Shown piece after piece: positions 1 to 64,000 of a stretch of 64,000 bases of DNA. The notes under the pieces are model-generated. The model was given only the letters and a program-made list of their open reading frames with translations. It had not been told where the DNA came from and made no database searches. The stretch comes from Gautieria morchelliformis. Taxonomy: Eukaryota > Basidiomycota > Agaricomycetes > Gomphales > Gomphaceae. Made by a program: the position numbers and the translations under genes. Location of the stretch: positions 310,001 to 374,000 of the forward strand of contig WHVA01000017.1 in the NCBI GenBank assembly GCA_015179125.1, in the 5' to 3' direction. Within the stretch, counting starts at the first letter, position 1. Each line of letters begins with the position of its first letter.

Positions 1-1529
1 TAGTGGGTGACTATTGCCAAAAAGGCATATTGATTGCTTGAAGTCCACGCGTCGAGGGATAAAGCAACTTTTCCTTCGAGATTCCATGTAGTAGTAAGCA
101 CAGAGGACACCATACGATACTAGATCACACCTGCCTCAAACATTTCATGGATCCCGTCAATGGTATCCTCACCCATCTTCATCATGTGACGTCCGATCCC
201 TTCCCTACTAGGAAGCTTCACAGAAGGTGCTGGGTGACGTGCATAGGTCATGAGGTTGATGAACTCCTCTTTTTCAACCTCATTGAATGGTTGGTCACAG
301 GCCACAATCCATTCAGTGAGAAGACGCTCAAATTTCGTTTGATCCCATGGACCCTGATTTACCAAATTAGTTATCGCGCCAGGAAGAAAGAGAACAAGCA
401 AACATACTGCGTTGTTTGCCTGCTGTGTAGCAAAAGCCTTCTGAATGTTCTCTGTGGCGGCCTCAAGTTTTTTAAGATACTTGGAATCACCCTTTGTGTC
501 TAGCACCTTTTTACCAGATGCAAACCCAATTTCATCAGCTGTTGGCGGCTCAGCACGGTCCTTGAGTACTAAATAGAGCCGATACATCGTGGGGAAGTGC
601 TTCAGGTGACCGACAAGCCCAAATGATAGTAATGAAGATTAGTAAAGAGTTTTTTTTTTTTTTTCATTGAAGTGAAAATAGGCAAACCATTAAGATTACA
701 TTTCATCGCCTTCGTCACTGTTAGAATTTTGTGATTGCCATGACAGCAGCGATAGTGCTTGTCACCAGGATTACCTTGTTGACCATTGGCATTCTGGGGA
801 ACAACTTCCTAGAATAGGTATATACAACTGCTACGTTTCACTCCGCCTGGCTCCTGGGTGTGCATTGTGAGTGGAGTGGGATGAGGTATCAACGTTCATA
901 CCTTTTTTCTCTGTTCCATATTGCTCATCATTATTTCAGTGAGAGCGGCAGGATCTGGAGATGTGGCATGATTGTGCGCTGATACATTTCGTGGGCTACC
1001 TTCATACTCGACCTCTTCAACCATTGCCTTGCGCAATTTCTTTTTTGCATGTGCCGTGGATTTAGCCTTCGAGGAAGCTGAAGCGGACTTGATCTGCTGT
1101 GCGCGAGTTGTTGCTTTGTTTTGTTTGGTACGGGGTGCTGTTTTCGATAGGAGCATGTCAGCAATCTATGTGGAACAAGCAGGTGAATAGGGAATATAAT
1201 TGGTAGATGTAGGAGAAACGCACTTGGTGATTTGGAATCATATCGTCAGACACATCTGACTCGGATTCCGAGCTTGGTTCATCACCAGAGCTCGAGTCCG
1301 AAAAGTCTCCATCTTCGTCATCATCCTCATCCGTGTCCTCTTCTTGTATGATCTTCTTAACTTGCTTGCGTTTGCGCTTCTGCTGACGGTGCAGAGTCCG
1401 GTGTTTCATAGGACGGCCATCTTCATCCAGCCCTTCTTCTTCAATCAATGCCACCATCCTTTTTCCTCGGTTTGCTCGCTTGGGGTGGACGGCCGACTTA
1501 CCTGGCACTTAAGTAGAAGGAGATGACAT
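1..1529 (-). pseudogene. hAT-family transposase gene, 5' part, defective, runs off the left edge
   Basis: The minus strand encodes the N-terminal half of a hAT (Ac-like) DNA transposase. A Lys/Arg- and Asp/Glu-rich N-terminus is followed by a BED-like Cys/His stretch (KHYRCCHGN, near 700-740). Next comes the conserved pre-catalytic region (PFNEVEKEEF, then PSREGIGRHM, near 130-300), and finally the start of the catalytic domain, LSLDAWTSSN, reaching position 1. Introns that restore frame are visible at 1166-1223, 809-901 and 74-130, all GT-AG. A further intron near 605-680 is implied, but I find no clean AG acceptor for it. The likely ATG is at 1529, yet a TAA falls six codons later (1511-1509), so this copy looks dead. 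The rest of the catalytic domain lies outside the window. Family assignment is from remembered motif patterns. Confidence 0.75.
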
Positions 1530-1554
1530 CAAGGCTGAGACTGAAACAGTAATA

Positions 1555-1721
1555 CATGCTGTATATTGCCGTACATGGCCGTATTTGTACGGTAGCATAC
1601 GGCATCAGCCCATACCGTATACCGTGCCGTCGGCACAGGGCACCGACCCTTGACGGTACGGGTGCCGTGGCCATAACACGGCACCGTACAGCCGTGGGTT
1701 TATGGCACGGTGCACAGCCCT
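1555..1721 (-). repeat. hAT 5' terminus with subterminal repeats
   Basis: Just upstream of the transposase start lies a block packed with short CCGTA/ACGG and GTGCCGT motifs in both orientations. It ends in a sequence that reads TAGGGCTGTGCACCGTGCC on the minus strand from 1721. hAT terminal inverted repeats typically start (C/T)AGGG and are followed by clustered subterminal repeats that bind transposase, so this is the likely element end. The partner terminus lies outside the window and the 8-base target duplication cannot be checked. The eight bases outside the end are ACCCCTGA. Confidence 0.6.
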
Positions 1722-2369
1722 ACCCCTGAGATGCGCCCAAAGGGCCAAAAGGCCCGTCTTTCGGTCTCAGCTCCGGCTCTCTGGATTCAGGGATGGCTCC
1801 TCAGGCCTTAACGTCAACGTTCAACCTTCAACAGTTCAACAGGCCCCATGATTGGTCCCGTCGGGCTGTGACGGCCCGACTGTCTTCGTCTTTTGGCATC
1901 CCGGCTCCGGCTAGGCCAGGTCTTTAGACGAGACTTGGAAAACACTCTAGTTCTCCCTGTAATCACTGCATTTTAGGGCTTGGTAATTGTGGTCTGAGGA
2001 CCTGCAAATCGGTCAGTCTATGTTGGTGCTTGGCAAAAGAGTACATGAGGTATGCAGATCTCCAAATAGGTCTGACCAATCCTATGATGAATGCACAACA
2101 GATATGTGTGTCATCAATTGTGCAGCTGAATGTATCACCTATTCGAACATGTAAATACCACAGCGTGGAATGCAAAATTAGTACTTAGGGGTCATATGGG
2201 TGTAATTCAGAATTCTTCCAACATTATTTCAATATTAGTACCTAGATTACTCTTAAAAACTAATGTGTGTTAATGGTCCTACAGGCAAGGTATCGTTTGA
2301 TGAAGACTTGTTGAAGGAGGACCAGATGCTGAAGGTGAAAAGGCTCACCTCCAGGCCATGGTCCGCCCA
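1722..2369. other. intergenic stretch with two perfect palindromes
   Basis: I see no gene here. Two perfect hairpins stand out: GGGCC-AAAA-GGCCC at 1742-1755, and GTCGGGC with GCCCGAC around a 7-base loop at 1859-1879. Short open frames at 1963-2175 (minus) and from 2263 (plus) resemble nothing I recognise. Confidence 0.4.
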
Positions 2370-2688
2370 TGTTGGGTGCATTTATGCTCCTGCACCAAAA
2401 TCAAGCCAAATAAATTCCACCATTTGTATTTCCTTTCAATTTCTTTTCAGATTGTTCTCCTATGATCACTTTATTTTTGTGAATTTTTGTGAATCTTTCT
2501 ATCAGAGATTTGTACTTCTATTTCGATTTGTTTTTCTTCATTTCACCACCAGCACCCTTACATAATCATTTCGACACCCGCTGCCGGGTGGTAGTATATG
2601 CACATGAGACACATTTCTGACCTCTCTTGGTGACAACTAAATTCACTGAGAGAGTGAATTGATTTCTAGTCTATTCTTTTGAGTATCA
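2370..2688 (+). mobile_element. diverged copia-type LTR
   Basis: It starts TGTTGGGTGCATTTATGC and shares its first 40 or so bases, and a later block with the motif TTCACTGAGAGAG, with the 498-base LTRs at 5810, 18877 and 23633. It is shorter and clearly diverged in the middle, and its right edge is uncertain. No matching 5-base target duplication is seen (GCCCA on the left, ATTCC on the right), so it is an old or truncated fossil copy. Confidence 0.6.
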
Positions 2689-2739
2689 ATTCCAGCGAGA
2701 TGACTCATCCTCAAGCTCTCCCTACACACATAGGGAGAG

Positions 2740-5700
2740 ATGTGCCCATCTAACAATGAAGGTGCTGGGAAAGAAGAAGGCGCTCCCACACTCAGCGGGA
2801 CCTAATAGATGCATGAGGTGCTTAATGGTGTCTTGCCCTGCTGTCATTGTCCTCGTGGACAATGACATTCCTCATGCAAATGAGGAATGGATGGAAATAT
2901 CACTGACCTGGTCAGTGGTATTCCACTCGAGCTTCCACCTCTGAGGGAGGTCAACCATGAGGTCAACTTAATTGATCCCAACAAATGCATGCGGTATCAA
3001 CTGTCAAAGTGCCCAGAACACTTCCATGAAGAACTTTCCATAAAACTGGAAAGATACACCACCACAGGGTGGTTGATACTGGCAGTGGCACACCAAGTGG
3101 TACCAATGCTCTGTGTAGCGAAGAAAAATGGCATGCTATGCATGGTCTTCAATCTGTGCCAGCAGAATGAGAATATGGTGAATGATGTTATGCCCTTCCC
3201 AGATCAGGACATCATCCACAGCAACATAGCACGCTGCCAATACCAGACAAAGCTTGACATGTTTGAAGCATATGAGCAGATCTGGATCCGTCCAGAGGAT
3301 GTCGCAAAGACCACATTTGCAATGATACTTGGCATGTTTTGAAGCCAAGTAATCCAGATGGGAGATGTCATGACGCGTTTATTTCTCATACTCAGGTGCT
3401 CTGTCCTGCCATTTCTCACCCCATTTTCGTGTTCGTTCCGATCGCCATTATCGTGTTCGGCAACCGATTCTTGCTGTTTGCGCCAATTACCATAGCCACG
3501 CCATCAAACGCACGATCGACATCTTTGGACTGACTTGGCAGTCATCGCTGGGTCTACCACCTCCTCTGCTCGACCCTCTTCCGATGGTGTTCTGGTAATT
3601 GGATTGTCATGACCTGTGTATTTCCTGCACCTTGTTATCCCCATTTCCCCTTTCGCTACTCCTCCCCAGTGTTCGCTCGGCTTTGCCCTCCACCTCGACC
3701 TCTCCTCCTCTATGTCACCTCTGTTCGCCCTTCCTCGCATTTCGCCGAACGACCATTCGCTGCTCTCATCATTCACCAACAGGCACACCATCAAATCACG
3801 ATCGACATCCCTATCCAGCATGATGGCTCGTCAGTAACTCCATCAGCTTCTCGATCCAACCCCTTTTGGTGTTCATATGAGCAGGGTGCGTTCGCGGGAC
3901 GTCCTACCCGTAGGTCGTGTGGGATCAACCCAGTAGATGAAGAACCCGTGCAGGGCAGTGTATATGCGGGCCCCAAGACATGATTTCGTACACAGGTGTC
4001 TTCGCCACCTTCACTCTCCGTCGTTTCATGTTCTCCCTCTTCTCTCATTCTATTGTATGTTTATTCCATCTATGTTGTACCATGACTGCGCACCCCTATC
4101 CAACCCTGACTCGTGACGGCCTCTTTCCTATTCGCTGATACCTTACGAGCATTCGATATAAGTAGTTTACATTCGCATGTATATTCCCCAGTTCAATTAT
4201 CATATGTTGTTCATCTTGTGCAAATTTGACCTCGCTGTGGTCATCGTCTTAAGCCTTCTCTTGGAGATTTCCATCTTTGACTAGCAGAGGACTTAGGCAT
4301 CACTGGTGAGTTCTCATACTTCATCTTCGTTACCTTAGCCTTCGAACCATTTCCTGTGCTGTTGGCGAAGGGCTCCGAAGGAGCACCTTCGCCAGTGAAG
4401 GGATTGTCGAGACTTAGACAGCCCTTCCGTGAGACCTTGCACGTTACATCGTCAAGTGCCATGGGCTATTTCGCTATGACTGTAGATAGGGTGAGCCCCG
4501 TTCGGGCAACCCTCTTACCTTGTGAACATTCATTGGTTCATCTATTCGCCGAACGGCATACTTATTCACACAAGTTATTGGGGCATTCGCTGTGTTCACT
4601 AATACACGATATTAACACCTAAAAACCAATCTTCGACAGGAGATTGCAATGCACCATTAACATTCCAACAGCTGATGACAGCAATCTTCCAGGACTGCAT
4701 AGGTCGCTTTGTCCATGTATATATGGATGACATTTTTATCTTCTCACACTCAATTAAAGAGCACAAGGAACATCTCCGCATAGTCTTCGACAGACTACGC
4801 AAAAATCACCTCTTCTTAAGCAAGAAGAAAGTGGACCTCTACTCAAAACAAATGGAGTGCCTTGGCCACATCATAGACAGCCAAGGCATGCACATGGATG
4901 TGGACAAAATGCAATGCATCTGCGAATGGAGGAGGCCCAGGACATTCAATGACATCCAACACTTCCTCAGGCTTGTACAATACCTGGCACACTACATGCC
5001 AGACATGAGTGCATACACCACCCCATTGTCAGGATGCATACACAACAACCAGCCGTTTGAATGGGCACTGGCCTGCAAGGCCCCCATCCTAAGCCCGGTG
5101 GACCTGCAGAGCAATGACCCTATCTGGGTCATCACAGACGGCGGTATACGGCCAAGGCCCTGACTGGAAAACTTGCTGGCCTGCTGGCTTCTTGTCAAAG
5201 AAGTTCAGTGTTGCCGAGCAACCCTACAGAACCCATGAGCACAAGATAATCACTGTGATCAAGGCCCTCATGAAATGGGAAGACAAGCTCCTAGGGCAAA
5301 GATTCACCCTAGTCATGGACCACAAGGGTCTTGAATATTTCAAGACCCAGAAAAACCTATTGGACCATCAGGTCAAATGGTGGGTTCCTCTCCCGCTTCA
5401 ACATCAACACTGTACATGTTGATGGTGTTGAGAACAAGGTCATGGACTGTCTGTCATGCTACTATGAGAGCAACACAAGTGATGACAGTCACCCAGAGCA
5501 CATCTTTGTAAACGCAGATGTATGCCTTGACCCAGAAGGCAAGCTGCTGCCTACCGGCCAATACATTGAACTATGGGCAGCAGCAGCAAGGCAATTGACT
5601 CGCCTCGCTGAGAAAACAGAGACGTGGACCATCTAGGATGCCACATTAAACGGAGGCCCTTCACAGGATCCAGAGACGAATGTCATCACTGAAGACAACG

Positions 5701-5809
5701 ACGACATTCATGCCATTGCTGCAGGCAATGATGGCACACCTTTGTGCGTAAGTGACCTGAGAGACCTGGCTCTTTCCCATGAATCCCAAGGAATCGATCT
5801 GGTAGAAAT
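2740..5809 (+). mobile_element. Ty3/gypsy pol remnant, broken, interrupted by a solo LTR
   Basis: This is a fossil gypsy-type element with several breaks. Reverse transcriptase sequence is visible at about 2887-3360 and again from 4644 (including YMDDIFIFS near 4719), followed by RNase H to about 5636. Neither its own LTRs nor gag can be identified. A 1273-base solo LTR (3366-4638) sits inside it, and a copia-type solo LTR lies at its right edge (5810-6307). It looks old. Confidence 0.75.
3366..4638 (+). mobile_element. solo LTR, family S, copy 1 (inside gypsy pol)
   Basis: It starts TGTCATGACG, ends CTTCGACA, and is flanked on both sides by the 5-base duplication GGAGA (3361-3365 and 4639-4643). 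These are the hallmarks of an LTR left behind by recombination. The first 480 bases contain an internal tandem duplication with a period near 240 bases: TGTCATGACC recurs at 3604, and the phrase ACGATCGACATC recurs too. A shorter inverted relative lies at 8271-9303. Confidence 0.85.
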
Positions 5810-6307
5810 TGTTGGGTGCATTTATGCTCCTGCACCAAAATCAAGCATAATATATTCAATTTACTGTATGGTGTTTCAATCTCTTCTCATATTGTTCTTG
5901 TACCATGCATTCATTTCTCTGTTTATTTTCGAAATTTTCCAGTAACTCTCTACCTCCCCATTCCATTTTGTTATTTCTACTTTCACAAGCGGCTGCACTC
6001 AGCGTAGTCTGAAATGACTTCGACGCGTGAGCTCTTGGGCGCTAAAGGGCCGGGTAGTAGTACATGCAGAGTGAGACAGATTTCCCCCTCTCTCAGTGAC
6101 CACTAAATTCACTGAGAGAGGCGAGTAAATTAGTCTAGTGTTCTTTCGATTTATTGACCTAGAAATCCTCTGTAGTGAATTGATTTCTAGGTAGTGTATA
6201 ATATATTTACAGTGACCACTAAATTCACTGAGAGAGTGAATTGATTTCTAGTCTATTCTTTTGAGAAACAAGTCCATACCTACTGCCTATAATTCCTGTC
6301 CTCTACA
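5810..6307 (+). mobile_element. solo LTR of the 498-base copia family
   Basis: It runs from TGTTGGGTGC to CTCTACA, exactly 498 bases, the same length as the two LTRs of the copia element at 18877-24130 but in the opposite orientation. It is flanked by the 5-base duplication GAAAT (5805-5809 and 6308-6312). It is therefore an independent insertion reduced to a solo LTR, not part of the gypsy remnant beside it. Confidence 0.88.
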
Positions 6308-6748
6308 GAAATTTCATCCTCAAGCCGATGAGTTCAATTCGCGGCCTTGATTCCTTATTTTGTCTTCTTTGGACATGAATGATTGTGGGTCAGACGAGAT
6401 TATGTCTAGACATGTGGAAGGTTCGGGGATTTCAATTACAATAATGCCCACCATTTGAAATACGACAAAACTTATGTAACACATTTATACATCTTTTTGT
6501 CACATGTTCAAGATATGAAACTCACGCTCGGCCGCGCTCGTGAACACCGTGCCGGCGGCGTCTTGAAGAACAGGGAGGCCCCCTTGAGGTTCCGCCGCGG
6601 AGGGTCACACCGTTTCTGTGACCACCCCCAACGTCTCTAGGAGCAGTCACAAGCGGACGTGACCCTTTGGGTGACCTGAATCAAGGTCGAAACATGTGCC
6701 ACCCCGCTCTTTTTCTTCCTCCCTTGCCCTTGCAGACACCAAAGGAGG
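6308..6748. other. intergenic, nothing recognised
   Basis: AT-rich sequence turning GC-rich near 6530. No gene, RNA or repeat that I can support. Confidence 0.4.
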
Positions 6749-9366
6749 ATGGTTGACGAAGCCCATGTTGACCCAGGGCTCACACCAACTCCCGCTATAC
6801 TGCTCCCACCGAGATGCGTAGAGGGATGCCTGGGTCCAAAGGATGTCTACCAGGCCCAGCTGTACATGGATATAGCACCCTCTCTCGAGATCTTGCACCC
6901 TGACGGCTCTCGAAGCCACTCCATCAAGTGCAAGGAGCCCCTGCAGACTGCATGTCGACAGCTGGCTCTCTCGTTCAAGAAAACCTGGAATCTGTCGCAA
7001 CTACGGCAATGTTTAGTGAACCACTGGTGTGTGCAATGCTATTTACAAGTGTGCTCAGTTTTTCATACACTGTGTAGGCACCCAGATTCAGTGCCAGCCA
7101 CTACTCTCTTAACCATCACCATCCCACCGAAGTCGCACTCTTCAAGCATACCTACAGCGAATGAACCGCCAGTCGAAGAAACACTTTCAGCGTCACTCGG
7201 ACCGAAAGAGGCATGCGAGACCGAAGAGGCCCTCTTGAGTGAGTTTGGAGTTGAGGGTGCGGCGGTTGAGGAACTTCTAGGGTATGACGAGGATGGACTG
7301 GATGAGGAGGAGGAGGAAGAGGTCAACTTACAAGATGACAGTAAGCTATGGATCTATAGCTGGTAATCTATGCTGATTTTGAGATAAATAGCTACTTTTG
7401 TTCGTTTCCAGGCCAACATACGCACAATGGCAGTCCAGCGTGCAGAAGGCAATCGTCGTGCTGGTGGTTTCAAGGCACAGAAGTCTGTAGTAAAGTTTTG
7501 GAATGTAGTAATCTCCACACCCTGTGCATGGGCTTGTTCTGACTACCGACCCGAGCAGATGTTTTGCGAGCGAGCACACTCCCATGGCAAAATCCGAGAC
7601 TGCATTGTTGACGAGCACTCGCTGCTGTTATTTATTGACTGGTGCGCTACTCGCCCGAAGCGCAACCGGAAGGGAGAGGAGCTACCGGGAACATTCATTG
7701 GTGCTGTAAGTGTTTTGCGGCTTAATTACTTCGTCAACCACTAGCTTGGGTGTTCAGTCGCAGATTAAGAAGATGTTTGTCAGCGTGTTGCGTATCTGCA
7801 AGGTACAGCATGCACGTGATCCTACACTTGCTACAAAGTGTCCGGCCGCCACTGTTATAGTTTACGATGCGGTGAAAAACCGAATGGATGAGGCACTCGA
7901 ACGGGCTCGAAGGTATGTATCCAGATGGTTTGACTACATCTGCAGCTTCATTCCAGCCCTGTTCAGAGGTCTCATCCCCAGTGAGGATGCCCCTGATATT
8001 GTCGCAAATACTTTTCTAGAGAATGTTACGGATGACCAATTCCATGGAATTGGCCTTGCATTTTTGCAACACCACGAGTGTAAGTCATTAATATTCAGTT
8101 ACTATAAAGTGTTCGACGTCTGTGCAGTACGCATGGTAATCAACGGTCACCTTGCATGGACATGCCAGAATGGGACAGGTAACCGTGGAGACGATCTTCG
8201 AGCTTTAAAGCGTTGTGAACTACAGCCGTTTACATGGCTGCATCCTAACACTGAGACTGCGGTACCATGCTGTCAAGATTGGTTTTCAAGCATTAATATC
8301 GTGTATTAGTGAACACAGCGAATGCCCCAATAACTTGTGCGAATAAGTATGCCGTTCGGCGAATAGGTGAACCAATGAATGTTCACAAGATAAGAGGGTT
8401 TTTGCCTAAACGGGGCTCACCCTATCTCAGTCGTAGCGAAATAGCCCGTGACTCTTGACGATGTAACGTGCAAGGTCTCACGGAAGGGCTGTCTAAGTCT
8501 CGACAATCCCTTCGCTGGCGAAGGTGCTCCTTCGGAGCCCTTCGCCAACAGCCCAGAAAATGGTTCGAAGGCTAAGGTAACGAAGATGAAGTATGAGGAC
8601 TCACCACTGATGCCTAAGTCCTTTGCTAGTCGAAGATGGGAATCTCCAAGAGAAGGGTTAAGATGATGACCACGGCGAGGTCAAAGCTGCACAAGATGAA
8701 CAACATATGATAATTGAACTGGGGAATATACATGCGAATGTAAACTACTTATATCGAATGCTCGTAAGGTATCAGCGAATAGGAAAGAGGCCGTTACAAG
8801 TCAGGGTTGGATAGGGGTGCGCGGTCATGATACTAGGTAGATGGAATAAACATACAATAGAGTGAGGGGAGAATGAGAACATGAAACGACGGAGAATAAA
8901 GGGAGCGAAGGCATTTATGGACAAAACCATGTCTTGGGACCCGCATACATGCTACCCTGCACGGACTCTCCGTTTACTGGGTTGATCCTGCACGACCTAT
9001 GGAAGAGACATCCTGTGATCACACCTTGGCCATACGAACACCCAATGGGGTTGGATTAAGAAGATGATGGGGTTTATGATGAGCCATCATGCCGGGTGAA
9101 TGGTATCGATCATATTCAATGGCGTGCCTGCTGACGAAATGCGTGAGCAGCGAATAGTGGTTCGGAGAATGGGGCGAACAGCGGGTAGAGTGGACGTAGA
9201 GGGGAAGTGGTCGGTAGGTGCAGCGAACTCTGGCGAAGATGCTAGGGAGTGACGAGGGGGAACATAGAGGTAGCGCGGTAGGAGAAATAAACCGGTCGTG
9301 ACACATGCGTACTTGGGTTACAGAGCGAAGAAAAGGCAGGGCAACTTGGCATGAAAACAGTTTGTA
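6749..9366 (+). pseudogene. Crypton-like tyrosine recombinase gene interrupted by a solo LTR
   Basis: An acidic N-terminal part (to about 7340) leads into a DNA-binding and recombinase region. Clear GT-AG introns lie at 7505-7558, 7706-7757, 7913-7966 and 8080-8127. They link blocks containing VKFWN, DEHSLLLFIDW, PGTFIGASQIKK, VKNRMDEALERAR and HLAWTCQNGTGNRGDDLR. The Arg in GNRGDDLR fits the first catalytic Arg of tyrosine recombinases in Crypton-type DNA transposons; this is my inference from motif shape. After VPC the gene is cut by the solo LTR at 8271-9303, and coding sequence of the same frame (VLGLQSEEKA) resumes at 9309. The expected His-x-x-Arg and catalytic Tyr are not seen beyond 9366, so the 3' end is missing or unrecognisable. 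The junction between the first part and the 7427 region is also unresolved. Confidence 0.6.
8271..9303 (-). mobile_element. solo LTR, family S, copy 2 (inside the recombinase gene)
   Basis: On the minus strand it starts TGTCACGACCGG at 9303 and ends ATCTTGACA at 8271. The 5-base duplication CATGC lies on both sides (8266-8270 and 9304-9308). Most of its length matches the solo LTR at 3366-4638 in inverted orientation, but it is about 240 bases shorter because it lacks that copy's internal duplication. Confidence 0.87.
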
Positions 9367-9467
9367 GCCATCACTCACTTGAATTTGCTCACCTCATTCA
9401 ATTTTTGGACCTCAACTGTCAACCCATCATATTCAACATGGATCGCCCACCGTGACCCACTCCAGTG

Positions 9468-12400
9468 TGTTACGACCGTTAATTTCCAACTTCCGACCTT
9501 CAGTTCCGCAACACTTTCCGCCCCTCCGATATTTCCGACATCCCGCCCCTTGTTCATTTCCCTTGTTCTTTCGACTCTATTACTCGGACCCACCGGACCC
9601 ACCTCACCGTTCATCAAGACCATATGTCCGGCCCTCCTTGTGTTTTGTTGTCAGACATTTTTTCCCGTCCCCTTGTCCTTTGCCATTGTTTTACTTTACC
9701 CTGAACCCCCCTTGTAGTCCCATTGTTCCCAATTAGTTAGTTCCCATGTATTGTCTACTCGACTTCCGCTTCCCCCAGAATGTTCTTAGTACTACTCCAT
9801 TACCTGTTGTCTCAGCTCTTTGTATAAAAGCCTGTCATATATGTCTGTTATTCTGCAATCAGATAATCGCCTTCGATACTTGATTTCCTTCGCTCTATCT
9901 CCTGTTCTTAGCACAGCAAGTCTAGCAAGTCCTCAGTCTCTCCGCCTTCCGCCTCAGTTCCGACTCAAGTTCCGACCAACCTCTAGTTCAGTACTTTCCG
10001 ACTTCCGGCTCATTTACGAAATACTTAGGACGATAGTTCATTGGGGGCGCAACCTATAAGTTGAAGCCGCTGTGCTTTCCAGTTCCGACTTAGCGGAAAT
10101 ATCGATACGTAACAGTATTATCTGATTCCCACCCGATAACTATCACTATGCCTCCTCGTACCACAGCTACTTCAGCTCGAGCAGGAGCTGTCGAAGCTCT
10201 CTCTTATTTTGGCAGTCTTAGATCCGCAGCACCAAGGCACACGGAACCTTCAGGCAGCTCTTGTGCCGACGATGAGCTCTCCGATGCTATTCCGCAACGA
10301 TTCGAAGAAGTTCCCGACGCTAATCCCAATGACAATCCCGACTATGATGGAAACTCGATGAGTAGCAGCGGCGAACAAACAGCAGCGTCATTCCGACGCC
10401 AGCTCCACCACCACCACCTCCACCAGGACCACCTCCAGGCGGCCCTCATGGCGGTCCTCCACCTCCAATTCCACCTCAGATCCCCGCCAACCCAGTTCCA
10501 CCCGCGCCAGTTCCGGATCTTGCACAAGCTATCGCCATGCTAGCCGGACAACTCCAGCGCCCGGCCCAAGCACCACCACGCCCCAAGACAAAGGTCTGCG
10601 AACCAGATCAATTCGACGGTTCCGACCCCAAGAAGCTCCAGCCATTTCTGGTCCAGCTTCAACTCAACTTCCGTGATCGTCCCAACGCTTTTCCTGACAA
10701 CGAACGAAAGGTCAATTACGCCCTTCCCTATCTCCGTGGCACGGCTCTCAACTATTTCGAACCTGCCCTCATGGATCCGTTCGCTCTCGTGGACTGGTCC
10801 GACGATTACCACAACTTCGTTTCCGAACTCTGCAGCAACTTCGGACCATTTGACATGGAAGCCGATGCGGAAAATGAACTCGATAAGCTTCGTATGAAAG
10901 ACACTCATAAGATAGCTAAATATATCGTCACATTCCAGCAGCTCGCTCCTCGAGTCCAATGGGGAGAAGCCGCACTCCGACACCAGTTTTACATGGGCTT
11001 GCCATCCCAGATCAAGGATGAAATTGCCTGCATCGGAAAACCCACCACCCTTACCGACCTTCGTAATCTAGCCCAATCCATCGATTCGCGCTACTGGGAA
11101 AGACACTCCGAGATTGCTCACGAAACCTCCACCCAGAGCAAGAACGACAAGTCTTCCGACAAGAAGTCTGACAAAGACAAGAAGAAGACTAATTCCGGAA
11201 ACAACTCCAGAAACAACAACAACAACAGTTCCGGATACAACTCCGGCAACCGGAACAACAACTCCACCCCTCGCAATAACCAGGCCTCTGGTTCCAACAC
11301 CAACGCCCAGAAGAGCACTCCGGACCTTTCCGACAAACTTGGGAAGGACGGAAAACTAACCCCTGTAGAACGCCAGCGTCGCATGGACAACAACCTTTGC
11401 CTTTTCTGCGGCAAAGGCGGTCACGTCGCCTGCGATTGCACCCGAGCTTCCGCTTCCGCTGCTAAGGCCAAGGGCCGTGCGGCGAAGACAGAAGAGAAAT
11501 CCAAAGTGGCTCCCACTACAGATGCAAAAAAATAGTCAGCAGTCCTCCAGCCTCCGCACAAGTGAGGGCTGTGTTGACCCCATTCGTGCGATAAACAGGT
11601 TAAACTCAATGCATCCGCTCTTTCGTCCTCCGACTCCCTCTCCGTTCCGCTCACTTCCGACACAATTTCCGCACCCCCATTCACAGCATTGATCGACTCC
11701 GGTTCGACTCACTGTTTCCTCGATTCCAACTTTGTTTTGAAACATAAACTTCCGACCCGCAACATTCCGACAATTCCGCTCCGCCTTTTCGACGGGTCGT
11801 CTAACACGGCAATTTCCCAAGTCGTGGACCTGTCTATCCATTTCGCTACTGGGGACAACCATGAAGTTACGTTTTACGTTACTCGCTAGATGCTAGCTGT
11901 TCCGTTGTACTAGGACACAATTGGCTCACCTGATATAATTCGTCGATTAACTGGGCATCGGGTCAAATACAGTTCCGTACCCCAGATCATCTTCCGTCTA
12001 TTCCGACGTCGTCCGCAAAGATAGCTCAGGCCTCTTCTGCAACTCCGCTTGTGGATTCAGTTCCGCACTCCGGTCCCACTTTAGCACCTCTGTCCCTCGA
12101 AGCTCCTCGAATTGCGCTCGTTTCCGCCACCACTTTCCGCGTATTGCAACGGCAAGAAGACACGACCGTTTTCCAGCTTCACCTTTCCAACTCGGCTTCA
12201 GTCAAGGCTCGTTCCGCCTCGACTTCTGCTCCGGTCGACATGAGCTCAGTTCTGGATGAATATCGTGACTTCCCAGACGTGTTCAATAAGGCCAAAGCCG
12301 ATAAACCTGCTGAACATCGACCTTACGATCTGAAGATAGATTTGGAAGAAGGAGCTTCTCCGCCCCTTGGAACGATCTACTCTCTTTTGCAAAGTGAACT

Positions 12401-13842
12401 CCAAACTCTCCGAGAGTTCATCGATGAACACCTCAACATGGGCTTCATCCCCCTTTGCTGTCTCCGCACGGCGCTTCGGTCCTTTTCGTCAAGAAGAAGG
12501 ATGGATCTCTCCGCCTCTCCTCAATTTCCGTGGACTCAACGCCCTCACTAAGAAGGACAAATATCCGCTTCCGCACATTTCCGATCTACTCGACACTCCC
12601 CGCAGGGTGAAGATCTACACCAAAATTGACCTCCGGCACGCTTATCACCTTGTCCGCATCCAGGAAGGTGACGAGTGGAAAACCACTTTCCGCACCCGCT
12701 ACGGTGCTTTTGAGTGGGTTGTCATGCCTTTTGGTCTAACCAATGCTCCCGCCGCTTTTCAGCGATTCATGAACGACGTATTTTCCGACCTTCTTGACGT
12801 ATGCGTCCTAGTCTACATTGACGACATCCTCATCTACTCCGACACACCGGAAAAACATCGGGAACATGTCTGTGAAGTACTCCGCCATCTCCGCAAACAC
12901 CATCTCTACGCAAAAGCAGAGAAATGCGAATGGCATCACGACACGGTCGAATACCTCGGCTACATCCTCTCTCCTACGGGTCTCACCATGGCAGAGGACA
13001 AGGTCAAGGCAATTCAAGAATGGCAGGAACCCGACGTGTTAAGGATGTGCAGTCTTTCCTTGGCTTCGCCAACTTTACCGGTGTTTCATTTACAATTTTT
13101 CCGACATTACTGTTCCACTCACGCATCTCACCAGGAAGGGTGCCCCATGGAATTTCACTCCGGAATGCCGTTCCGCATTTGAAGCTCTCAAATCGGCCTT
13201 CACTACGGCTCCCATACTTGGTTTCTGGATTCCTGATGCCCAACTTGTACTCGAAACCGACACTTCCGACTACACGCTAGCCGCCATTCTTTCCATCATT
13301 TCCCCCGACGACGGAGAAATTCATCCGATCGCTTTTCATTCCCGCACCTTTTCCGCCCCGGAAATCAATTACGACGTCCACGATAAGGAACTACTTGCAA
13401 TTTTCGAAGCCTTCAAAATCTGGAGACACTACCTCGAAGGTCCAACTTATCCGATCGACATTGTAACGGATCATAAGAACCTTGAGTATTTTGCAACTAC
13501 TAAGATTTTGACTCGCCGTCAAGTCTGCTGGTCTGAATATCTCTCACAGTTCAACATGGTGATCCGTTTCCGCCCCAGAAAGCTCGGAGCAAAACCCGAC
13601 GCACTCACTAGACGTTGGGACGTCTACCCAAAAGAGGGAAGTAGCGACTATGCCAGCGTTAATCCGCACAACTTCCGCCCAGTATTCTCCACTGAGCAAC
13701 TGGCATCGTCCCTGCATGCCACAGCATTGCAGTTTCCACTACTCCGCGCCTCAATTATTATGGACACCGAGTCTCTCCATTCCGACATCCGTTCCGACCC
13801 CATCTCCGCAACCCACCTCGATGACCCCACCAGTCCTGGATG
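9468..13842 (+). mobile_element. Ty3/gypsy element B, 3'-truncated and broken
   Basis: A 5' LTR (TGTTACGACC to ATACGTAACA, 9468-10114, 647 bases) is followed by gag (10148-11535). Then come a protease region with an ALIDSGST motif near 11684, reverse transcriptase with the YIDDILIYS motif near 12817, and RNase H to about 13620. The element stops at 13842 where a copia LTR begins, so integrase and the 3' LTR are absent. It carries several breaks. A relative of its LTR lies inverted at 34360-35099. Confidence 0.85.
10148..11535 (+). CDS. gag part of gypsy element B (fossil)
   Basis: Two overlapping open stretches cover a retrotransposon Gag: a capsid-like region (around EPDQFDGSDPKKLQPFLVQL, from about 10591) and an Asn/Ser-rich linker. 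A CCHC zinc knuckle of the form CX2CX4HX4C (C-LF-C-GKGG-H-VACD-C) lies near 11399-11440. It belongs to a broken element and is listed only as one of its parts. Confidence 0.75.
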
Positions 13843-16800
13843 TGTAAGAGCAGTTATAAAATATATGACTATACGAGTATTACTCAGTAAATGCGTCGTT
13901 GCAATGTACTAATATTATTTACCTATACGAGTATTACTACAAATGGTATAGGTGAGTTGAAATGAATATGAGACTAGTGACAAGCATCTTACCTCAGTAA
14001 ATGTGTCGTTGCAATGTACTGAGGTATAGTGGAAACATGCTATCTACTTTATAGTGTTTAGAGAACAATGGGAATTAAAAGACAATAGGGAAAAGGAACA
14101 ATGAACTAATGCACAATGGAACTGCGCATTGGCTGTGTCACAATGGGGTGACGCCGGGTGATGCGGTTTGCTCCCAGCTTACGCGTTCATTCCTACACTC
14201 CCCCTCAAACCGTAGTCAACCCGAGTTCAACAGCAAAATGTTTTACCTTCGCAGACGGCAGCGCTTTGGTAAGCGTGTCTGCTATCATATCATCGGTTGG
14301 GCAGTAAACTAATCGAATGGCTCCTTTTTCGACGATCCAGCGAATAAAGTGATACCGTACGTCGATATGTTTAGTTCGCGCGTGGTACTGGTGGTCCTTT
14401 GTGAGTGCAATGGCCGATTGATTGTCAGAAAACAGGGTGGTCGCTGATAACTCGTCGTCGAAAACCTGTTTGGTGGGGGATCGGAGCCAGGGGGCTTCTT
14501 TCGCCGCGTGAGTCGCTGCCACATATTCGCTTTCCATCGTAGACAGTGATATAATGTTCTGTCTTTTAGCACTCCAGGAGACCGCTCCACCGTGGATCAT
14601 GAATGCGTAGCCTGAGATCGCATGTCGGTCACGGGCCATACTGCCGTCGGCGTCGGCATATCCGGTCAGGCCCCCGTTTCCGTGGCCATACGTCAACCAC
14701 AGGTGGGCAGTCCCCTTTAGATACTGAAAAATGCGTTTGACGGCATTCCAGTGACCAGAGCCAAACTTTGTCGAGTATCGGGATACGGCTTGGATGGCGA
14801 AGGCGATGTCGGGACGCGTTCCAAGGGCGGCGTACATGAGCGATCCTACGGCTTCCCTGTAAGGTGCGTCGCGCATTTTTGCCCATTCGGCTGTTGTTTT
14901 AGGGGTAGGTGACATGGAGAGTAGTAGGCCGTGCTCCATTGGCGTGGATACAGGCTTGTGGTCGCCGAAGTTGTATCTGCGCAAAATTGACTCGATGTAC
15001 GATCTTTGGGAGAGGTGTATGGTGCGTCTCTCTCTATCACGTCTGACCTCGATTCCTAATAACCAATGCAGTTCTCCCAGGTCCGTTATTTCAACATGCT
15101 TGGAAATTCCAGCCTTGAACTGTTTTACCACCATTTCAGATGTCGAGGCGATCGTGCAATCGTCAACATGCACCAAAACGATGATGAGCAAGTCGTTTGT
15201 GCGTCGAAAGAAAACTGCTTGGTCTACATCACAGCGGGAGAAAAGCAATTTGGTGAGCATGATATCCACGAGCTTTTGATACCACCGCCGTACGGACTGT
15301 TTTAGTCCATATAATGTCTTTTGTAGGAGACAAACTTTTCCGGAGGAGTTCAGTGCGTGGTAGCCTGGGGGTTGAGACATATATATGGTCTCTTTATCAG
15401 TGAGTTCCCCGTTCAAGTACGCGCCTTTGATATCGATTTGATGCAGTTCCATGTCCCTTGCAGCGGCCAGCGCGAGTACAGTTCGAATTGACGCCAATTT
15501 TGCGACTGGGGCGTAGGTGTCGAAATAATCTACGCCTGGAACCTGGGAAAAACCTTGGGCAACAAGCCGTGCTTTGTAGCGTACCACGTTGCCGGCTGCA
15601 TCTTTCTTTGCGCGGAAAACCCACTTTGAGCCAACGATATTGGCACCGGCTGGGGCATCGGTGAGTTTCCAGGTTCCAGCATCACGAAGTATGACTAATT
15701 CTTCGTGTATGGCTGCCTCCCACAGGTGCCAATCGGGACGACGTTTTGCCTCGACAAGAGATCGTGGCTCGATAGCTTCAATCTCGCTTTTTTCAGCAAC
15801 AAGTGCGTATTCGTCCAGGCCTTCTGCCATCAACATTGAATTAGCAGTTATCTCAGTGTGGGTGGGCATTTGTACTCCAGTAGCGATTGCGGGGTCGGAT
15901 GATCGGTAAGAGGCAGTGCCATGGCCATCCAGTATGTCTTGAGCTCGCTGACTTGGTTTTCGAATTCGTTTAGCAGGTATTTCTGCTTCAGAGTCAGATG
16001 GGTGTGCGGGATCGGCATCTGTAGGTGGTATTATAGTGACGGGGTCTGGAGCTCTGTGCTCTTTGGGGGGAGGTGAGTCAGTTGTTGTCTCGATAATCCA
16101 TTCCTCCCCCTTGAGGCGAGAAGCTGACGATGTTGTGTTATCAAGGTAGACGTTCCGTTCAACAGTGACGGTTCGTTTTTCGGGCCAATAGACCCGGAAC
16201 CCTTTGCTTCGGTCGTCTATGCCCATCCATCGCCCTTCAGTTACACGTCCACCCAATTTGTCGCCACCTTCAGTGTGTACCCATATCTTTTCGCCCCATT
16301 CATGCACATGCCTGAGGTCTGGTTTAGTTCCAAACGCCACCTCATGTGGGGTTTTCTCATTGACGGCTCTTGTCAAGGTTCGATTCATTAACCAAACGAC
16401 GTGCTGAGCCGCCTCTCCCCACAGGAACTTCGGGAGCCCACTCGCGTGTAGCAATGCTCTGATGCGCTCGACGATTGTGCGATTGCGTCGTTCAGCGACG
16501 CCGTTGTGTTGGGGGGTATCATGCACAGTAAGTTTCTGTGCTGTGCCTTTGGACTTGAGGTATTGCTCAAAATCCTTCCCCAAATACTCTCCACCTCGAT
16601 CGGAGTGTAATGTTTTGATGCGAGCGTTTAGCTGTGTGCTGCACCACGAGTCGTATTCTTTGAACGCGGCGAGGGCTTCATCTTTTGTGCGCAACAAGTA
16701 CAGGTGAGTTAACCGAGGCATATCATCGGTGAAGGTTACATAGTAACGTTTTCCAGCCTTTGTGGCAATCGGTGCAGGTCCCCATAGGTCGCTGTGTACC

Positions 16801-17342
16801 TCATCTCCAAAGGCAGAGGCCCTATTGCCTTCCCTGACCTTTGGAACTGCTTTATGAGTTGCTTTCGCATAAACGCAGGACTCACAGAAGAAGTTCTCTC
16901 CTGTTGACAGTACGTCGAGTTTTACCCCTGTCACAAATCCCTTTGTAACCAATCTTTTGGCTATTTCAGGGGAAATGTGTCCCATTCGACGGTGGAATTT
17001 TTCCAGAGTAAGTACGTCCTCCGCTTAGTTGGCCATATCATGCTCATGTGAGACACGGTAGAGGCCATGTCCTGATTTTTTGACAGTGCCCACAAGCTGT
17101 CTGTTTCGCTCCCATATTACACATTTGCCGTCTACAAATGATACGGCGAAACCAGCATCATCGAGTCGTCCAATTGATACAAGCGTGTAACCAACATCAG
17201 GTGAGTACAGGACCTCAGTTTGGTTAAGTTGGGACGTTGTTACTCCATTAGGTATGTCGATCTTCATCTCACCCATCCCGACTGCATTGAAGCTCTTTCT
17301 GTTTGCAGCTCGGAAATGTAAGGGCAACATTACCGCTTGTGG
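13843..17342 (-). mobile_element. Ty1/copia element 1, 5'-truncated
   Basis: The 3' LTR (13843-14196, 354 bases, reading TGTAGGAATGAACG on the minus strand) is preceded by a purine tract GAGGGGGAG. Next to it lies a long open pol (14205-16985), with a pre-integrase piece at 17025-17330. Gag and the 5' LTR are missing, so the element is broken, although pol itself is open over 926 codons. It abuts the truncated end of gypsy element B. Confidence 0.85.
14205..16985 (-). CDS. copia pol: integrase, reverse transcriptase, RNase H (fossil element)
   Basis: This 926-codon frame shows the copia order: a zinc-binding pre-integrase end (MGHISPEIAKRL), then the integrase core (HSDRGGEYLG and NGVAERRNRT). 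Reverse transcriptase (WVFRAKKDAAGNVVRYKARL, YGLKQS, VHVDDC) and RNase H (STMESEYVA, ADTLTKAL) follow. The first residues of the domain set lie in the separate frame at 17025-17330. It is part of an incomplete element and is not a host gene. Confidence 0.85.
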   Translation of the reverse strand: MGHISPEIAKRLVTKGFVTGVKLDVLSTGENFFCESCVYAKATHKAVPKVREGNRASAFGDEVHSDLWGPAPIATKAGKRYYVTFTDDMPRLTHLYLLRTKDEALAAFKEYDSWCSTQLNARIKTLHSDRGGEYLGKDFEQYLKSKGTAQKLTVHDTPQHNGVAERRNRTIVERIRALLHASGLPKFLWGEAAQHVVWLMNRTLTRAVNEKTPHEVAFGTKPDLRHVHEWGEKIWVHTEGGDKLGGRVTEGRWMGIDDRSKGFRVYWPEKRTVTVERNVYLDNTTSSASRLKGEEWIIETTTDSPPPKEHRAPDPVTIIPPTDADPAHPSDSEAEIPAKRIRKPSQRAQDILDGHGTASYRSSDPAIATGVQMPTHTEITANSMLMAEGLDEYALVAEKSEIEAIEPRSLVEAKRRPDWHLWEAAIHEELVILRDAGTWKLTDAPAGANIVGSKWVFRAKKDAAGNVVRYKARLVAQGFSQVPGVDYFDTYAPVAKLASIRTVLALAAARDMELHQIDIKGAYLNGELTDKETIYMSQPPGYHALNSSGKVCLLQKTLYGLKQSVRRWYQKLVDIMLTKLLFSRCDVDQAVFFRRTNDLLIIVLVHVDDCTIASTSEMVVKQFKAGISKHVEITDLGELHWLLGIEVRRDRERRTIHLSQRSYIESILRRYNFGDHKPVSTPMEHGLLLSMSPTPKTTAEWAKMRDAPYREAVGSLMYAALGTRPDIAFAIQAVSRYSTKFGSGHWNAVKRIFQYLKGTAHLWLTYGHGNGGLTGYADADGSMARDRHAISGYAFMIHGGAVSWSAKRQNIISLSTMESEYVAATHAAKEAPWLRSPTKQVFDDELSATTLFSDNQSAIALTKDHQYHARTKHIDVRYHFIRWIVEKGAIRLVYCPTDDMIADTLTKALPSAKVKHFAVELGLTTV

Positions 17343-17359
17343 AGAGTCACACAGAGTAC

Positions 17360-17641
17360 TGGTAAGGGGTATCCAAAGTTATATAAGACACTACTCAGTA
17401 ACTACATAAGCGACCTACGCACCTGGTAAGGGGTATCCAAAGAGAATAGGGTGAGGATCCCCTTACCTAAGCAACTAACTATACAGCTACTGAGCAAGCC
17501 AGACTACCGGACATGAACATGGGTGGGGGAACATGTCAGATATAAGAGAAGGGACAAACAAGTGAGAACAAGTAGGTGAAGGAGGAGGAAGGCAGAAGAT
17601 AAAGGAAATAAAAGAAACCACCGGGCTGTCCCCTGACATCA
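17360..17641 (-). mobile_element. gypsy LTR fragment (TGATGTCAGGGG family)
   Basis: On the minus strand a purine tract GAGAGGGGG is followed at 17641 by TGATGTCAGGGGAC, the same start as the LTR at 27661. It ends with CCCCTTACCA, which occurs twice about 64 bases apart (17424 and 17360). Only a short internal piece precedes it, so this is a truncated fossil. Confidence 0.65.
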
Positions 17642-18876
17642 CCCCCTCTCTATGGTACGGCGTCTCGACGTACGAAACCCCTGAAGCAAGTGAGCCCAAG
17701 CCTCCTGCCACCGTCTTTACATAATTGGGGGAGCAGAAACTTGCAGAAGGTCATGGAAGTTCTGGAAATGTGGGAACGGTCCAGAAGGCAAACCCCGACA
17801 TCTAAACCCTAACATCACCCCTCTCAATGCTTGTTGTCCTGACGAGCGCAGTCATCGCCTAACCCCAAACATCCCATAAGGCTTCGCTTCCATGTACACC
17901 AGAGGTGGGAACATGCCCTGCCGTCACCATGGCTGCACTTGCCCTCCTGGTATATGGGAATGACGAGCTCGTTGGGATGGGATTCCATGGGTAGCTCCGG
18001 ACCCTTGAATCTTGCATAACGCACACACTCCCCTGCTGCATTGCGGAAGGACCTCCCCACATACCCTTCAAATGTGTAAGGTGTATCTGCATCACCGACA
18101 ATGATGGGGTCGGTAAGATAGTAGGTGTTCCGTCACCTGTGTCAAGGTCTGGACCAGGCAGGCAGGGGTTGGCTGGGATGGGTGATCGTGGCCAATCGAA
18201 GGTCCTCTGGGTCAATAGTCCATTTCAAGGGTGGCGAGGCCTCATAGGGCTGGTTGTTGCTGGATTTATTGGTGGTAGGGTCATGGCATTTGAGCGTCTC
18301 TCTCAGCTTGGCCTCGCTGGCCGGTCTGTATTTGGAGAAGCCAGAGAAGTGCAGGAGGTTGGGATCGACTTCTGACATGGTGGGGAGTTCTGACAGATCT
18401 CTGGTGAAGCTGGGGAGGGCAACAAGTCCCATAGCGGGTGAGGACATGGGTGTGTAAGGGAAAGAGTGGCCATGGGGAGAGGGTTAATATACAGTTTATC
18501 AGGGTTTAGGGTTGACATAGTGAATTGGTGAGGTATTAGCCGACAATGCTTATCTCTGCTCCGCTAAGCCGCGGAGGTGTTAGCCGACACTCATCTCTGG
18601 GTGTCTGGGCTGGCACCTCACACTTCTACCTGTGCATAGCGGCATGTACAGCAGGCTCAAGACACGTGGGGCATCATATGTGATTCACTGCATCTGCGGT
18701 TATCACAGTGTTGTGAAGTGGTGCACACATGTCCAGCCCCAGCATCCCTCTTCTATGGTCTGTCATCCCGGCACACCCTCGAATCACCAGCCCTCCCCAA
18801 CACCATTCCATATCACCACTCTCACAAGGACACATTACCACAAGCCTCCTCTTTTGATTGTTGAGGAACACCACTG
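17642..18876 (-). other. unresolved region: second LTR-like start and an unrecognised minus-strand frame
   Basis: A second purine tract plus TGATGTTAGGG (minus strand, near 17822) mimics a gypsy 3' junction. Immediately upstream of it on the minus strand, a frame ending in GLGDDCARQDNKH (17824-18060) continues through DADTPYTFEGYVGRSF near 18090. Other open frames lie at 18142-18447. I do not recognise the protein. It could be an extra 3' ORF of a gypsy relative or a host fragment. From 18448 to 18876 I see only low-complexity and intergenic sequence. Confidence 0.3.
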
Positions 18877-19374
18877 TGTAGAGGACAGGAATTATAGGCA
18901 GTAGGTATGGACTTGTTATTCAAAAGAATAGACTAGAAATCAATTCACTCTCTCAGTGAATTTAGTGGTCACTATAAATATATTATACACTACCTAGAAA
19001 TCAATTCACTACAGAGGATTTCTAGGTCAATAAATGCAAAGACTACTAGACTAATTTACTTGCCTCTCTCAGTGAATTTAGTGGTCACTGAGAGAGGGGG
19101 AAATGTGTTCCACTGCGCATGTACTACTACCCGGCCCTTTAGCGCCCAAGAGCTCGCGCGTCGAAGTCATTTCAGACTCCGCTGGGTGCAGCCGCTTGTG
19201 AAAGTAGGAATAACAAGATGAAATAGAGAGATAAGGAATGAGTGGAAAATTTCGAAAATAACCAGAGAAATGGATGCATAATACAAGAACAATGTGAGAA
19301 GAAATTGGAAGGCCACACAACAAATTGGATATATTATGCTTGATTTTGGTGCAGGAGCATAAATGCACCCAACA
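18877..19374 (-). repeat. copia element 2, left (3') LTR
   Basis: 498 bases from TGTTGGGTGCATTTATGC (at 19374) to the CCTCTACA end (18877). It is nearly identical to 23633-24130. Confidence 0.9.
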
Positions 19375-19387
19375 CGCCCCCTCAAGC

Positions 19388-21403
19388 TTAATATATTCCA
19401 ATTTGCTCGTTGAGAATCTTCACTCTAGGACTGGGAAGTCCTTTAGTGAGGATATCTGCCAACATTTGTTCGGTTGGCAAATAAACGAGCTTGGCTTGTT
19501 GATTTTTGATTATATCTCGAAGGAAATATAATCGGATGTCGAAATGCTTGGTTCTCGTGTGTTGTTGGGTGCCATACGTGATGGCAATGGCTGATTGATT
19601 GTCTGAATAAACTTGGATGGGTCTGTTCAGTGGTTGGAATATTTCAGAAATAAAATGGCGCATCCAAAGAGCCTCTTTGCCCGCATGGGTCAGGGCGACG
19701 AATTCGGCTTCAGTTGATGAGAGGGCTACTATCGACTGTTTCTGGCAACTCCATGAAACAGTGCCTCCATCAATCTGAAATAAGTATGCCGAATACGAAC
19801 GCCTATGACTCTGTGAACCCCAATCCGCATCTGAATACCCCATCAAGCCGTCTTGATTTCTTCCAAGTGTGAGTTTGTAATGCTTCGTGCCTTTCAAATA
19901 TTTGAAGACACGTTTGACTGCATTCCAGTGTGTGCCACCTGGATTTTCAAGGAATTGCGAGAGTAATGACACCGCAAATGCAATGTCAGGTCGAGTGGCT
20001 ACAGCCGCCCACATCAGTGATCCTATAGCTTGCCTGTATGGAAACTTCGACATGGCTTTCTTGCCTCTCTCTGTAGAAGGACATTGGTCTTTAGATAATT
20101 TTACGGCTGGATCAAGAGGCGTAGCATAAGTCTTTGCATCTTCGAGATTAAATTTTTTGATGATCTTCTCGATGTATGCAGGTTGTGAAATTGCGATGGT
20201 CTTCTTCTGCCAGTCTCTTTCGATTTTGAGATTCAATAGCCAATGAATCTCGCCTAGATCTTTCATACTGAAGACCTGAGCAAGATCTCGTTTGACTTCG
20301 TCCAGGACTGACTGATTCTCAGCTGTGATGGTAAGGTCGTCCACAGCTGTTGCAATGATCACATGCCCCTTTCCGCCACGTCTATAAAATACAGCCCCGT
20401 CTGTGGCTGACGTAGTGAATCCTAACTTGTGGAATTCACCACTTAGACGTTTATACCATTCTCTTCCAGATTGCTTGAGGCCATAGAGTGCTTTCTTCAA
20501 AAGTAGCACTTCGCCTTTGTCTCCTGACTCATATCCATACGGCTGCTTCATGTAAATAGGTTCGGGCAACGTAGCATTGAGGTATGCATAGTCCACGTCC
20601 ATTTGATGAATAGGCCAGTCATTCCTAGCAGCAATGGCACATATGATCCGTAGGGAGGATAACCGAGCAACAGGTGAGTATGTCTCATCATAGTCGACTC
20701 CAAACTTCTGTGTGAAGCCTTGGGCGACCATTCTCGATTTAGGCATTATTGGTTTCCCTTCTGGATTACGCTTCCAAAGGTAGACCCATTTATTACCGAC
20801 AATGTTGGCTCCAGGAGGTGGTTTGGCTCGTTCCCACACTCCCTTGTCGATTAGGGCCTCATACTCTTTGTCCATTGATTTCTTCCATATAGGATTATTC
20901 AGAGCTTCGTCTGCATTGCTAGGTTCAATTTGACTCAAATCCGGCGCCTTGTTATTGTTTTGACCGTCGGTTAGAAACGCACTGATGGCACACTCATAGT
21001 TACTGATGCCATCAATCTCGGAGGATAATTCTTGGTCGAATAAAACTTCTTTATGGTCCTCAACGTCCTCGTAAGCTAGCGTAGTCATATGTGCGCCAGC
21101 TTGTCTCTGGGTTTGAGATCTTGTTACGGGACCTGATGGGGCCAGCTGCACTTGTTGTTGACGGATCCTTTCGCTTCTCCTTATCGGTTCAGCTTCTCTA
21201 GGTCTGTCATCAACTCCCTGAATAGGTTGCAGCTTTTCAAGATATTCCTCCGGTGCACTTTCATCAATTTCTTCGATCTTTGCCTCTTCGCTGACTAAGC
21301 GACCGGGCACAGGCACTGATGCCGGAATGGCCTTCTTCTCTTCTTTAGACGTAGGTAGCTTGGATTCCTCAATAGAAATGATTGGGACCTTTCCCTTCTT
21401 CAT
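19388..21403 (-). CDS. copia reverse transcriptase and RNase H (fossil element)
   Basis: 671 open codons. An acidic linker with repeated Pro/Glu leads to reverse transcriptase (NPIWKKSMDKEYEALI, WVYLWKRNPEGKP, YGLKQSGREWY, AVDDLTI) and to RNase H (STEAEFVALTHAGKEALW, ADILTKGL). It ends 13 bases before the 3' LTR. It is one part of copia element 2. Confidence 0.85.
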   Translation of the reverse strand: MKKGKVPIISIEESKLPTSKEEKKAIPASVPVPGRLVSEEAKIEEIDESAPEEYLEKLQPIQGVDDRPREAEPIRRSERIRQQQVQLAPSGPVTRSQTQRQAGAHMTTLAYEDVEDHKEVLFDQELSSEIDGISNYECAISAFLTDGQNNNKAPDLSQIEPSNADEALNNPIWKKSMDKEYEALIDKGVWERAKPPPGANIVGNKWVYLWKRNPEGKPIMPKSRMVAQGFTQKFGVDYDETYSPVARLSSLRIICAIAARNDWPIHQMDVDYAYLNATLPEPIYMKQPYGYESGDKGEVLLLKKALYGLKQSGREWYKRLSGEFHKLGFTTSATDGAVFYRRGGKGHVIIATAVDDLTITAENQSVLDEVKRDLAQVFSMKDLGEIHWLLNLKIERDWQKKTIAISQPAYIEKIIKKFNLEDAKTYATPLDPAVKLSKDQCPSTERGKKAMSKFPYRQAIGSLMWAAVATRPDIAFAVSLLSQFLENPGGTHWNAVKRVFKYLKGTKHYKLTLGRNQDGLMGYSDADWGSQSHRRSYSAYLFQIDGGTVSWSCQKQSIVALSSTEAEFVALTHAGKEALWMRHFISEIFQPLNRPIQVYSDNQSAIAITYGTQQHTRTKHFDIRLYFLRDIIKNQQAKLVYLPTEQMLADILTKGLPSPRVKILNEQIGIY

Positions 21404-21491
21404 TCTGAATCAAAGACAACGTTCCGCTCGACAGAAACTTTGTGCGAGTCAGGCCAATAAACATAATGACCATGGCTCTGCGCAGAAATTC

Positions 21492-22345
21492 CTATCCACC
21501 GAGCTCTCTTGGCACGAGCTGCCAATTTATCTCCCTGAGTGACTTTACATAGATTTCAGTTCCCCACGCGTGAATGTCTTTGAGATTCGGTTTTTCATGG
21601 TGAATCATCTCGTAGGGCGTTTTATCTGGTAGAGCTCTTGTATGCGTCCTGTTCCTAAGATAATTGGCATGCTGTATCGCATAGCCCCATAATATCTTAG
21701 GAAGGCCTGATTCTAGCAGCATGGCACGAGTTCTCTCAGTGAGAGTTCGGTTCAGGCGTTCCGCAACACCATTGGACTCTGGTGTGTCGTGTACCGTCAA
21801 CTGATGCTTCGTGCCTTGTTTGGCTAGATGCTGTTCGAATTCAGAGCTCGTATACTCGCCCCCTCGATCAGAAACAAGTGCCTTGATGTGCACATTTCTC
21901 TGTCGAAGCATTAAAGCCTCGTAGAGCTTGTACTTTGAGAATGCTTCTGATTTGTTCGCCATGAGATAGATCACCGATTCTCTTGAGTATCATCGATAAA
22001 GGAGACATAATATGACTTCTTATCGATTGTGAGGTGCCTTGCAGGTCCCCAGACATCAGAATAAATTCTGTCACCGAATTTTGATGTTCGGTCTCTGGGT
22101 TCTCGAGGAAGAGGTTTGCGCGCAATCTTGGCCTGAATACACGCATCACAGACAATTCTATCGCCTGTGGAGCTCAGTTCAATGCCCAATATCATGCCAT
22201 GATTTAATAGATGTTGTAGGGACTTCTGCGAGATGTGCCCCATCTTTTGATGAATTTCCATGGCAGATAAACACATATGGGCTTGAGCACTTGGTGACTG
22301 GAGGTCTAGTCGATATAAGCCATTGACTTTCGGTGCTTGCATCAA
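21492..22345 (-). CDS. copia integrase region (fossil element)
   Basis: Two overlapping open stretches show a pre-integrase zinc-binding region (HQKMGHISQKSLQHLL, CDACIQAK) and the integrase core (VSDRGGEYTSSEFEQHL, NGVAERLNRTLTERTR). A further upstream stretch at 22342-22623 fits the protease end. These are parts of copia element 2. Confidence 0.75.
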
Positions 22346-22652
22346 TACTTTTCCGCAGCATTAGATATTGTGCATTTCTGGCCACCGAGTCGAATGTCGT
22401 AGCCAGCATCATCGCACCGACCGATCGAGACGAGGGTAGCAGCAATTTTGGGTGCATAGTATGTATCTTGCAACGTGACTTCTACTGTTCTATCTCCAAC
22501 CTTATTGGATAATACGAGCAGTCCTGAGCCGAAGGCATCAAAGGTACCTTTGTTGGCTGCTCGGATAGTCCTCGGCTGTGAGAATTGACAGTAGTTCCTC
22601 AATAAATTTTTGTGAGGAGTCATATGCGATGTCGTTCCGGTGTCGAGTATGA

Positions 22653-23627
22653 CTATAACCCTGAGGATGTGCTCAAATTGAAATTAGAGCACTCGTCGAA
22701 ATTGGTGAAGGCAAGATGCCCATCACCACTTTCCTCAGAAGTAGACTCTTCTTCGGCAACATTCGCTTTTGCTTTACCCTTCTTCTTCTTCTTGCCTTTG
22801 GCTTTCTTCTTCTGACGTGGTCCTTGACCTTCTTTACCACCTCCTTTAGCCCAGCAATTTTCGATGGAATGTCCAGGCTTTTTGCAGTTGGTGCATACAT
22901 GCGCCTTCTGCCCCTTCTGGTCCTTCTTAGTAGATGAACCAATAAACACCTGCTCTTCTTGCGGGAGTGTTTTCTTCCTGTCATACTGAGCCTTTAGTAC
23001 CCTAATAATATTATCAGGGACCAATGGCATCCCGCATTCTTCAAGCGAAGTTGTAAGGGCATTCATGACTGCCTCATAGGATGGTGGAAGTGACGCAAGG
23101 ATTATGTCCATGAATTCTTCTTCAGAAACTCTAGCTCCCATCTCATTAAGACGAGCATATAGGTCTTGGGCCTTGTCCAAGTGATCTCTCAAATCTCCAT
23201 CCTCAGGACATCTCATACTGCGGAGTTGTCTCTGCAGGCTGGTGAGGACCATCTTGGGCTTTTTGGTCATTTCATTGACCAGTGCATCCCAAGTCTCTTT
23301 TGCTGTCTTCTGCTTCTGTAGCATCAGGGCTAATGACTCTGACACTGAGACGATGATTTGGGTCTTGGCTTGTCCTTCTCTAGCAAGGTATCTCTCCAGC
23401 TTCTCCTCGGCTTTATCCATCTGAGTTTCCTCAGCTTCTGTTAGAATATGGCCTGGGGGCATGACTGGAGGATCAGGAGGTCGAGTGACTCTCCCTTCTA
23501 CATGCTTGAGCAGATTTTTGGACTCGAAATAGCTGATGAGAGTGGCTCGCCACAATGGCCAATTACTTCCATCAGTAGCAAGCTTCTCAACACCCAACAG
23601 CTTCTCAGAAGTGTCTCCGGGGCCCAT
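22653..23627 (-). CDS. copia gag with CCHC zinc knuckle (fossil element)
   Basis: 324 open codons starting shortly after the 5' LTR. A UBN2-like Gag region runs from LATDGSNWPLWRATLISYF through AKETWDALVNEM to LPPSYEAVMNALTTSL. A zinc knuckle CTNCKKPGHSIENC and a Lys-rich basic tail follow. Confidence 0.85.
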   Translation of the reverse strand: MGPGDTSEKLLGVEKLATDGSNWPLWRATLISYFESKNLLKHVEGRVTRPPDPPVMPPGHILTEAEETQMDKAEEKLERYLAREGQAKTQIIVSVSESLALMLQKQKTAKETWDALVNEMTKKPKMVLTSLQRQLRSMRCPEDGDLRDHLDKAQDLYARLNEMGARVSEEEFMDIILASLPPSYEAVMNALTTSLEECGMPLVPDNIIRVLKAQYDRKKTLPQEEQVFIGSSTKKDQKGQKAHVCTNCKKPGHSIENCWAKGGGKEGQGPRQKKKAKGKKKKKGKAKANVAEEESTSEESGDGHLAFTNFDECSNFNLSTSSGL

Positions 23628-23632
23628 AACCC

Positions 23633-24130
23633 TGTTGAGGACAGGAATTATAGGCAGTAGGTATGGACTTGTTATTCAAAAGAATAGACTAGAAATCAAT
23701 TCACTCTCTCAGTGAATTTAGTGGTCACTATAAATATATTATACACTACCTAGAAATCAATTCACTACAGAGGATTTCTAGGTCAATAAATGCAAAGACT
23801 ACTAGACTAATTTACTTGCCTCTCTCAGTGAATTTAGTGGTCACTGAGAGAGGGGGAAATGTGTTCCACTGCGCATGTACTACTACCCGGCCCTTTAGCG
23901 CCCAAGAGCTCGCGCGTCGAAGTCATTTCAGACTCCGCTGGGTGCAGCCGCTTGTGAAAGTAGGAATAACAAGATGAAATAGAAAAATAAAGAATGAGTG
24001 GAAAATTTCGAAAATAACCAGAGAAATGGATGCATAATACAAGAACAATGTGAGAAGAAATTGGAAGGCCACACAACAAATTGGATATATTATGCTTGAT
24101 TTTGGTGCAGGAGCATAAATGCACCCAACA
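23633..24130 (-). repeat. copia element 2, right (5') LTR
   Basis: 498 bases. Its outer end lies directly against gypsy element C at 24131 with no visible spacer or target duplication. Confidence 0.9.
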
Positions 24131-27100
24131 TGAGGCAGGGTCCATCACGGAGATAGTAGACACAATTCTCCGCTATGATGGGCACACAGAACGCACTTCC
24201 TTCGCAGTGACTAGCCTGGGGAAGCAAGACATCATCCTCGGGTTTACCTGGCTTCAGGAGCACAACCCGGAGATCAATTGGCAGACTCGGAAGGTACTGA
24301 TGAGTCGATGCCCAGCCAAGTGTCACGTGTGCCGGTCAGAAGTGCGGAAGGAGCGCCAGGAACAGCGGAAGACGGAACGGCTCATACAGACCTGTCGTTC
24401 TGGCCCCCATCCACTGCTTGCAGAAGAAGACTCGGAAGCGGAATTTGAACCGGATCCCACTTCCAATTCCGATCCCGATTCCGATTCTGATGTCATCCGA
24501 CTCAGCCCAGAAGACACTCTGGCGGAAGGGGAGCGTTTGCTGTACATAAACCTTCCGCTGGAAGCGGAACACATCCGCGCCACCAGAAATATTTCGCAAC
24601 GCCTTGCTGAAGCCTCTAAGAGGCATGATAGAGTGGAGGCGGAAATTCTGGAGTACCTGCGGGAGTTCGAGGACGTCTTTTCCAAGGAGTCGTTTGATGC
24701 CCTGCCTCCGCGGAAGCTGTGGGACCATGCCATTGAGTTGGAGCCTGGGTCAAAGCCCACCAACTGCAAAGTCTACGCGCTGTCACCCAAGGAGCAGGTA
24801 GAGCTCGATGCATTCCTTGCGGAAAACCTCCGTACGGGGAGGATCCGCCCCTCTAAGTCACCCATGGCATCTCCGGTGTTCTTCATCAAGAAGAAGGACA
24901 GCTCGCTCAGACTTGTGCAGGATTACCGGGCCCTGAATGCGATCACGATCAAGAACCGGTACCCCATTCCACTCATTTCGGAACTGATCACACAACTCCG
25001 CGGGGCGAGGTACTTCACTAAGCTGGATGTCCGCTGGGGCTTCAATAACGTCCAGATCCGGGAGGGAGACGAGTGGAAGGCCGCATTCCGCACCAACCGA
25101 GGACTCTTTGAGCCACAGGTCATGTTCTTTGGCCTCACCAACAGTCCTGCCACATTCCAGACGATGATGAATGACATTTTCCGTGACATGATAGCAGAAG
25201 GGGTTGTCTGCGTCTACCTCGATGACATCCTCATCTTCACAAAAACAATGTCCGAACATCGGGAAGTCATGCGGAGAGTGCTGGAATGGCTCTGGGAGTA
25301 CAACCTGTGTCTCAAGCCGGAAAAGTGCGAATTTGAGCGGAGGCGGATAGAGTATCTTGGGGTGATTGTGTCGGAAGGAAAGGTGGAAATGGACCCCGTC
25401 AAAGTTTCCGGTGTATCGGATTGGCCCGTGCCGTGGAACAAGAAGGAGGTCCAGTCCTTCGTTGGGTTTGTCAATTTCTACCGGCGGTTTATCAAGGACT
25501 TCTCCTGCCACGCCCGGGCCCTCTTCGACCTCACCAAGAAGGAGGTTGGATGGCGGTGGGGAGAGCTGGAACAGGCCTCCTTCAACAAACTCAAAGCGCT
25601 GATCACTTCCGCCCCGGTCCTGATCTTTCCCGACGACTCTCGCCCTTATCGAGTCGAGGCGGATTCTTCCGACACAGCTACCGGAGCGGTCTTGTCACAA
25701 CAGTCATTGGAAGATAGTGGGGGGTGGCATCCGATTGCCTCCTTCTCTAAGAGCCTCAGTCCGGTCGAGCGGAACTATGAGATCCATGACAAGGAGATGC
25801 TGGCAATCATCCGAGCACTGGAGGAGTGGCGACACTTCCTCGAGGGTGCTCTATGCCCATTTGAGATCTGGACAGACCACAAGAACCTCGAGTATTTCCG
25901 CACATCTAAGAAGTTGAACCGACGACAAGCACGGTGGTCCCTACACCTGTCCCGGTTCGACTTCATGCTCCGCCACCGCCCCGGCCCCACCATGGGCAAG
26001 CCTGATGCCCTATCCCGCCACGCAGATCATGGGAGCGGAAGTGGAGACAACGCGGATATGACACTGCTCCGCCCAAGTCTCTTTGCAATCCGCGCCCTAG
26101 AAGGAGTGACTGCAGTTGGGGCGTCAGCGGAAATGCTCTGGGATATCCAGAGGCAGTACCAGAATGGAGAGAAGGAGGAGTCGGTGGTGAAGGCAGTGGA
26201 GGAACTTCGGAAAGGGCATTCGCGGTCTGTACGGGCAGCGGAATGGTCGGAACGTGATGGACTGCTCCACTTCAGAGGCAAGGTCTATGTTCCAAGTGGG
26301 GTGGACCTCCGCCGCCGCATCGTGTCCCAGCACCATGACACACGGGTTGCTGGGCATGCTGGCAGGTGGAAGACACTGGAGTTAGTGGCTCAGAATTACT
26401 GGTGGCCTCAGATGTCCCACTACATTGGACAGTACGTGAAGACATGTGACCTTTGTCTCCGAACCAAAGCGCAACGACACCCGCCCGTCGGAGAACTTGT
26501 TCCGCTCCCGAATCCCGAATCCCGCTGGGACACCATCAGTGTCGACATCATCGTCGAACTCCCAGAGTCTCATGGCTATGACGCGATCATGAACATCGTA
26601 GATTCGGTGAGCAAGGTGTCCCACTTCATTCCGACGCACACGACGATCACAGCCCTCGGAGCGGCCCGCCTGTTCCTTGCACATGTCTGGAAGTTGCATG
26701 GGCTCCCGAAGCAAGTTGTTTCCGACCGGGGTCCACAGTTTGTCGCGGAACTGACTCGGGAGCTCTACCGCCTGCTCGGCATAAAGCTGGCTACCACCAC
26801 AGCATACCATCCGCAGGGTGATGGACAGACGGAACGGGTCAATCAGGAGTTGGAGCAATATCTCCGCCTCTTTGTCAATGAGAGGCAGGATGACTGGGAT
26901 GAGTTACTTCCACTGGCGGAATTCCAATACAACAACCATGTCCATTCCGCCACACAACAGACTCCCTTCATGCTTGACTCCGGACGACACCCGCGGATGG
27001 GCTTCGAACCACGCCAGGCTGACTCCCGACTCGAGACGGTCAATGAGTTCCGAGACCGCATGGACTCCACCCTTTCGGAAGCCAAGTCGGCCCTTGCAAA

Positions 27101-27932
27101 GGCCAAGGATGACATGGCAAGGTACTACAACCAATGCCGGGTTCCCACCCCGGAGTACCAAGTTGGAGACAAGGTGTATCTAGATGCAAGTGACATCCGC
27201 ACCACACGCCCTTCGCAGAAGCTTGCCCACCGCTACCTTGGGCCCTTCACAGTGATGCGGAGGGTTGGACGGAATGCATACCGCCTCCGACTTCCGATGT
27301 CCATGTCCCGCCTCCACCCCATCTTCAACGTGGTGAAGTTACTCCCTATGCTTGAGGACCCAATTCCAGGTCGGAAGGCTCGTCCGCCGCCTCCGCCAGA
27401 AATTGTGGATGGGGAAGAGCACTATGTGGTGGAACGGATCCTAGACAGCCGGTTTGTGCGAGGACGACTCCAATTCCTCGTGAAATGGGAAGGGTATGGG
27501 TACGAGGAGAATTCGTGGGTCCCGGAGCAAGATGTTTCCGCTCCAGACAAACTCCGGGAGTTCTATAGGACACATCCCGGTGCCCCTCGCCGGATCCGCT
27601 CGCTGGCATTCCAATCCCTCGTGTCCCGTGCTTCGAGGACGCAGCACGCTAGAGGGGGGGTGATGTCAGGGGACACCCTGTTTTCCATTTCCAGTTCCGA
27701 CACCACACCCAGTTCTGACTCCATTTCCGACTCCGCTTCCGGTTCCGATTCCATCTCCACCTCCGCTTTCGGAAATGATTCCGCTTCTGGGAGAACTTCT
27801 ACCAGTTCGGTTCGCCTTGCCAGTTCCCCTCCCATTTCCAACTTCCACCCTCGGAACAGCGTCGGAAATCAAGCAACTCGCATAATAGGCGGCATCAAGG
27901 GTCGATCAAGGGTCAGGGAGGTGCAGGGTTGA
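24081..27932 (+). CDS. gypsy pol: protease end, RT, RNase H, integrase, chromodomain (fossil element)
   Basis: The open frame of 1283 codons begins inside the neighbouring copia LTR, so its first 17 or so codons are not gypsy sequence. Domains in order: the end of the aspartic protease (LGKQDIILGFTWLQEHNPEI); reverse transcriptase (VCVYLDDILIF near 25208); RNase H (WTDHKNLEYF). The integrase has an HHCC finger (HHDTRVAGHAGRW, CDLCLRTKAQ) and core motifs (VSDRGPQFVAEL, AYHPQGDGQTERVNQELE). A chromodomain closes the protein (HYVVERILDSR, FLVKWEGYGYEENSWVP). Chromodomains of this kind steer integration toward marked chromatin in chromoviruses. Confidence 0.9.
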   Translation: MDILCLILVQEHKCTQHEAGSITEIVDTILRYDGHTERTSFAVTSLGKQDIILGFTWLQEHNPEINWQTRKVLMSRCPAKCHVCRSEVRKERQEQRKTERLIQTCRSGPHPLLAEEDSEAEFEPDPTSNSDPDSDSDVIRLSPEDTLAEGERLLYINLPLEAEHIRATRNISQRLAEASKRHDRVEAEILEYLREFEDVFSKESFDALPPRKLWDHAIELEPGSKPTNCKVYALSPKEQVELDAFLAENLRTGRIRPSKSPMASPVFFIKKKDSSLRLVQDYRALNAITIKNRYPIPLISELITQLRGARYFTKLDVRWGFNNVQIREGDEWKAAFRTNRGLFEPQVMFFGLTNSPATFQTMMNDIFRDMIAEGVVCVYLDDILIFTKTMSEHREVMRRVLEWLWEYNLCLKPEKCEFERRRIEYLGVIVSEGKVEMDPVKVSGVSDWPVPWNKKEVQSFVGFVNFYRRFIKDFSCHARALFDLTKKEVGWRWGELEQASFNKLKALITSAPVLIFPDDSRPYRVEADSSDTATGAVLSQQSLEDSGGWHPIASFSKSLSPVERNYEIHDKEMLAIIRALEEWRHFLEGALCPFEIWTDHKNLEYFRTSKKLNRRQARWSLHLSRFDFMLRHRPGPTMGKPDALSRHADHGSGSGDNADMTLLRPSLFAIRALEGVTAVGASAEMLWDIQRQYQNGEKEESVVKAVEELRKGHSRSVRAAEWSERDGLLHFRGKVYVPSGVDLRRRIVSQHHDTRVAGHAGRWKTLELVAQNYWWPQMSHYIGQYVKTCDLCLRTKAQRHPPVGELVPLPNPESRWDTISVDIIVELPESHGYDAIMNIVDSVSKVSHFIPTHTTITALGAARLFLAHVWKLHGLPKQVVSDRGPQFVAELTRELYRLLGIKLATTTAYHPQGDGQTERVNQELEQYLRLFVNERQDDWDELLPLAEFQYNNHVHSATQQTPFMLDSGRHPRMGFEPRQADSRLETVNEFRDRMDSTLSEAKSALAKAKDDMARYYNQCRVPTPEYQVGDKVYLDASDIRTTRPSQKLAHRYLGPFTVMRRVGRNAYRLRLPMSMSRLHPIFNVVKLLPMLEDPIPGRKARPPPPPEIVDGEEHYVVERILDSRFVRGRLQFLVKWEGYGYEENSWVPEQDVSAPDKLREFYRTHPGAPRRIRSLAFQSLVSRASRTQHARGGVMSGDTLFSISSSDTTPSSDSISDSASGSDSISTSAFGNDSASGRTSTSSVRLASSPPISNFHPRNSVGNQATRIIGGIKGRSRVREVQG

Positions 27933-28097
27933 TGGCGGGTACCAAGTGTTGTCCCTGGCTGCGCAGCATAGTATAATACGGGCTCGCTGACATTGGGGGT
28001 CCTTAGACTTTTCTCTTTGGATTTCCCCTTGTCAGGTGAGAATCCCCTCTCTTGTATGCTCTATGCATTTATACAGACTTTGGATTTCCCCTTGTCA
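24131..28097 (+). mobile_element. Ty3/gypsy element C (chromovirus-like), 5'-truncated
   Basis: A long open pol is followed by a purine tract AGAGGGGGGG and a 3' LTR starting TGATGTCAGGGGACACC (27661-28097). The LTR ends in CCCCTTGTCA; that tail also occurs 63 bases earlier. Gag and the 5' LTR are absent, replaced at the left by the LTR of copia element 2. It is incomplete, but the remaining pol looks unbroken, so it is probably recent. Confidence 0.88.
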
Positions 28098-28219
28098 GTT
28101 GTGTGGTAGTGTGATCTCCACAACCAGCCAGGGTTGCCCTTACACCGCTCAACGAACCCCGCTTCGTCGAACTCATAGCGCGGGCAAAAGAAACGCCGCA
28201 GATCGCGCGTACGCGTGAG

Positions 28220-29071
28220 ATGATCGGCGTATTCAAACGCATCGAGCGCGAACAACGCGCTCGCAATCCCAAAAGGGATTGTCTCGTGATAGCGGGCGGT
28301 ACCCCGCATGACATCGCGGCCATTCTAAAGGGTTGGATACACAACCCTGAAGGAATCCCCTCCGCCATCCGTGACAACGCGGACGGCACCTTCAACCTAG
28401 ACGACATAGACGTCTGGATGTGGTTGAAGGCCCTGGCACCCCGGGTCAAAGGGGTCGCATCACCGCTCAGGGCGAGGCTACTTGACCTCTTCGGCTCAAC
28501 GGACCAATGGTCGAGCCTCGTCGACACCAGGGAAGTGCTGACGCCTCAGAGCACCACCCTGCGGCTCTCAATCACGGGCCCATTCCCCGTGGAGGGCCGA
28601 GCCGGCTCCGACATCCCACTCGCGGAGATCGCGAGATGGCTGGCCCGCTATGCGGGAGTCACTCGCAAGCGAGCGGCGCGCATTGAACACTACGTTCAGC
28701 GCAGCATCACTGGCGCGGCATTCAGCGCCGCCGCCCATGAGGGCCAACAAAAGGTCATCGAGACCAGCCACGTGAGGGCCGCAGTGCCGCGACCCCTCAC
28801 TCACACTCAGCTCGACCAAGAGCTGGCGCGCTTCCAGCCCCCTCCTCAAACGGAGGACCTGGCCGTTGAGGCCATGCTCCGCGAGGACGCGGGCCCCAGC
28901 GCCCAAGCGGAGACCGCCACCAGTGGTGAGGCCGACCAGCCTCACCCAATCACCACCAACGACGCGGAGATGCCCCCGGAGGAGTCACGTGCTCCTCCGG
29001 CCCCGTACGACGACAATGTCGTCGTATCGGCCACTCTAGAGGACTCCCTCATGGACGACCTCTATGAGTAG
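28220..29071 (+). CDS. unrecognised ORF, possibly gag-like, of a lost element
   Basis: 283 codons from ATG, but the same frame is open upstream to about 28110, so the ATG may not be the true start. The sequence is GC-rich, unlike the AT-rich DNA to its right. It encodes an Arg- and Ala-rich, mostly helical-looking protein (IAGGTPHDIAAILKGWIHNP, NLDDIDVWMWLKALAPR, IARWLARYAGVTRKRAARIE) with an acidic Pro-rich tail. No catalytic motif or zinc knuckle is seen. A purine run (GAGGGGGAGGG) and TGTAGATA follow 25 bases after the stop, as at a retrotransposon 3' junction. Together with the lack of an obvious host context, this suggests a Gag-like ORF of a non-autonomous element, which is inference. 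It could equally be a host exon. Confidence 0.4.
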   Translation: MIGVFKRIEREQRARNPKRDCLVIAGGTPHDIAAILKGWIHNPEGIPSAIRDNADGTFNLDDIDVWMWLKALAPRVKGVASPLRARLLDLFGSTDQWSSLVDTREVLTPQSTTLRLSITGPFPVEGRAGSDIPLAEIARWLARYAGVTRKRAARIEHYVQRSITGAAFSAAAHEGQQKVIETSHVRAAVPRPLTHTQLDQELARFQPPPQTEDLAVEAMLREDAGPSAQAETATSGEADQPHPITTNDAEMPPEESRAPPAPYDDNVVVSATLEDSLMDDLYE

Positions 29072-29079
29072 TAGTCAAC

Positions 29080-29363
29080 CCCTATAGTTATCTATAGAGG
29101 GGGAGGGTGTAGATAACCTGTGTATCTACATGTACAATAGTTATTACATAATCCCAGTGGGCCCCTTAGGGACCCACTGTATAGTTTATGCGTGGGAACC
29201 GGCCAGCGGTTCCCATCGCATCTTACCCTTACACTGTCACTATGTAGCATTCAGAATACCACATATTGGTCAAGTTCTGTCGTGCTCTTGTGACCTGAGG
29301 CTTAAGATAGATATCTTTACAAGAGCTGAGTTAGTTCTGGTGCCAGTTCAGCTCCTGAACTGG
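29080..29363. other. row of six hairpins downstream of the 28220 ORF
   Basis: Six inverted repeats follow one another. CTATAG-TTAT-CTATAG is at 29082-29097. TGTAGATA pairs with TATCTACA across 7 bases at 29108-29130. CAGTGGG pairs with CCCACTG at 29155-29179, with an inner CCC-TTA-GGG. TGGGAACCG pairs with CGGTTCCCA at 29193-29215. GCTCTTGT pairs with ACAAGAGC at 29284-29326. CCAGTTCAG-CTC-CTGAACTGG is at 29343-29363. The density is far above the neighbourhood. The function is unknown: a structured 3' untranslated region or the end of a mobile element are possibilities. Confidence 0.7.
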
Positions 29364-29392
29364 TTCACTACCTTTTAATTAATATTTATTAA

Positions 29393-29527
29393 TACTACTA
29401 GCTTTTTGTAGTTTTAATGTCATATTTATTGCTAATTACTATCAGGAATCAATCCCCTTAGTTACTTATGTATTTAGATAGTAATTAGCAATAAATATAA
29501 CCTTAAAACTGCAAAATATTAGTAGTA
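29393..29527. mobile_element. 135-base MITE with 51-base inverted arms and TTAA flanks
   Basis: Arms 29393-29443 and 29477-29527 are near-perfect inverted repeats starting TACTACTA, separated by 33 bases. TTAA lies directly outside both ends (29389-29392 and 29528-29531). A miniature element with TTAA target duplication fits the piggyBac superfamily. No transposase of that type is in the window, so the superfamily label is inference from the duplication alone. Confidence 0.75.
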
Positions 29528-29689
29528 TTAAAATTTCTTTTTTTGTTCATTCATATAACTATAATTCAGTTATATTAAGGTTATGCAAGGTCATGATTAA
29601 ATTATGAGCTCAAGGAAACCATACTACAATTATAATATATTATGCTATAAAAAATAATATAATCTTACTTGGACAATCCTATCAAGGAT

Positions 29690-30065
29690 ACTTGATGATC
29701 TGGATCTTTGGGACGTGGCTATTGGCAGGGAAATGGAACCAAGGCCGGGAGGTGCCAATAAAATCACTACAGCCAAGAAACAGAGAATTGATAACTGGAG
29801 GAAGAAGGACAAAAAAGCTAGGAAGGAAATATGCCTCAGGGTTGCCAATGAACAATTAGTCTATATTAACCAAACAATGTCTGCATTTGCAGTATGGACT
29901 AGTCTACAGGCATAATTTGAGTTGAAGGGAGCCATGGGGATTGTGAATCTCTGATGAGACTTCTTCAGGATGCTTGCCAAGGATGGCATTAACATTGAGG
30001 AACACATATGTAAACACTGGCATTCAACAGGAACTGAATGCATGGGGGCATTATATCAGCGACAG
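29690..30065 (+). mobile_element. copia gag fragment (UBN2-like), fossil
   Basis: The plus strand shows DLWDVAIGREMEPRPGG, WRKKDKKARKEICLRVANEQ and TMSAFAVWTSLQ, the usual order of a copia-type Gag N-terminus. It is an isolated broken piece without LTRs or pol, and ends near an 18-base poly-T run at 30070-30087. Confidence 0.65.
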
Positions 30066-31650
30066 CAAGTTTTTTTTTTTTTTTTTTTGCCAGGGAGGGG
30101 AAATCTGCTAACAGGCAAACTTCTTTGTCAGAAGTGTGGGGTTTTTACCCACTAAAACCCACCCTCCTCATCAGCCAGGCTTTCAAGGTTCACTGCCCCA
30201 CACTTGCTGCCCATCAGGACAGCAGTCAGGTTTGACGTGGATCTGATCCTATGCAGCTCTTGGCTATTAGCATCAATAATCATGATGAGTAATGCCCTTA
30301 ATTATTTTTATTAGTTTTCTGTTTTCACCCATCTCCCATTTCTTCACTCGGGAGCATCCTGTCCCATCTTCTGATGGTCAGGTCTCCTTTCTGTAGTGTT
30401 GCTGCAAAGTCTGTGTTCACCCATTTTTCCTGGAAGCACTTTATCTCTCAGCTTCTCTTTCGCTTATCTTTTCTTATCAGGGCCATCGAGTGCTCCCTTT
30501 GTATCGCATCTGGAGAGTCAGTGGACGTGGCTGCGTCGGGAGAGTCGGTGGACGTGGCTGCATCCGGAGAGTCGGGGGGCGTGGTTGCATCCGGAGAGTC
30601 AGTGGCGAACGACGATGAAGCTGACGATGCGGGTAAGGAGGTGATGGTCACCGTGATGGGTTTTGCCGCCGCGCTGTACAGGGGCGATTTAATAGCTCGT
30701 ACATCTAGCCTTTTCGCAAGACCCGAACCGCGGTTAGTAAGGTGAGGCGGAGATTAGTGCTATGAATGATATTAATGTAAGTGATAGAATTCTGACCTTT
30801 GCATGGGTGCGGCATTGACCAAGGCGGTCATGACAAGACCTGCTGAAAGGAGTGGAGAATACAAACATTACGAAAGTTGTCGAATGGATCCCGTGTACAA
30901 TAGAATTAGTGAGATAAAATTGAAGTAAGTGTTAGGGAGCGCCAGGCTCTTTTGGATCAACTTAGAGACGCCGATGACAACACGGCGTGCGCATGTCCAC
31001 TATAACGGTGAACGGCACGGCATGCGAGTCCTTGGGTGGCCTCATATCCTATAAATTGACGCGGGAAACTTGTGATCCATCGCCCGGATCAACTTTGATT
31101 TGATCGGACTTGGAGCATCTAGTCCCAATCAGTAACTTGAGGTCCGCCTCGGGACCGAAGAAGTATACTGCTTTGTCCGGCGCGCGCCGGGCTTTGGAAC
31201 AACCAACCCCAGGAGCGTGTTGCAGCACGGTGCCACGCGTTGTGTGACAACACGCAACAGGGTGAGGGGAAGATCGATATGCGAGTGGACGGCGGGGTAC
31301 AGTGAAGGAGGCCTCGAGCTGGAGAATTTCAGCGCCGGATGGTGAGTGAGAGCGCTCACCTCAAAGGGGAGCGAGTGGTGACGAGGTTCCTCGTGGAACT
31401 CGACGGCGCACCAATGGCCACAATTGGGTGCTGGTGTGAGCGACGGGCGGGTGTGTTGCAGCCCGCGTTGTGTGACAAACGCGCAACAGCGTGAGGGAGT
31501 GGGCGCGAGTGCTTCAAATGCAACTACCAGTGCAGTATTTGGGTTCATACGGGCTCTATCTTATGTAAGGTCTGCCTGGGTAGAGCAAGGTTTTCGCGCA
31601 GCCGTCGAGCTCGGAGAAGGTCGATGGTCGATGTGAAGGGGGTTTCATCA
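30066..31650. other. non-coding stretch with small repeats
   Basis: It holds a poly-T run (30070-30087), a 27-base tandem repeat (30512-30610) and a pair of imperfect direct repeats at 31216-31264 and 31450-31496. Both members of that pair contain GCGTTGTGTGACAA followed by CGCAACAG, a near-palindrome. No gene is recognised. Confidence 0.4.
30512..30610 (+). repeat. 27-base minisatellite, about 3.5 copies
   Basis: The unit GGAGAGTCAGTGGACGTGGC and its variants repeat every 27 bases. Because 27 is a multiple of three, it keeps an open frame (GESVDVAAS repeated). The surrounding frame is not recognisable as a gene. Confidence 0.7.
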
Positions 31651-31939
31651 TTCCTATAGGTGAAAGTAGCACGGTGGGAGGTTGTGGGCGCGCTTACAAA
31701 TAATATTACGTAAAACTTAGGTCAGCGGCGAGCGGCGCAGCCGCGAGCACCAACGCTGCGCAGCGGTCACGTGACCGGCAGACCGGCGTGAACCTGGAGC
31801 GCGAGCGGCGCAGCCGCGAGCCCCTGGCGGTTCACGCCGATCTGCGGGCTCCAGCGCTCAACCCTGCGCTGGCAACGAACGCTGCGCAGCGGTCACGTGA
31901 CCCGTTCGCGCGTGGTCCGTGCACGACGCGCGCGCACGG

Positions 31940-31945
31940 TATAAA
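31940..31945 (+). promoter_or_regulatory. TATA box in Hel-1
   Basis: TATAAA stands downstream of a block (GTGGTCCGTGCACGAC) that also precedes the TATA box of Hel-4 at 48521. The paired conservation suggests a retained RNA polymerase II promoter. Confidence 0.5.
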
Positions 31946-32887
31946 GGCAGAACGGTAAGGATGGAACGGTAGGAATCTGCCCACTGGCATTCCTCTTGCT
32001 GCTGTCCGCTCTGTTCACTGTCTGCTCTGCTCTGTCTGCTGTCTGCTCTCTATGGTGTCTCCTCCTTTAGCTGGCTGGCTGTCTATTGCTTTGGCAGGCT
32101 AGCTATCTTTTGCTTGGCTGGATTTCTATTGATAGGTAATATCTCTTTTTTAATGCATTGCCATGTATTTTATTTTATTTGGTTCCTTTTTTTTTTTTCA
32201 TTATATTGTATTGTCACATGTGCTTTATATTTTTCTGATTTTTTTCGAAAATAGATTTAAATAACATCCCCAGACTGTGGTGAAAAAATTGTAGTGTAAT
32301 ATTTATATTTTTCAGGTTTTTTTCGAAAATAGACATCAATAAGTTTCCTCTAAAATTAATGACAATAGGTTGTGCTTTTAAATGTGGTTTGTTTTATTGT
32401 TTTATGGACTGTAAAGCTGCTTACCTATACTGGTGGCTGGCTTACTATGGCTCTGGGTTTCTCTGTCAGTACCTGGGCTTCTCTAGCTTTGGCTGGGCAT
32501 TAATAACAGCTTCTGCTTCAATGTTCTGTACTTTTTTGACATTTTTTCGCAAATAGATATCAATAAATTATCCTGACTTTGTGAAAATTGACAACAGCTC
32601 CAGGTTAAATGTACAGTGCATTTTTTTGACATTTTCGAAAAATAGATAACCCTAACTTTGCTAAAATTAATAACAGCTTCAGCTTACATGTACTGGACAT
32701 TTTCTTGACATTTTTTCAAAAAATAGATAATCCTGACTTTGCTAAAAATTAATGACAGCTGCTTAAATATGGTTTCCTTGACTATTTTATTTATGTCTGT
32801 ATATGTCACAAAATAGATATTGATACATGTCCCTGAGTTTGCAAGTAGTAACAGCCTCTGCTTGCTTCACTTTGAGGCCCTTGGGGA

Positions 32888-33862
32888 TATGCTACACATA
32901 CCATTGGGACATGCTACGCATGCTATACTTGAGAGGCATGCTACACACACTATGCATGGAGACATGCATGTTATGCGTGGGGACACGCACGCTATGCTTG
33001 GGGACACGCATGCTATGTGTGGAGACACTCATGGTATGCATGGAGACATGAATGTTATGCGTGGGGACACGCACGCTATGCTTGGGGACACGCACGCTAT
33101 GCATGGAGACATGCATGTTATGCGTGGGGACACGCATGCTATGCTTGGGGACACGCATGTTATGCGTGGAGACAGGCATGCTATGCATGGGGACACACAC
33201 GCTATACTTGGGGACACCCATGTTATGCGTGGAGACACGCATGTTATGCATGGGGACAAGCATGCTATGCATGGGGACACACGCACATGCTATGCATGGG
33301 CGCACGCTATGCATGGGGATGTGCACACTATATGTGGGGACACACTATGCTTGGGGGACACGGTACAAACAAGGGACACACTACAGGGGAAAACACTACA
33401 AACAAGGGACATTCTACACATGCTATACTTGGGGGACACGCTACAAACAAAGGACATGCTATGCACACTATACTTGGGGGACATGTTATGCATTGGGGAC
33501 ACACTTTGCACACTATACTTGAGGGAGATGCTACACACCCTACATGTAGGGACATGCTACACATGTGGACACGCTATGCATGGGGGACACACATGCTATA
33601 ATTTAGGGACACGCTATGTTTGGGGACATGCTACAAACCAGGGACATGCTATGCATGTGAGACACGCCATGCACACTGTACTTGGGGACATGCTACATGT
33701 GGAGACACACTATGCATGGAGGACATGCTACACACACTATACTTGAGGACATGTTATGTGTGGGGTCATGTTACAAACCAGGGACACAATAAGCATGCTA
33801 TATTCGAGGCTATGCATGGAGGACATGCTATGCACGCTATACTTGGGCACATGCAGACATGT
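32888..33862 (+). repeat. 21-base minisatellite in Hel-1
   Basis: About 45 degenerate copies of GGGGACACGCATGCTATGC(G/T)T. The 21-base period keeps frames open on both strands, so long spurious ORFs (308 codons on plus) run through it. It is related to the 19-base unit in Hel-4. Confidence 0.9.
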
Positions 33863-33998
33863 GTAGAGACAGTACCTATCTTGATGTGTTACTTATAGCT
33901 ACTTTCAATTGCAATGAGATGTGTTTTACTTATCCCAAGTTTGATTTACCCAATGCGTTTGACCTACACCCCCATGTGAAGCATGGGTATCCACCTAG

Positions 33999-35301
33999 AG
34001 GTAAGGGGTCAAGAATTGAGTTAAGTTGGATATCAGAAATCGAGTTGGAAGGCAGAGGTCAGAGAGACAGAGGCCTTGCAAGTACTTGCTGTGGTAAGAA
34101 TAGGAAACAGTGCAAAGGGAGTCACATATCAAAGTCAATTATCTGATTGCAGAATAGAGGCACACATGACTGGGTTTTATACAAAGAGCTGAGACAACAT
34201 GTCAGAAGGTAGAGGTAAGCAATTCCAGTGCAAGCAAAAGTAACTAGGATAAATGGAGTAAGTAACTAATACAGAACAAGAGGAACTACAAGGGGGTTCC
34301 GGGTAGAACTAAGAACAATCAATAGGCAAAAGAACAAGGGGAATGTGGGTCTAATTGATTGTTACGTATTGGAATTCCCAGAGGTCGGAACTGGAAAGGA
34401 CAACGGCTTCAACTTATGTGTTGCGCCCCTGATGAACTACCGTCCTAAGTATTTCGGGATTGACTTGCGGATATCGCAGAAGGCAGAAGTCGGGAACAGA
34501 GTACTGAGAGTCGAGGTTCGAGGGTCGGAGAACAAAGGTCGGAAGAGGCGGAAGAGGTGGAGGACAGAGGGTCGAGAGCGGAAGGAGACAAGACTAGCAA
34601 AACTCGCTGTGCTAAGAACAGGAGACAGTGCGAAGGGAATCATGTATCGAAGTTGATTATCTGATTGCAGGAACGGAGACATACATGAGGGGGTTTTATA
34701 CAAAGAGCTGAAGCAACAGGTAATGGTATGGTACTAAGCAAATTCTGGAGAGTGCAGGAATTGGATAGACATATGGGGCAAGTAACTAATGCGGAACAAT
34801 GGGATGACAAGGGGGGTGCAGGGTAGGGTAAGTACAATGGCAAAGAACAAGGCGAGTATGTACAATAGGCCTCGGAAGAAACGGAATTACGGAAATGGTA
34901 TCTTGCTGTGTTCAGGGTCGAGTACGGGGGCCGGTATCTGGAGGTGGCCAGGGGTACTGAAATCACAAGGGTCGAGGTAGAGGGGTGCAGATGGTGCGGA
35001 TGTTGTGGAATAGAGTCGGAGGTGGTGTGGAGGCGGTGCAGAGGTGGTGCGGAGGATATGCGGATATGGCGGAGATGGTTGAGCGGAACAGTCGTAACAT
35101 TGATAGAACAAATGGATCTCCTGATGCTCCGGACTTGCTATGCTAAGGGTCAAGTAGGGAAGGCCGGTGAATAGAGTCAAAAGGGGAAGTATGTGAATAG
35201 TAAAGAACAAGGGGATCAAAAGGTCAAAGTGTGGACATTGCGGAATAGAGCCAGAGGAGGCATGGAGGTACCAGAGTTGGTCAAGCAGCATGGTCATAAC
35301 A
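33999..35301 (-). mobile_element. truncated gypsy-B-type LTR split by a nested solo LTR
   Basis: 33999-34359 and 35105-35301 align with the interior and the start of the LTR family seen at 9468-10114, in inverted orientation (start TGTTATGACC at 35301). Its other end is cut by the Hel-1 terminus. A second LTR of the same family sits inside it. Confidence 0.6.
34360..35099 (-). mobile_element. nested solo LTR, gypsy-B family
   Basis: On the minus strand it runs from TGTTACGACTG (35099) to ATACGTAACA (34360), 740 bases. It is flanked by the 5-base duplication TTGAT (34355-34359 and 35100-35104). It is a relative of the 5' LTR at 9468-10114 and is inserted into an older LTR of the same family. 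Confidence 0.85.
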
Positions 35302-35500
35302 TTACCTACCTTGATGTGTTACTTAGAGCTACTTTCAATCAATAAGATGTGTTTTACTTATCTGAATGAAATTTTCTTATCCAAATGTGTTTGACTTATC
35401 CCAAGTTTAATTTACCCAAGGTGTTTGACCTTGCTGATGCGTTTGACCTTACCGAGGCGTTTGACTTGCACCCCCGCGCGAAGCGCGGGTATCCACCTAG
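35302..35500 (+). mobile_element. Helitron 3'-end relic
   Basis: About 200 bases match the 3' ends of the other Helitrons (TTGATGTGTTACTTAGAGCT, then the GTTTGACCTTACCGAGGCG block). They finish with the hairpin CCCGCGC-GAA-GCGCGGG (35473-35489) and TATCCACCTAG. Its 5' part has been replaced by LTR sequence. Hel-2 starts at the next base. Confidence 0.8.
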
Positions 35501-35789
35501 TCTAAGAGTGAAACGCGGGGGGTGGGTGGTTGTGGGCGCCGCTGACAAATAATGTTACGTAAAAATTAGGTCAGCGGAGCGAGCGGCGCAGCCGCGAGCC
35601 CTAGGCCCAGGCCCAGCCCAGACCGACCGGTCTCTGGGGCTTGCCGGTACACCGCTGGGTGACCTGGCAGACACTGCGCAGCCGGTCCCCTCTGCCCTCC
35701 TTCTACCACCATCCCATCCCATCCCATCCCTCCCACCACCTGCATCCCTTCCATTAACATCCTATCTAGGTTCTTTCTGGTGGGTTTGA

Positions 35790-36530
35790 TGCTACTGAAA
35801 CTGCCTTTTTATGTTGGTTATTTATAATTTCGCTTTTTTGGCCTTTTTTAGGCACTTTTCAAGTGATATTTGTCCTGTCACTGGTGCACTGAGTACCTGG
35901 GTGTTTCTGGTGAGTGTTATGCTGTTGTATCTGCCTTTTCCTGATGCTTATTGTGTTCTTATTTGCTATAATTTCGCTTTTTTGGCCTTTTTTAGGCACT
36001 TTTCAAGTGACATTTGTCCTGTCACTGCTGCACTGAGTACCTGGGTGTTTCTGGTGAGTGTTATGCTGTTGTATCTGCCCTTTCTTGATGCTTATTGTGT
36101 TCCTATTTGCTATAATTTCGCTTTTTTGGCCTTTTTTAGGCACTTTTGAAGTGACATTCTTCCTGTCACTGCTGCACTGAGTACCTGGGTGTTTCTGGTG
36201 AGTGTTATGCTATTGTATCTGCCTTTTCTTGATGCTTATTATCTTCTTATTTGCTATAATTTCGCTTTTTTGGCATTTTTTAGGCACTTTTCAAGTGACA
36301 TTCTTCCTGTCACTGCTGCACTTGCTACCTGGGTGTTTCTGGTGAGTGTTATGCTATTGTACCTGCCTTTTCTTGATGCTTATTGTGTTCTTATTTGCTA
36401 TAACTTTGCTTGGTTGGCATTTTGTAGGCACTTTTCAAGTGCATTTGTCCAGTCACTACTGCATACCCTACCTGGGTATTATCCCCTTTCTGGTACGTTT
36501 TTGTAACTGTATCTGCTATTTGCAGTATTT
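35790..36530 (+). repeat. five 144-base tandem repeats with splice-like signals
   Basis: The phrase CTTTTTTAGGCACTTTTCAAG recurs in each unit, with GGCAC at 35851, 35995, 36139, 36283 and 36427, exactly 144 bases apart. Each unit has an acceptor-like CTTTTTTAG, then about 58 bases, then a donor-like CTGGTGAGT. The unit resembles a small exon set between intron halves, repeated in tandem upstream of the RepHel start. The 48-codon period also keeps a hydrophobic frame open. Confidence 0.85.
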
Positions 36531-36653
36531 ATATTAGGATCAGTGGCTTTGCAATCCGTCTGAGATACCCGCACAGCCTGTTTTCCCTGAGTTTGCCTTA
36601 ATCTGCTTGCAATGTAAGTCTGATATTGATATCTTTATCCTCTCTCTACTCTT

Positions 36654-39600
36654 ATGCCTGCATTTCTCAGGGATCCATCTACCCCAGAGAGCAACCGTCG
36701 GCGGGTGCGTGAAAGTGCGAGGGAGGGGCAGGAGGTGATGACACCACCCAGTCATCGGAGAGCGCGTCGGAGAGCGCATATTGGAGCTCAGACCCAGCCA
36801 CCCCCTCCACCACCGCCTTTTGCCATCCCTCACCCTCCTTCTAGAAGCAGTGCAGCCGATCCTTTTCAACAACCTGTGGCAGGGCCATCACGTCCACCAA
36901 TGCCTGCGGGGCCATCACTTGCTCCTGATCCCAGTCCTACAGAGCAGGTGGCAGCCCTTCGTGCTCAGTTAGCAGTTATCACACCATGGCAGCCCCTGAG
37001 AGGACATAGGCCAGACCCTGTACAGCCAGCTCCATTGCGCCCTCCTACGCTTGCATTGCGCCCTCCTACGCTTGCGGGGCCATCATATCCACCTGATCCC
37101 AGTCCTGGAGAGCAGGTGGCAGCCCTTCGTGCACAGTTAGCAGGTATCCCACCATTACAGCCCCTGAGAAGAAATAGGCCAGACCCTGTACAGCCAGCTC
37201 CTGTAGTAGGTTCTGCAGCAATTGCTCAGTTGCGTGCTCAGGCGGCTGGAATTGGACAGCCTGTAGTAGGCTCTACAGCGGTGGCAGATTTGCATGCTCA
37301 TGCTGCTGGTATACAGCCTATCCCAGCACAGCCCTTGGGAAGACACAGGCAGGCACCTTTACAACCAGCTCCTAGACCTCCTGTAGTAGGTTCTGCAGCG
37401 GTCGCAGCATTGCGGGCTCAGGCTAATGCAGTAAGACCAATGCCTCGGCTACTCCCTGCACTTCTGCGGCCTCTTCAGCGACTGCCTGCACCTCCTCAGC
37501 CTCCTCAGCCACTCCCTGCTCCTCCTCAGCCTCCTCAGCCACTCCCTGCACCTCCTCGGCCTCTTCAGCCACTCCCTGCACCTCCTCGGCCTCCTCAGCC
37601 ACTCCCTGTACCTCGGCAGCGTCCTCAGCGACCTCCTCCTCCTATTCCACTTGGTTGCTCTAGAATAATCGAGGCAGATGTGCAGCGTCATGATCTGGGT
37701 CCCATGGTTATTCCCTGCCCTGACTGTGGAGCATTACACTGGATGGCAGAGCGCCTGCTGAAATCCTCAAATCGGCGGCCCAGATTTGGTGATTGCTGTT
37801 TAGAAGGAAAGGTGCAGCTTCCAGAGCTGCCAGTGCTCCCTCAGCCATTGAGACGGCTCTTAGAGGGCCAGGACCCTGAGGCCAAACGGTTTCGCCAGAA
37901 CATCAGGCAGTACAATGCTGCATTTGCATTCACTTCCTTGGGAGCCGAGTTTGATCTAGATTTGCTTCGGGAGGGTCGTGGTCCATATGTCCTCAAGCTG
38001 CAGGGCGAACTGTATCATATTCATGGCTCTCTCATCCCTAACCCTGGGAGGCGGATACAGTATGCCCAACTTTATATATATGATCCAGCATTGGCTTTGG
38101 CACAGAGGAACATGCGTAACCCAGGTCTGTCTCCAACTATCATGGGAGACTTGCAGGAAATGCTCCTCTTATGCAATCCTCATGTTCCCATATATAGACA
38201 AGCGGCCGAGATGCTCAGAGCTCAGGGACAGAATGGTGAGATCCGGACTAGGCTCACGTACAGGGAACACAGGGATCCTAGGAGGTATAATATCCCTACT
38301 GCGGATGAGATTGCGGTGGTTCTTCCTGGAGATGGCATCATCCCTGAACCTAGGGATATTATTGTCCAGCTCAAAGGTGGACGTTTTAAAAGGGTATCCG
38401 ATATGAATCCAAACTATGCCTCTCTTCACTATGTCTTGCTCTTTCCCAGGGGAGAGTTGGGGTGGCAACCTGGTATTCGCTATCGCCAATTACCAGACGG
38501 GCGTGAGCGAAGTGGGCGTGTCACCCAAATTCAGTTCCATTCCTATCGTCTCTTCCAGAGAACAGAAGAACCTACAACACTCCTGCGCGCTGGCAAATTA
38601 TTCCAGCAGTACATTGTAGACTCTTGGGCCGCTGCAGAGCAAAGCAGGCTGTGGTGGATCAGGACAAATCAACACACTCTCCGTGCTGAGATGTATAACC
38701 AGATGATGGATGCCTTTCATCGCAATGACAATGACAGAGATCCAAACAACTTGGGCGCAAGATCCATTCTGCCTGCCACATTTCAGGGGGGACACGGGAC
38801 ATGCAGCAAAACCTGCAGAACTCTCTGGCCATTTCAAGGAAGCATGGTGTGGCAGATCTCTTTATTACCATGACTGCCAATCCCAACTGGCAGGAGGTAT
38901 TGGATGCATTGTTGCCCGGACAAACTCCTCAGGACAGGCCTGACCTGGTGTCGCGGGTGTTTCACCTCAAAAAGAAATACCTCATTGACTTGATCGTCAA
39001 GGACAAGATCTTTGGAGAAACTGTCGCTCGCGTTCACACTATTGAATTCCAGAAGAGGGGGCTCCCACACATGCACCTGCTTACCTGGTTCGATAGGGAG
39101 TCCAAGGTCAAACATCCACATGAGGTGGATTCTATGATTTCAGCAGAGTTCCCTGATCCAGAGACACATCCTGTCCTCTACCAGTTGGTCTGTGAGCTGA
39201 TGACACATGGTCCCTGTGGACAAATGAATCCAAAGGTTAGGGAGTCCAAGGTCAAACATCCACATGAGGTGGATTCTATGATTTCAGCAGAGTTCCCTGA
39301 TCCAGAGACTCATCCTGTCCTCTACCAGTTGGTCTGTGAGCTGATGACACATGGTCCCTGTGGACAAATGAATCCAAATGCACCCTGCATGGAAAATGGC
39401 AAGTGCAAGAAAGGCTTCCCAAAGCCATTCTGTGAGGAGACCGTTGTGAATGTAGATGGATATCCAAAATATCGTCGTCGCAATGATGGAAGGCTGCACA
39501 ATGTCAGAGGTGACATGCTGGACAACAGATGGGTTGTTCCATACTCTCCTCTGCTCTTGCTCAAACTCCGGTGTCACATCAACCTTGAATTCACCTTCAG

Positions 39601-41962
39601 TGTGAGGTGCGTCAAGTATATCCACAAGTATCTATACAAGGGCCACGATCGGACCACGATGGAGTTTGGTGTCGACCATGATGAGATAAAGAAGTACCTG
39701 GACGCTCGCTATGTCAGTGCTCATGAGGCCTGTTGGAGGTTGCTGGAGCGGGAAATCCACACCCAGGTGCCTGCAGTCATGGCACTGCCAGTCCATGAAA
39801 AAGACCAGCAATCAGTCGTTTTCAATCCTGATGCTGATCCGCTCACCATCATGAACAGGGTCGAGGGGTCAAAGACAGCGCTCATGGCTTACTTTGAGGC
39901 CAATGCTGCCTACCCTCATGCACGCGATGTGCTCTATGTGGATTTTCCTGAGCATTTTACCTGGAAAAAAGAGGAAAGGGTATGGACACCACGTCAAAGG
40001 GGATATAGCATTGGACGCCTTCACTTTGCAAGCCCAAAATCAGGAGAGAGATTTTATTTGCGCACTCTCCTCACGGTGGTCAAGGGGGCCAGATCCTTTG
40101 AGGAGCTTAGGACGGTGGATGGCATACAATGTGCTACTTACAAGGAGGCCTGTCTTGCCAGGGGACTTCTGGAGGATGATCAGGAGTGGAGGTTGTGTCT
40201 CCAGGAAGCCAGTGGCATGAAAACAGGTGCTCAGCTCAGACATCTCTTTGCCACCATCCTTGGTCATTGCATTCCCTCACAGCCTGACAGACTATGGGAC
40301 GCCTTCAAGGAGCACATATGTGATGATCTCAGACATCGGCTCCAAGTCAGACACAATATCCAGGAGCCACGGGATGATCAGGTCTATGATTTTGGCCTCT
40401 TTCTCTTGGATAAACTCCTTCAGCGTAATGGAATGTCCTTGAGCAGCTTTAAAGATATGCCTCGGGTGGTAGGCGAGTGGGAGGTCCTGATTGGAAACAG
40501 GTTCATAGCTGAGCAGAGGGACTATGACCCTGTTCAAGAGAGGCAGATGGCTGATGAGGAGGTTCCCAAGCTGAATGAGGGGCAAAGGTCTGCGCATGAT
40601 CAGATATTACGGTCGGCACTGGACATAGATGCTCAGGGGAAACCTAATGGACAAATGTTTTTCGTCACTGGATCAGGGGGCGCTGGGAAATCATTCACAT
40701 GGAACACCCTAATCCACTCCTGTAGAGCGGAGAGTCTCATTGTGCTTGCTGTAGCCTCATCTGCAATGGCTGCACTTATCCTCACTAATGGGACAACCTC
40801 TCACAGCATGCTTGGAATTCCAATTCCTGTCCATGAGGGCTCTCTCTCCTCCATCAAAAAGAACTCTGACCAGGCTGATATGCTGAGACTGGCCAGGCTC
40901 ATCATTTGGGATGAGGCTGCAATGCAGCATCGCCATGCCGTAGAGGCCATTGACAGGACACTGAGGGATTTCCTTGACCAGCCTGACAGACCCTTTGGTG
41001 GCATCACGGTCGCCTTTGGAGGTGACTTTCAGCAGACTCTCCCAATTGTCCCTAAAGGCTCCAAGGAGGATATCGTGGGAGCTACCCTTCAGAAGTCATA
41101 TCTGTGGCCAAGGATCAAGGTCCTCCATCTGACAGAGAACATGCGGGTGAGAAATGACCCTGACAGAGCCAGGTTTGCAGAATGGCTGCAGAATGTGGGT
41201 CAGGGAAAGGATCTCCCACTAGATCATACCTTCTCACTCCCTCCTCACATGGTTTGTGGCCCTGGAATTGCAGAGCTGATCCAGGAAATATACCCTGGCA
41301 TTGGCAATGCAATCCCTGCCCAGGACAATTATTTTTTAGAGCGGGCCATCCTCTGTCCCAGAAATATTGAGGTCAATGAGATCAATTCCATGGTGTTGAG
41401 GCAGTTTCCAGGTGATGCTCAGGTCTTCCACTGTGCAGATTCTGTCAAGGAAACCGACTTTGCAGAGCAGTATCCTGTGGAGTATCTGAATTCCATAGAG
41501 ATGGGCAGTCTTCCTCCTGCTCACTTGGAAGTCAAGCCTGGAGTGCCTCTGATGATGTTGCGCAATTTGGATAAGAAGCAAGGACTATGCAATGGGACAA
41601 GGTTGCGGTTGGTGAGGATGAGGAATAGAGTGTTGGAGGTCAGGATCATCTCAGGTCCACGTGCAGGAAATACTGCTTTCATCCCCAGGATCACCATTTC
41701 ACCATCAGAGGGGGAATTACCATTTGTGCTGCAGAGGAGACAGTTTCCAGTGCGTGTGGCATTTGCAATGACCATCAACAAGTCTCAGGGACAGTCTTTG
41801 GGTACGGTTGGGCTGGACCTGAGATATCCAGTGTTTGGACATGGTCAGTTGTATGTTGGTGTTTCAAGGGGAACAAGCTTGAACAAAGTGAAGGTCTTGC
41901 TTGAGGAGGGTTTGAACACAACCAACATTGTATATAAAGATGTATTACTTAGAGCTCCTTGA
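36654..41962 (+). CDS. RepHel protein of Hel-2 (HUH nuclease plus Pif1-type helicase), one frame break
   Basis: Rolling-circle transposase/helicase. The order is: a Pro/Ala-rich N-terminus with ALRAQ repeats; a zinc-finger-like CPDCGALHW segment; the Helitron-like N-terminal domain; and an HUH motif (GLPHMHLLTWF, near 39060). The two-tyrosine Rep motif KYIHKYLYKG lies near 39613. The helicase has Walker A (TGSGGAGKSFTWN, near 40666), Walker B (IIWDEAAM), GGDFQQTLPIV and AMTINKSQGQSLGTVGLDL. A 144-base in-frame duplication (48 residues, RESKVKHPHEV...) sits just after the HUH motif, with copies starting near 39096 and 39240. The frame shifts once near 38790 at a G run, so the copy is probably not functional as it stands. 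Start: ATG with MPAFLRDPSTPE, shared with Hel-3. Confidence 0.88.
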
Positions 41963-42124
41963 TTTCTGATATCTACTTGATGCAAATTGATTGCTTTGAT
42001 TTTCTCCAATGCACTTGACCTTACTGATATGTTAGACTTACTGATGTGTTAGACTTACTGATGCATTTGACCTTACCGAGGCGTTTGACTTGCACCCCCG
42101 CGCGAAGCGCGGGTATCCACCTAG

Positions 42125-45100
42125 TTCCTATAGGTGAAAGCAGCACGGTGGGAGGTTGTGGGCGCCGCTTATAAATAATATTACGTAAATCTTATGTCAG
42201 CGGCGAGCGGCGCAGCGGCGAGCACCAACGCTGCCCAGCGGTCACGTGACCGGCAGACCGGCTTGAACCTGGAGCGCGAGCGGCGCAGCCGCGAGCTCCT
42301 GGCGGTTCACGCCGATCTTCCGGCTCCAGCGCTCAACCCTGCGCTGAGCTGGCAGAACGCGCTGGCAGAACGCGCTGGCAGAACGCTGCGCAGCCGCGTC
42401 TGCGCACTCCACCACCACCCTCCTCTCCTCTCTGCCCACTAGATAGAATAAAATTGCGTGAGAGTGAATTAATAGATAGCCTATATAGTGCAGAACACAA
42501 AAGATTATAGTGTAGAACACAAAAGATCTCTTCCCAGGGAGATCTCTGCAGTGAACTGTTGGGGTTGACCTCTTCAGTGGGGCAGCTTTTTCTCTGCTAA
42601 GGAGCCAGGTAGTCATCCCAGGCTGCCTTAGAGGGAGCCACAATTGCATTGCAGTTCTCTTAGTGTTGACTTGCACTACTGGTGGCTGAAGAAGACATCT
42701 CCCCAGGACCAGGACCAGGACCAGGATCTTTTACTGGAATTATTCCAGTTGGATAGCCGAAGAAGACTTGGATATTTTCATCAAACAATTTCCCCGTCCC
42801 TTCCTTGGTACGTATATATTTCTCTTTGGTCTGCTGTGAGCCATCTGACATTTATTTTATTTTAAATAGAAAATCATAAATTCCCTTGACTTTGCCTAAC
42901 AAACAAATTCTCAGTCCCATCCTTGGTACGTATATATTTCTCTGTGCTCTGGTGTGAGCCATCTGACATTTATTTATTTTATTTTAATTAGAAATTAATA
43001 AATTCCCCTGACTTTGCCCAAGAAAAATTAACAACAGCTGCATCTGCTTGCAAATGTAAGTTGAATTGTGGTAGCTTGATTGTTCCCCTAAGCTTATGCC
43101 TGCATTTCTCAGGGATCCATCTACTCCAGAGAGAAATCGTCAGCAGGAGCGTGAAAGGGCGAGGGAGGAGCAGGAGGGTCACATGACGTCGCCCACTGAT
43201 CGGAGAGCGCGTGCACTTGCTGCTGCTGCTGTCAGAGCTCAGGACCAGCCACCCCCTCCACCACAGCCTTTTGCCATCCCCCACCCTCCTCCTAGAAGCA
43301 ATGTCGCTGATCCTTTTCAACAACCTGTGGCCGGGCCATCACGTCCTCCTATGCTTGCAGGACCATCGCGTCCTCCTAATCTCAGTCCTGGAGAGCAGGT
43401 GGCAGCCCTTCGTGCACAGTTAGCAGTTATCCCACCATTACAGCCCCTGAGAAGAAATAGGCCAGACCCTGTACAGCCTGCTCCCGTAGTAGGTTCAGCG
43501 GCTATTGCTCAGTTGCGTGCTCAGGCAGCTGGAATTGGACATCCGGTGGTAGGCTCTACAGCGGTGGCAGATTTGCGTGCTCAGGCTGCTGGGATACTGC
43601 CTATCCCAGCACAGCCCTTGGGAAGACACAGGCAAGCACCTGTACAACCAGCTCCTAGACCTCCTGTAGTAGGTTCTGCAGGAGTGGCAGCATTGCGTGC
43701 TCAGGCCAATGCAATAAGACCAATGCCGCCGCTACTCCCTGCACTTTTGCGGCCTCTTCAGCGACTCCCTGCACCTCCTCAGCCGCTCCCTGCACCTCCT
43801 CAGCCTCCCCAGCCACTCCCTGAACCTCCTCAGCCGCTCCCTGGACCTCCTCAGCCGCTCCCTGCACCTCCTCAGCTGCTCCCTGCACCTCCTCAGCCGC
43901 TCCCTGTACCTCGGCAGCGTCCTCAGCGACCTCCTCCTCCTCTTCCACTTGGTCGCTCTAGAATAATTGAGGCAGATGTGCAGCGTTATGATTTGGGTCC
44001 CATGGTTATTCCCTGCCCTGACTGTGGAGCATTACACTGGAGGGCAGAACGTCTGCAGAAATCCTCAAATGTGCGGCCCAGATTTGGTGATTGCTGTATG
44101 GAAGGAAAGGTGCAGCTGGAAGACCTGCCAGAGCCCCCTCAGCCGTTGAAACAGCTTTTAGAAGGCCAGGACCCTGAGGCAAAAGGATTTCGCCAGAATA
44201 TCAGGCAGTATAATGCTGCGTTTGCATTCACTTCTGTGGGGGCCAACTTTGACCAAGATTTGCTTCGGGAGGGTCGTGGTCCATATGTGCTCAAGCTACA
44301 GGGTGAACTGTATCATCTCCATGGCTCTCTCCTCCCTGACAATGAAGACGATCCAAAGTATGCCCAGCTTTACATATATGATCCTGCACTGGCTTTGGCA
44401 AAGAGAAAAAATCGTAATGAGCGTCTGTCTCCAACTATCATGGGAGACTTGCAGGAAATGCTCCTGCTATGCAATCCTCATGTGCGCATATATAAACAAG
44501 CAGCTGAGAGGCTCAGAGCTCAAGAACAGAATGGTGACATCCAGGCAAGGCTCACATACAGGGCACACAGGGATCCTAGGAGATATAATGTCCCAACTGC
44601 AGATGAGATTGCAGTTGTTCTTCCTGGAGATGGCATCGACCCTGAACCTAGGGATATTATTGTCCAGCTCAGAGGTGGACCTTTCAGAAGGGTATTGGAT
44701 ACCAATGCAAACTATGCCTCTCTGCACTATGTCTTGCTCTTTCCCAAGGGAGAGTTGGGATGGGAACCAGGTATTCCTTATCATGAGCCAGAGCGTGCTC
44801 CGCAGGCCAATCCCAATCCAAACAGACGGACACAGGTCACCCAAATACAGTACCATGCGTATCGTCTGTTCCAGAGAGCGAGAGAACCTACAACACTCCT
44901 GCGTGGTGGCAAATTGTTCCAGCAGTACATTGTAGACTCCTGGGCTGCTGCAGAGCAAAGCAGACTTCGGTGGATCAGGGCCAATCAACACACTCTGCGT
45001 GCTGAGCAGTATAACCAGATGGTAGATTCATATGGAGGCTTGGACAATGACATTGGAGATGCAAACAGCTTGGGTGTAAAAGTCATTCTGCCTGCAACAT

Positions 45101-48100
45101 TTCAAGGGAGTACACGGGACATGAATCAAAACTGCCAGAACTCCCTGGCCATTGCAACAAAGAAGGGTCCCCCTGATTTATTTATTACCATGACTGCCAA
45201 TCCAAAGTGGGATGAGATAGTGGCTGAGTTGCTCCCTGGACAAACTGCTCAGGACAGACCTGACCTGGTGTCGCGGGTGTTTCACCTCAAAAAGAAATAC
45301 CTCATTGACTTGATCGTCAAGGACAAGATCTTTGGAGAAACTGTCGCTCGCGTTCACACTATTGAATTCCAGAAGAGGGGGCTCCCACACATGCACCTGC
45401 TTACCTGGTTCGATAGGGAGTCCAAGGTCAAACATCCACATGAGGTGGATTCTATGATTTCAGCAGAGTTCCCTGATCCAGAGACACATCCTGTCCTCTA
45501 CCAGTTGGTCTGTGAGCTGATGACACATGGTCCCTGTGGACAAATGAATCCAGATGCACCCTGCATGGAAAATGGCAAGTGCAAGAAAGGCTTCCCAAAG
45601 CCATTCTGTGAGGAGACCGTTGTGAATGTAGATGGATATCCAAAATATCGTCGTCGCAATGATGGAAGGCTGCACAATGTCAGAGGTCACATGCTGGACA
45701 ACAGATGGGTTGTGCCATACTCTCCTCTGCTCTTGCTCAAACTCCGGTGTCACATCAACCTTGAATTCACCTTCAGTGTGAGGTGCGTCAAGTATATCCA
45801 CAAGTATCTATACAAGGGCCACGATCGGACCACGATGGAGTTCGGTGTCAACCATGATGAGATAAAGAAGTACCTGGACGCTCGCTATGTCAGTGCTCAT
45901 GAGGCCTGTTGGAGGTTGCTGGAGCGGGAAATCCACACCCAGGTGCCTGCAGTCATGGCACTGCCAGTCCATGAAAAAGACCAGCAATCAGTCGTTTTCA
46001 ATCCTGATGCTGATCCGCTCACCATCATGAACAGGGTCGAGGGGTCAAAGACAGCGCTCATGGCTTACTTTGAGGCCAATGCTGCCTACCCTCATGCACG
46101 CGATGTGCTCTATGTGGATTTTCCTGAGCATTTTACCTGGCAAAAAAGAGGGAAGGGTATGGACACCACGTCAAAGGGGATATAGCATTGGACGCCTTCA
46201 CTTTGCAAGCCCAAAATCAGGAGAGAGATTTTATTTGCGCACTCTCCTCACGGTGGTCAAGGGGGCCAGATCCTTTGAGGAGCTTAGGACGGTGGATGGC
46301 ATACAATGTGCTACTTACAAGGAGGCCTGTCTTGCCAGGGGACTTCTGGAGGATGATCAGGAGTGGAGGTTGTGTCTCCAGGAAGCCAGTGGCATGAAAA
46401 CAGGTGCTCAGCTCAGACATCTCTTTGCCACCATCCTTGGTCATTGCATTCCCTCACAGCCTGACAGACTATGGGACGCCTTCAAGGAGCACATATGTGA
46501 TGATCTCAGACATCGGCTCCAAGTCAGACACAATATCCAGGAGCCACGGGATGATCAGGTCTATGATTTTGGCCTCTTTCTCTTGGATAAACTCCTTCAG
46601 CGTAATGGAATGTCCTTGAGCAGCTTTAAAGATATGCCTCGGGTGGTAGGCGAGTGGGAGGTCCTGATTGGAAACAGGTTCATAGCTGAGCAGAGGGACT
46701 ATGACCCTGTTCAAGAGAGGCAGATGGCTGATGAGGAGGTTCCCAAGCTGAATGAGGGGCAAAGGTCTGCGCATGATCAGATATTACGGTCGGCACTGGA
46801 CATAGATGCTCAGGGGAAACCTAATGGACAAATGTTTTTCGTCACTGGATCAGGGGGCGCTGGGAAATCATTCACATGGAACACCCTAATCCACTCCTGT
46901 AGAGCGGAGAGTCTCATTGTGCTTGCTGTAGCCTCATCTGCAATGGCTGCACTTATCCTCACTAATGGGACAACCTCTCACAGCATGCTTGGAATTCCAA
47001 TTCCTGTCCATGAGGGCTCTCTCTCCTCCATCAAAAAGAACTCTGACCAGGCTGATATGCTGAGACTGGCCAGGCTCATCATTTGGGATGAGGCTGCAAT
47101 GCAGCATCGCCATGCCGTAGAGGCCATTGACAGGACACTGAGGGATTTCCTTGACCAGCCTGACAGACCCTTTGGTGGCATCACGGTCGCCTTTGGAGGT
47201 GACTTTCAGCAGACTCTCCCAATTGTCCCTAAAGGCTCCAAGGAGGATATCGTGGGAGCTACCCTTCAGAAGTCATATCTGTGGCCAAGGATCAAGGTCC
47301 TCCATCTGACAGAGAACATGCGGGTGAGAAATGACCCTGACAGAGCCAGGTTTGCAGAATGGCTGCAGAATGTGGGTCAGGGAAAGGATCTCCCACTAGA
47401 TCATACGTTCTCACTCCCTCAACACATGGTTTGTGGCCCTGGAATTGCAGAGCTGATCCAGGAAATATACCCTGGCATTGGCAATGCAATCCCTGCCCAG
47501 GACAATTATTTCTTGGAGCGGGCCATCCTCTGTCCCAGAAATATTGAGGTCAATGAGATCAATTCCATGGTGTTGAGGCAGTTTCCAGGTGATGCTCAGG
47601 TCTTCCACTGTGCAGATTCTGTCAAGGAAACCGACTTTGCAGAGCAGTATCCTGTTGAGTATCTGAATTCCATAGAGATGGGCAGTCTTCCTCCTGCTCA
47701 CTTGGAAGTCAAGCCTGGAGTGCCTCTGATGATGTTGCGCAATTTGGATAAGAAGCAAGGACTATGCAATGGGACAAGGTTGCGGTTGGTGAGGATGAGG
47801 AATAGAGTGTTGGAGGTCAGGATCATCTCAGGTCCACGTGCAGGAAATACTGCTTTCATCCCCAGGATCACCATTTCACCATCAGAGGGGGAATTACCAT
47901 TTGTGCTGCAGAGGAGACAGTTTCCAGTGCGTGTGGCATTTGCAATGACCATCAACAAGTCTCAGGGACAGTCTTTGGGTACGGTTGGGCTGGACCTGAG
48001 ATATCCAGTGTTTGGACATGGTCAGTTGTATGTTGGTGTTTCAAGGGGAACAAGCTGGAACAAAGTGAAGGTCTTGCTTGAGGAGGGTTTGAACACAACC

Positions 48101-48301
48101 AACATTGTATATAAAGATGTATTACTTAGAGCTCCTTGATTTCTGATATCTACTTGATGCAAATTGATTGCTTTGATTTTCCCCAATGCACTTGACCTTA
48201 CTGATATGTTAGACTTACCGATGTGTTAGACTTACTGATGCATTTGACCTTACCGAGGCGTTTGACTTGCACCCCCGCGCGAAGCGCGGGTATCCACCTA
48301 G
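42125..48301 (+). mobile_element. Helitron Hel-3, with RepHel gene
   Basis: The 5' end TTCCTATAGGTGAAAGCAGC abuts the CTAG of Hel-2. The 3' end has the same 17-base hairpin and CTAG (48298-48301). It shares its 5' type with Hel-1, while its 3' half is almost identical to Hel-2. The leader (42440-43090) has a (CAGGAC)n stretch near 42710 and two units of about 120 bases, each with TTGGTACGTATATATTTCTC. The copy is 6177 bases long. Confidence 0.88.
43096..48139 (+). CDS. RepHel protein of Hel-3, one frame break
   Basis: Same domain order as the Hel-2 protein: Pro-rich and ALRAQ repeats, CPDCGALHW finger, N-terminal Helitron domain, HUH motif GLPHMHLLTWF, KYIHKYLYKG, and a Pif1-type helicase with Walker A TGSGGAGKS near 46843. 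It lacks the 144-base duplication found in Hel-2. The frame shifts once at an A run near 46143-46148. About 1680 residues. From 45257 to the end it is nearly identical to Hel-2, whereas upstream it differs at many positions. The Pro-rich segment near 43740-43930 is a low-complexity CCTCCTCAGCC repeat. Confidence 0.88.
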
Positions 48302-48520
48302 TCTAAGAGTTAAACGAGGGGGGTGGGTGGTTGTGGGCCTGCTGACCAATGCTTGGTCATTAGTTTGTCAGCGGAGCGCGCGAGTGGCGCAGCCGCAAGC
48401 CCCCCGGTCTGTTTAGGTCAGCGGCGAGCGGCGCAGCCGCGAGTTACAAACGCTGCGCAGCAGCGTTCCAGGTCACGTGACCGGTTCGCGAGGGTGGTCC
48501 GTGCACGACCCTTCGCTTGG

Positions 48521-48526
48521 TATAAA
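48521..48526 (+). promoter_or_regulatory. TATA box in Hel-4
   Basis: TATAAA follows GTGGTCCGTGCACGAC, the same upstream phrase as in Hel-1, at a similar distance from the 5' GC-rich block. Confidence 0.5.
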
Positions 48527-49171
48527 GAGAGCGATGCTGCAGAACCGCACTCCCCACTGGTGTCCTCCTGTGTTCTGGCTGTGGTGGGCTTACTACTGCT
48601 TTGGCTGGGGTCTTGGTGTCTTTCTGTCTCTGGGTGTCTCTGGGCTTCTTTGGCTGTGAATTGACCCCAGCTTCTGCTTCAATGTCCTGTATATTTTTTG
48701 ATATTTTTTCGCAAATTGCTATCAATACACCTAACTTGCTAACCTTAATAATAGCCAACTTAAATATCCTGTACATTGTTTTGATATTTTTTTCGCAAAT
48801 AGCTATCAATAAACCTAACTTGCTAACCTTAACAATAGCCAACTTACATATCCTGTACATTTTTTGATATTTTTCCGCAAATAGACATCAATAAATCAAA
48901 CTTGCTAACCTCAATAACAGCCACCTTAACTATCCTGTAATTTCTTTGACATTTTTTCGCAAATGGATATCAATAACTTATACTGACTTTGCTCAAGTTG
49001 ATAACAACTTCTGTTTTAATGTAGTGTGTTTTTTTTATCTTTTTTTGAAAAATAAATATAGATATCAATGAATTATCCTGACTTTACTAAAATTAATAAG
49101 AACAGCTGCTTAAATGTGGCTTCTTTTCCTATTTTATATATGTCACAAAATAGATACTGATACATGTCCCT

Positions 49172-50030
49172 GATATGTGTGAGGACACGCTACCTGTGGG
49201 GACACGTTACCTGTGAGGACACGCTACGTTTGGGGACACGCTACCTGTGAGGACACGCTACCTGTAAAAACACGCTACCTGTGAGGAAACGCTACCTGTG
49301 GGGACACGCTATGTGTGGGGACACGCTACCTGTGAGGACACATTACGTTTGGGGACACACTACCTGTGAGGACACGTTACATGTGGGGACATGCTACCTG
49401 TGAGGACACGCTACCTGTGAGGACACGCTACCTGTGAGGACACGCTACCTGTGAGGACACGCTACCTGTGGGGACACGTTACCTGTGAGGACACGCTACA
49501 TTTGGGGACACGCTACCTGTGAGGACACGTTATGTGTGGGGACACACTACCTGTGAGGACACGTTACGTTTGGGGACACACTACCTGTGAGGACACGTTA
49601 CGTGTGGGGACATGCTACCTGTGAGGACACCCTACCTGTGAGGACACCCTACCTGTGGGGACACGTTACCTGTGAGGACACGCTACGTTTTGGGACACGC
49701 TACCTGTGAGGACACGCTACCTGTGAAGACACGTTACGTGTGAGGACACGTTATGTGTGGGGACACGCTACCTGTGAGGACACGTTACGTTTGGGGACAC
49801 GCTACCTGTGAGGACACGCTACCTGTGGGGACACGTTACCTGTGAGGACACGCTACGTTTGGGGACATGCTACCTGTGAGGACACGCTACCTGTGAGGAA
49901 ACGCTGCCTGTGGGGACAGGTTACCTGTGAGGACATGCTACGTTTGGGGACACGCTACCTGTGAGGACATGCTACCTGTGAGGACACGTTACGTGTGGGG
50001 ACACGCTACCTGTGTGGACATGCTATCCAA
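49172..50030 (+). repeat. 19-base minisatellite in Hel-4
   Basis: About 45 copies of GGGGACACGCTACCTGTGA with variants (GAGGACACGTTACGTTTG). The core GGGGACACGCTA is shared with the 21-base unit in Hel-1, although the periods differ. Confidence 0.9.
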
Positions 50031-50359
50031 CTGCACTTTGGGTCTTCCCCCATTTCTGATTTTGGTATTGTTTCTGGTTCTGTGAGTGTGTCACCGGAGG
50101 ATCAGCTGGCATATCGATATAACCACATTGTCAAAATTCAGGATCCCCAAGATCACTATTGGATCTATTTCACAATGCACAAGCTTTGAAACCTGTTGAT
50201 TATGACAGTAGGCGCAATCTTATAATCTCTGATGATTCAGTCAAGACTATTACCACTTTCATGTCTAGAGTCGCTGGGAGGCCCATCCCAGAGGTCGAGA
50301 GAGAGCTCTGCATGTTCGGCTGTTCCATGGGTGCATACATGATTCATGATACTATATGA
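50030..50359 (+). other. coding-like fragment inside Hel-4, possibly captured
   Basis: Between the minisatellite and the Helitron 3' end lie two overlapping open stretches with ordinary protein-like composition (VSPEDQLAYRYNHIVKIQDP; then VDYDSRRNLIISDD and IPEVERELCMFGCSMGAYM). This part does not match the other Helitrons here. Helitrons often pick up host gene pieces, so a captured fragment is plausible. I do not recognise the source. Confidence 0.4.
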
Positions 50360-50700
50360 TCAGGGATATATTTTGCATGATCCTATTTACCCCAATGCAC
50401 GTAACCTTACTGATTCACTTGACCTTACTGATGCATTTGACCTTCCCAAGGCGCTTGACCTACACCCCCGCGCGAAGCGTGGGTACCCACCTAGTACTTA
50501 CCAGCGTAACGATGGCAAACCCGTGCCCGGCGAACAATTACATAATTCTGACTCAGCTCAGAGGTCTGGAATACTTGGAACATCATATTTTTTTTGGCGG
50601 AGGGTAACGATCCATCAATACAGTAGTCATAAGGTGGATATAGTACCTGGTGTAGAAACGAATACAGCCAGTATCTACGTGGCTTCATTAGCAGGCCTCG

Positions 50701-53139
50701 TCACAATGCTGTCTTGGCCCGCTTTGAAACCCTAGTGTCAATATCATTTGTACGGTATTCCTCGTTGTGACCGCCGTCAGTATGGTCTTTCTCCTCTCTT
50801 TTCCGCGGAATCACCGGAGCCTTGTCTCTCAGCTCGTTTATAGTCTCGTCAAAATAACCCAGGAACTCTGTGAAGTCTTGTTCCGGTGTGCCGCCATTCG
50901 CGCCGCCGTGTGCGTGCCGGGTGACGAAGAAACGGTGAAGCTCGATCGCCAGTGGTTCGAGAGGCTTGAACACTGTTTGCACTCGAAAATACTGATTGAA
51001 TTTGATGTTCTCTAAACAACACCTCTTGGACCATGCCACCTTGCCGCGTTTATTAGTATCTATTTCACCCATATCGTCCACCCACTGCGAAACCATCCAA
51101 TTCACCTCTTCCTCTTTTAGTCGTGAGATGCTGAGATCAAAATCTGTATGCCATCCTATAATGAAATACAGCACATAAAACACGGATTCCAAGTCGTCGC
51201 AGTGTGTCGTTGTTTCATTTTCAAGGGCATGAAACGGCATGAAGGCATACGCGCCCTGATGAAAAGATGATCAAAATAGGCAGTTGAACATCCAGCGTTG
51301 TACTCACTGGCGTCGGGTCTTGCCGGGGCGGATTATCGCCTTCATGCATGAATTGCGCGTGCGAATAGTCAATCAGAAAGCCTCGCGCGTTTCGTCCTGG
51401 TGGTGCTTCAGCGTCACGATGAATGAAGATGTTCCATGGCGCAATGTCACGATGTACGATCTTATGTTCCAAATACAGCGTTTTCAGTTCTGTCAACGTG
51501 GTCAGCTCCAAGTAAGCAAAAACACACGGCCATACCCTGAGCTACGTCCCGCAGCACGCATACAAGCTCCAACATGCTGGTGAATTTCTCCAGGGGTACG
51601 CAGTCGTTCCCTCTCCATCCCCAGACTAAGCGACTGTGTTCAAGATTCAAGGTGTTCCCGAGCATGCCATTAGACCCCCGGTTGGCACGAATACTGTCCA
51701 CGACCAACCGCCTTTTGGACTTAACACTGTTCGCAGGAGGTCGTTGTACAACGTCAAAGGACACCAAATCGGCAGGACTTTGGAGTTGTCCCTCGGAGCG
51801 AAGCTCTTCGATCTTTGCCATGACCTTTTTATCAACTTCCCAACTGTCTGACCATGCATCCAGGATGAGGTGCGTGGTGTCGTTTTTGGATTCATCCTGC
51901 CTCCGTGCTAGCCAACAGGTCATTCCATTGTTTACAATGCTGTAGGGCTGGATCACGGGCCGAACCGCATCGACGACGTATGTAACATCGTTCGCCAAGA
52001 TACGCACCACACCGTCAGCAAACTCCTCACTGGTGTCAAATCCAAGCCTTTCATCCGACCACGACGCAATGGAAGCGATCATATCGCAAAAACGTTCAGC
52101 TTCCGCATGATAATCGAGAGGTTCAGAGAACGTGATGCCCATGCGGTCCCACACAAAGAGCTCGAGGGTGGTCTCTGTGAACACCAGCGAGGGAACATAC
52201 CGGCGGTTCGGCTGGGCGGCAAATACCTCGCGAACATCTTGCGCTAGTTGGACTACGCTTTGGTTTTTCTCGATGCCTCTGGTCCTCTCGGATTTGATCA
52301 ATATCGGGATGACGCACCACCGCCAATCGACAAGCGATTCATTTTTGGTCATTTTCTTAGAGCCTAAAGCTGAGGAGGGAGGAACCCCCGAAGTGTGAGG
52401 GAACGCGGCGGAACCAGCTCCCCAGAGAAACAGGCGTTGGTGCCGAGTCATGGCATACCCTGAGAACGTTGGCATATACCTCTGGCGACAATCGACCACG
52501 ACACGACTTCCCGAAAGTCCTTGATGGGAAATTATGCCGTTAAGGATAGGCATCAGAGCGTCGGTGATATCCTTGTCCTTGACCCTGCCTTCGTATCCTT
52601 CGGGGGGCTTTGGGATCGCTTTCCAACCTTTGGTCAGGATCCTACGCTTTCCTCTCCTTTTACGCCTCGCAGAGGGTCTATATGTGTCTCCATAGAACTC
52701 TTGAAGACTAGCGAGGATGTCGCCATGGGGTTTGGAACCTCTACCCCGCGGGCGTGCAGGAAAGAACTCGCTCAAGAGCTTCTTATTCGGCTGGCCATAC
52801 AGTCCCCGGTCGTTGAGTTCAAGGCGCATAGCAATCTGATCCTGGCCTGTCTGACGATCAACCGGGGCACAGATATAGGGCCTAGAACCCATAATGGGAA
52901 AGTATGTGCTAGTTGGCTTAGGGGCATGGGGGCTTGGCGACGTTCCAAATTTCCCGTTAGATGCGGGGGCGCCATACCTATAACAATTAATGACAAGAGA
53001 GTAAGACACAACAAGAGTCACAATATCCGGGTCTTGAGACATACCAGTCGGAATCCGAGTCTGAGCCATACCAGTCGGACTCCGAGTCCTGACTTTCGTC
53101 GTCAAGGAAACTATAGACCACTACAGCAGCAGCACCCAT
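50701..53139 (-). CDS. FunK1-type fungal protein kinase, four exons
   Basis: Fungal-specific serine/threonine-like kinase of the FunK1 family (PF17667 type). Exons on the minus strand: 53139-53045, 52977-51536, 51489-51308, 51255-50701. All introns are GT-AG (67, 46 and 52 bases), and the joined length is exactly 757 codons plus stop. The N-terminus is acidic with a doubled DSESDWYG / DSDSDWYG motif. Kinase signatures: HRDIAPWN with Asp527 and Asn532, LIDYSHA with Asp553 in place of the DFG aspartate, then GAYAFMPFHAL where the activation segment ends. A C-terminal tail carries KRKREE-like basic residues. The ATG at 53139 was chosen because only the donor at 53044 keeps frame. The gene looks intact. 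Helitron Hel-4 ends 206 bases past its stop. Substrates are unknown for the family. Confidence 0.85.
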
Positions 53140-54905
53140 GACTTGATGATCCTGAGGCGTTCATGGGTTAGGTGGCAATTAACAAGAGAATGGTGAGGCT
53201 TACCAGATAAATATTATATCAAATTCTTCAGGTTGCAAGACGGTAATTAAACGATGAATAACACTGAAACTAGAGAATAATGAACGAGATTTACCGTCGT
53301 ATCCTTTCTCTTAAATACCCGCCATGCAAGGCGAACAGATTTTTTAAAACCATCCCTGCAAGCAGAGGAAAAAAAAAAAACAACAACAACCTCGCTTGCA
53401 TCGTAAGTATACCGTGCGATTGTTTTCTTTTGGTTACAAGCATACCGTGCGATTGTTTTCTTTTGATTGTTAGTATACCGTGAGATTGTTTTCCTTTGAG
53501 TGCAAGCAGACCGTGCGATTGTTTTCCTTTGAAAGCCGCTTGTTATGTCGAAAGGTCTCATCCCATAGATACGCGACAGCCATCAGCATCCAGTGGGTCC
53601 ACAAGGGGACCGATCGGCAATATATCTCCGACCAAACCCCCCTTCAGGTTATTGTTTAACTTATGTGGTCGGTCCGAGTTCCATTCCGTTAGATACAACA
53701 ACAGCTAACTTAGGTCCTTTGTTGTCACTCCAATTTTTGCGCATGGTAGACTTTAACCGAGACTCTGTCATGGAAACGCGGGAAAAAAGTAAGACGTACA
53801 CCAATGGAATTCGACAAGGTGGCGAACACGCAGAGTTGGGTCGTGCTCATGCCTTAGGTAACAGAATACAACGAGTTATGACGCGGACGAGCGTGACTAG
53901 CAGGCGTGAAGGGGCTGGGACTGGGACTTGCACATAAAGAGGGCGTATAGTCAGTTGAACCAGGGCGGACCTTGACAGTAACCAGGTCCAGAAAGCGTAT
54001 ACAGGCAGGCTGTACATCTCAGATCTCAAATTCTCGCCCTATCTCGAGATACTCAGTCACTGAGCCCACGCGATGACAAAAAGGGGTCCAGGATTTGAGT
54101 GAAACAAGGTCAGCGCAGCGGCACACGTACGCGCCCTCGCAATTCTGGCCAGTGCTCCCCTTGGCTCCGACCATGTACCCCGCCCACTCAGCTCTCTCCC
54201 CATCAGCGCTGGCTCCTGTCTGCATCCGGCCCCAAGGCTAATGCCTGGCGGAGGTATAAGACCCGGTACGTATAGGAGCAGGCGGTACAAGACGTACGCA
54301 GCACATCGCAGTCTCGTGCTGGAATACGTAGAGTACCGGTGTCGAATCGTCCCGGCGTGGGTTCCTTTATAGCGATGGTGGGTTGTTGGCGGGTGTGCGG
54401 GTGGGTTCGGTGGGCCTTGTTCCTGGGCCGTACTGTCTGCCAGATGCTGCAAGATCAAGGGACGGCCGGTCGCCGGTGCCGTGACTGTGACGAATGTGAC
54501 GGCGGCCGGCGGCCAACGCGCTGGGCGCCGAGCCCTGTCTTCACCCGTCCGGGACGCTCACTGGCACAAAGCGCCCACCTGGGCACACCGTACGCCACCG
54601 TAGGCCCACCTCGACGCCCACAGCGGATAAATAAAACCTCAAGAAGACGGCGCAACGTGTACGAGTGTAAAAGAATCAAGGATTCTGTAGTCTCCACCTT
54701 CGTTGTACATGTGAGACTGCTGCTTATATTAATAGCCATCACAATTTGGAGCACGGGTCCTTGATATGGACTAGACGCCTGCCAAGCGGTGTACGGGCAA
54801 GCTAAGTAACGAGGACGCAACCGGCCAACGCGAACCTCCACAGCTTAACTACCTCACTCCCAATTTGCTAATACCCACTCTCAACCTCTACCACCACTGA
54901 TCTGC
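53140..54905. other. intergenic region between kinase and phospholipase genes
   Basis: It contains a poly-A run with CAA repeats (about 53370-53392), a 33-base tandem repeat, and a GC-rich CpG-dense part (about 54440-54620). The short ORFs have no recognisable domain. The last 60 bases before the phospholipase ATG are C/T-rich, as in many fungal promoters. The two genes diverge, so this stretch must hold both promoters. Confidence 0.4.
53406..53537 (+). repeat. 33-base tandem repeat, four copies
   Basis: AGTATACCGTGCGATTGTTT and variants start at 53406, 53439, 53472 and 53505. The period is a multiple of three and keeps an 11-residue repeat open on the minus strand (KKTIARYACNQ), but no gene context supports translation. 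Confidence 0.8.
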
Positions 54906-57900
54906 ATGGACTTGTTCAAGAAAATTGGCGAGTTCGTGGAGCACGCGCCTGCGCTCGTAGACGAGGGTATAGACCATGCTGCGGCCAGTCTTGAAGGCAT
55001 GTCCGTGATTCCACACTAGTGCGACGTTTGCTAACGCGCCCCATAGGACTTCTCAACCCAGACCGTGCGTGTTCATGCAATCTGCGCAATCCTGACCTCA
55101 TCTCTCCCAGGCCGCCACGACGACCCCGTCGAGAAAGCGCAGGACCGCATGCGCACGGCGATAAACAACTCGCACCGTTTCCAGTCCTTCGCAGCGCAGC
55201 GCCCTGCCAACTTTGTCAAATGGCACATCGACGGCCACGACTTTTTCTACGCCGTTTCCGAGATGCTCGACTCTGCGCGCGAGGTGCGTGCGCCAGACAC
55301 CCTAGCTAGTCCGCAAGTGTCCCGCTGATCGCACCATAGGTCATTATGATCTTGGACTGGTGGCTTACCCCCGAGCTCTACCTCCGCAGACCGCCGGCCT
55401 TCCACCCCGAGTGGAGGCTCGACAGACTCTTGAAGCGCAAGGCCGACCAGGGCGTCAAAGTCTACATCGTTGTCTACAAGGAGGTACGCGACGTTGCCTT
55501 CATCCACTTGCGTGCGAGCCCTCATTTGCCCCCAGGTCACCCAGACCATGAACATGAGCTCCTCACACACCAAGAAGGCACTGGAGGCCCTCAGCCCGAA
55601 CATCGCCGTCATGGTGCGCCCAGAGCTGCAATCGCACACACACTCTCACCCTTTCTTCACAGCGCCACCCCGACCATATCGGCTCCAAGGACGACGTCGA
55701 GTTCTGGTCCCATCACGAGAAGGTGTGTTTTCAGCCTACACAGCATGGCGTATTCACACACACATATCCAGGTCGTTATCGTGGACAACCACCGCGCCTC
55801 CATCGGCGGCCTTGACCTCTGCTTCGGACGCTGGGACTCGCACAACCAGTAAGCACCCCACCCGAATACCCCATTTGTGCCTCTTCTGACCCGGCGCAGC
55901 CCGCTCGCAGATGTGCACCCCACCGCCTTCGCGCGCACGCTCTTCCCTGGGCAGGACTACAACAACTCGCGTATCCTCGACTTCCAGCACGTGGACGAGT
56001 ACGTCAGCAACCAGCTTGATATACTCGAGGCGGCGAGGATGCCGTGGCATGATGTGGGTGTTGAATGTGTTTTTGTGGGCTGTTTTGTCTGTGCTGGTGT
56101 TGGGTGTGTTTCTGTATGCTTATCGAGTGTGTTCAATGCCCTTGTTGTGTTTCTGTTCTTCCTGGGCGTCTCTCTGTTCTTCTTGAGCGCGTGTCTGTTC
56201 TCCTTGAGCGCGTCTCTCTGTTCTTCTTGAGCGCGTCTCTCTGTTCTTCTTGAGCGCGTCTCTGTTCTTGATGAATCGTATTTATCACCGTGTTTCTGTT
56301 TCATGTGGTCACTAGGGCTTACCGTTATGACCGTGCTCTAGGTCCACATGACAATACTGGGTCCTTCTGTACTCGACATCGTGCAACACTTCACAGAGCG
56401 CTGGAACGAGATTAAGAAGCGTAAGGTACGCCGACCCCTCCCGCGGGTCACTCGTGCGTATGGATGATACTGACAGGCGCTGTATTGCATCGCTTACAGT
56501 ACAAGGACGACCCGCGGTACGACTGGCTCGCGCTCCCGCACGACGTCGAGAACGCGCCGAATGAGGCAGTAGCCCGTACGTGCGGTGTCGTATCCCTTAA
56601 CTATGCCTAAGTGTGTCCACAGGCCACCCCCACCGCGAGCAATGGGCCGCCATGGGCCGCCGGTTCCAGCAACAGTGGCACTCGCCCTCGCCCGCGGACA
56701 CGCTTGCGCGCCTCTCCCTCGGCGGGAACGCGCCTCATGGGCATGGCGCGATGGCGATGAAGGTGCAGGTCGTGCGCAGCGTGTCGGACTGGAGCCACGG
56801 GGTGTTGACGGAGAAGTCGATACAGAACGCATGTGAGTCCGCCCCCTGCCTTGCTGGCCATGTATTGCCGTGGGCGGTGGCGTGCTCCTTCGGTTTTCTG
56901 ACGAGACGCGGCCTGTGTGCAGATCTACAGCTCATCCAGTCGGCGAACCATTATATATACATTGGTACGTACACTCCCCACCTCCCCACCCCACACTTCT
57001 GCAGCACTCTGTGGCATGGTTCCTGAGGTGTATGGTGCTAATGATACTCGTGGGGTGCAGAGAATCAATTTTTGTGCGTGTTTTCGTTTCGCAACGCATC
57101 GTAGCGCTCAAGAGCTCACCCTTCTGCGTCTTGCGTTGTGTGGTGTACCACAGCATCTCTAACACGCAAGAATCGGGCCCCGTGAAGAACCTTATCGCAA
57201 AGGCGCTCGTGGAGCGTATTCTGCGCGCTGCAAGGGACGGGCAGCGGTTCAAGGTGCGTGGTCATTCCACCACCTTTCTGGACTCATGGCGCTTAACATC
57301 ATCTCGCGTTAGGTTGTCGTCGTGATCCCCGAAGTGCCCGGCTTTGCAGGTGACATATCAGATGAGAGTGCAATCAAGATCATCCTTGCGGCGCAGTGGC
57401 GCACGATCAACCGTGGGGGCCATAGTATCTATGAGGAGATCAAGGCCTCAGGATTCGATCCGTACGTAGTGCATTGTGCCACTGTGCCGGGCGCGGTCCT
57501 GGGGTAGCCTGAATGGTACTGATGCAAGGTTGGCGACAGGATGGATTATATCCGGTTCTACCACCTCCGGTCGTACGACCGCATCAACGCTCCGTACTGT
57601 ACGTATCCCCAATTCTATTTTGGCTTGTCCCGCGTTCGCTCACAAGGGTTTGTGCGTCGCCCCCCGCCAGCATCCTACATCGCCATGATGGAGAAGAACA
57701 GCGGGGTGACCTTCCACGAGGCGCAGGTCGCGCTCGCGCGGCTCTGGCTCGGCCCCTCGTACGGCATGCCCGACGTCCAGACGACCGTCGCCATCAAGCT
57801 CCCGCAGCCCTCCTCGGAGGGCATCGTCGAGTCTTCGAAGGAGGCGAATAAGAAGGTGGAGGCGGTTGCGATGCCGAAGACAGTGGAGGAAGCGAAGGAC

Positions 57901-59268
57901 ATACTGGCAAGGTTTGAGCGGGGGGCGAGGGGCCTTAGGGGGGATGAGGGCGTTGAGGATAGTGTGGCGGGGCATGTGTTGCGGGAGCGGACAGGGTTAT
58001 TGGATGAGAGGTGGGAGGGCACGCCGGAGGAGGAGAGGAATGCGTGAGTGGTGGTTTGCTTTGGCGTATATGGGAGCGACGGCTGATGTGCGTGGGTTTG
58101 ACTCGGATAGGTATGTGTCCGAGCTGCTGTACATTCACTCCAAGGTGTGTGAATTCGTCTCCGTGTGTGGTGTGTCTTGGTTGAATACGGTACTTTAGGT
58201 CATGATCGTGGATGATCGTCGTGTCATTGTACGTCGCTAATCTTCTCCCCTTCGCCCTTTCCCCCTTCCCCCCTTCATTCTACGCCCCTTCGCCCTTCGT
58301 CTCTCCATTTCTCTTCCGACTTCCTCTTCCCTCCCCTCAAGACAGACCACTAACATCTCCCTACAGATGGGCTCCGCAAACTTAAACGACCGTTCGCAAA
58401 AGGGTGATGGCGACTCCGAGATCGCGTTAGTGGTCGAGGACACGGATGAAATCGAGTCGAGGATGGACGGGAGACGTGTACGTGCAGTTCCCGCGTTCTT
58501 AGCCTGGCGTGGCCTGGTACGGCGCGGCTGATGTGGTTTGCTTGTGGCAGCATTTGGCGACGCGATTCGCGGCGACTCTGCGGCGGAAGCTTTACCGAGG
58601 TACGTTTCGTACATTCGTTGCGCAATGGCGCGCTCACAAGTTTCCAGAACACCTCGGCCTGATTCCCGCGCAGCCCGTCGCCTCCTCTCACGAGCCTGTC
58701 GACTCCTTCATGCGCCCCGCGCCGCACCCCAACGCTGACGAGACCATCCACCGCTCCGACGCGCTGGTCGCTGACCCGCTGTCGGACGAGGTTCTGAGCC
58801 TGTGGGAGGGCACAGCGAAAAAGAACAGAGATATATTCACCGAGGTGTTCAGACCGGTGCCGTCGGACTTGGTACAGAATTGGGAGGTATACAAGGTGCG
58901 TAAAACAGAGACGTGTGGCGTCCCATGGTTGGTGAATGACGGTTGAGTACAGAAATACGTTCCAAAAGTGAAAGCCGGCCACGTGGTCCCTGAGATGAGC
59001 CTCGATCGTGTCAAGAAGCAGCTAAGCCAGGCGCGCACAGTCCCTTCCCCTCATGTACTTTGGCTGAATTACTTATCTTTTCGTTAGGTCCGCGGTCAGC
59101 TCGTCGAGATGCCGCTAAGGTTCCTCATCGATGAGAAGGAGCTTGTTGATGTACGTGACATTTCCCCACCTATCGTTTCTATACCTGGAAGTCTGTGTTG
59201 ACATTATGTGTCCTTGACAGAATGCCGACTGGAAGGGTTTGAATCCCACGCTTCCCATTTATATTTAA
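54906..59268 (+). CDS. phospholipase D, 25 exons, two HKD motifs
   Basis: Hydrolyses phosphatidylcholine-type lipids to phosphatidic acid at membranes. Exons: 54906-54996, 55047-55064, 55111-55283, 55340-55483, 55536-55613, 55663-55722, 55772-55848, 55900-56053, 56342-56425, 56500-56575, 56623-56832, 56923-56964, 57061-57073, 57154-57253, 57313-57461, 57540-57598, 57671-58043, 58111-58144, 58199-58228, 58367-58477, 58551-58599, 58648-58895, 58953-59030, 59088-59150, 59221-59268. They join to 853 codons plus stop in a single frame. HKD motif 1: HEKVVIVD (His186, Lys188, Asp193) followed by [11 protein letters not shown]. Motif 2: HSKVMIVD (His643, Lys645, Asp650) followed by [17 protein letters not shown] before the second half is also typical. 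No PX or PH domain is seen, so it is shorter than Spo14/PLD1. Two introns start with GC (54997 and 59031). Exon edges with GC donors are less certain. Confidence 0.9.
56150..56270 (+). repeat. minisatellite inside phospholipase D intron 8
   Basis: About five copies of TCTCTGTTCTTCTTGAGCGCG, period 22-24 bases, swell this intron to 288 bases, while the others are 46-138. The repeat is pyrimidine-rich. Confidence 0.8.
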
Positions 59269-59742
59269 GGTCTACGACGGAATGGATGGACTCGCATATG
59301 TTGATTAATTCGTATTCAGCGCCACTGCAGTAAGCTGGTCATTTTAATTCTGTTGTGACGTGCTTGCTTGGATATATCTGTAACGCATTCTGTGGATGGT
59401 GTAAATACCAAGTATATAATATAGTTACTGATTGTTGGATAGGAGTCTGTCGAGGAATCTGTCCGCGTTTCTTGGTGGAGAACCAAGTGTCTTTCACGTG
59501 TAGGATTCAGCCATTGTCAGAGCCCTGAGTACTGAAGTCTTCAGATCTCATATCTCAGGCTTAGGGCTTGTCTCTCCTCACTTTCTGATGTAAAATTGTG
59601 ATCATCGCGATTTTGATGGGTAGGAGGAACTATTTTTAAGCTCCGCCAACTAAGAGGACACTTAGAACTAGGCTGAACCTACTTAGTACAGCAGTGCTTA
59701 GGCTGCCGTCTGAGCCGCTATAGCTCCATTGCAATACGCCAA
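59269..59742. other. 3' flank of the phospholipase gene, nothing further recognised
   Basis: The first 170 bases recur beside the broken copy at 62770-62937. The rest, to 59742, has no gene that I can support. Confidence 0.4.
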
Positions 59743-60206
59743 ATGGTGCCAGGCTACGCTTCCTCCAGGCTACCACCCGTGAACATCGAAAGCGGGTTTT
59801 TCTACTTCAAACCCCCTCGAACTAGGGAGGATGTGGAGATTTTGCGGCACAGGTTCCACACGTACAGGGAAGCATCCTTCGAAGCGCCTCTTTATCCTGG
59901 TCACGCTCTTGCCGTAACGAACTACATGGGGTCTTATCATGATCATCCGTCTTCCCGAACCCGCGAGCTCCCTCCACTCATCCGGCAGACACTGGGTATA
60001 CTGCCATCATGCCCACACTAGTTTTGCAAGCTCCCATTCAAGTCGGAAAGGGAAAGTGGTCTCAAGTCTGGAGGGGTATTATGACCTCACAGGAGTTCCC
60101 CGACGTGGCTCCCGTACCAGTGGTTATCAAATTGTTACACAAGCGGTCCGCTTGTGTACGGCGGCGCTACGCGGCCATAAATATACGATATACTACTTAC
60201 TATACA
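59743..60206 (+). pseudogene. protein kinase N-lobe fragment
   Basis: An open frame from 59743 (PPLIRQTLG at its end) is followed in another frame by VLQAPIQVGKGKWSQVWRGI and VPVVIKLLHKR. These look like a glycine-rich loop and the VAIK-type lysine strand of a protein kinase. Nothing downstream shows the catalytic HRD or DFG motifs, and the sequence decays into stops by about 60200. A plausible but very short intron near 60000 cannot be confirmed. It is probably a truncated kinase pseudogene; an incompletely modelled gene is less likely. Confidence 0.45.
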
Positions 60207-60544
60207 TATGACTTGTCAGGAACCCTCGAAATTAATAGTATATATTATTGTACAGACAATTCGTATGACGATAGCTCGCGACGTACGAACAAGTTGAAAG
60301 GAGGAGCCGTTCAAGGAGCCGAAAATGAAACTGGACACTGGCAACGGAAATGAATCCCAGCCGGCCGACTTGATGTGATTTGCGTGCCAGTTTCTCTCGT
60401 TATAGGTACCAACATGTGTTTTCCACGTTTTCATAATCGGGAGCGTCTGTTGCACTTGCGCGAGGTTTATAGAGTCGACAACCTCAAGAGTCCTGCTGGT
60501 CAATACGTTCAAAATCTTTTATAACAAGCAAATACTCTCTCAAA
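60207..60544. other. intergenic, upstream of the 60545 gene
   Basis: I see no coding or repeat signal beyond short ORFs. It presumably holds the promoter of the gene starting at 60545. Confidence 0.35.
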
Positions 60545-61798
60545 ATGCTCTATCTGCTGAACCAGGTTCACCGCTTCGTCAGCAAAGTCTACTACTCCCT
60601 ATTCAGGCCAGACGTCCCTCGACCTACCTTCCTGTTCGGGGCTAGTGTCCCGATATTTTTGACTGCCCGGGAAGGCGTCACCAACCCCATTGTCCACAAC
60701 ACGGTCCACGTCGTTGTGGTTGAAGTGGAGTTCAGAAAGATGCCCTCAGCACCATTCCATGAATTCCTTGTCTTCAAAGTTGAGGCTTCCCGTTCGTTTC
60801 AAAATGCAATCATCATCGTAGACAGATTTGTCGCGGGAGCGGTTACTGACGAGGAGTTATGGGCCCATGCCATCCATGCCGACACCGACGACCCGGAGCT
60901 GAAATATGTAGCTTCCCCCCCTGCTGCCTACCGTCAGGATACTATCATTGATCGCCCTGCCTCTCTACTCGGTCAATCTCCAATACTAGTCCATGACAGC
61001 CCCTCGGAGGGCATTCTTACATTCATCAATGCACCTGGCAATCACTTTTATATGAAGAGGTTTAGGAAAAGCAGTTTTGTATGCAGGAAATTCAGGCCTT
61101 GGAACCCGACACTCACCGTGGCCGAACTCCTGACTTTGAGCCACGCCGTACATCACCAAAATAGATCCTACCATCTCCTGCAACACCAGTGTTACTGGTT
61201 TGCGGATGTCCTCCATAATGCCGCGAAGGAGAGGTGCGATAAAGTATATGAGACCATTCTCAAACCTCGCATGTCACCAGGAGATTTCGGGATCGTGCAG
61301 GTCATACGCCACAGGCCTGAAACCCATTCCGATGTACTTCAGAGGCATAAGGAGGCGTGGGTGACCGCCGAACAGAGAATCAAGGATATAGACATCGTGA
61401 GTTTTGACTTTGTCTTTGCACGTGTTCGCTTGTCTGAAGCATAGGTTACGAAACAGTATAGGCGAGCGTGTAAAGAAGCCAGAGAAGCCATGCGGAAGGT
61501 TGCGCCACTGAGGGCCGAGGCTGAGGCACGGGGGGCTGAGGCTGAGGCACGGAGGGCTGAGGCTGAGGCACTGAGGGCTAGGGCTAGGGCATGGAGGGCT
61601 AAGGATGAGGCACGGTGGGCTAAGGCTAGAGAGAGGGCTGAGGCTGATGCACGGAGGGCTGAGGAGGATGCACGGAGGGCGGGGGAGGATACACGGAGGG
61701 CTTGGGAGGATGCACTGAGGGCTTGGGATGAGGGAATCAAAGCATTGGAACGGCGGGACGAGATAGACAAGGCCTATACAGCTTCATGGGGTAGTTAA
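60545..61798 (+). CDS. unrecognised two-exon protein with coiled-coil repeat tail
   Basis: Exon 1 is 60545-61396 and exon 2 is 61445-61798, joined by a clean 48-base GT-AG intron (GTGAGT, CATAG) in phase 0; the protein has 401 residues. The N-terminal 280 residues look globular, with VVVVEVEF, TVAELLTLSHAVHHQNRSYH and LQHQCYWFADVL. The His...Cys-Tyr-Trp arrangement (Cys near residue 216) resembles the order in permuted papain-like folds, but that is only a guess. The C-terminal 90 residues are a long Ala/Glu/Arg helix built from (R)RAEAEA-type repeats, encoded by GGGCTGAGGCTGAGGCAC-type DNA repeats, and are likely a coiled coil. No signal peptide or membrane segment. The gene looks intact. 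I do not recognise the family. Confidence 0.7.
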
Positions 61799-62334
61799 TC
61801 AGATATGTGTAGGTTTCATGACCAGCTCTGCCTGCTGTTTCCTCATGCTGAACTTCGATCTCACACAGATGCCCGTCTTCCCTTCGCTTTCATAATGCTT
61901 TAGCGCGCTTTCATCTTCGTTAACTTGTCGTCCAAACTTGTTTTGTCGTTAGCTCCGCTGTCTTGTCCGATATATCATGTCCCAGCCACACCCCACCGAG
62001 AGCATTGAATCATTGGAACGTTGGAATTATGCGACTACCCCATTTTTGCATGCTTGAAAGCCGTAAGAGCAAAATGGAATCACGCCCATTGCCTGCTGCA
62101 GAGGACACTCGTCCTGAGAGCCTATGGCGGTATCTCGGCCAATTCAGCCATTCCATTGAGTACCTCACACCCCTAGAAAGCGTCTCGTATTGGACTTTAT
62201 GGGAAGTACTGTGTTTATCCTTCCTTACGCGTTTTGGAGCACGTGAAACCTATTCACCCCATGACCTTACATGGCAGCCTCCCGCTGTTATATTTTCCCC
62301 GAGACCGTTTTGAGGTGGTGGTATGGAGCTCTTC
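61799..62334. other. intergenic, nothing recognised
   Basis: A 116-codon frame from 61963 has no recognisable domain and I do not call it a gene. Confidence 0.35.
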
Positions 62335-62937
62335 ACAGCTGCACACAGAGATATATTCACCGAGGTGTTCAGACCGGTGCTGTCGGATTTGGTACAGACT
62401 TGGAAGATGTATAAGGTGTGTAGAGACGTGTTGGTGAGTGGTGATTGGGTACAGGCATACATTTCAGAATTAAAAGCCGGCCACGTAGTCTGTGAGATGA
62501 GCCTCGATCGTCCCAAGAAGCAGCTGAGCTAGGCGCGCACCGTCGCTTCCTTCATGTACTTTGGCTGAATTACTCATCTTTTCACTAGGTCCGCTGGCAG
62601 CTCGTCGAGATGCCGTTGCGGCTCCTCGTCGATCGGAGAGGGAGCTTGTTGATGTACGTGACATTACCCCACCTATCGTTCTGCATCTGGAAGTCTGTGT
62701 CGATCTTTGTTGTCCTTGGCAGAAAGCCGACTGGAAGGGTTTGAACCCCATGCTTCCCATCAATATTTAAGCTCTACGACAGTAATGGATGGACTCGCAT
62801 GTTTTGATTAATTCGTATTCCGCGCCACTGCAGTATTCTGCCCATTTTTATGTAATTCGGCTGTTACGTGCTTGCTTGGATATATCGGTAACGCATTTTG
62901 TGCATGGTGTATATATGGCATATATCTACTTACTGAT
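62335..62937 (+). pseudogene. broken duplicate of the phospholipase D 3' end
   Basis: This stretch repeats the last four exons, their introns and about 170 bases of 3' flank of the gene at 54906-59268 (compare 58810-59440). Shared phrases include AGATATATTCACCGAGGTG, AAAGCCGGCCACGT and GACTGGAAGGGTTTGAA. It has no 5' part, no HKD motif, an in-frame TAG replacing the CAG codon at the end of the second copied exon (near 62531), and a frame change in the third. The copied introns show that it arose by DNA duplication, not through RNA. Confidence 0.88.
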
Positions 62938-64000
62938 AGGTGAATATGGTTCTGCCGAGGGATCCAAGTTGGTGGAGGCCGGTCGAATACCGAATTCGAC
63001 ATAGCTCTTCCCATGCACGCCTGCGATGGTGGTTTGATGCGTGGACGCCATGCGGGATTGAAGTATGCGCCCTGAATGTCAACAAAGAATCACAGAAGAT
63101 TGCGACCCTGGTGGGCAAGATGAAACCTGGAATCTATACGATAGTTAGGCAATCAAAGAGAACGACACGTGGACAGACTGCAGCACGAGTAAGAGCAAGA
63201 AACGCACCACGTCAGTGCACTATGCGCTTGACGATCATTCATTCCGGAAATCGTCAGTCTTGTTGTTCATGGATAACCTGAAGCTTTCTTCCTACATAGT
63301 CGCGAGTCAAGTGTGAGACGATCGAGCGTAGAGGTCCGGGTGCATGAATAGAAGGGCTAAACTGAGAAGGTCGTTGGGGACAACGCATGAGTGAGAGGGC
63401 GCGTATTGCCGATTGGAGAGCCATGAACAACGCCATAAACGACATCTGGGAAAACATATGACTGATGCAGACAAGGAGAATACGCCACAACCATTCGGCT
63501 AAGTATGGGGCGGGAGTTCGGTACAGCCCAAGCCTATATCAATTGCGCGTGCCCTGGACAGCGCCGTTGGCATCGCCACAGAGCGAGCACGAGTGATCGG
63601 TGTGAGGATGGCGGGGATCGATGCAGGACCCCTTGACACGCTAACAGAAGCAGAGCTCTTCGCCTGACATAGTGACCACGCGACTGTTTCTCCACTCGCA
63701 CATGATCCTTCTCTCGAATCTGCTGCTGGTGAAAGAACAGTCGGAAGCGCGGTGCCCGAGGCAGTCGTAGCGAATATATAATGATTTGGAAGAGTCCTGT
63801 GGGAGACGAAGATGAGAGCTGGATGGAGACGGTTGTGGTAAGGATGATAGTGGCTGTTGCTAGAAAAGCGAGAGCGATCAGGTTGGCTAGGTTACCGACA
63901 CGAAAGGATCTGCGCTATGACTTGAAAGCAACGAAGAAATCCATACGGATTTTTCGAAGGCACATGCATAATTATTGCTCTTTGGGTCCACGATGAAAGA
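62938..64000. other. no recognisable gene to the right edge
   Basis: Open frames such as 62940-63281 and 63781-63996 are short and have no motif I recognise. No repeat or RNA gene is apparent. A gene continuing past the window cannot be excluded. Confidence 0.35.

Follow-up and report, generated by a model that had tools for sequence, protein, structure and literature searches.

Four Helitrons stand head to tail in the DNA analysed here, a window of 64,000 bases without N, and form a four-member example of an already published head-to-tail Helitron arrangement. The members (E1 to E4; Table 1) are of canonical (Helitron1-like) type, and their stack has probably been built by successive insertions at one place.

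Organization of the array

Three spacer-free joins, at 35500/35501, 42124/42125 and 48301/48302, connect the CTAG 3' end of one element to the 5' tip of the next, and at all three inter-element junctions CTAG abuts the tip without an intervening host A. CTAG stands directly before three of the four tips, whereas the leftmost tip comes after A, and T comes after the last CTAG; these outer bases, A at 31650 and T at 50495, would be the halves of the canonical target (A/T, the slash marking the junction). The CTAG-to-tip joined motif is not expected by chance: CACCTAG followed by TCTAAGAGTKAAACG (at most 3 mismatches) has two matches in the window, compared with a mean of 0.00 over 100 shuffles, and CTAGTTCC has a single match in the window, at 42121. 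The three junction positions given in an earlier note on this DNA are exact to the base, as it claimed; its calls of the element ends hold at the junctions and overlook a fifth 3' end inside E1 (33998). The two outer bases alone would agree with the target about once in 16 cases by chance, and the outer flanks, joined as an empty site, have no match in the window besides the flanks themselves. The window also contains a fungal protein kinase domain (PF17667), and some of its ORFs look, by eye, like Ty1/copia- and Ty3-type retrotransposons; these features point to a fungal source, possibly a basidiomycete.

No terminal inverted repeats are obvious by eye on the array elements. In the E1/E2 and E3/E4 pairs, similarity is limited to ~80-130 bp close to the 3' end and ~70-80 bp close to the 5' end. 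E1 is 95% identical to E3 over its first 222 columns, its last 80 columns show 95% identity to E2 and likewise to E3, and stretches of its body are 70-73% similar to E4. E4 includes a minisatellite (49178-50025). Among ORFs of at least 150 aa, none in E1 or E4 is a RepHel ORF.

Table 1. Elements of the array and associated features (window positions)
Feature	Position	Strand	Basis
Host A, left half of putative A/T target	31650..31650	+	direct reading
E1, non-autonomous Helitron, tip type A (TTCCTATAGG), 3850 bp, internal 3' end	31651..35500	+	alignments to E2, E3, E4
Internal, apparently bypassed Helitron 3' end of E1 with its own hairpin; A next	33964..33998	+	GGTATCCACCTAG exact
Interval separating the 3' ends of E1, with diverged repeat	33999..35298	+	alignments
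E2, 6624-bp RepHel Helitron with type B tip (TCTAAGAG) and a frameshift near 38791	35501..42124	+	domain matches
3' half of E2, near-identical to E3 45259-48301	38939..42124	+	abrupt change at 38938
E3, 6177-bp RepHel Helitron with type A tip and a frameshift near 46141	42125..48301	+	domain matches
E4, non-autonomous Helitron, tip type B, 2193 bp	48302..50494	+	
Host T, right half of putative A/T target	50495..50495	+	direct reading

The 3' ends and the internal end of E1

The 3' ends had been described as one type, which they are, although 2 of the final 22 positions in E4 are unlike those of E1-E3. CCACCTAG occurs five times, always on the + strand within the array, with ends at 33998, 35500, 42124, 48301 and 50494. 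The 13-nt GGTATCCACCTAG (at most 2 mismatches) marks the same five sites, four exactly and one with one mismatch, compared with a chance expectation of 1.06 on average and 4 at the largest. CTAG closes all four elements as well as the internal end of E1, and a hairpin finishing 11 nt short of the terminus is predicted at all five 3' ends, which is the canonical 3' form (CTRR end, hairpin ~11 nt upstream). In each of E1-E3 the predicted hairpin folds better than all 200 shuffles; the hairpin of E4 (-6.3 kcal/mol) is equalled by 7 of 200 shuffles and the internal hairpin of E1 (6-bp stem, -5.5 kcal/mol) by 4 of 200.

The end at 33998 is followed by A and, as it stands, is not an A/T-type boundary. 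The diverged repeat that lies between this end and the terminal one is also present at 9668-10114 on the opposite strand (73% over 502 columns, 74% over 320 columns), and the second 3' tail of E1 is 80% identical to the first across 102 columns. Bypass of the first 3' end, with use of another one downstream, probably gave rise to E1, and such bypass has been observed with Helraiser (PMC4778049); alternatively, other DNA may have been inserted into E1 later.

Two homologous classes of 5' tips

The 5' core GTGGGWGGTTGTGGGC (at most 2 mismatches) has four matches in the window, all of them array 5' tips (chance mean 0.09, largest 1). The first base is T in all four elements; E2 and E4 have the canonical TC start, and E1 and E3 start with TT(CC). 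The A-type tip reads TTCC after host A and equally after CTAG, which fixes its boundary. A boundary at TCC was rejected because, had E2 inserted canonically to the left of such a boundary, 42125 would lack the additional T; this T is present, and both A-type members carry it.

Two 5' types had been proposed earlier; they stand as two classes over the outermost ~38 nt, but the sequences are homologous. In a comparison of gap-free columns, with positions counted on E2, 8 columns of the first 38 nt split E1/E3 from E2/E4 and 26 are unchanged, the remainder comprising one column that sets apart E4, one that sets apart E2 and one that is mixed. At nt 39-80, 3 columns make the same split, 3 pair E1/E2 against E3/E4, 11 set apart E4 and 20 are unchanged. 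The shift between these intervals (8,1 versus 3,11) has a Fisher p of 0.003, with the cut at 38 picked after viewing the alignment. By these column counts, the outer tip of E2 resembles E4, and its subterminal stretch is nearer E1/E3. This likeness of E2 to E1/E3 is limited to about the first 100 nt, because past nt 80 the columns again split E1/E3 from E2/E4 (10 columns; a further 8 set apart E4).

Each combination of tip (A or B) and body (RepHel or non-coding) occurs once. The alternation of tips that had drawn attention is real as an A-B-A-B order and without significance, and was set aside as a signal, because, by hand count, two A and two B can be arranged in six ways and two of these alternate. 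The terminal 40 bp of Helraiser contain what determines cleavage of its ends (PMC4778049); by this analogy, the ~38-nt tip would be a plausible functional unit.

E2 and E3 as mosaic RepHel copies

Both E2 and E3 encode Helitron_like_N and PIF1 (PF05970) domains, and so have the RepHel of a canonical Helitron (Helitron1), with both coding regions frameshifted. In E3 the matches are 1.1e-57 to PF14214 and 2.2e-66 to PIF1; in E2 PF14214 is divided between two ORFs and the PIF1 match is 4.9e-66. The frameshift in E2 splits the Rep domain, and E2 further has a near-exact, in-frame duplication of 144 bp (39094-39237/39238-39381). The label "autonomous" given to these members in the earlier note is borne out as to the presence of RepHel and contradicted by the two frameshifts and, in E2, by the duplication. 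The first ORF of E3 matches Helraiser chain 7lcc (4.8e-167) and the second ORF continues the match. HMH and Y..Y of E3 align with Helraiser residues 593-595, which we take to be the HUH histidines, and 727/731, respectively. Y727/Y731 are the two tyrosines named for Helraiser (PMC4778049; PMC5876387). Exact-pattern scans of viral contigs gave no matches, a protein scan of viral contigs gave one stretch that fits a pattern and no relative, and a protein scan of prokaryote genomes gave two distant relatives (33-35% identity).

The leaders of E2 and E3 are unrelated: identity is 33-49% in 100-column bins past the first 100 columns, with no similarity beyond about the first 100 nt. The 5' coding parts are 63 to 96% identical (bins without large gaps), most diverged right before an abrupt switch, with dS 0.285, dN 0.109 and dN/dS 0.38 (652 codons). 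Purifying selection thus acted on both lineages for most of their divergence, and E2 and E3 derive from separate, mostly functional lineages.

Mismatches on the 5' side of the switch end at 38938/45258, and dS falls from 0.50-0.53 just before the switch to 0.010-0.015 after it. In the gapped alignment, no mismatch occurs from 38939 until 39377 except for a 144-bp gap; the duplication is present in E2 only and starts ~155 bp past the switch. From 39238, the 3' halves are 99.41% identical over 2888 columns, with 16 differing positions and a 1-bp indel, and the longest mismatch-free run in the ~3.2-kb repeat is ~1.25 kb (39975-41230). By the Helraiser alignment the switch is located ~44 residues ahead of the HUH motif, and thus the N-terminal half differs, whereas the nuclease-helicase half is common to E2 and E3. 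Together, the tip/body mosaicism and the switch at 38938/45258 show recombination among family members, before or after insertion; gene conversion, recombination before transposition and template switching could each be the source of the switch. The CpG observed/expected ratio is 0.38 in E2 and 0.41 in E3, 0.87 and 1.01 in the flanks, and 0.33 and 0.35 in the near-identical halves; dating by CpG decay was rejected, because these halves share the depletion, which therefore largely predates their separation.

Probable serial insertion and leftward growth

In the favoured mechanism, the first element would have inserted between host A31650 and host T50495. As each element starts with T, host A would again be placed beside T, and an A/T target would be remade at the newest 5' edge. 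Later copies would land between host A and the T of the resident leftmost element, resulting in spacer-free CTAG/T joins and a leftward extension of the array, from E4 as the oldest member to E1 as the youngest. One transposase type, with the common 3' terminator, probably mobilised all four elements. We infer this insertion order and canonical A/T use at each step. The leftward model predicts an outer A, an outer T, T-first members, exact joins and mixed members, all of which are observed. At its 5' end as well as its 3' end, the rightmost element, E4, has diverged more than the other three; this would be compatible with its being the oldest member, and a subfamily difference could also cause it.

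Insertion at A/T is the rule for Helraiser, for which 46 of 1,751 mapped insertions are into non-A/T sequences (PMC4778049). For a maize pair, one of two readings is insertion at an AT whose A belongs to the host and whose T opens a resident Helitron (PMC2267711). Some maize lines hold the left member only (PMC2267711); to reconcile this with leftward growth, the right member must have been excised afterwards.

Three re-uses of one site would need a bias. New insertions may be attracted to the resident 5' tip, where the transposase nicks. A+T-richness of the tips was rejected as the attraction: over the successive steps, the 20 nt that follow the site on its right have an A+T content of 45-60%, compared with a window mean of 54% (4,143 AT dinucleotides), and so are not above the average AT site of the window. 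A bolder idea, which we hold to be doubtful, is that a resident 5' tip serves as a landing pad that renews itself, the donor nick being preferred as the target of a second element and giving leftward stacks. Such stacks would be workshops in which ~38-nt tips and transposase halves are swapped, yielding new 5' specificities with one 3' terminator.

Alternative explanations

The array, or part of it, might have been built elsewhere and moved as a unit from the leftmost 5' tip past internal 3' ends. The outer A and T would fit such a single insertion, E1 has a passed internal 3' end, and capture of flanks by intact Helraiser is estimated at ~11.7% of events (PMC4778049). This origin is nonetheless unlikely: stepwise joining would still be required somewhere, transfer of the whole array would have to pass four internal 3' ends (33998, 35500, 42124 and 48301), and within the sequence compared, the 64-kb window, no second copy of the array is known.

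It is quite improbable that the E2-E3 tandem arose by crossover between a resident relative and a double-stranded circle with a CTAG/TTCC junction. Helraiser circles have exact head-to-tail junctions (PMC4778049; PMC5876387), and the ~3.2 kb common to E2 and E3 at about 99.4% is a good crossover substrate. However, integration of a circle accounts for the junction at 42124 at best, and E1/E2 and E3/E4 share only the short terminal stretches described above.

Growth in the opposite direction, in which new copies are inserted right behind CTAG at G/T, has very little likelihood. Although it is one reading of the maize PCR data, with their left-only lines (PMC2267711), three non-canonical insertions would be required, and among the 46 non-AT insertions of Helraiser, out of 1,751, the alternatives that stand out most are TT, AC and AA (PMC4778049).

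The near-identical 3' halves of E2 and E3 might also have been confused during assembly, producing false junctions or a false order. The junctions at 42124 and 48301 both close the ~99.4% repeat, which has a mismatch-free run of ~1.25 kb, and the near-exact 144-bp duplication is just past the switch. An artefact is nevertheless highly improbable, given three base-exact junctions, the location of the 35500 junction outside the repeat, and the 16 differing positions plus 1-bp indel between the copies over 2,888 columns. The assignment of the 5' halves to the junctions at 42124 and 48301 depends on spanning reads because both end the ~3.2-kb repeat.

A rolling-circle concatemer of a single element, as put forward for bat tandem Helitrons (via PMC2267711), is hardly credible here, as length, leader and body vary among the units, near-identity is confined to the 3' halves of E2 and E3, and dS between the RepHel 5' parts is 0.285. 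With respect to the two mechanisms offered in the earlier note, concatemer read-through is thus disfavoured, the units being dissimilar, and insertion at an existing terminus is kept, with host A plus the resident 5' T, and not the CTAG end, as the target.

Implications

The locus bears on the debate between Pritham and Feschotte and Du et al. over rolling-circle repeats or repeated insertions (via PMC2267711). Repeated insertion is favoured for this array because its members are unlike one another and because purifying selection acted during most of the divergence of the RepHel 5' parts. As all four tip/body combinations occur once each, tip exchange is testable in this Helitron family. Annotation methods that demand a TC start should be used with caution, because two of the four members start with TT.

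Comparison with known tandem Helitrons

Tandem Helitrons reportedly occur in bats, according to Pritham and Feschotte, and in plant centromeres, according to Xiong et al. A four-member mixed Helitron stack was not found in the literature searched, largely without subscription papers, which is not evidence of novelty. The array had been called unusual; this is weaker than claimed, since maize, bat and fungal tandems are published (PMC2267711; PMC4778049; PMC5148889), and what is seen here is four mixed members. In wheat, genomic tandem copies of Xuan1 are described as absent in the text available (PMC13286980), suggesting that stacking is not universal.

Among fungi, a three-copy tandem in Metarhizium acridum resembles the array as a case of fungal tandem Helitrons; of the two explanations given, one has a new copy inserting into the 5' end of a copy already present, and composite termini are discussed (PMC5148889). 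Unlike those of the array members, the termini of Fusarium FoHelis are non-canonical and contain inverted repeats, and the insertion site of FoHeli1/2 lies between TNAT and A (PMC5148889). HELPO1/HELPO2 of Pleurotus ostreatus share with the array a basidiomycete RepHel, a subterminal hairpin, non-autonomous members and probably AT insertion, and HELPO1.3 copies contain a satellite, which may be compared with the E4 minisatellite. HELPO ends differ from those of the array in being T[C/G] and CTRR, with CTTG in HELPO2, and the word "tandem" does not occur in the HELPO paper (PMC4289320).

Maize Helitrons with several 3' ends derived from nested copies are similar to the proposed origin of E1; the available text of that paper contains no spacer-free stack, and no occurrence of "tandem" or "adjacent" (PMC3288121). 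Bat Helibat/Helraiser has, like the array, a RepHel with HUH and two tyrosines, a CTAG end and, as is probable for the array, an A/T target (PMC4778049; PMC5876387), as well as a hairpin 11 nt from the end, 3' bypass of the kind proposed for E1, and natural copies abutting another Helitron (PMC4778049); it starts with TC, whereas E1 and E3 start with TT (PMC4778049; PMC5876387). In maize, a precise CTAG/TC join connects two dissimilar Helitrons (Du et al., 2008; PMC2267711). This adjacent pair and the array have in common a direct junction between CTAG and the next 5' tip (G/T), dissimilar members and a probable origin by consecutive insertion; the maize case has two members compared with four here, and was PCR-tested across lines (PMC2267711).

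CpG Depletion and Repeats in the Helitron Array

CpG is strongly depleted in the two RepHel Helitrons E2 and E3 (35501-48301), with observed/expected ratios of 0.38 and 0.41, respectively, versus 0.87 and 1.01 in the flanks, and TpG and CpA are elevated in both. This combination suggests past cytosine methylation of E2 and E3. In the hairpin of the inner 3' end (33964-33998) of the non-autonomous E1, each of the two arms departs from the family hairpin through C-to-T or G-to-A substitutions, despite which a 6-bp stem is still predicted.

E2 carries an in-frame tandem duplication of 144 bp (39094-39381), beginning about 155 bp 3' of the point where E2 turns near-identical to E3. A second tandem repeat of period 144, different in sequence, lies in the E2 leader (35823-36463).

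A Relative in a Prokaryote Bin

The protein scan of prokaryote genomes found a relative (33%) of the E3 helicase part encoded at 1381-3372 of contig DYPS01000124.1, which is binned as Desulfosporosinus; a search of this contig for ORFs of at least 200 aa listed none. The contig is possibly eukaryotic and misbinned.

Other Repeats in the Window

Other repeats and elements in the window
Feature	Position	Details
Element with 498-bp direct repeats	18877-24130	Repeats 18877-19374 and 23633-24130, 99.2% identical
Further copy of 498-bp repeat	5810-6307	Opposite strand, 92%
Inverted repeat	29389-29531	Arms 55 nt, 89% complementary, spacing 33 nt
Direct duplication	58825-59459 and 62345-62964	Identity ~82%

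Given the identity of its direct repeats, the first element probably inserted recently. The inverted repeat is possibly a small MITE-like element, and the ORFs between the 498-bp direct repeats are, as judged by eye, copia-like in appearance.
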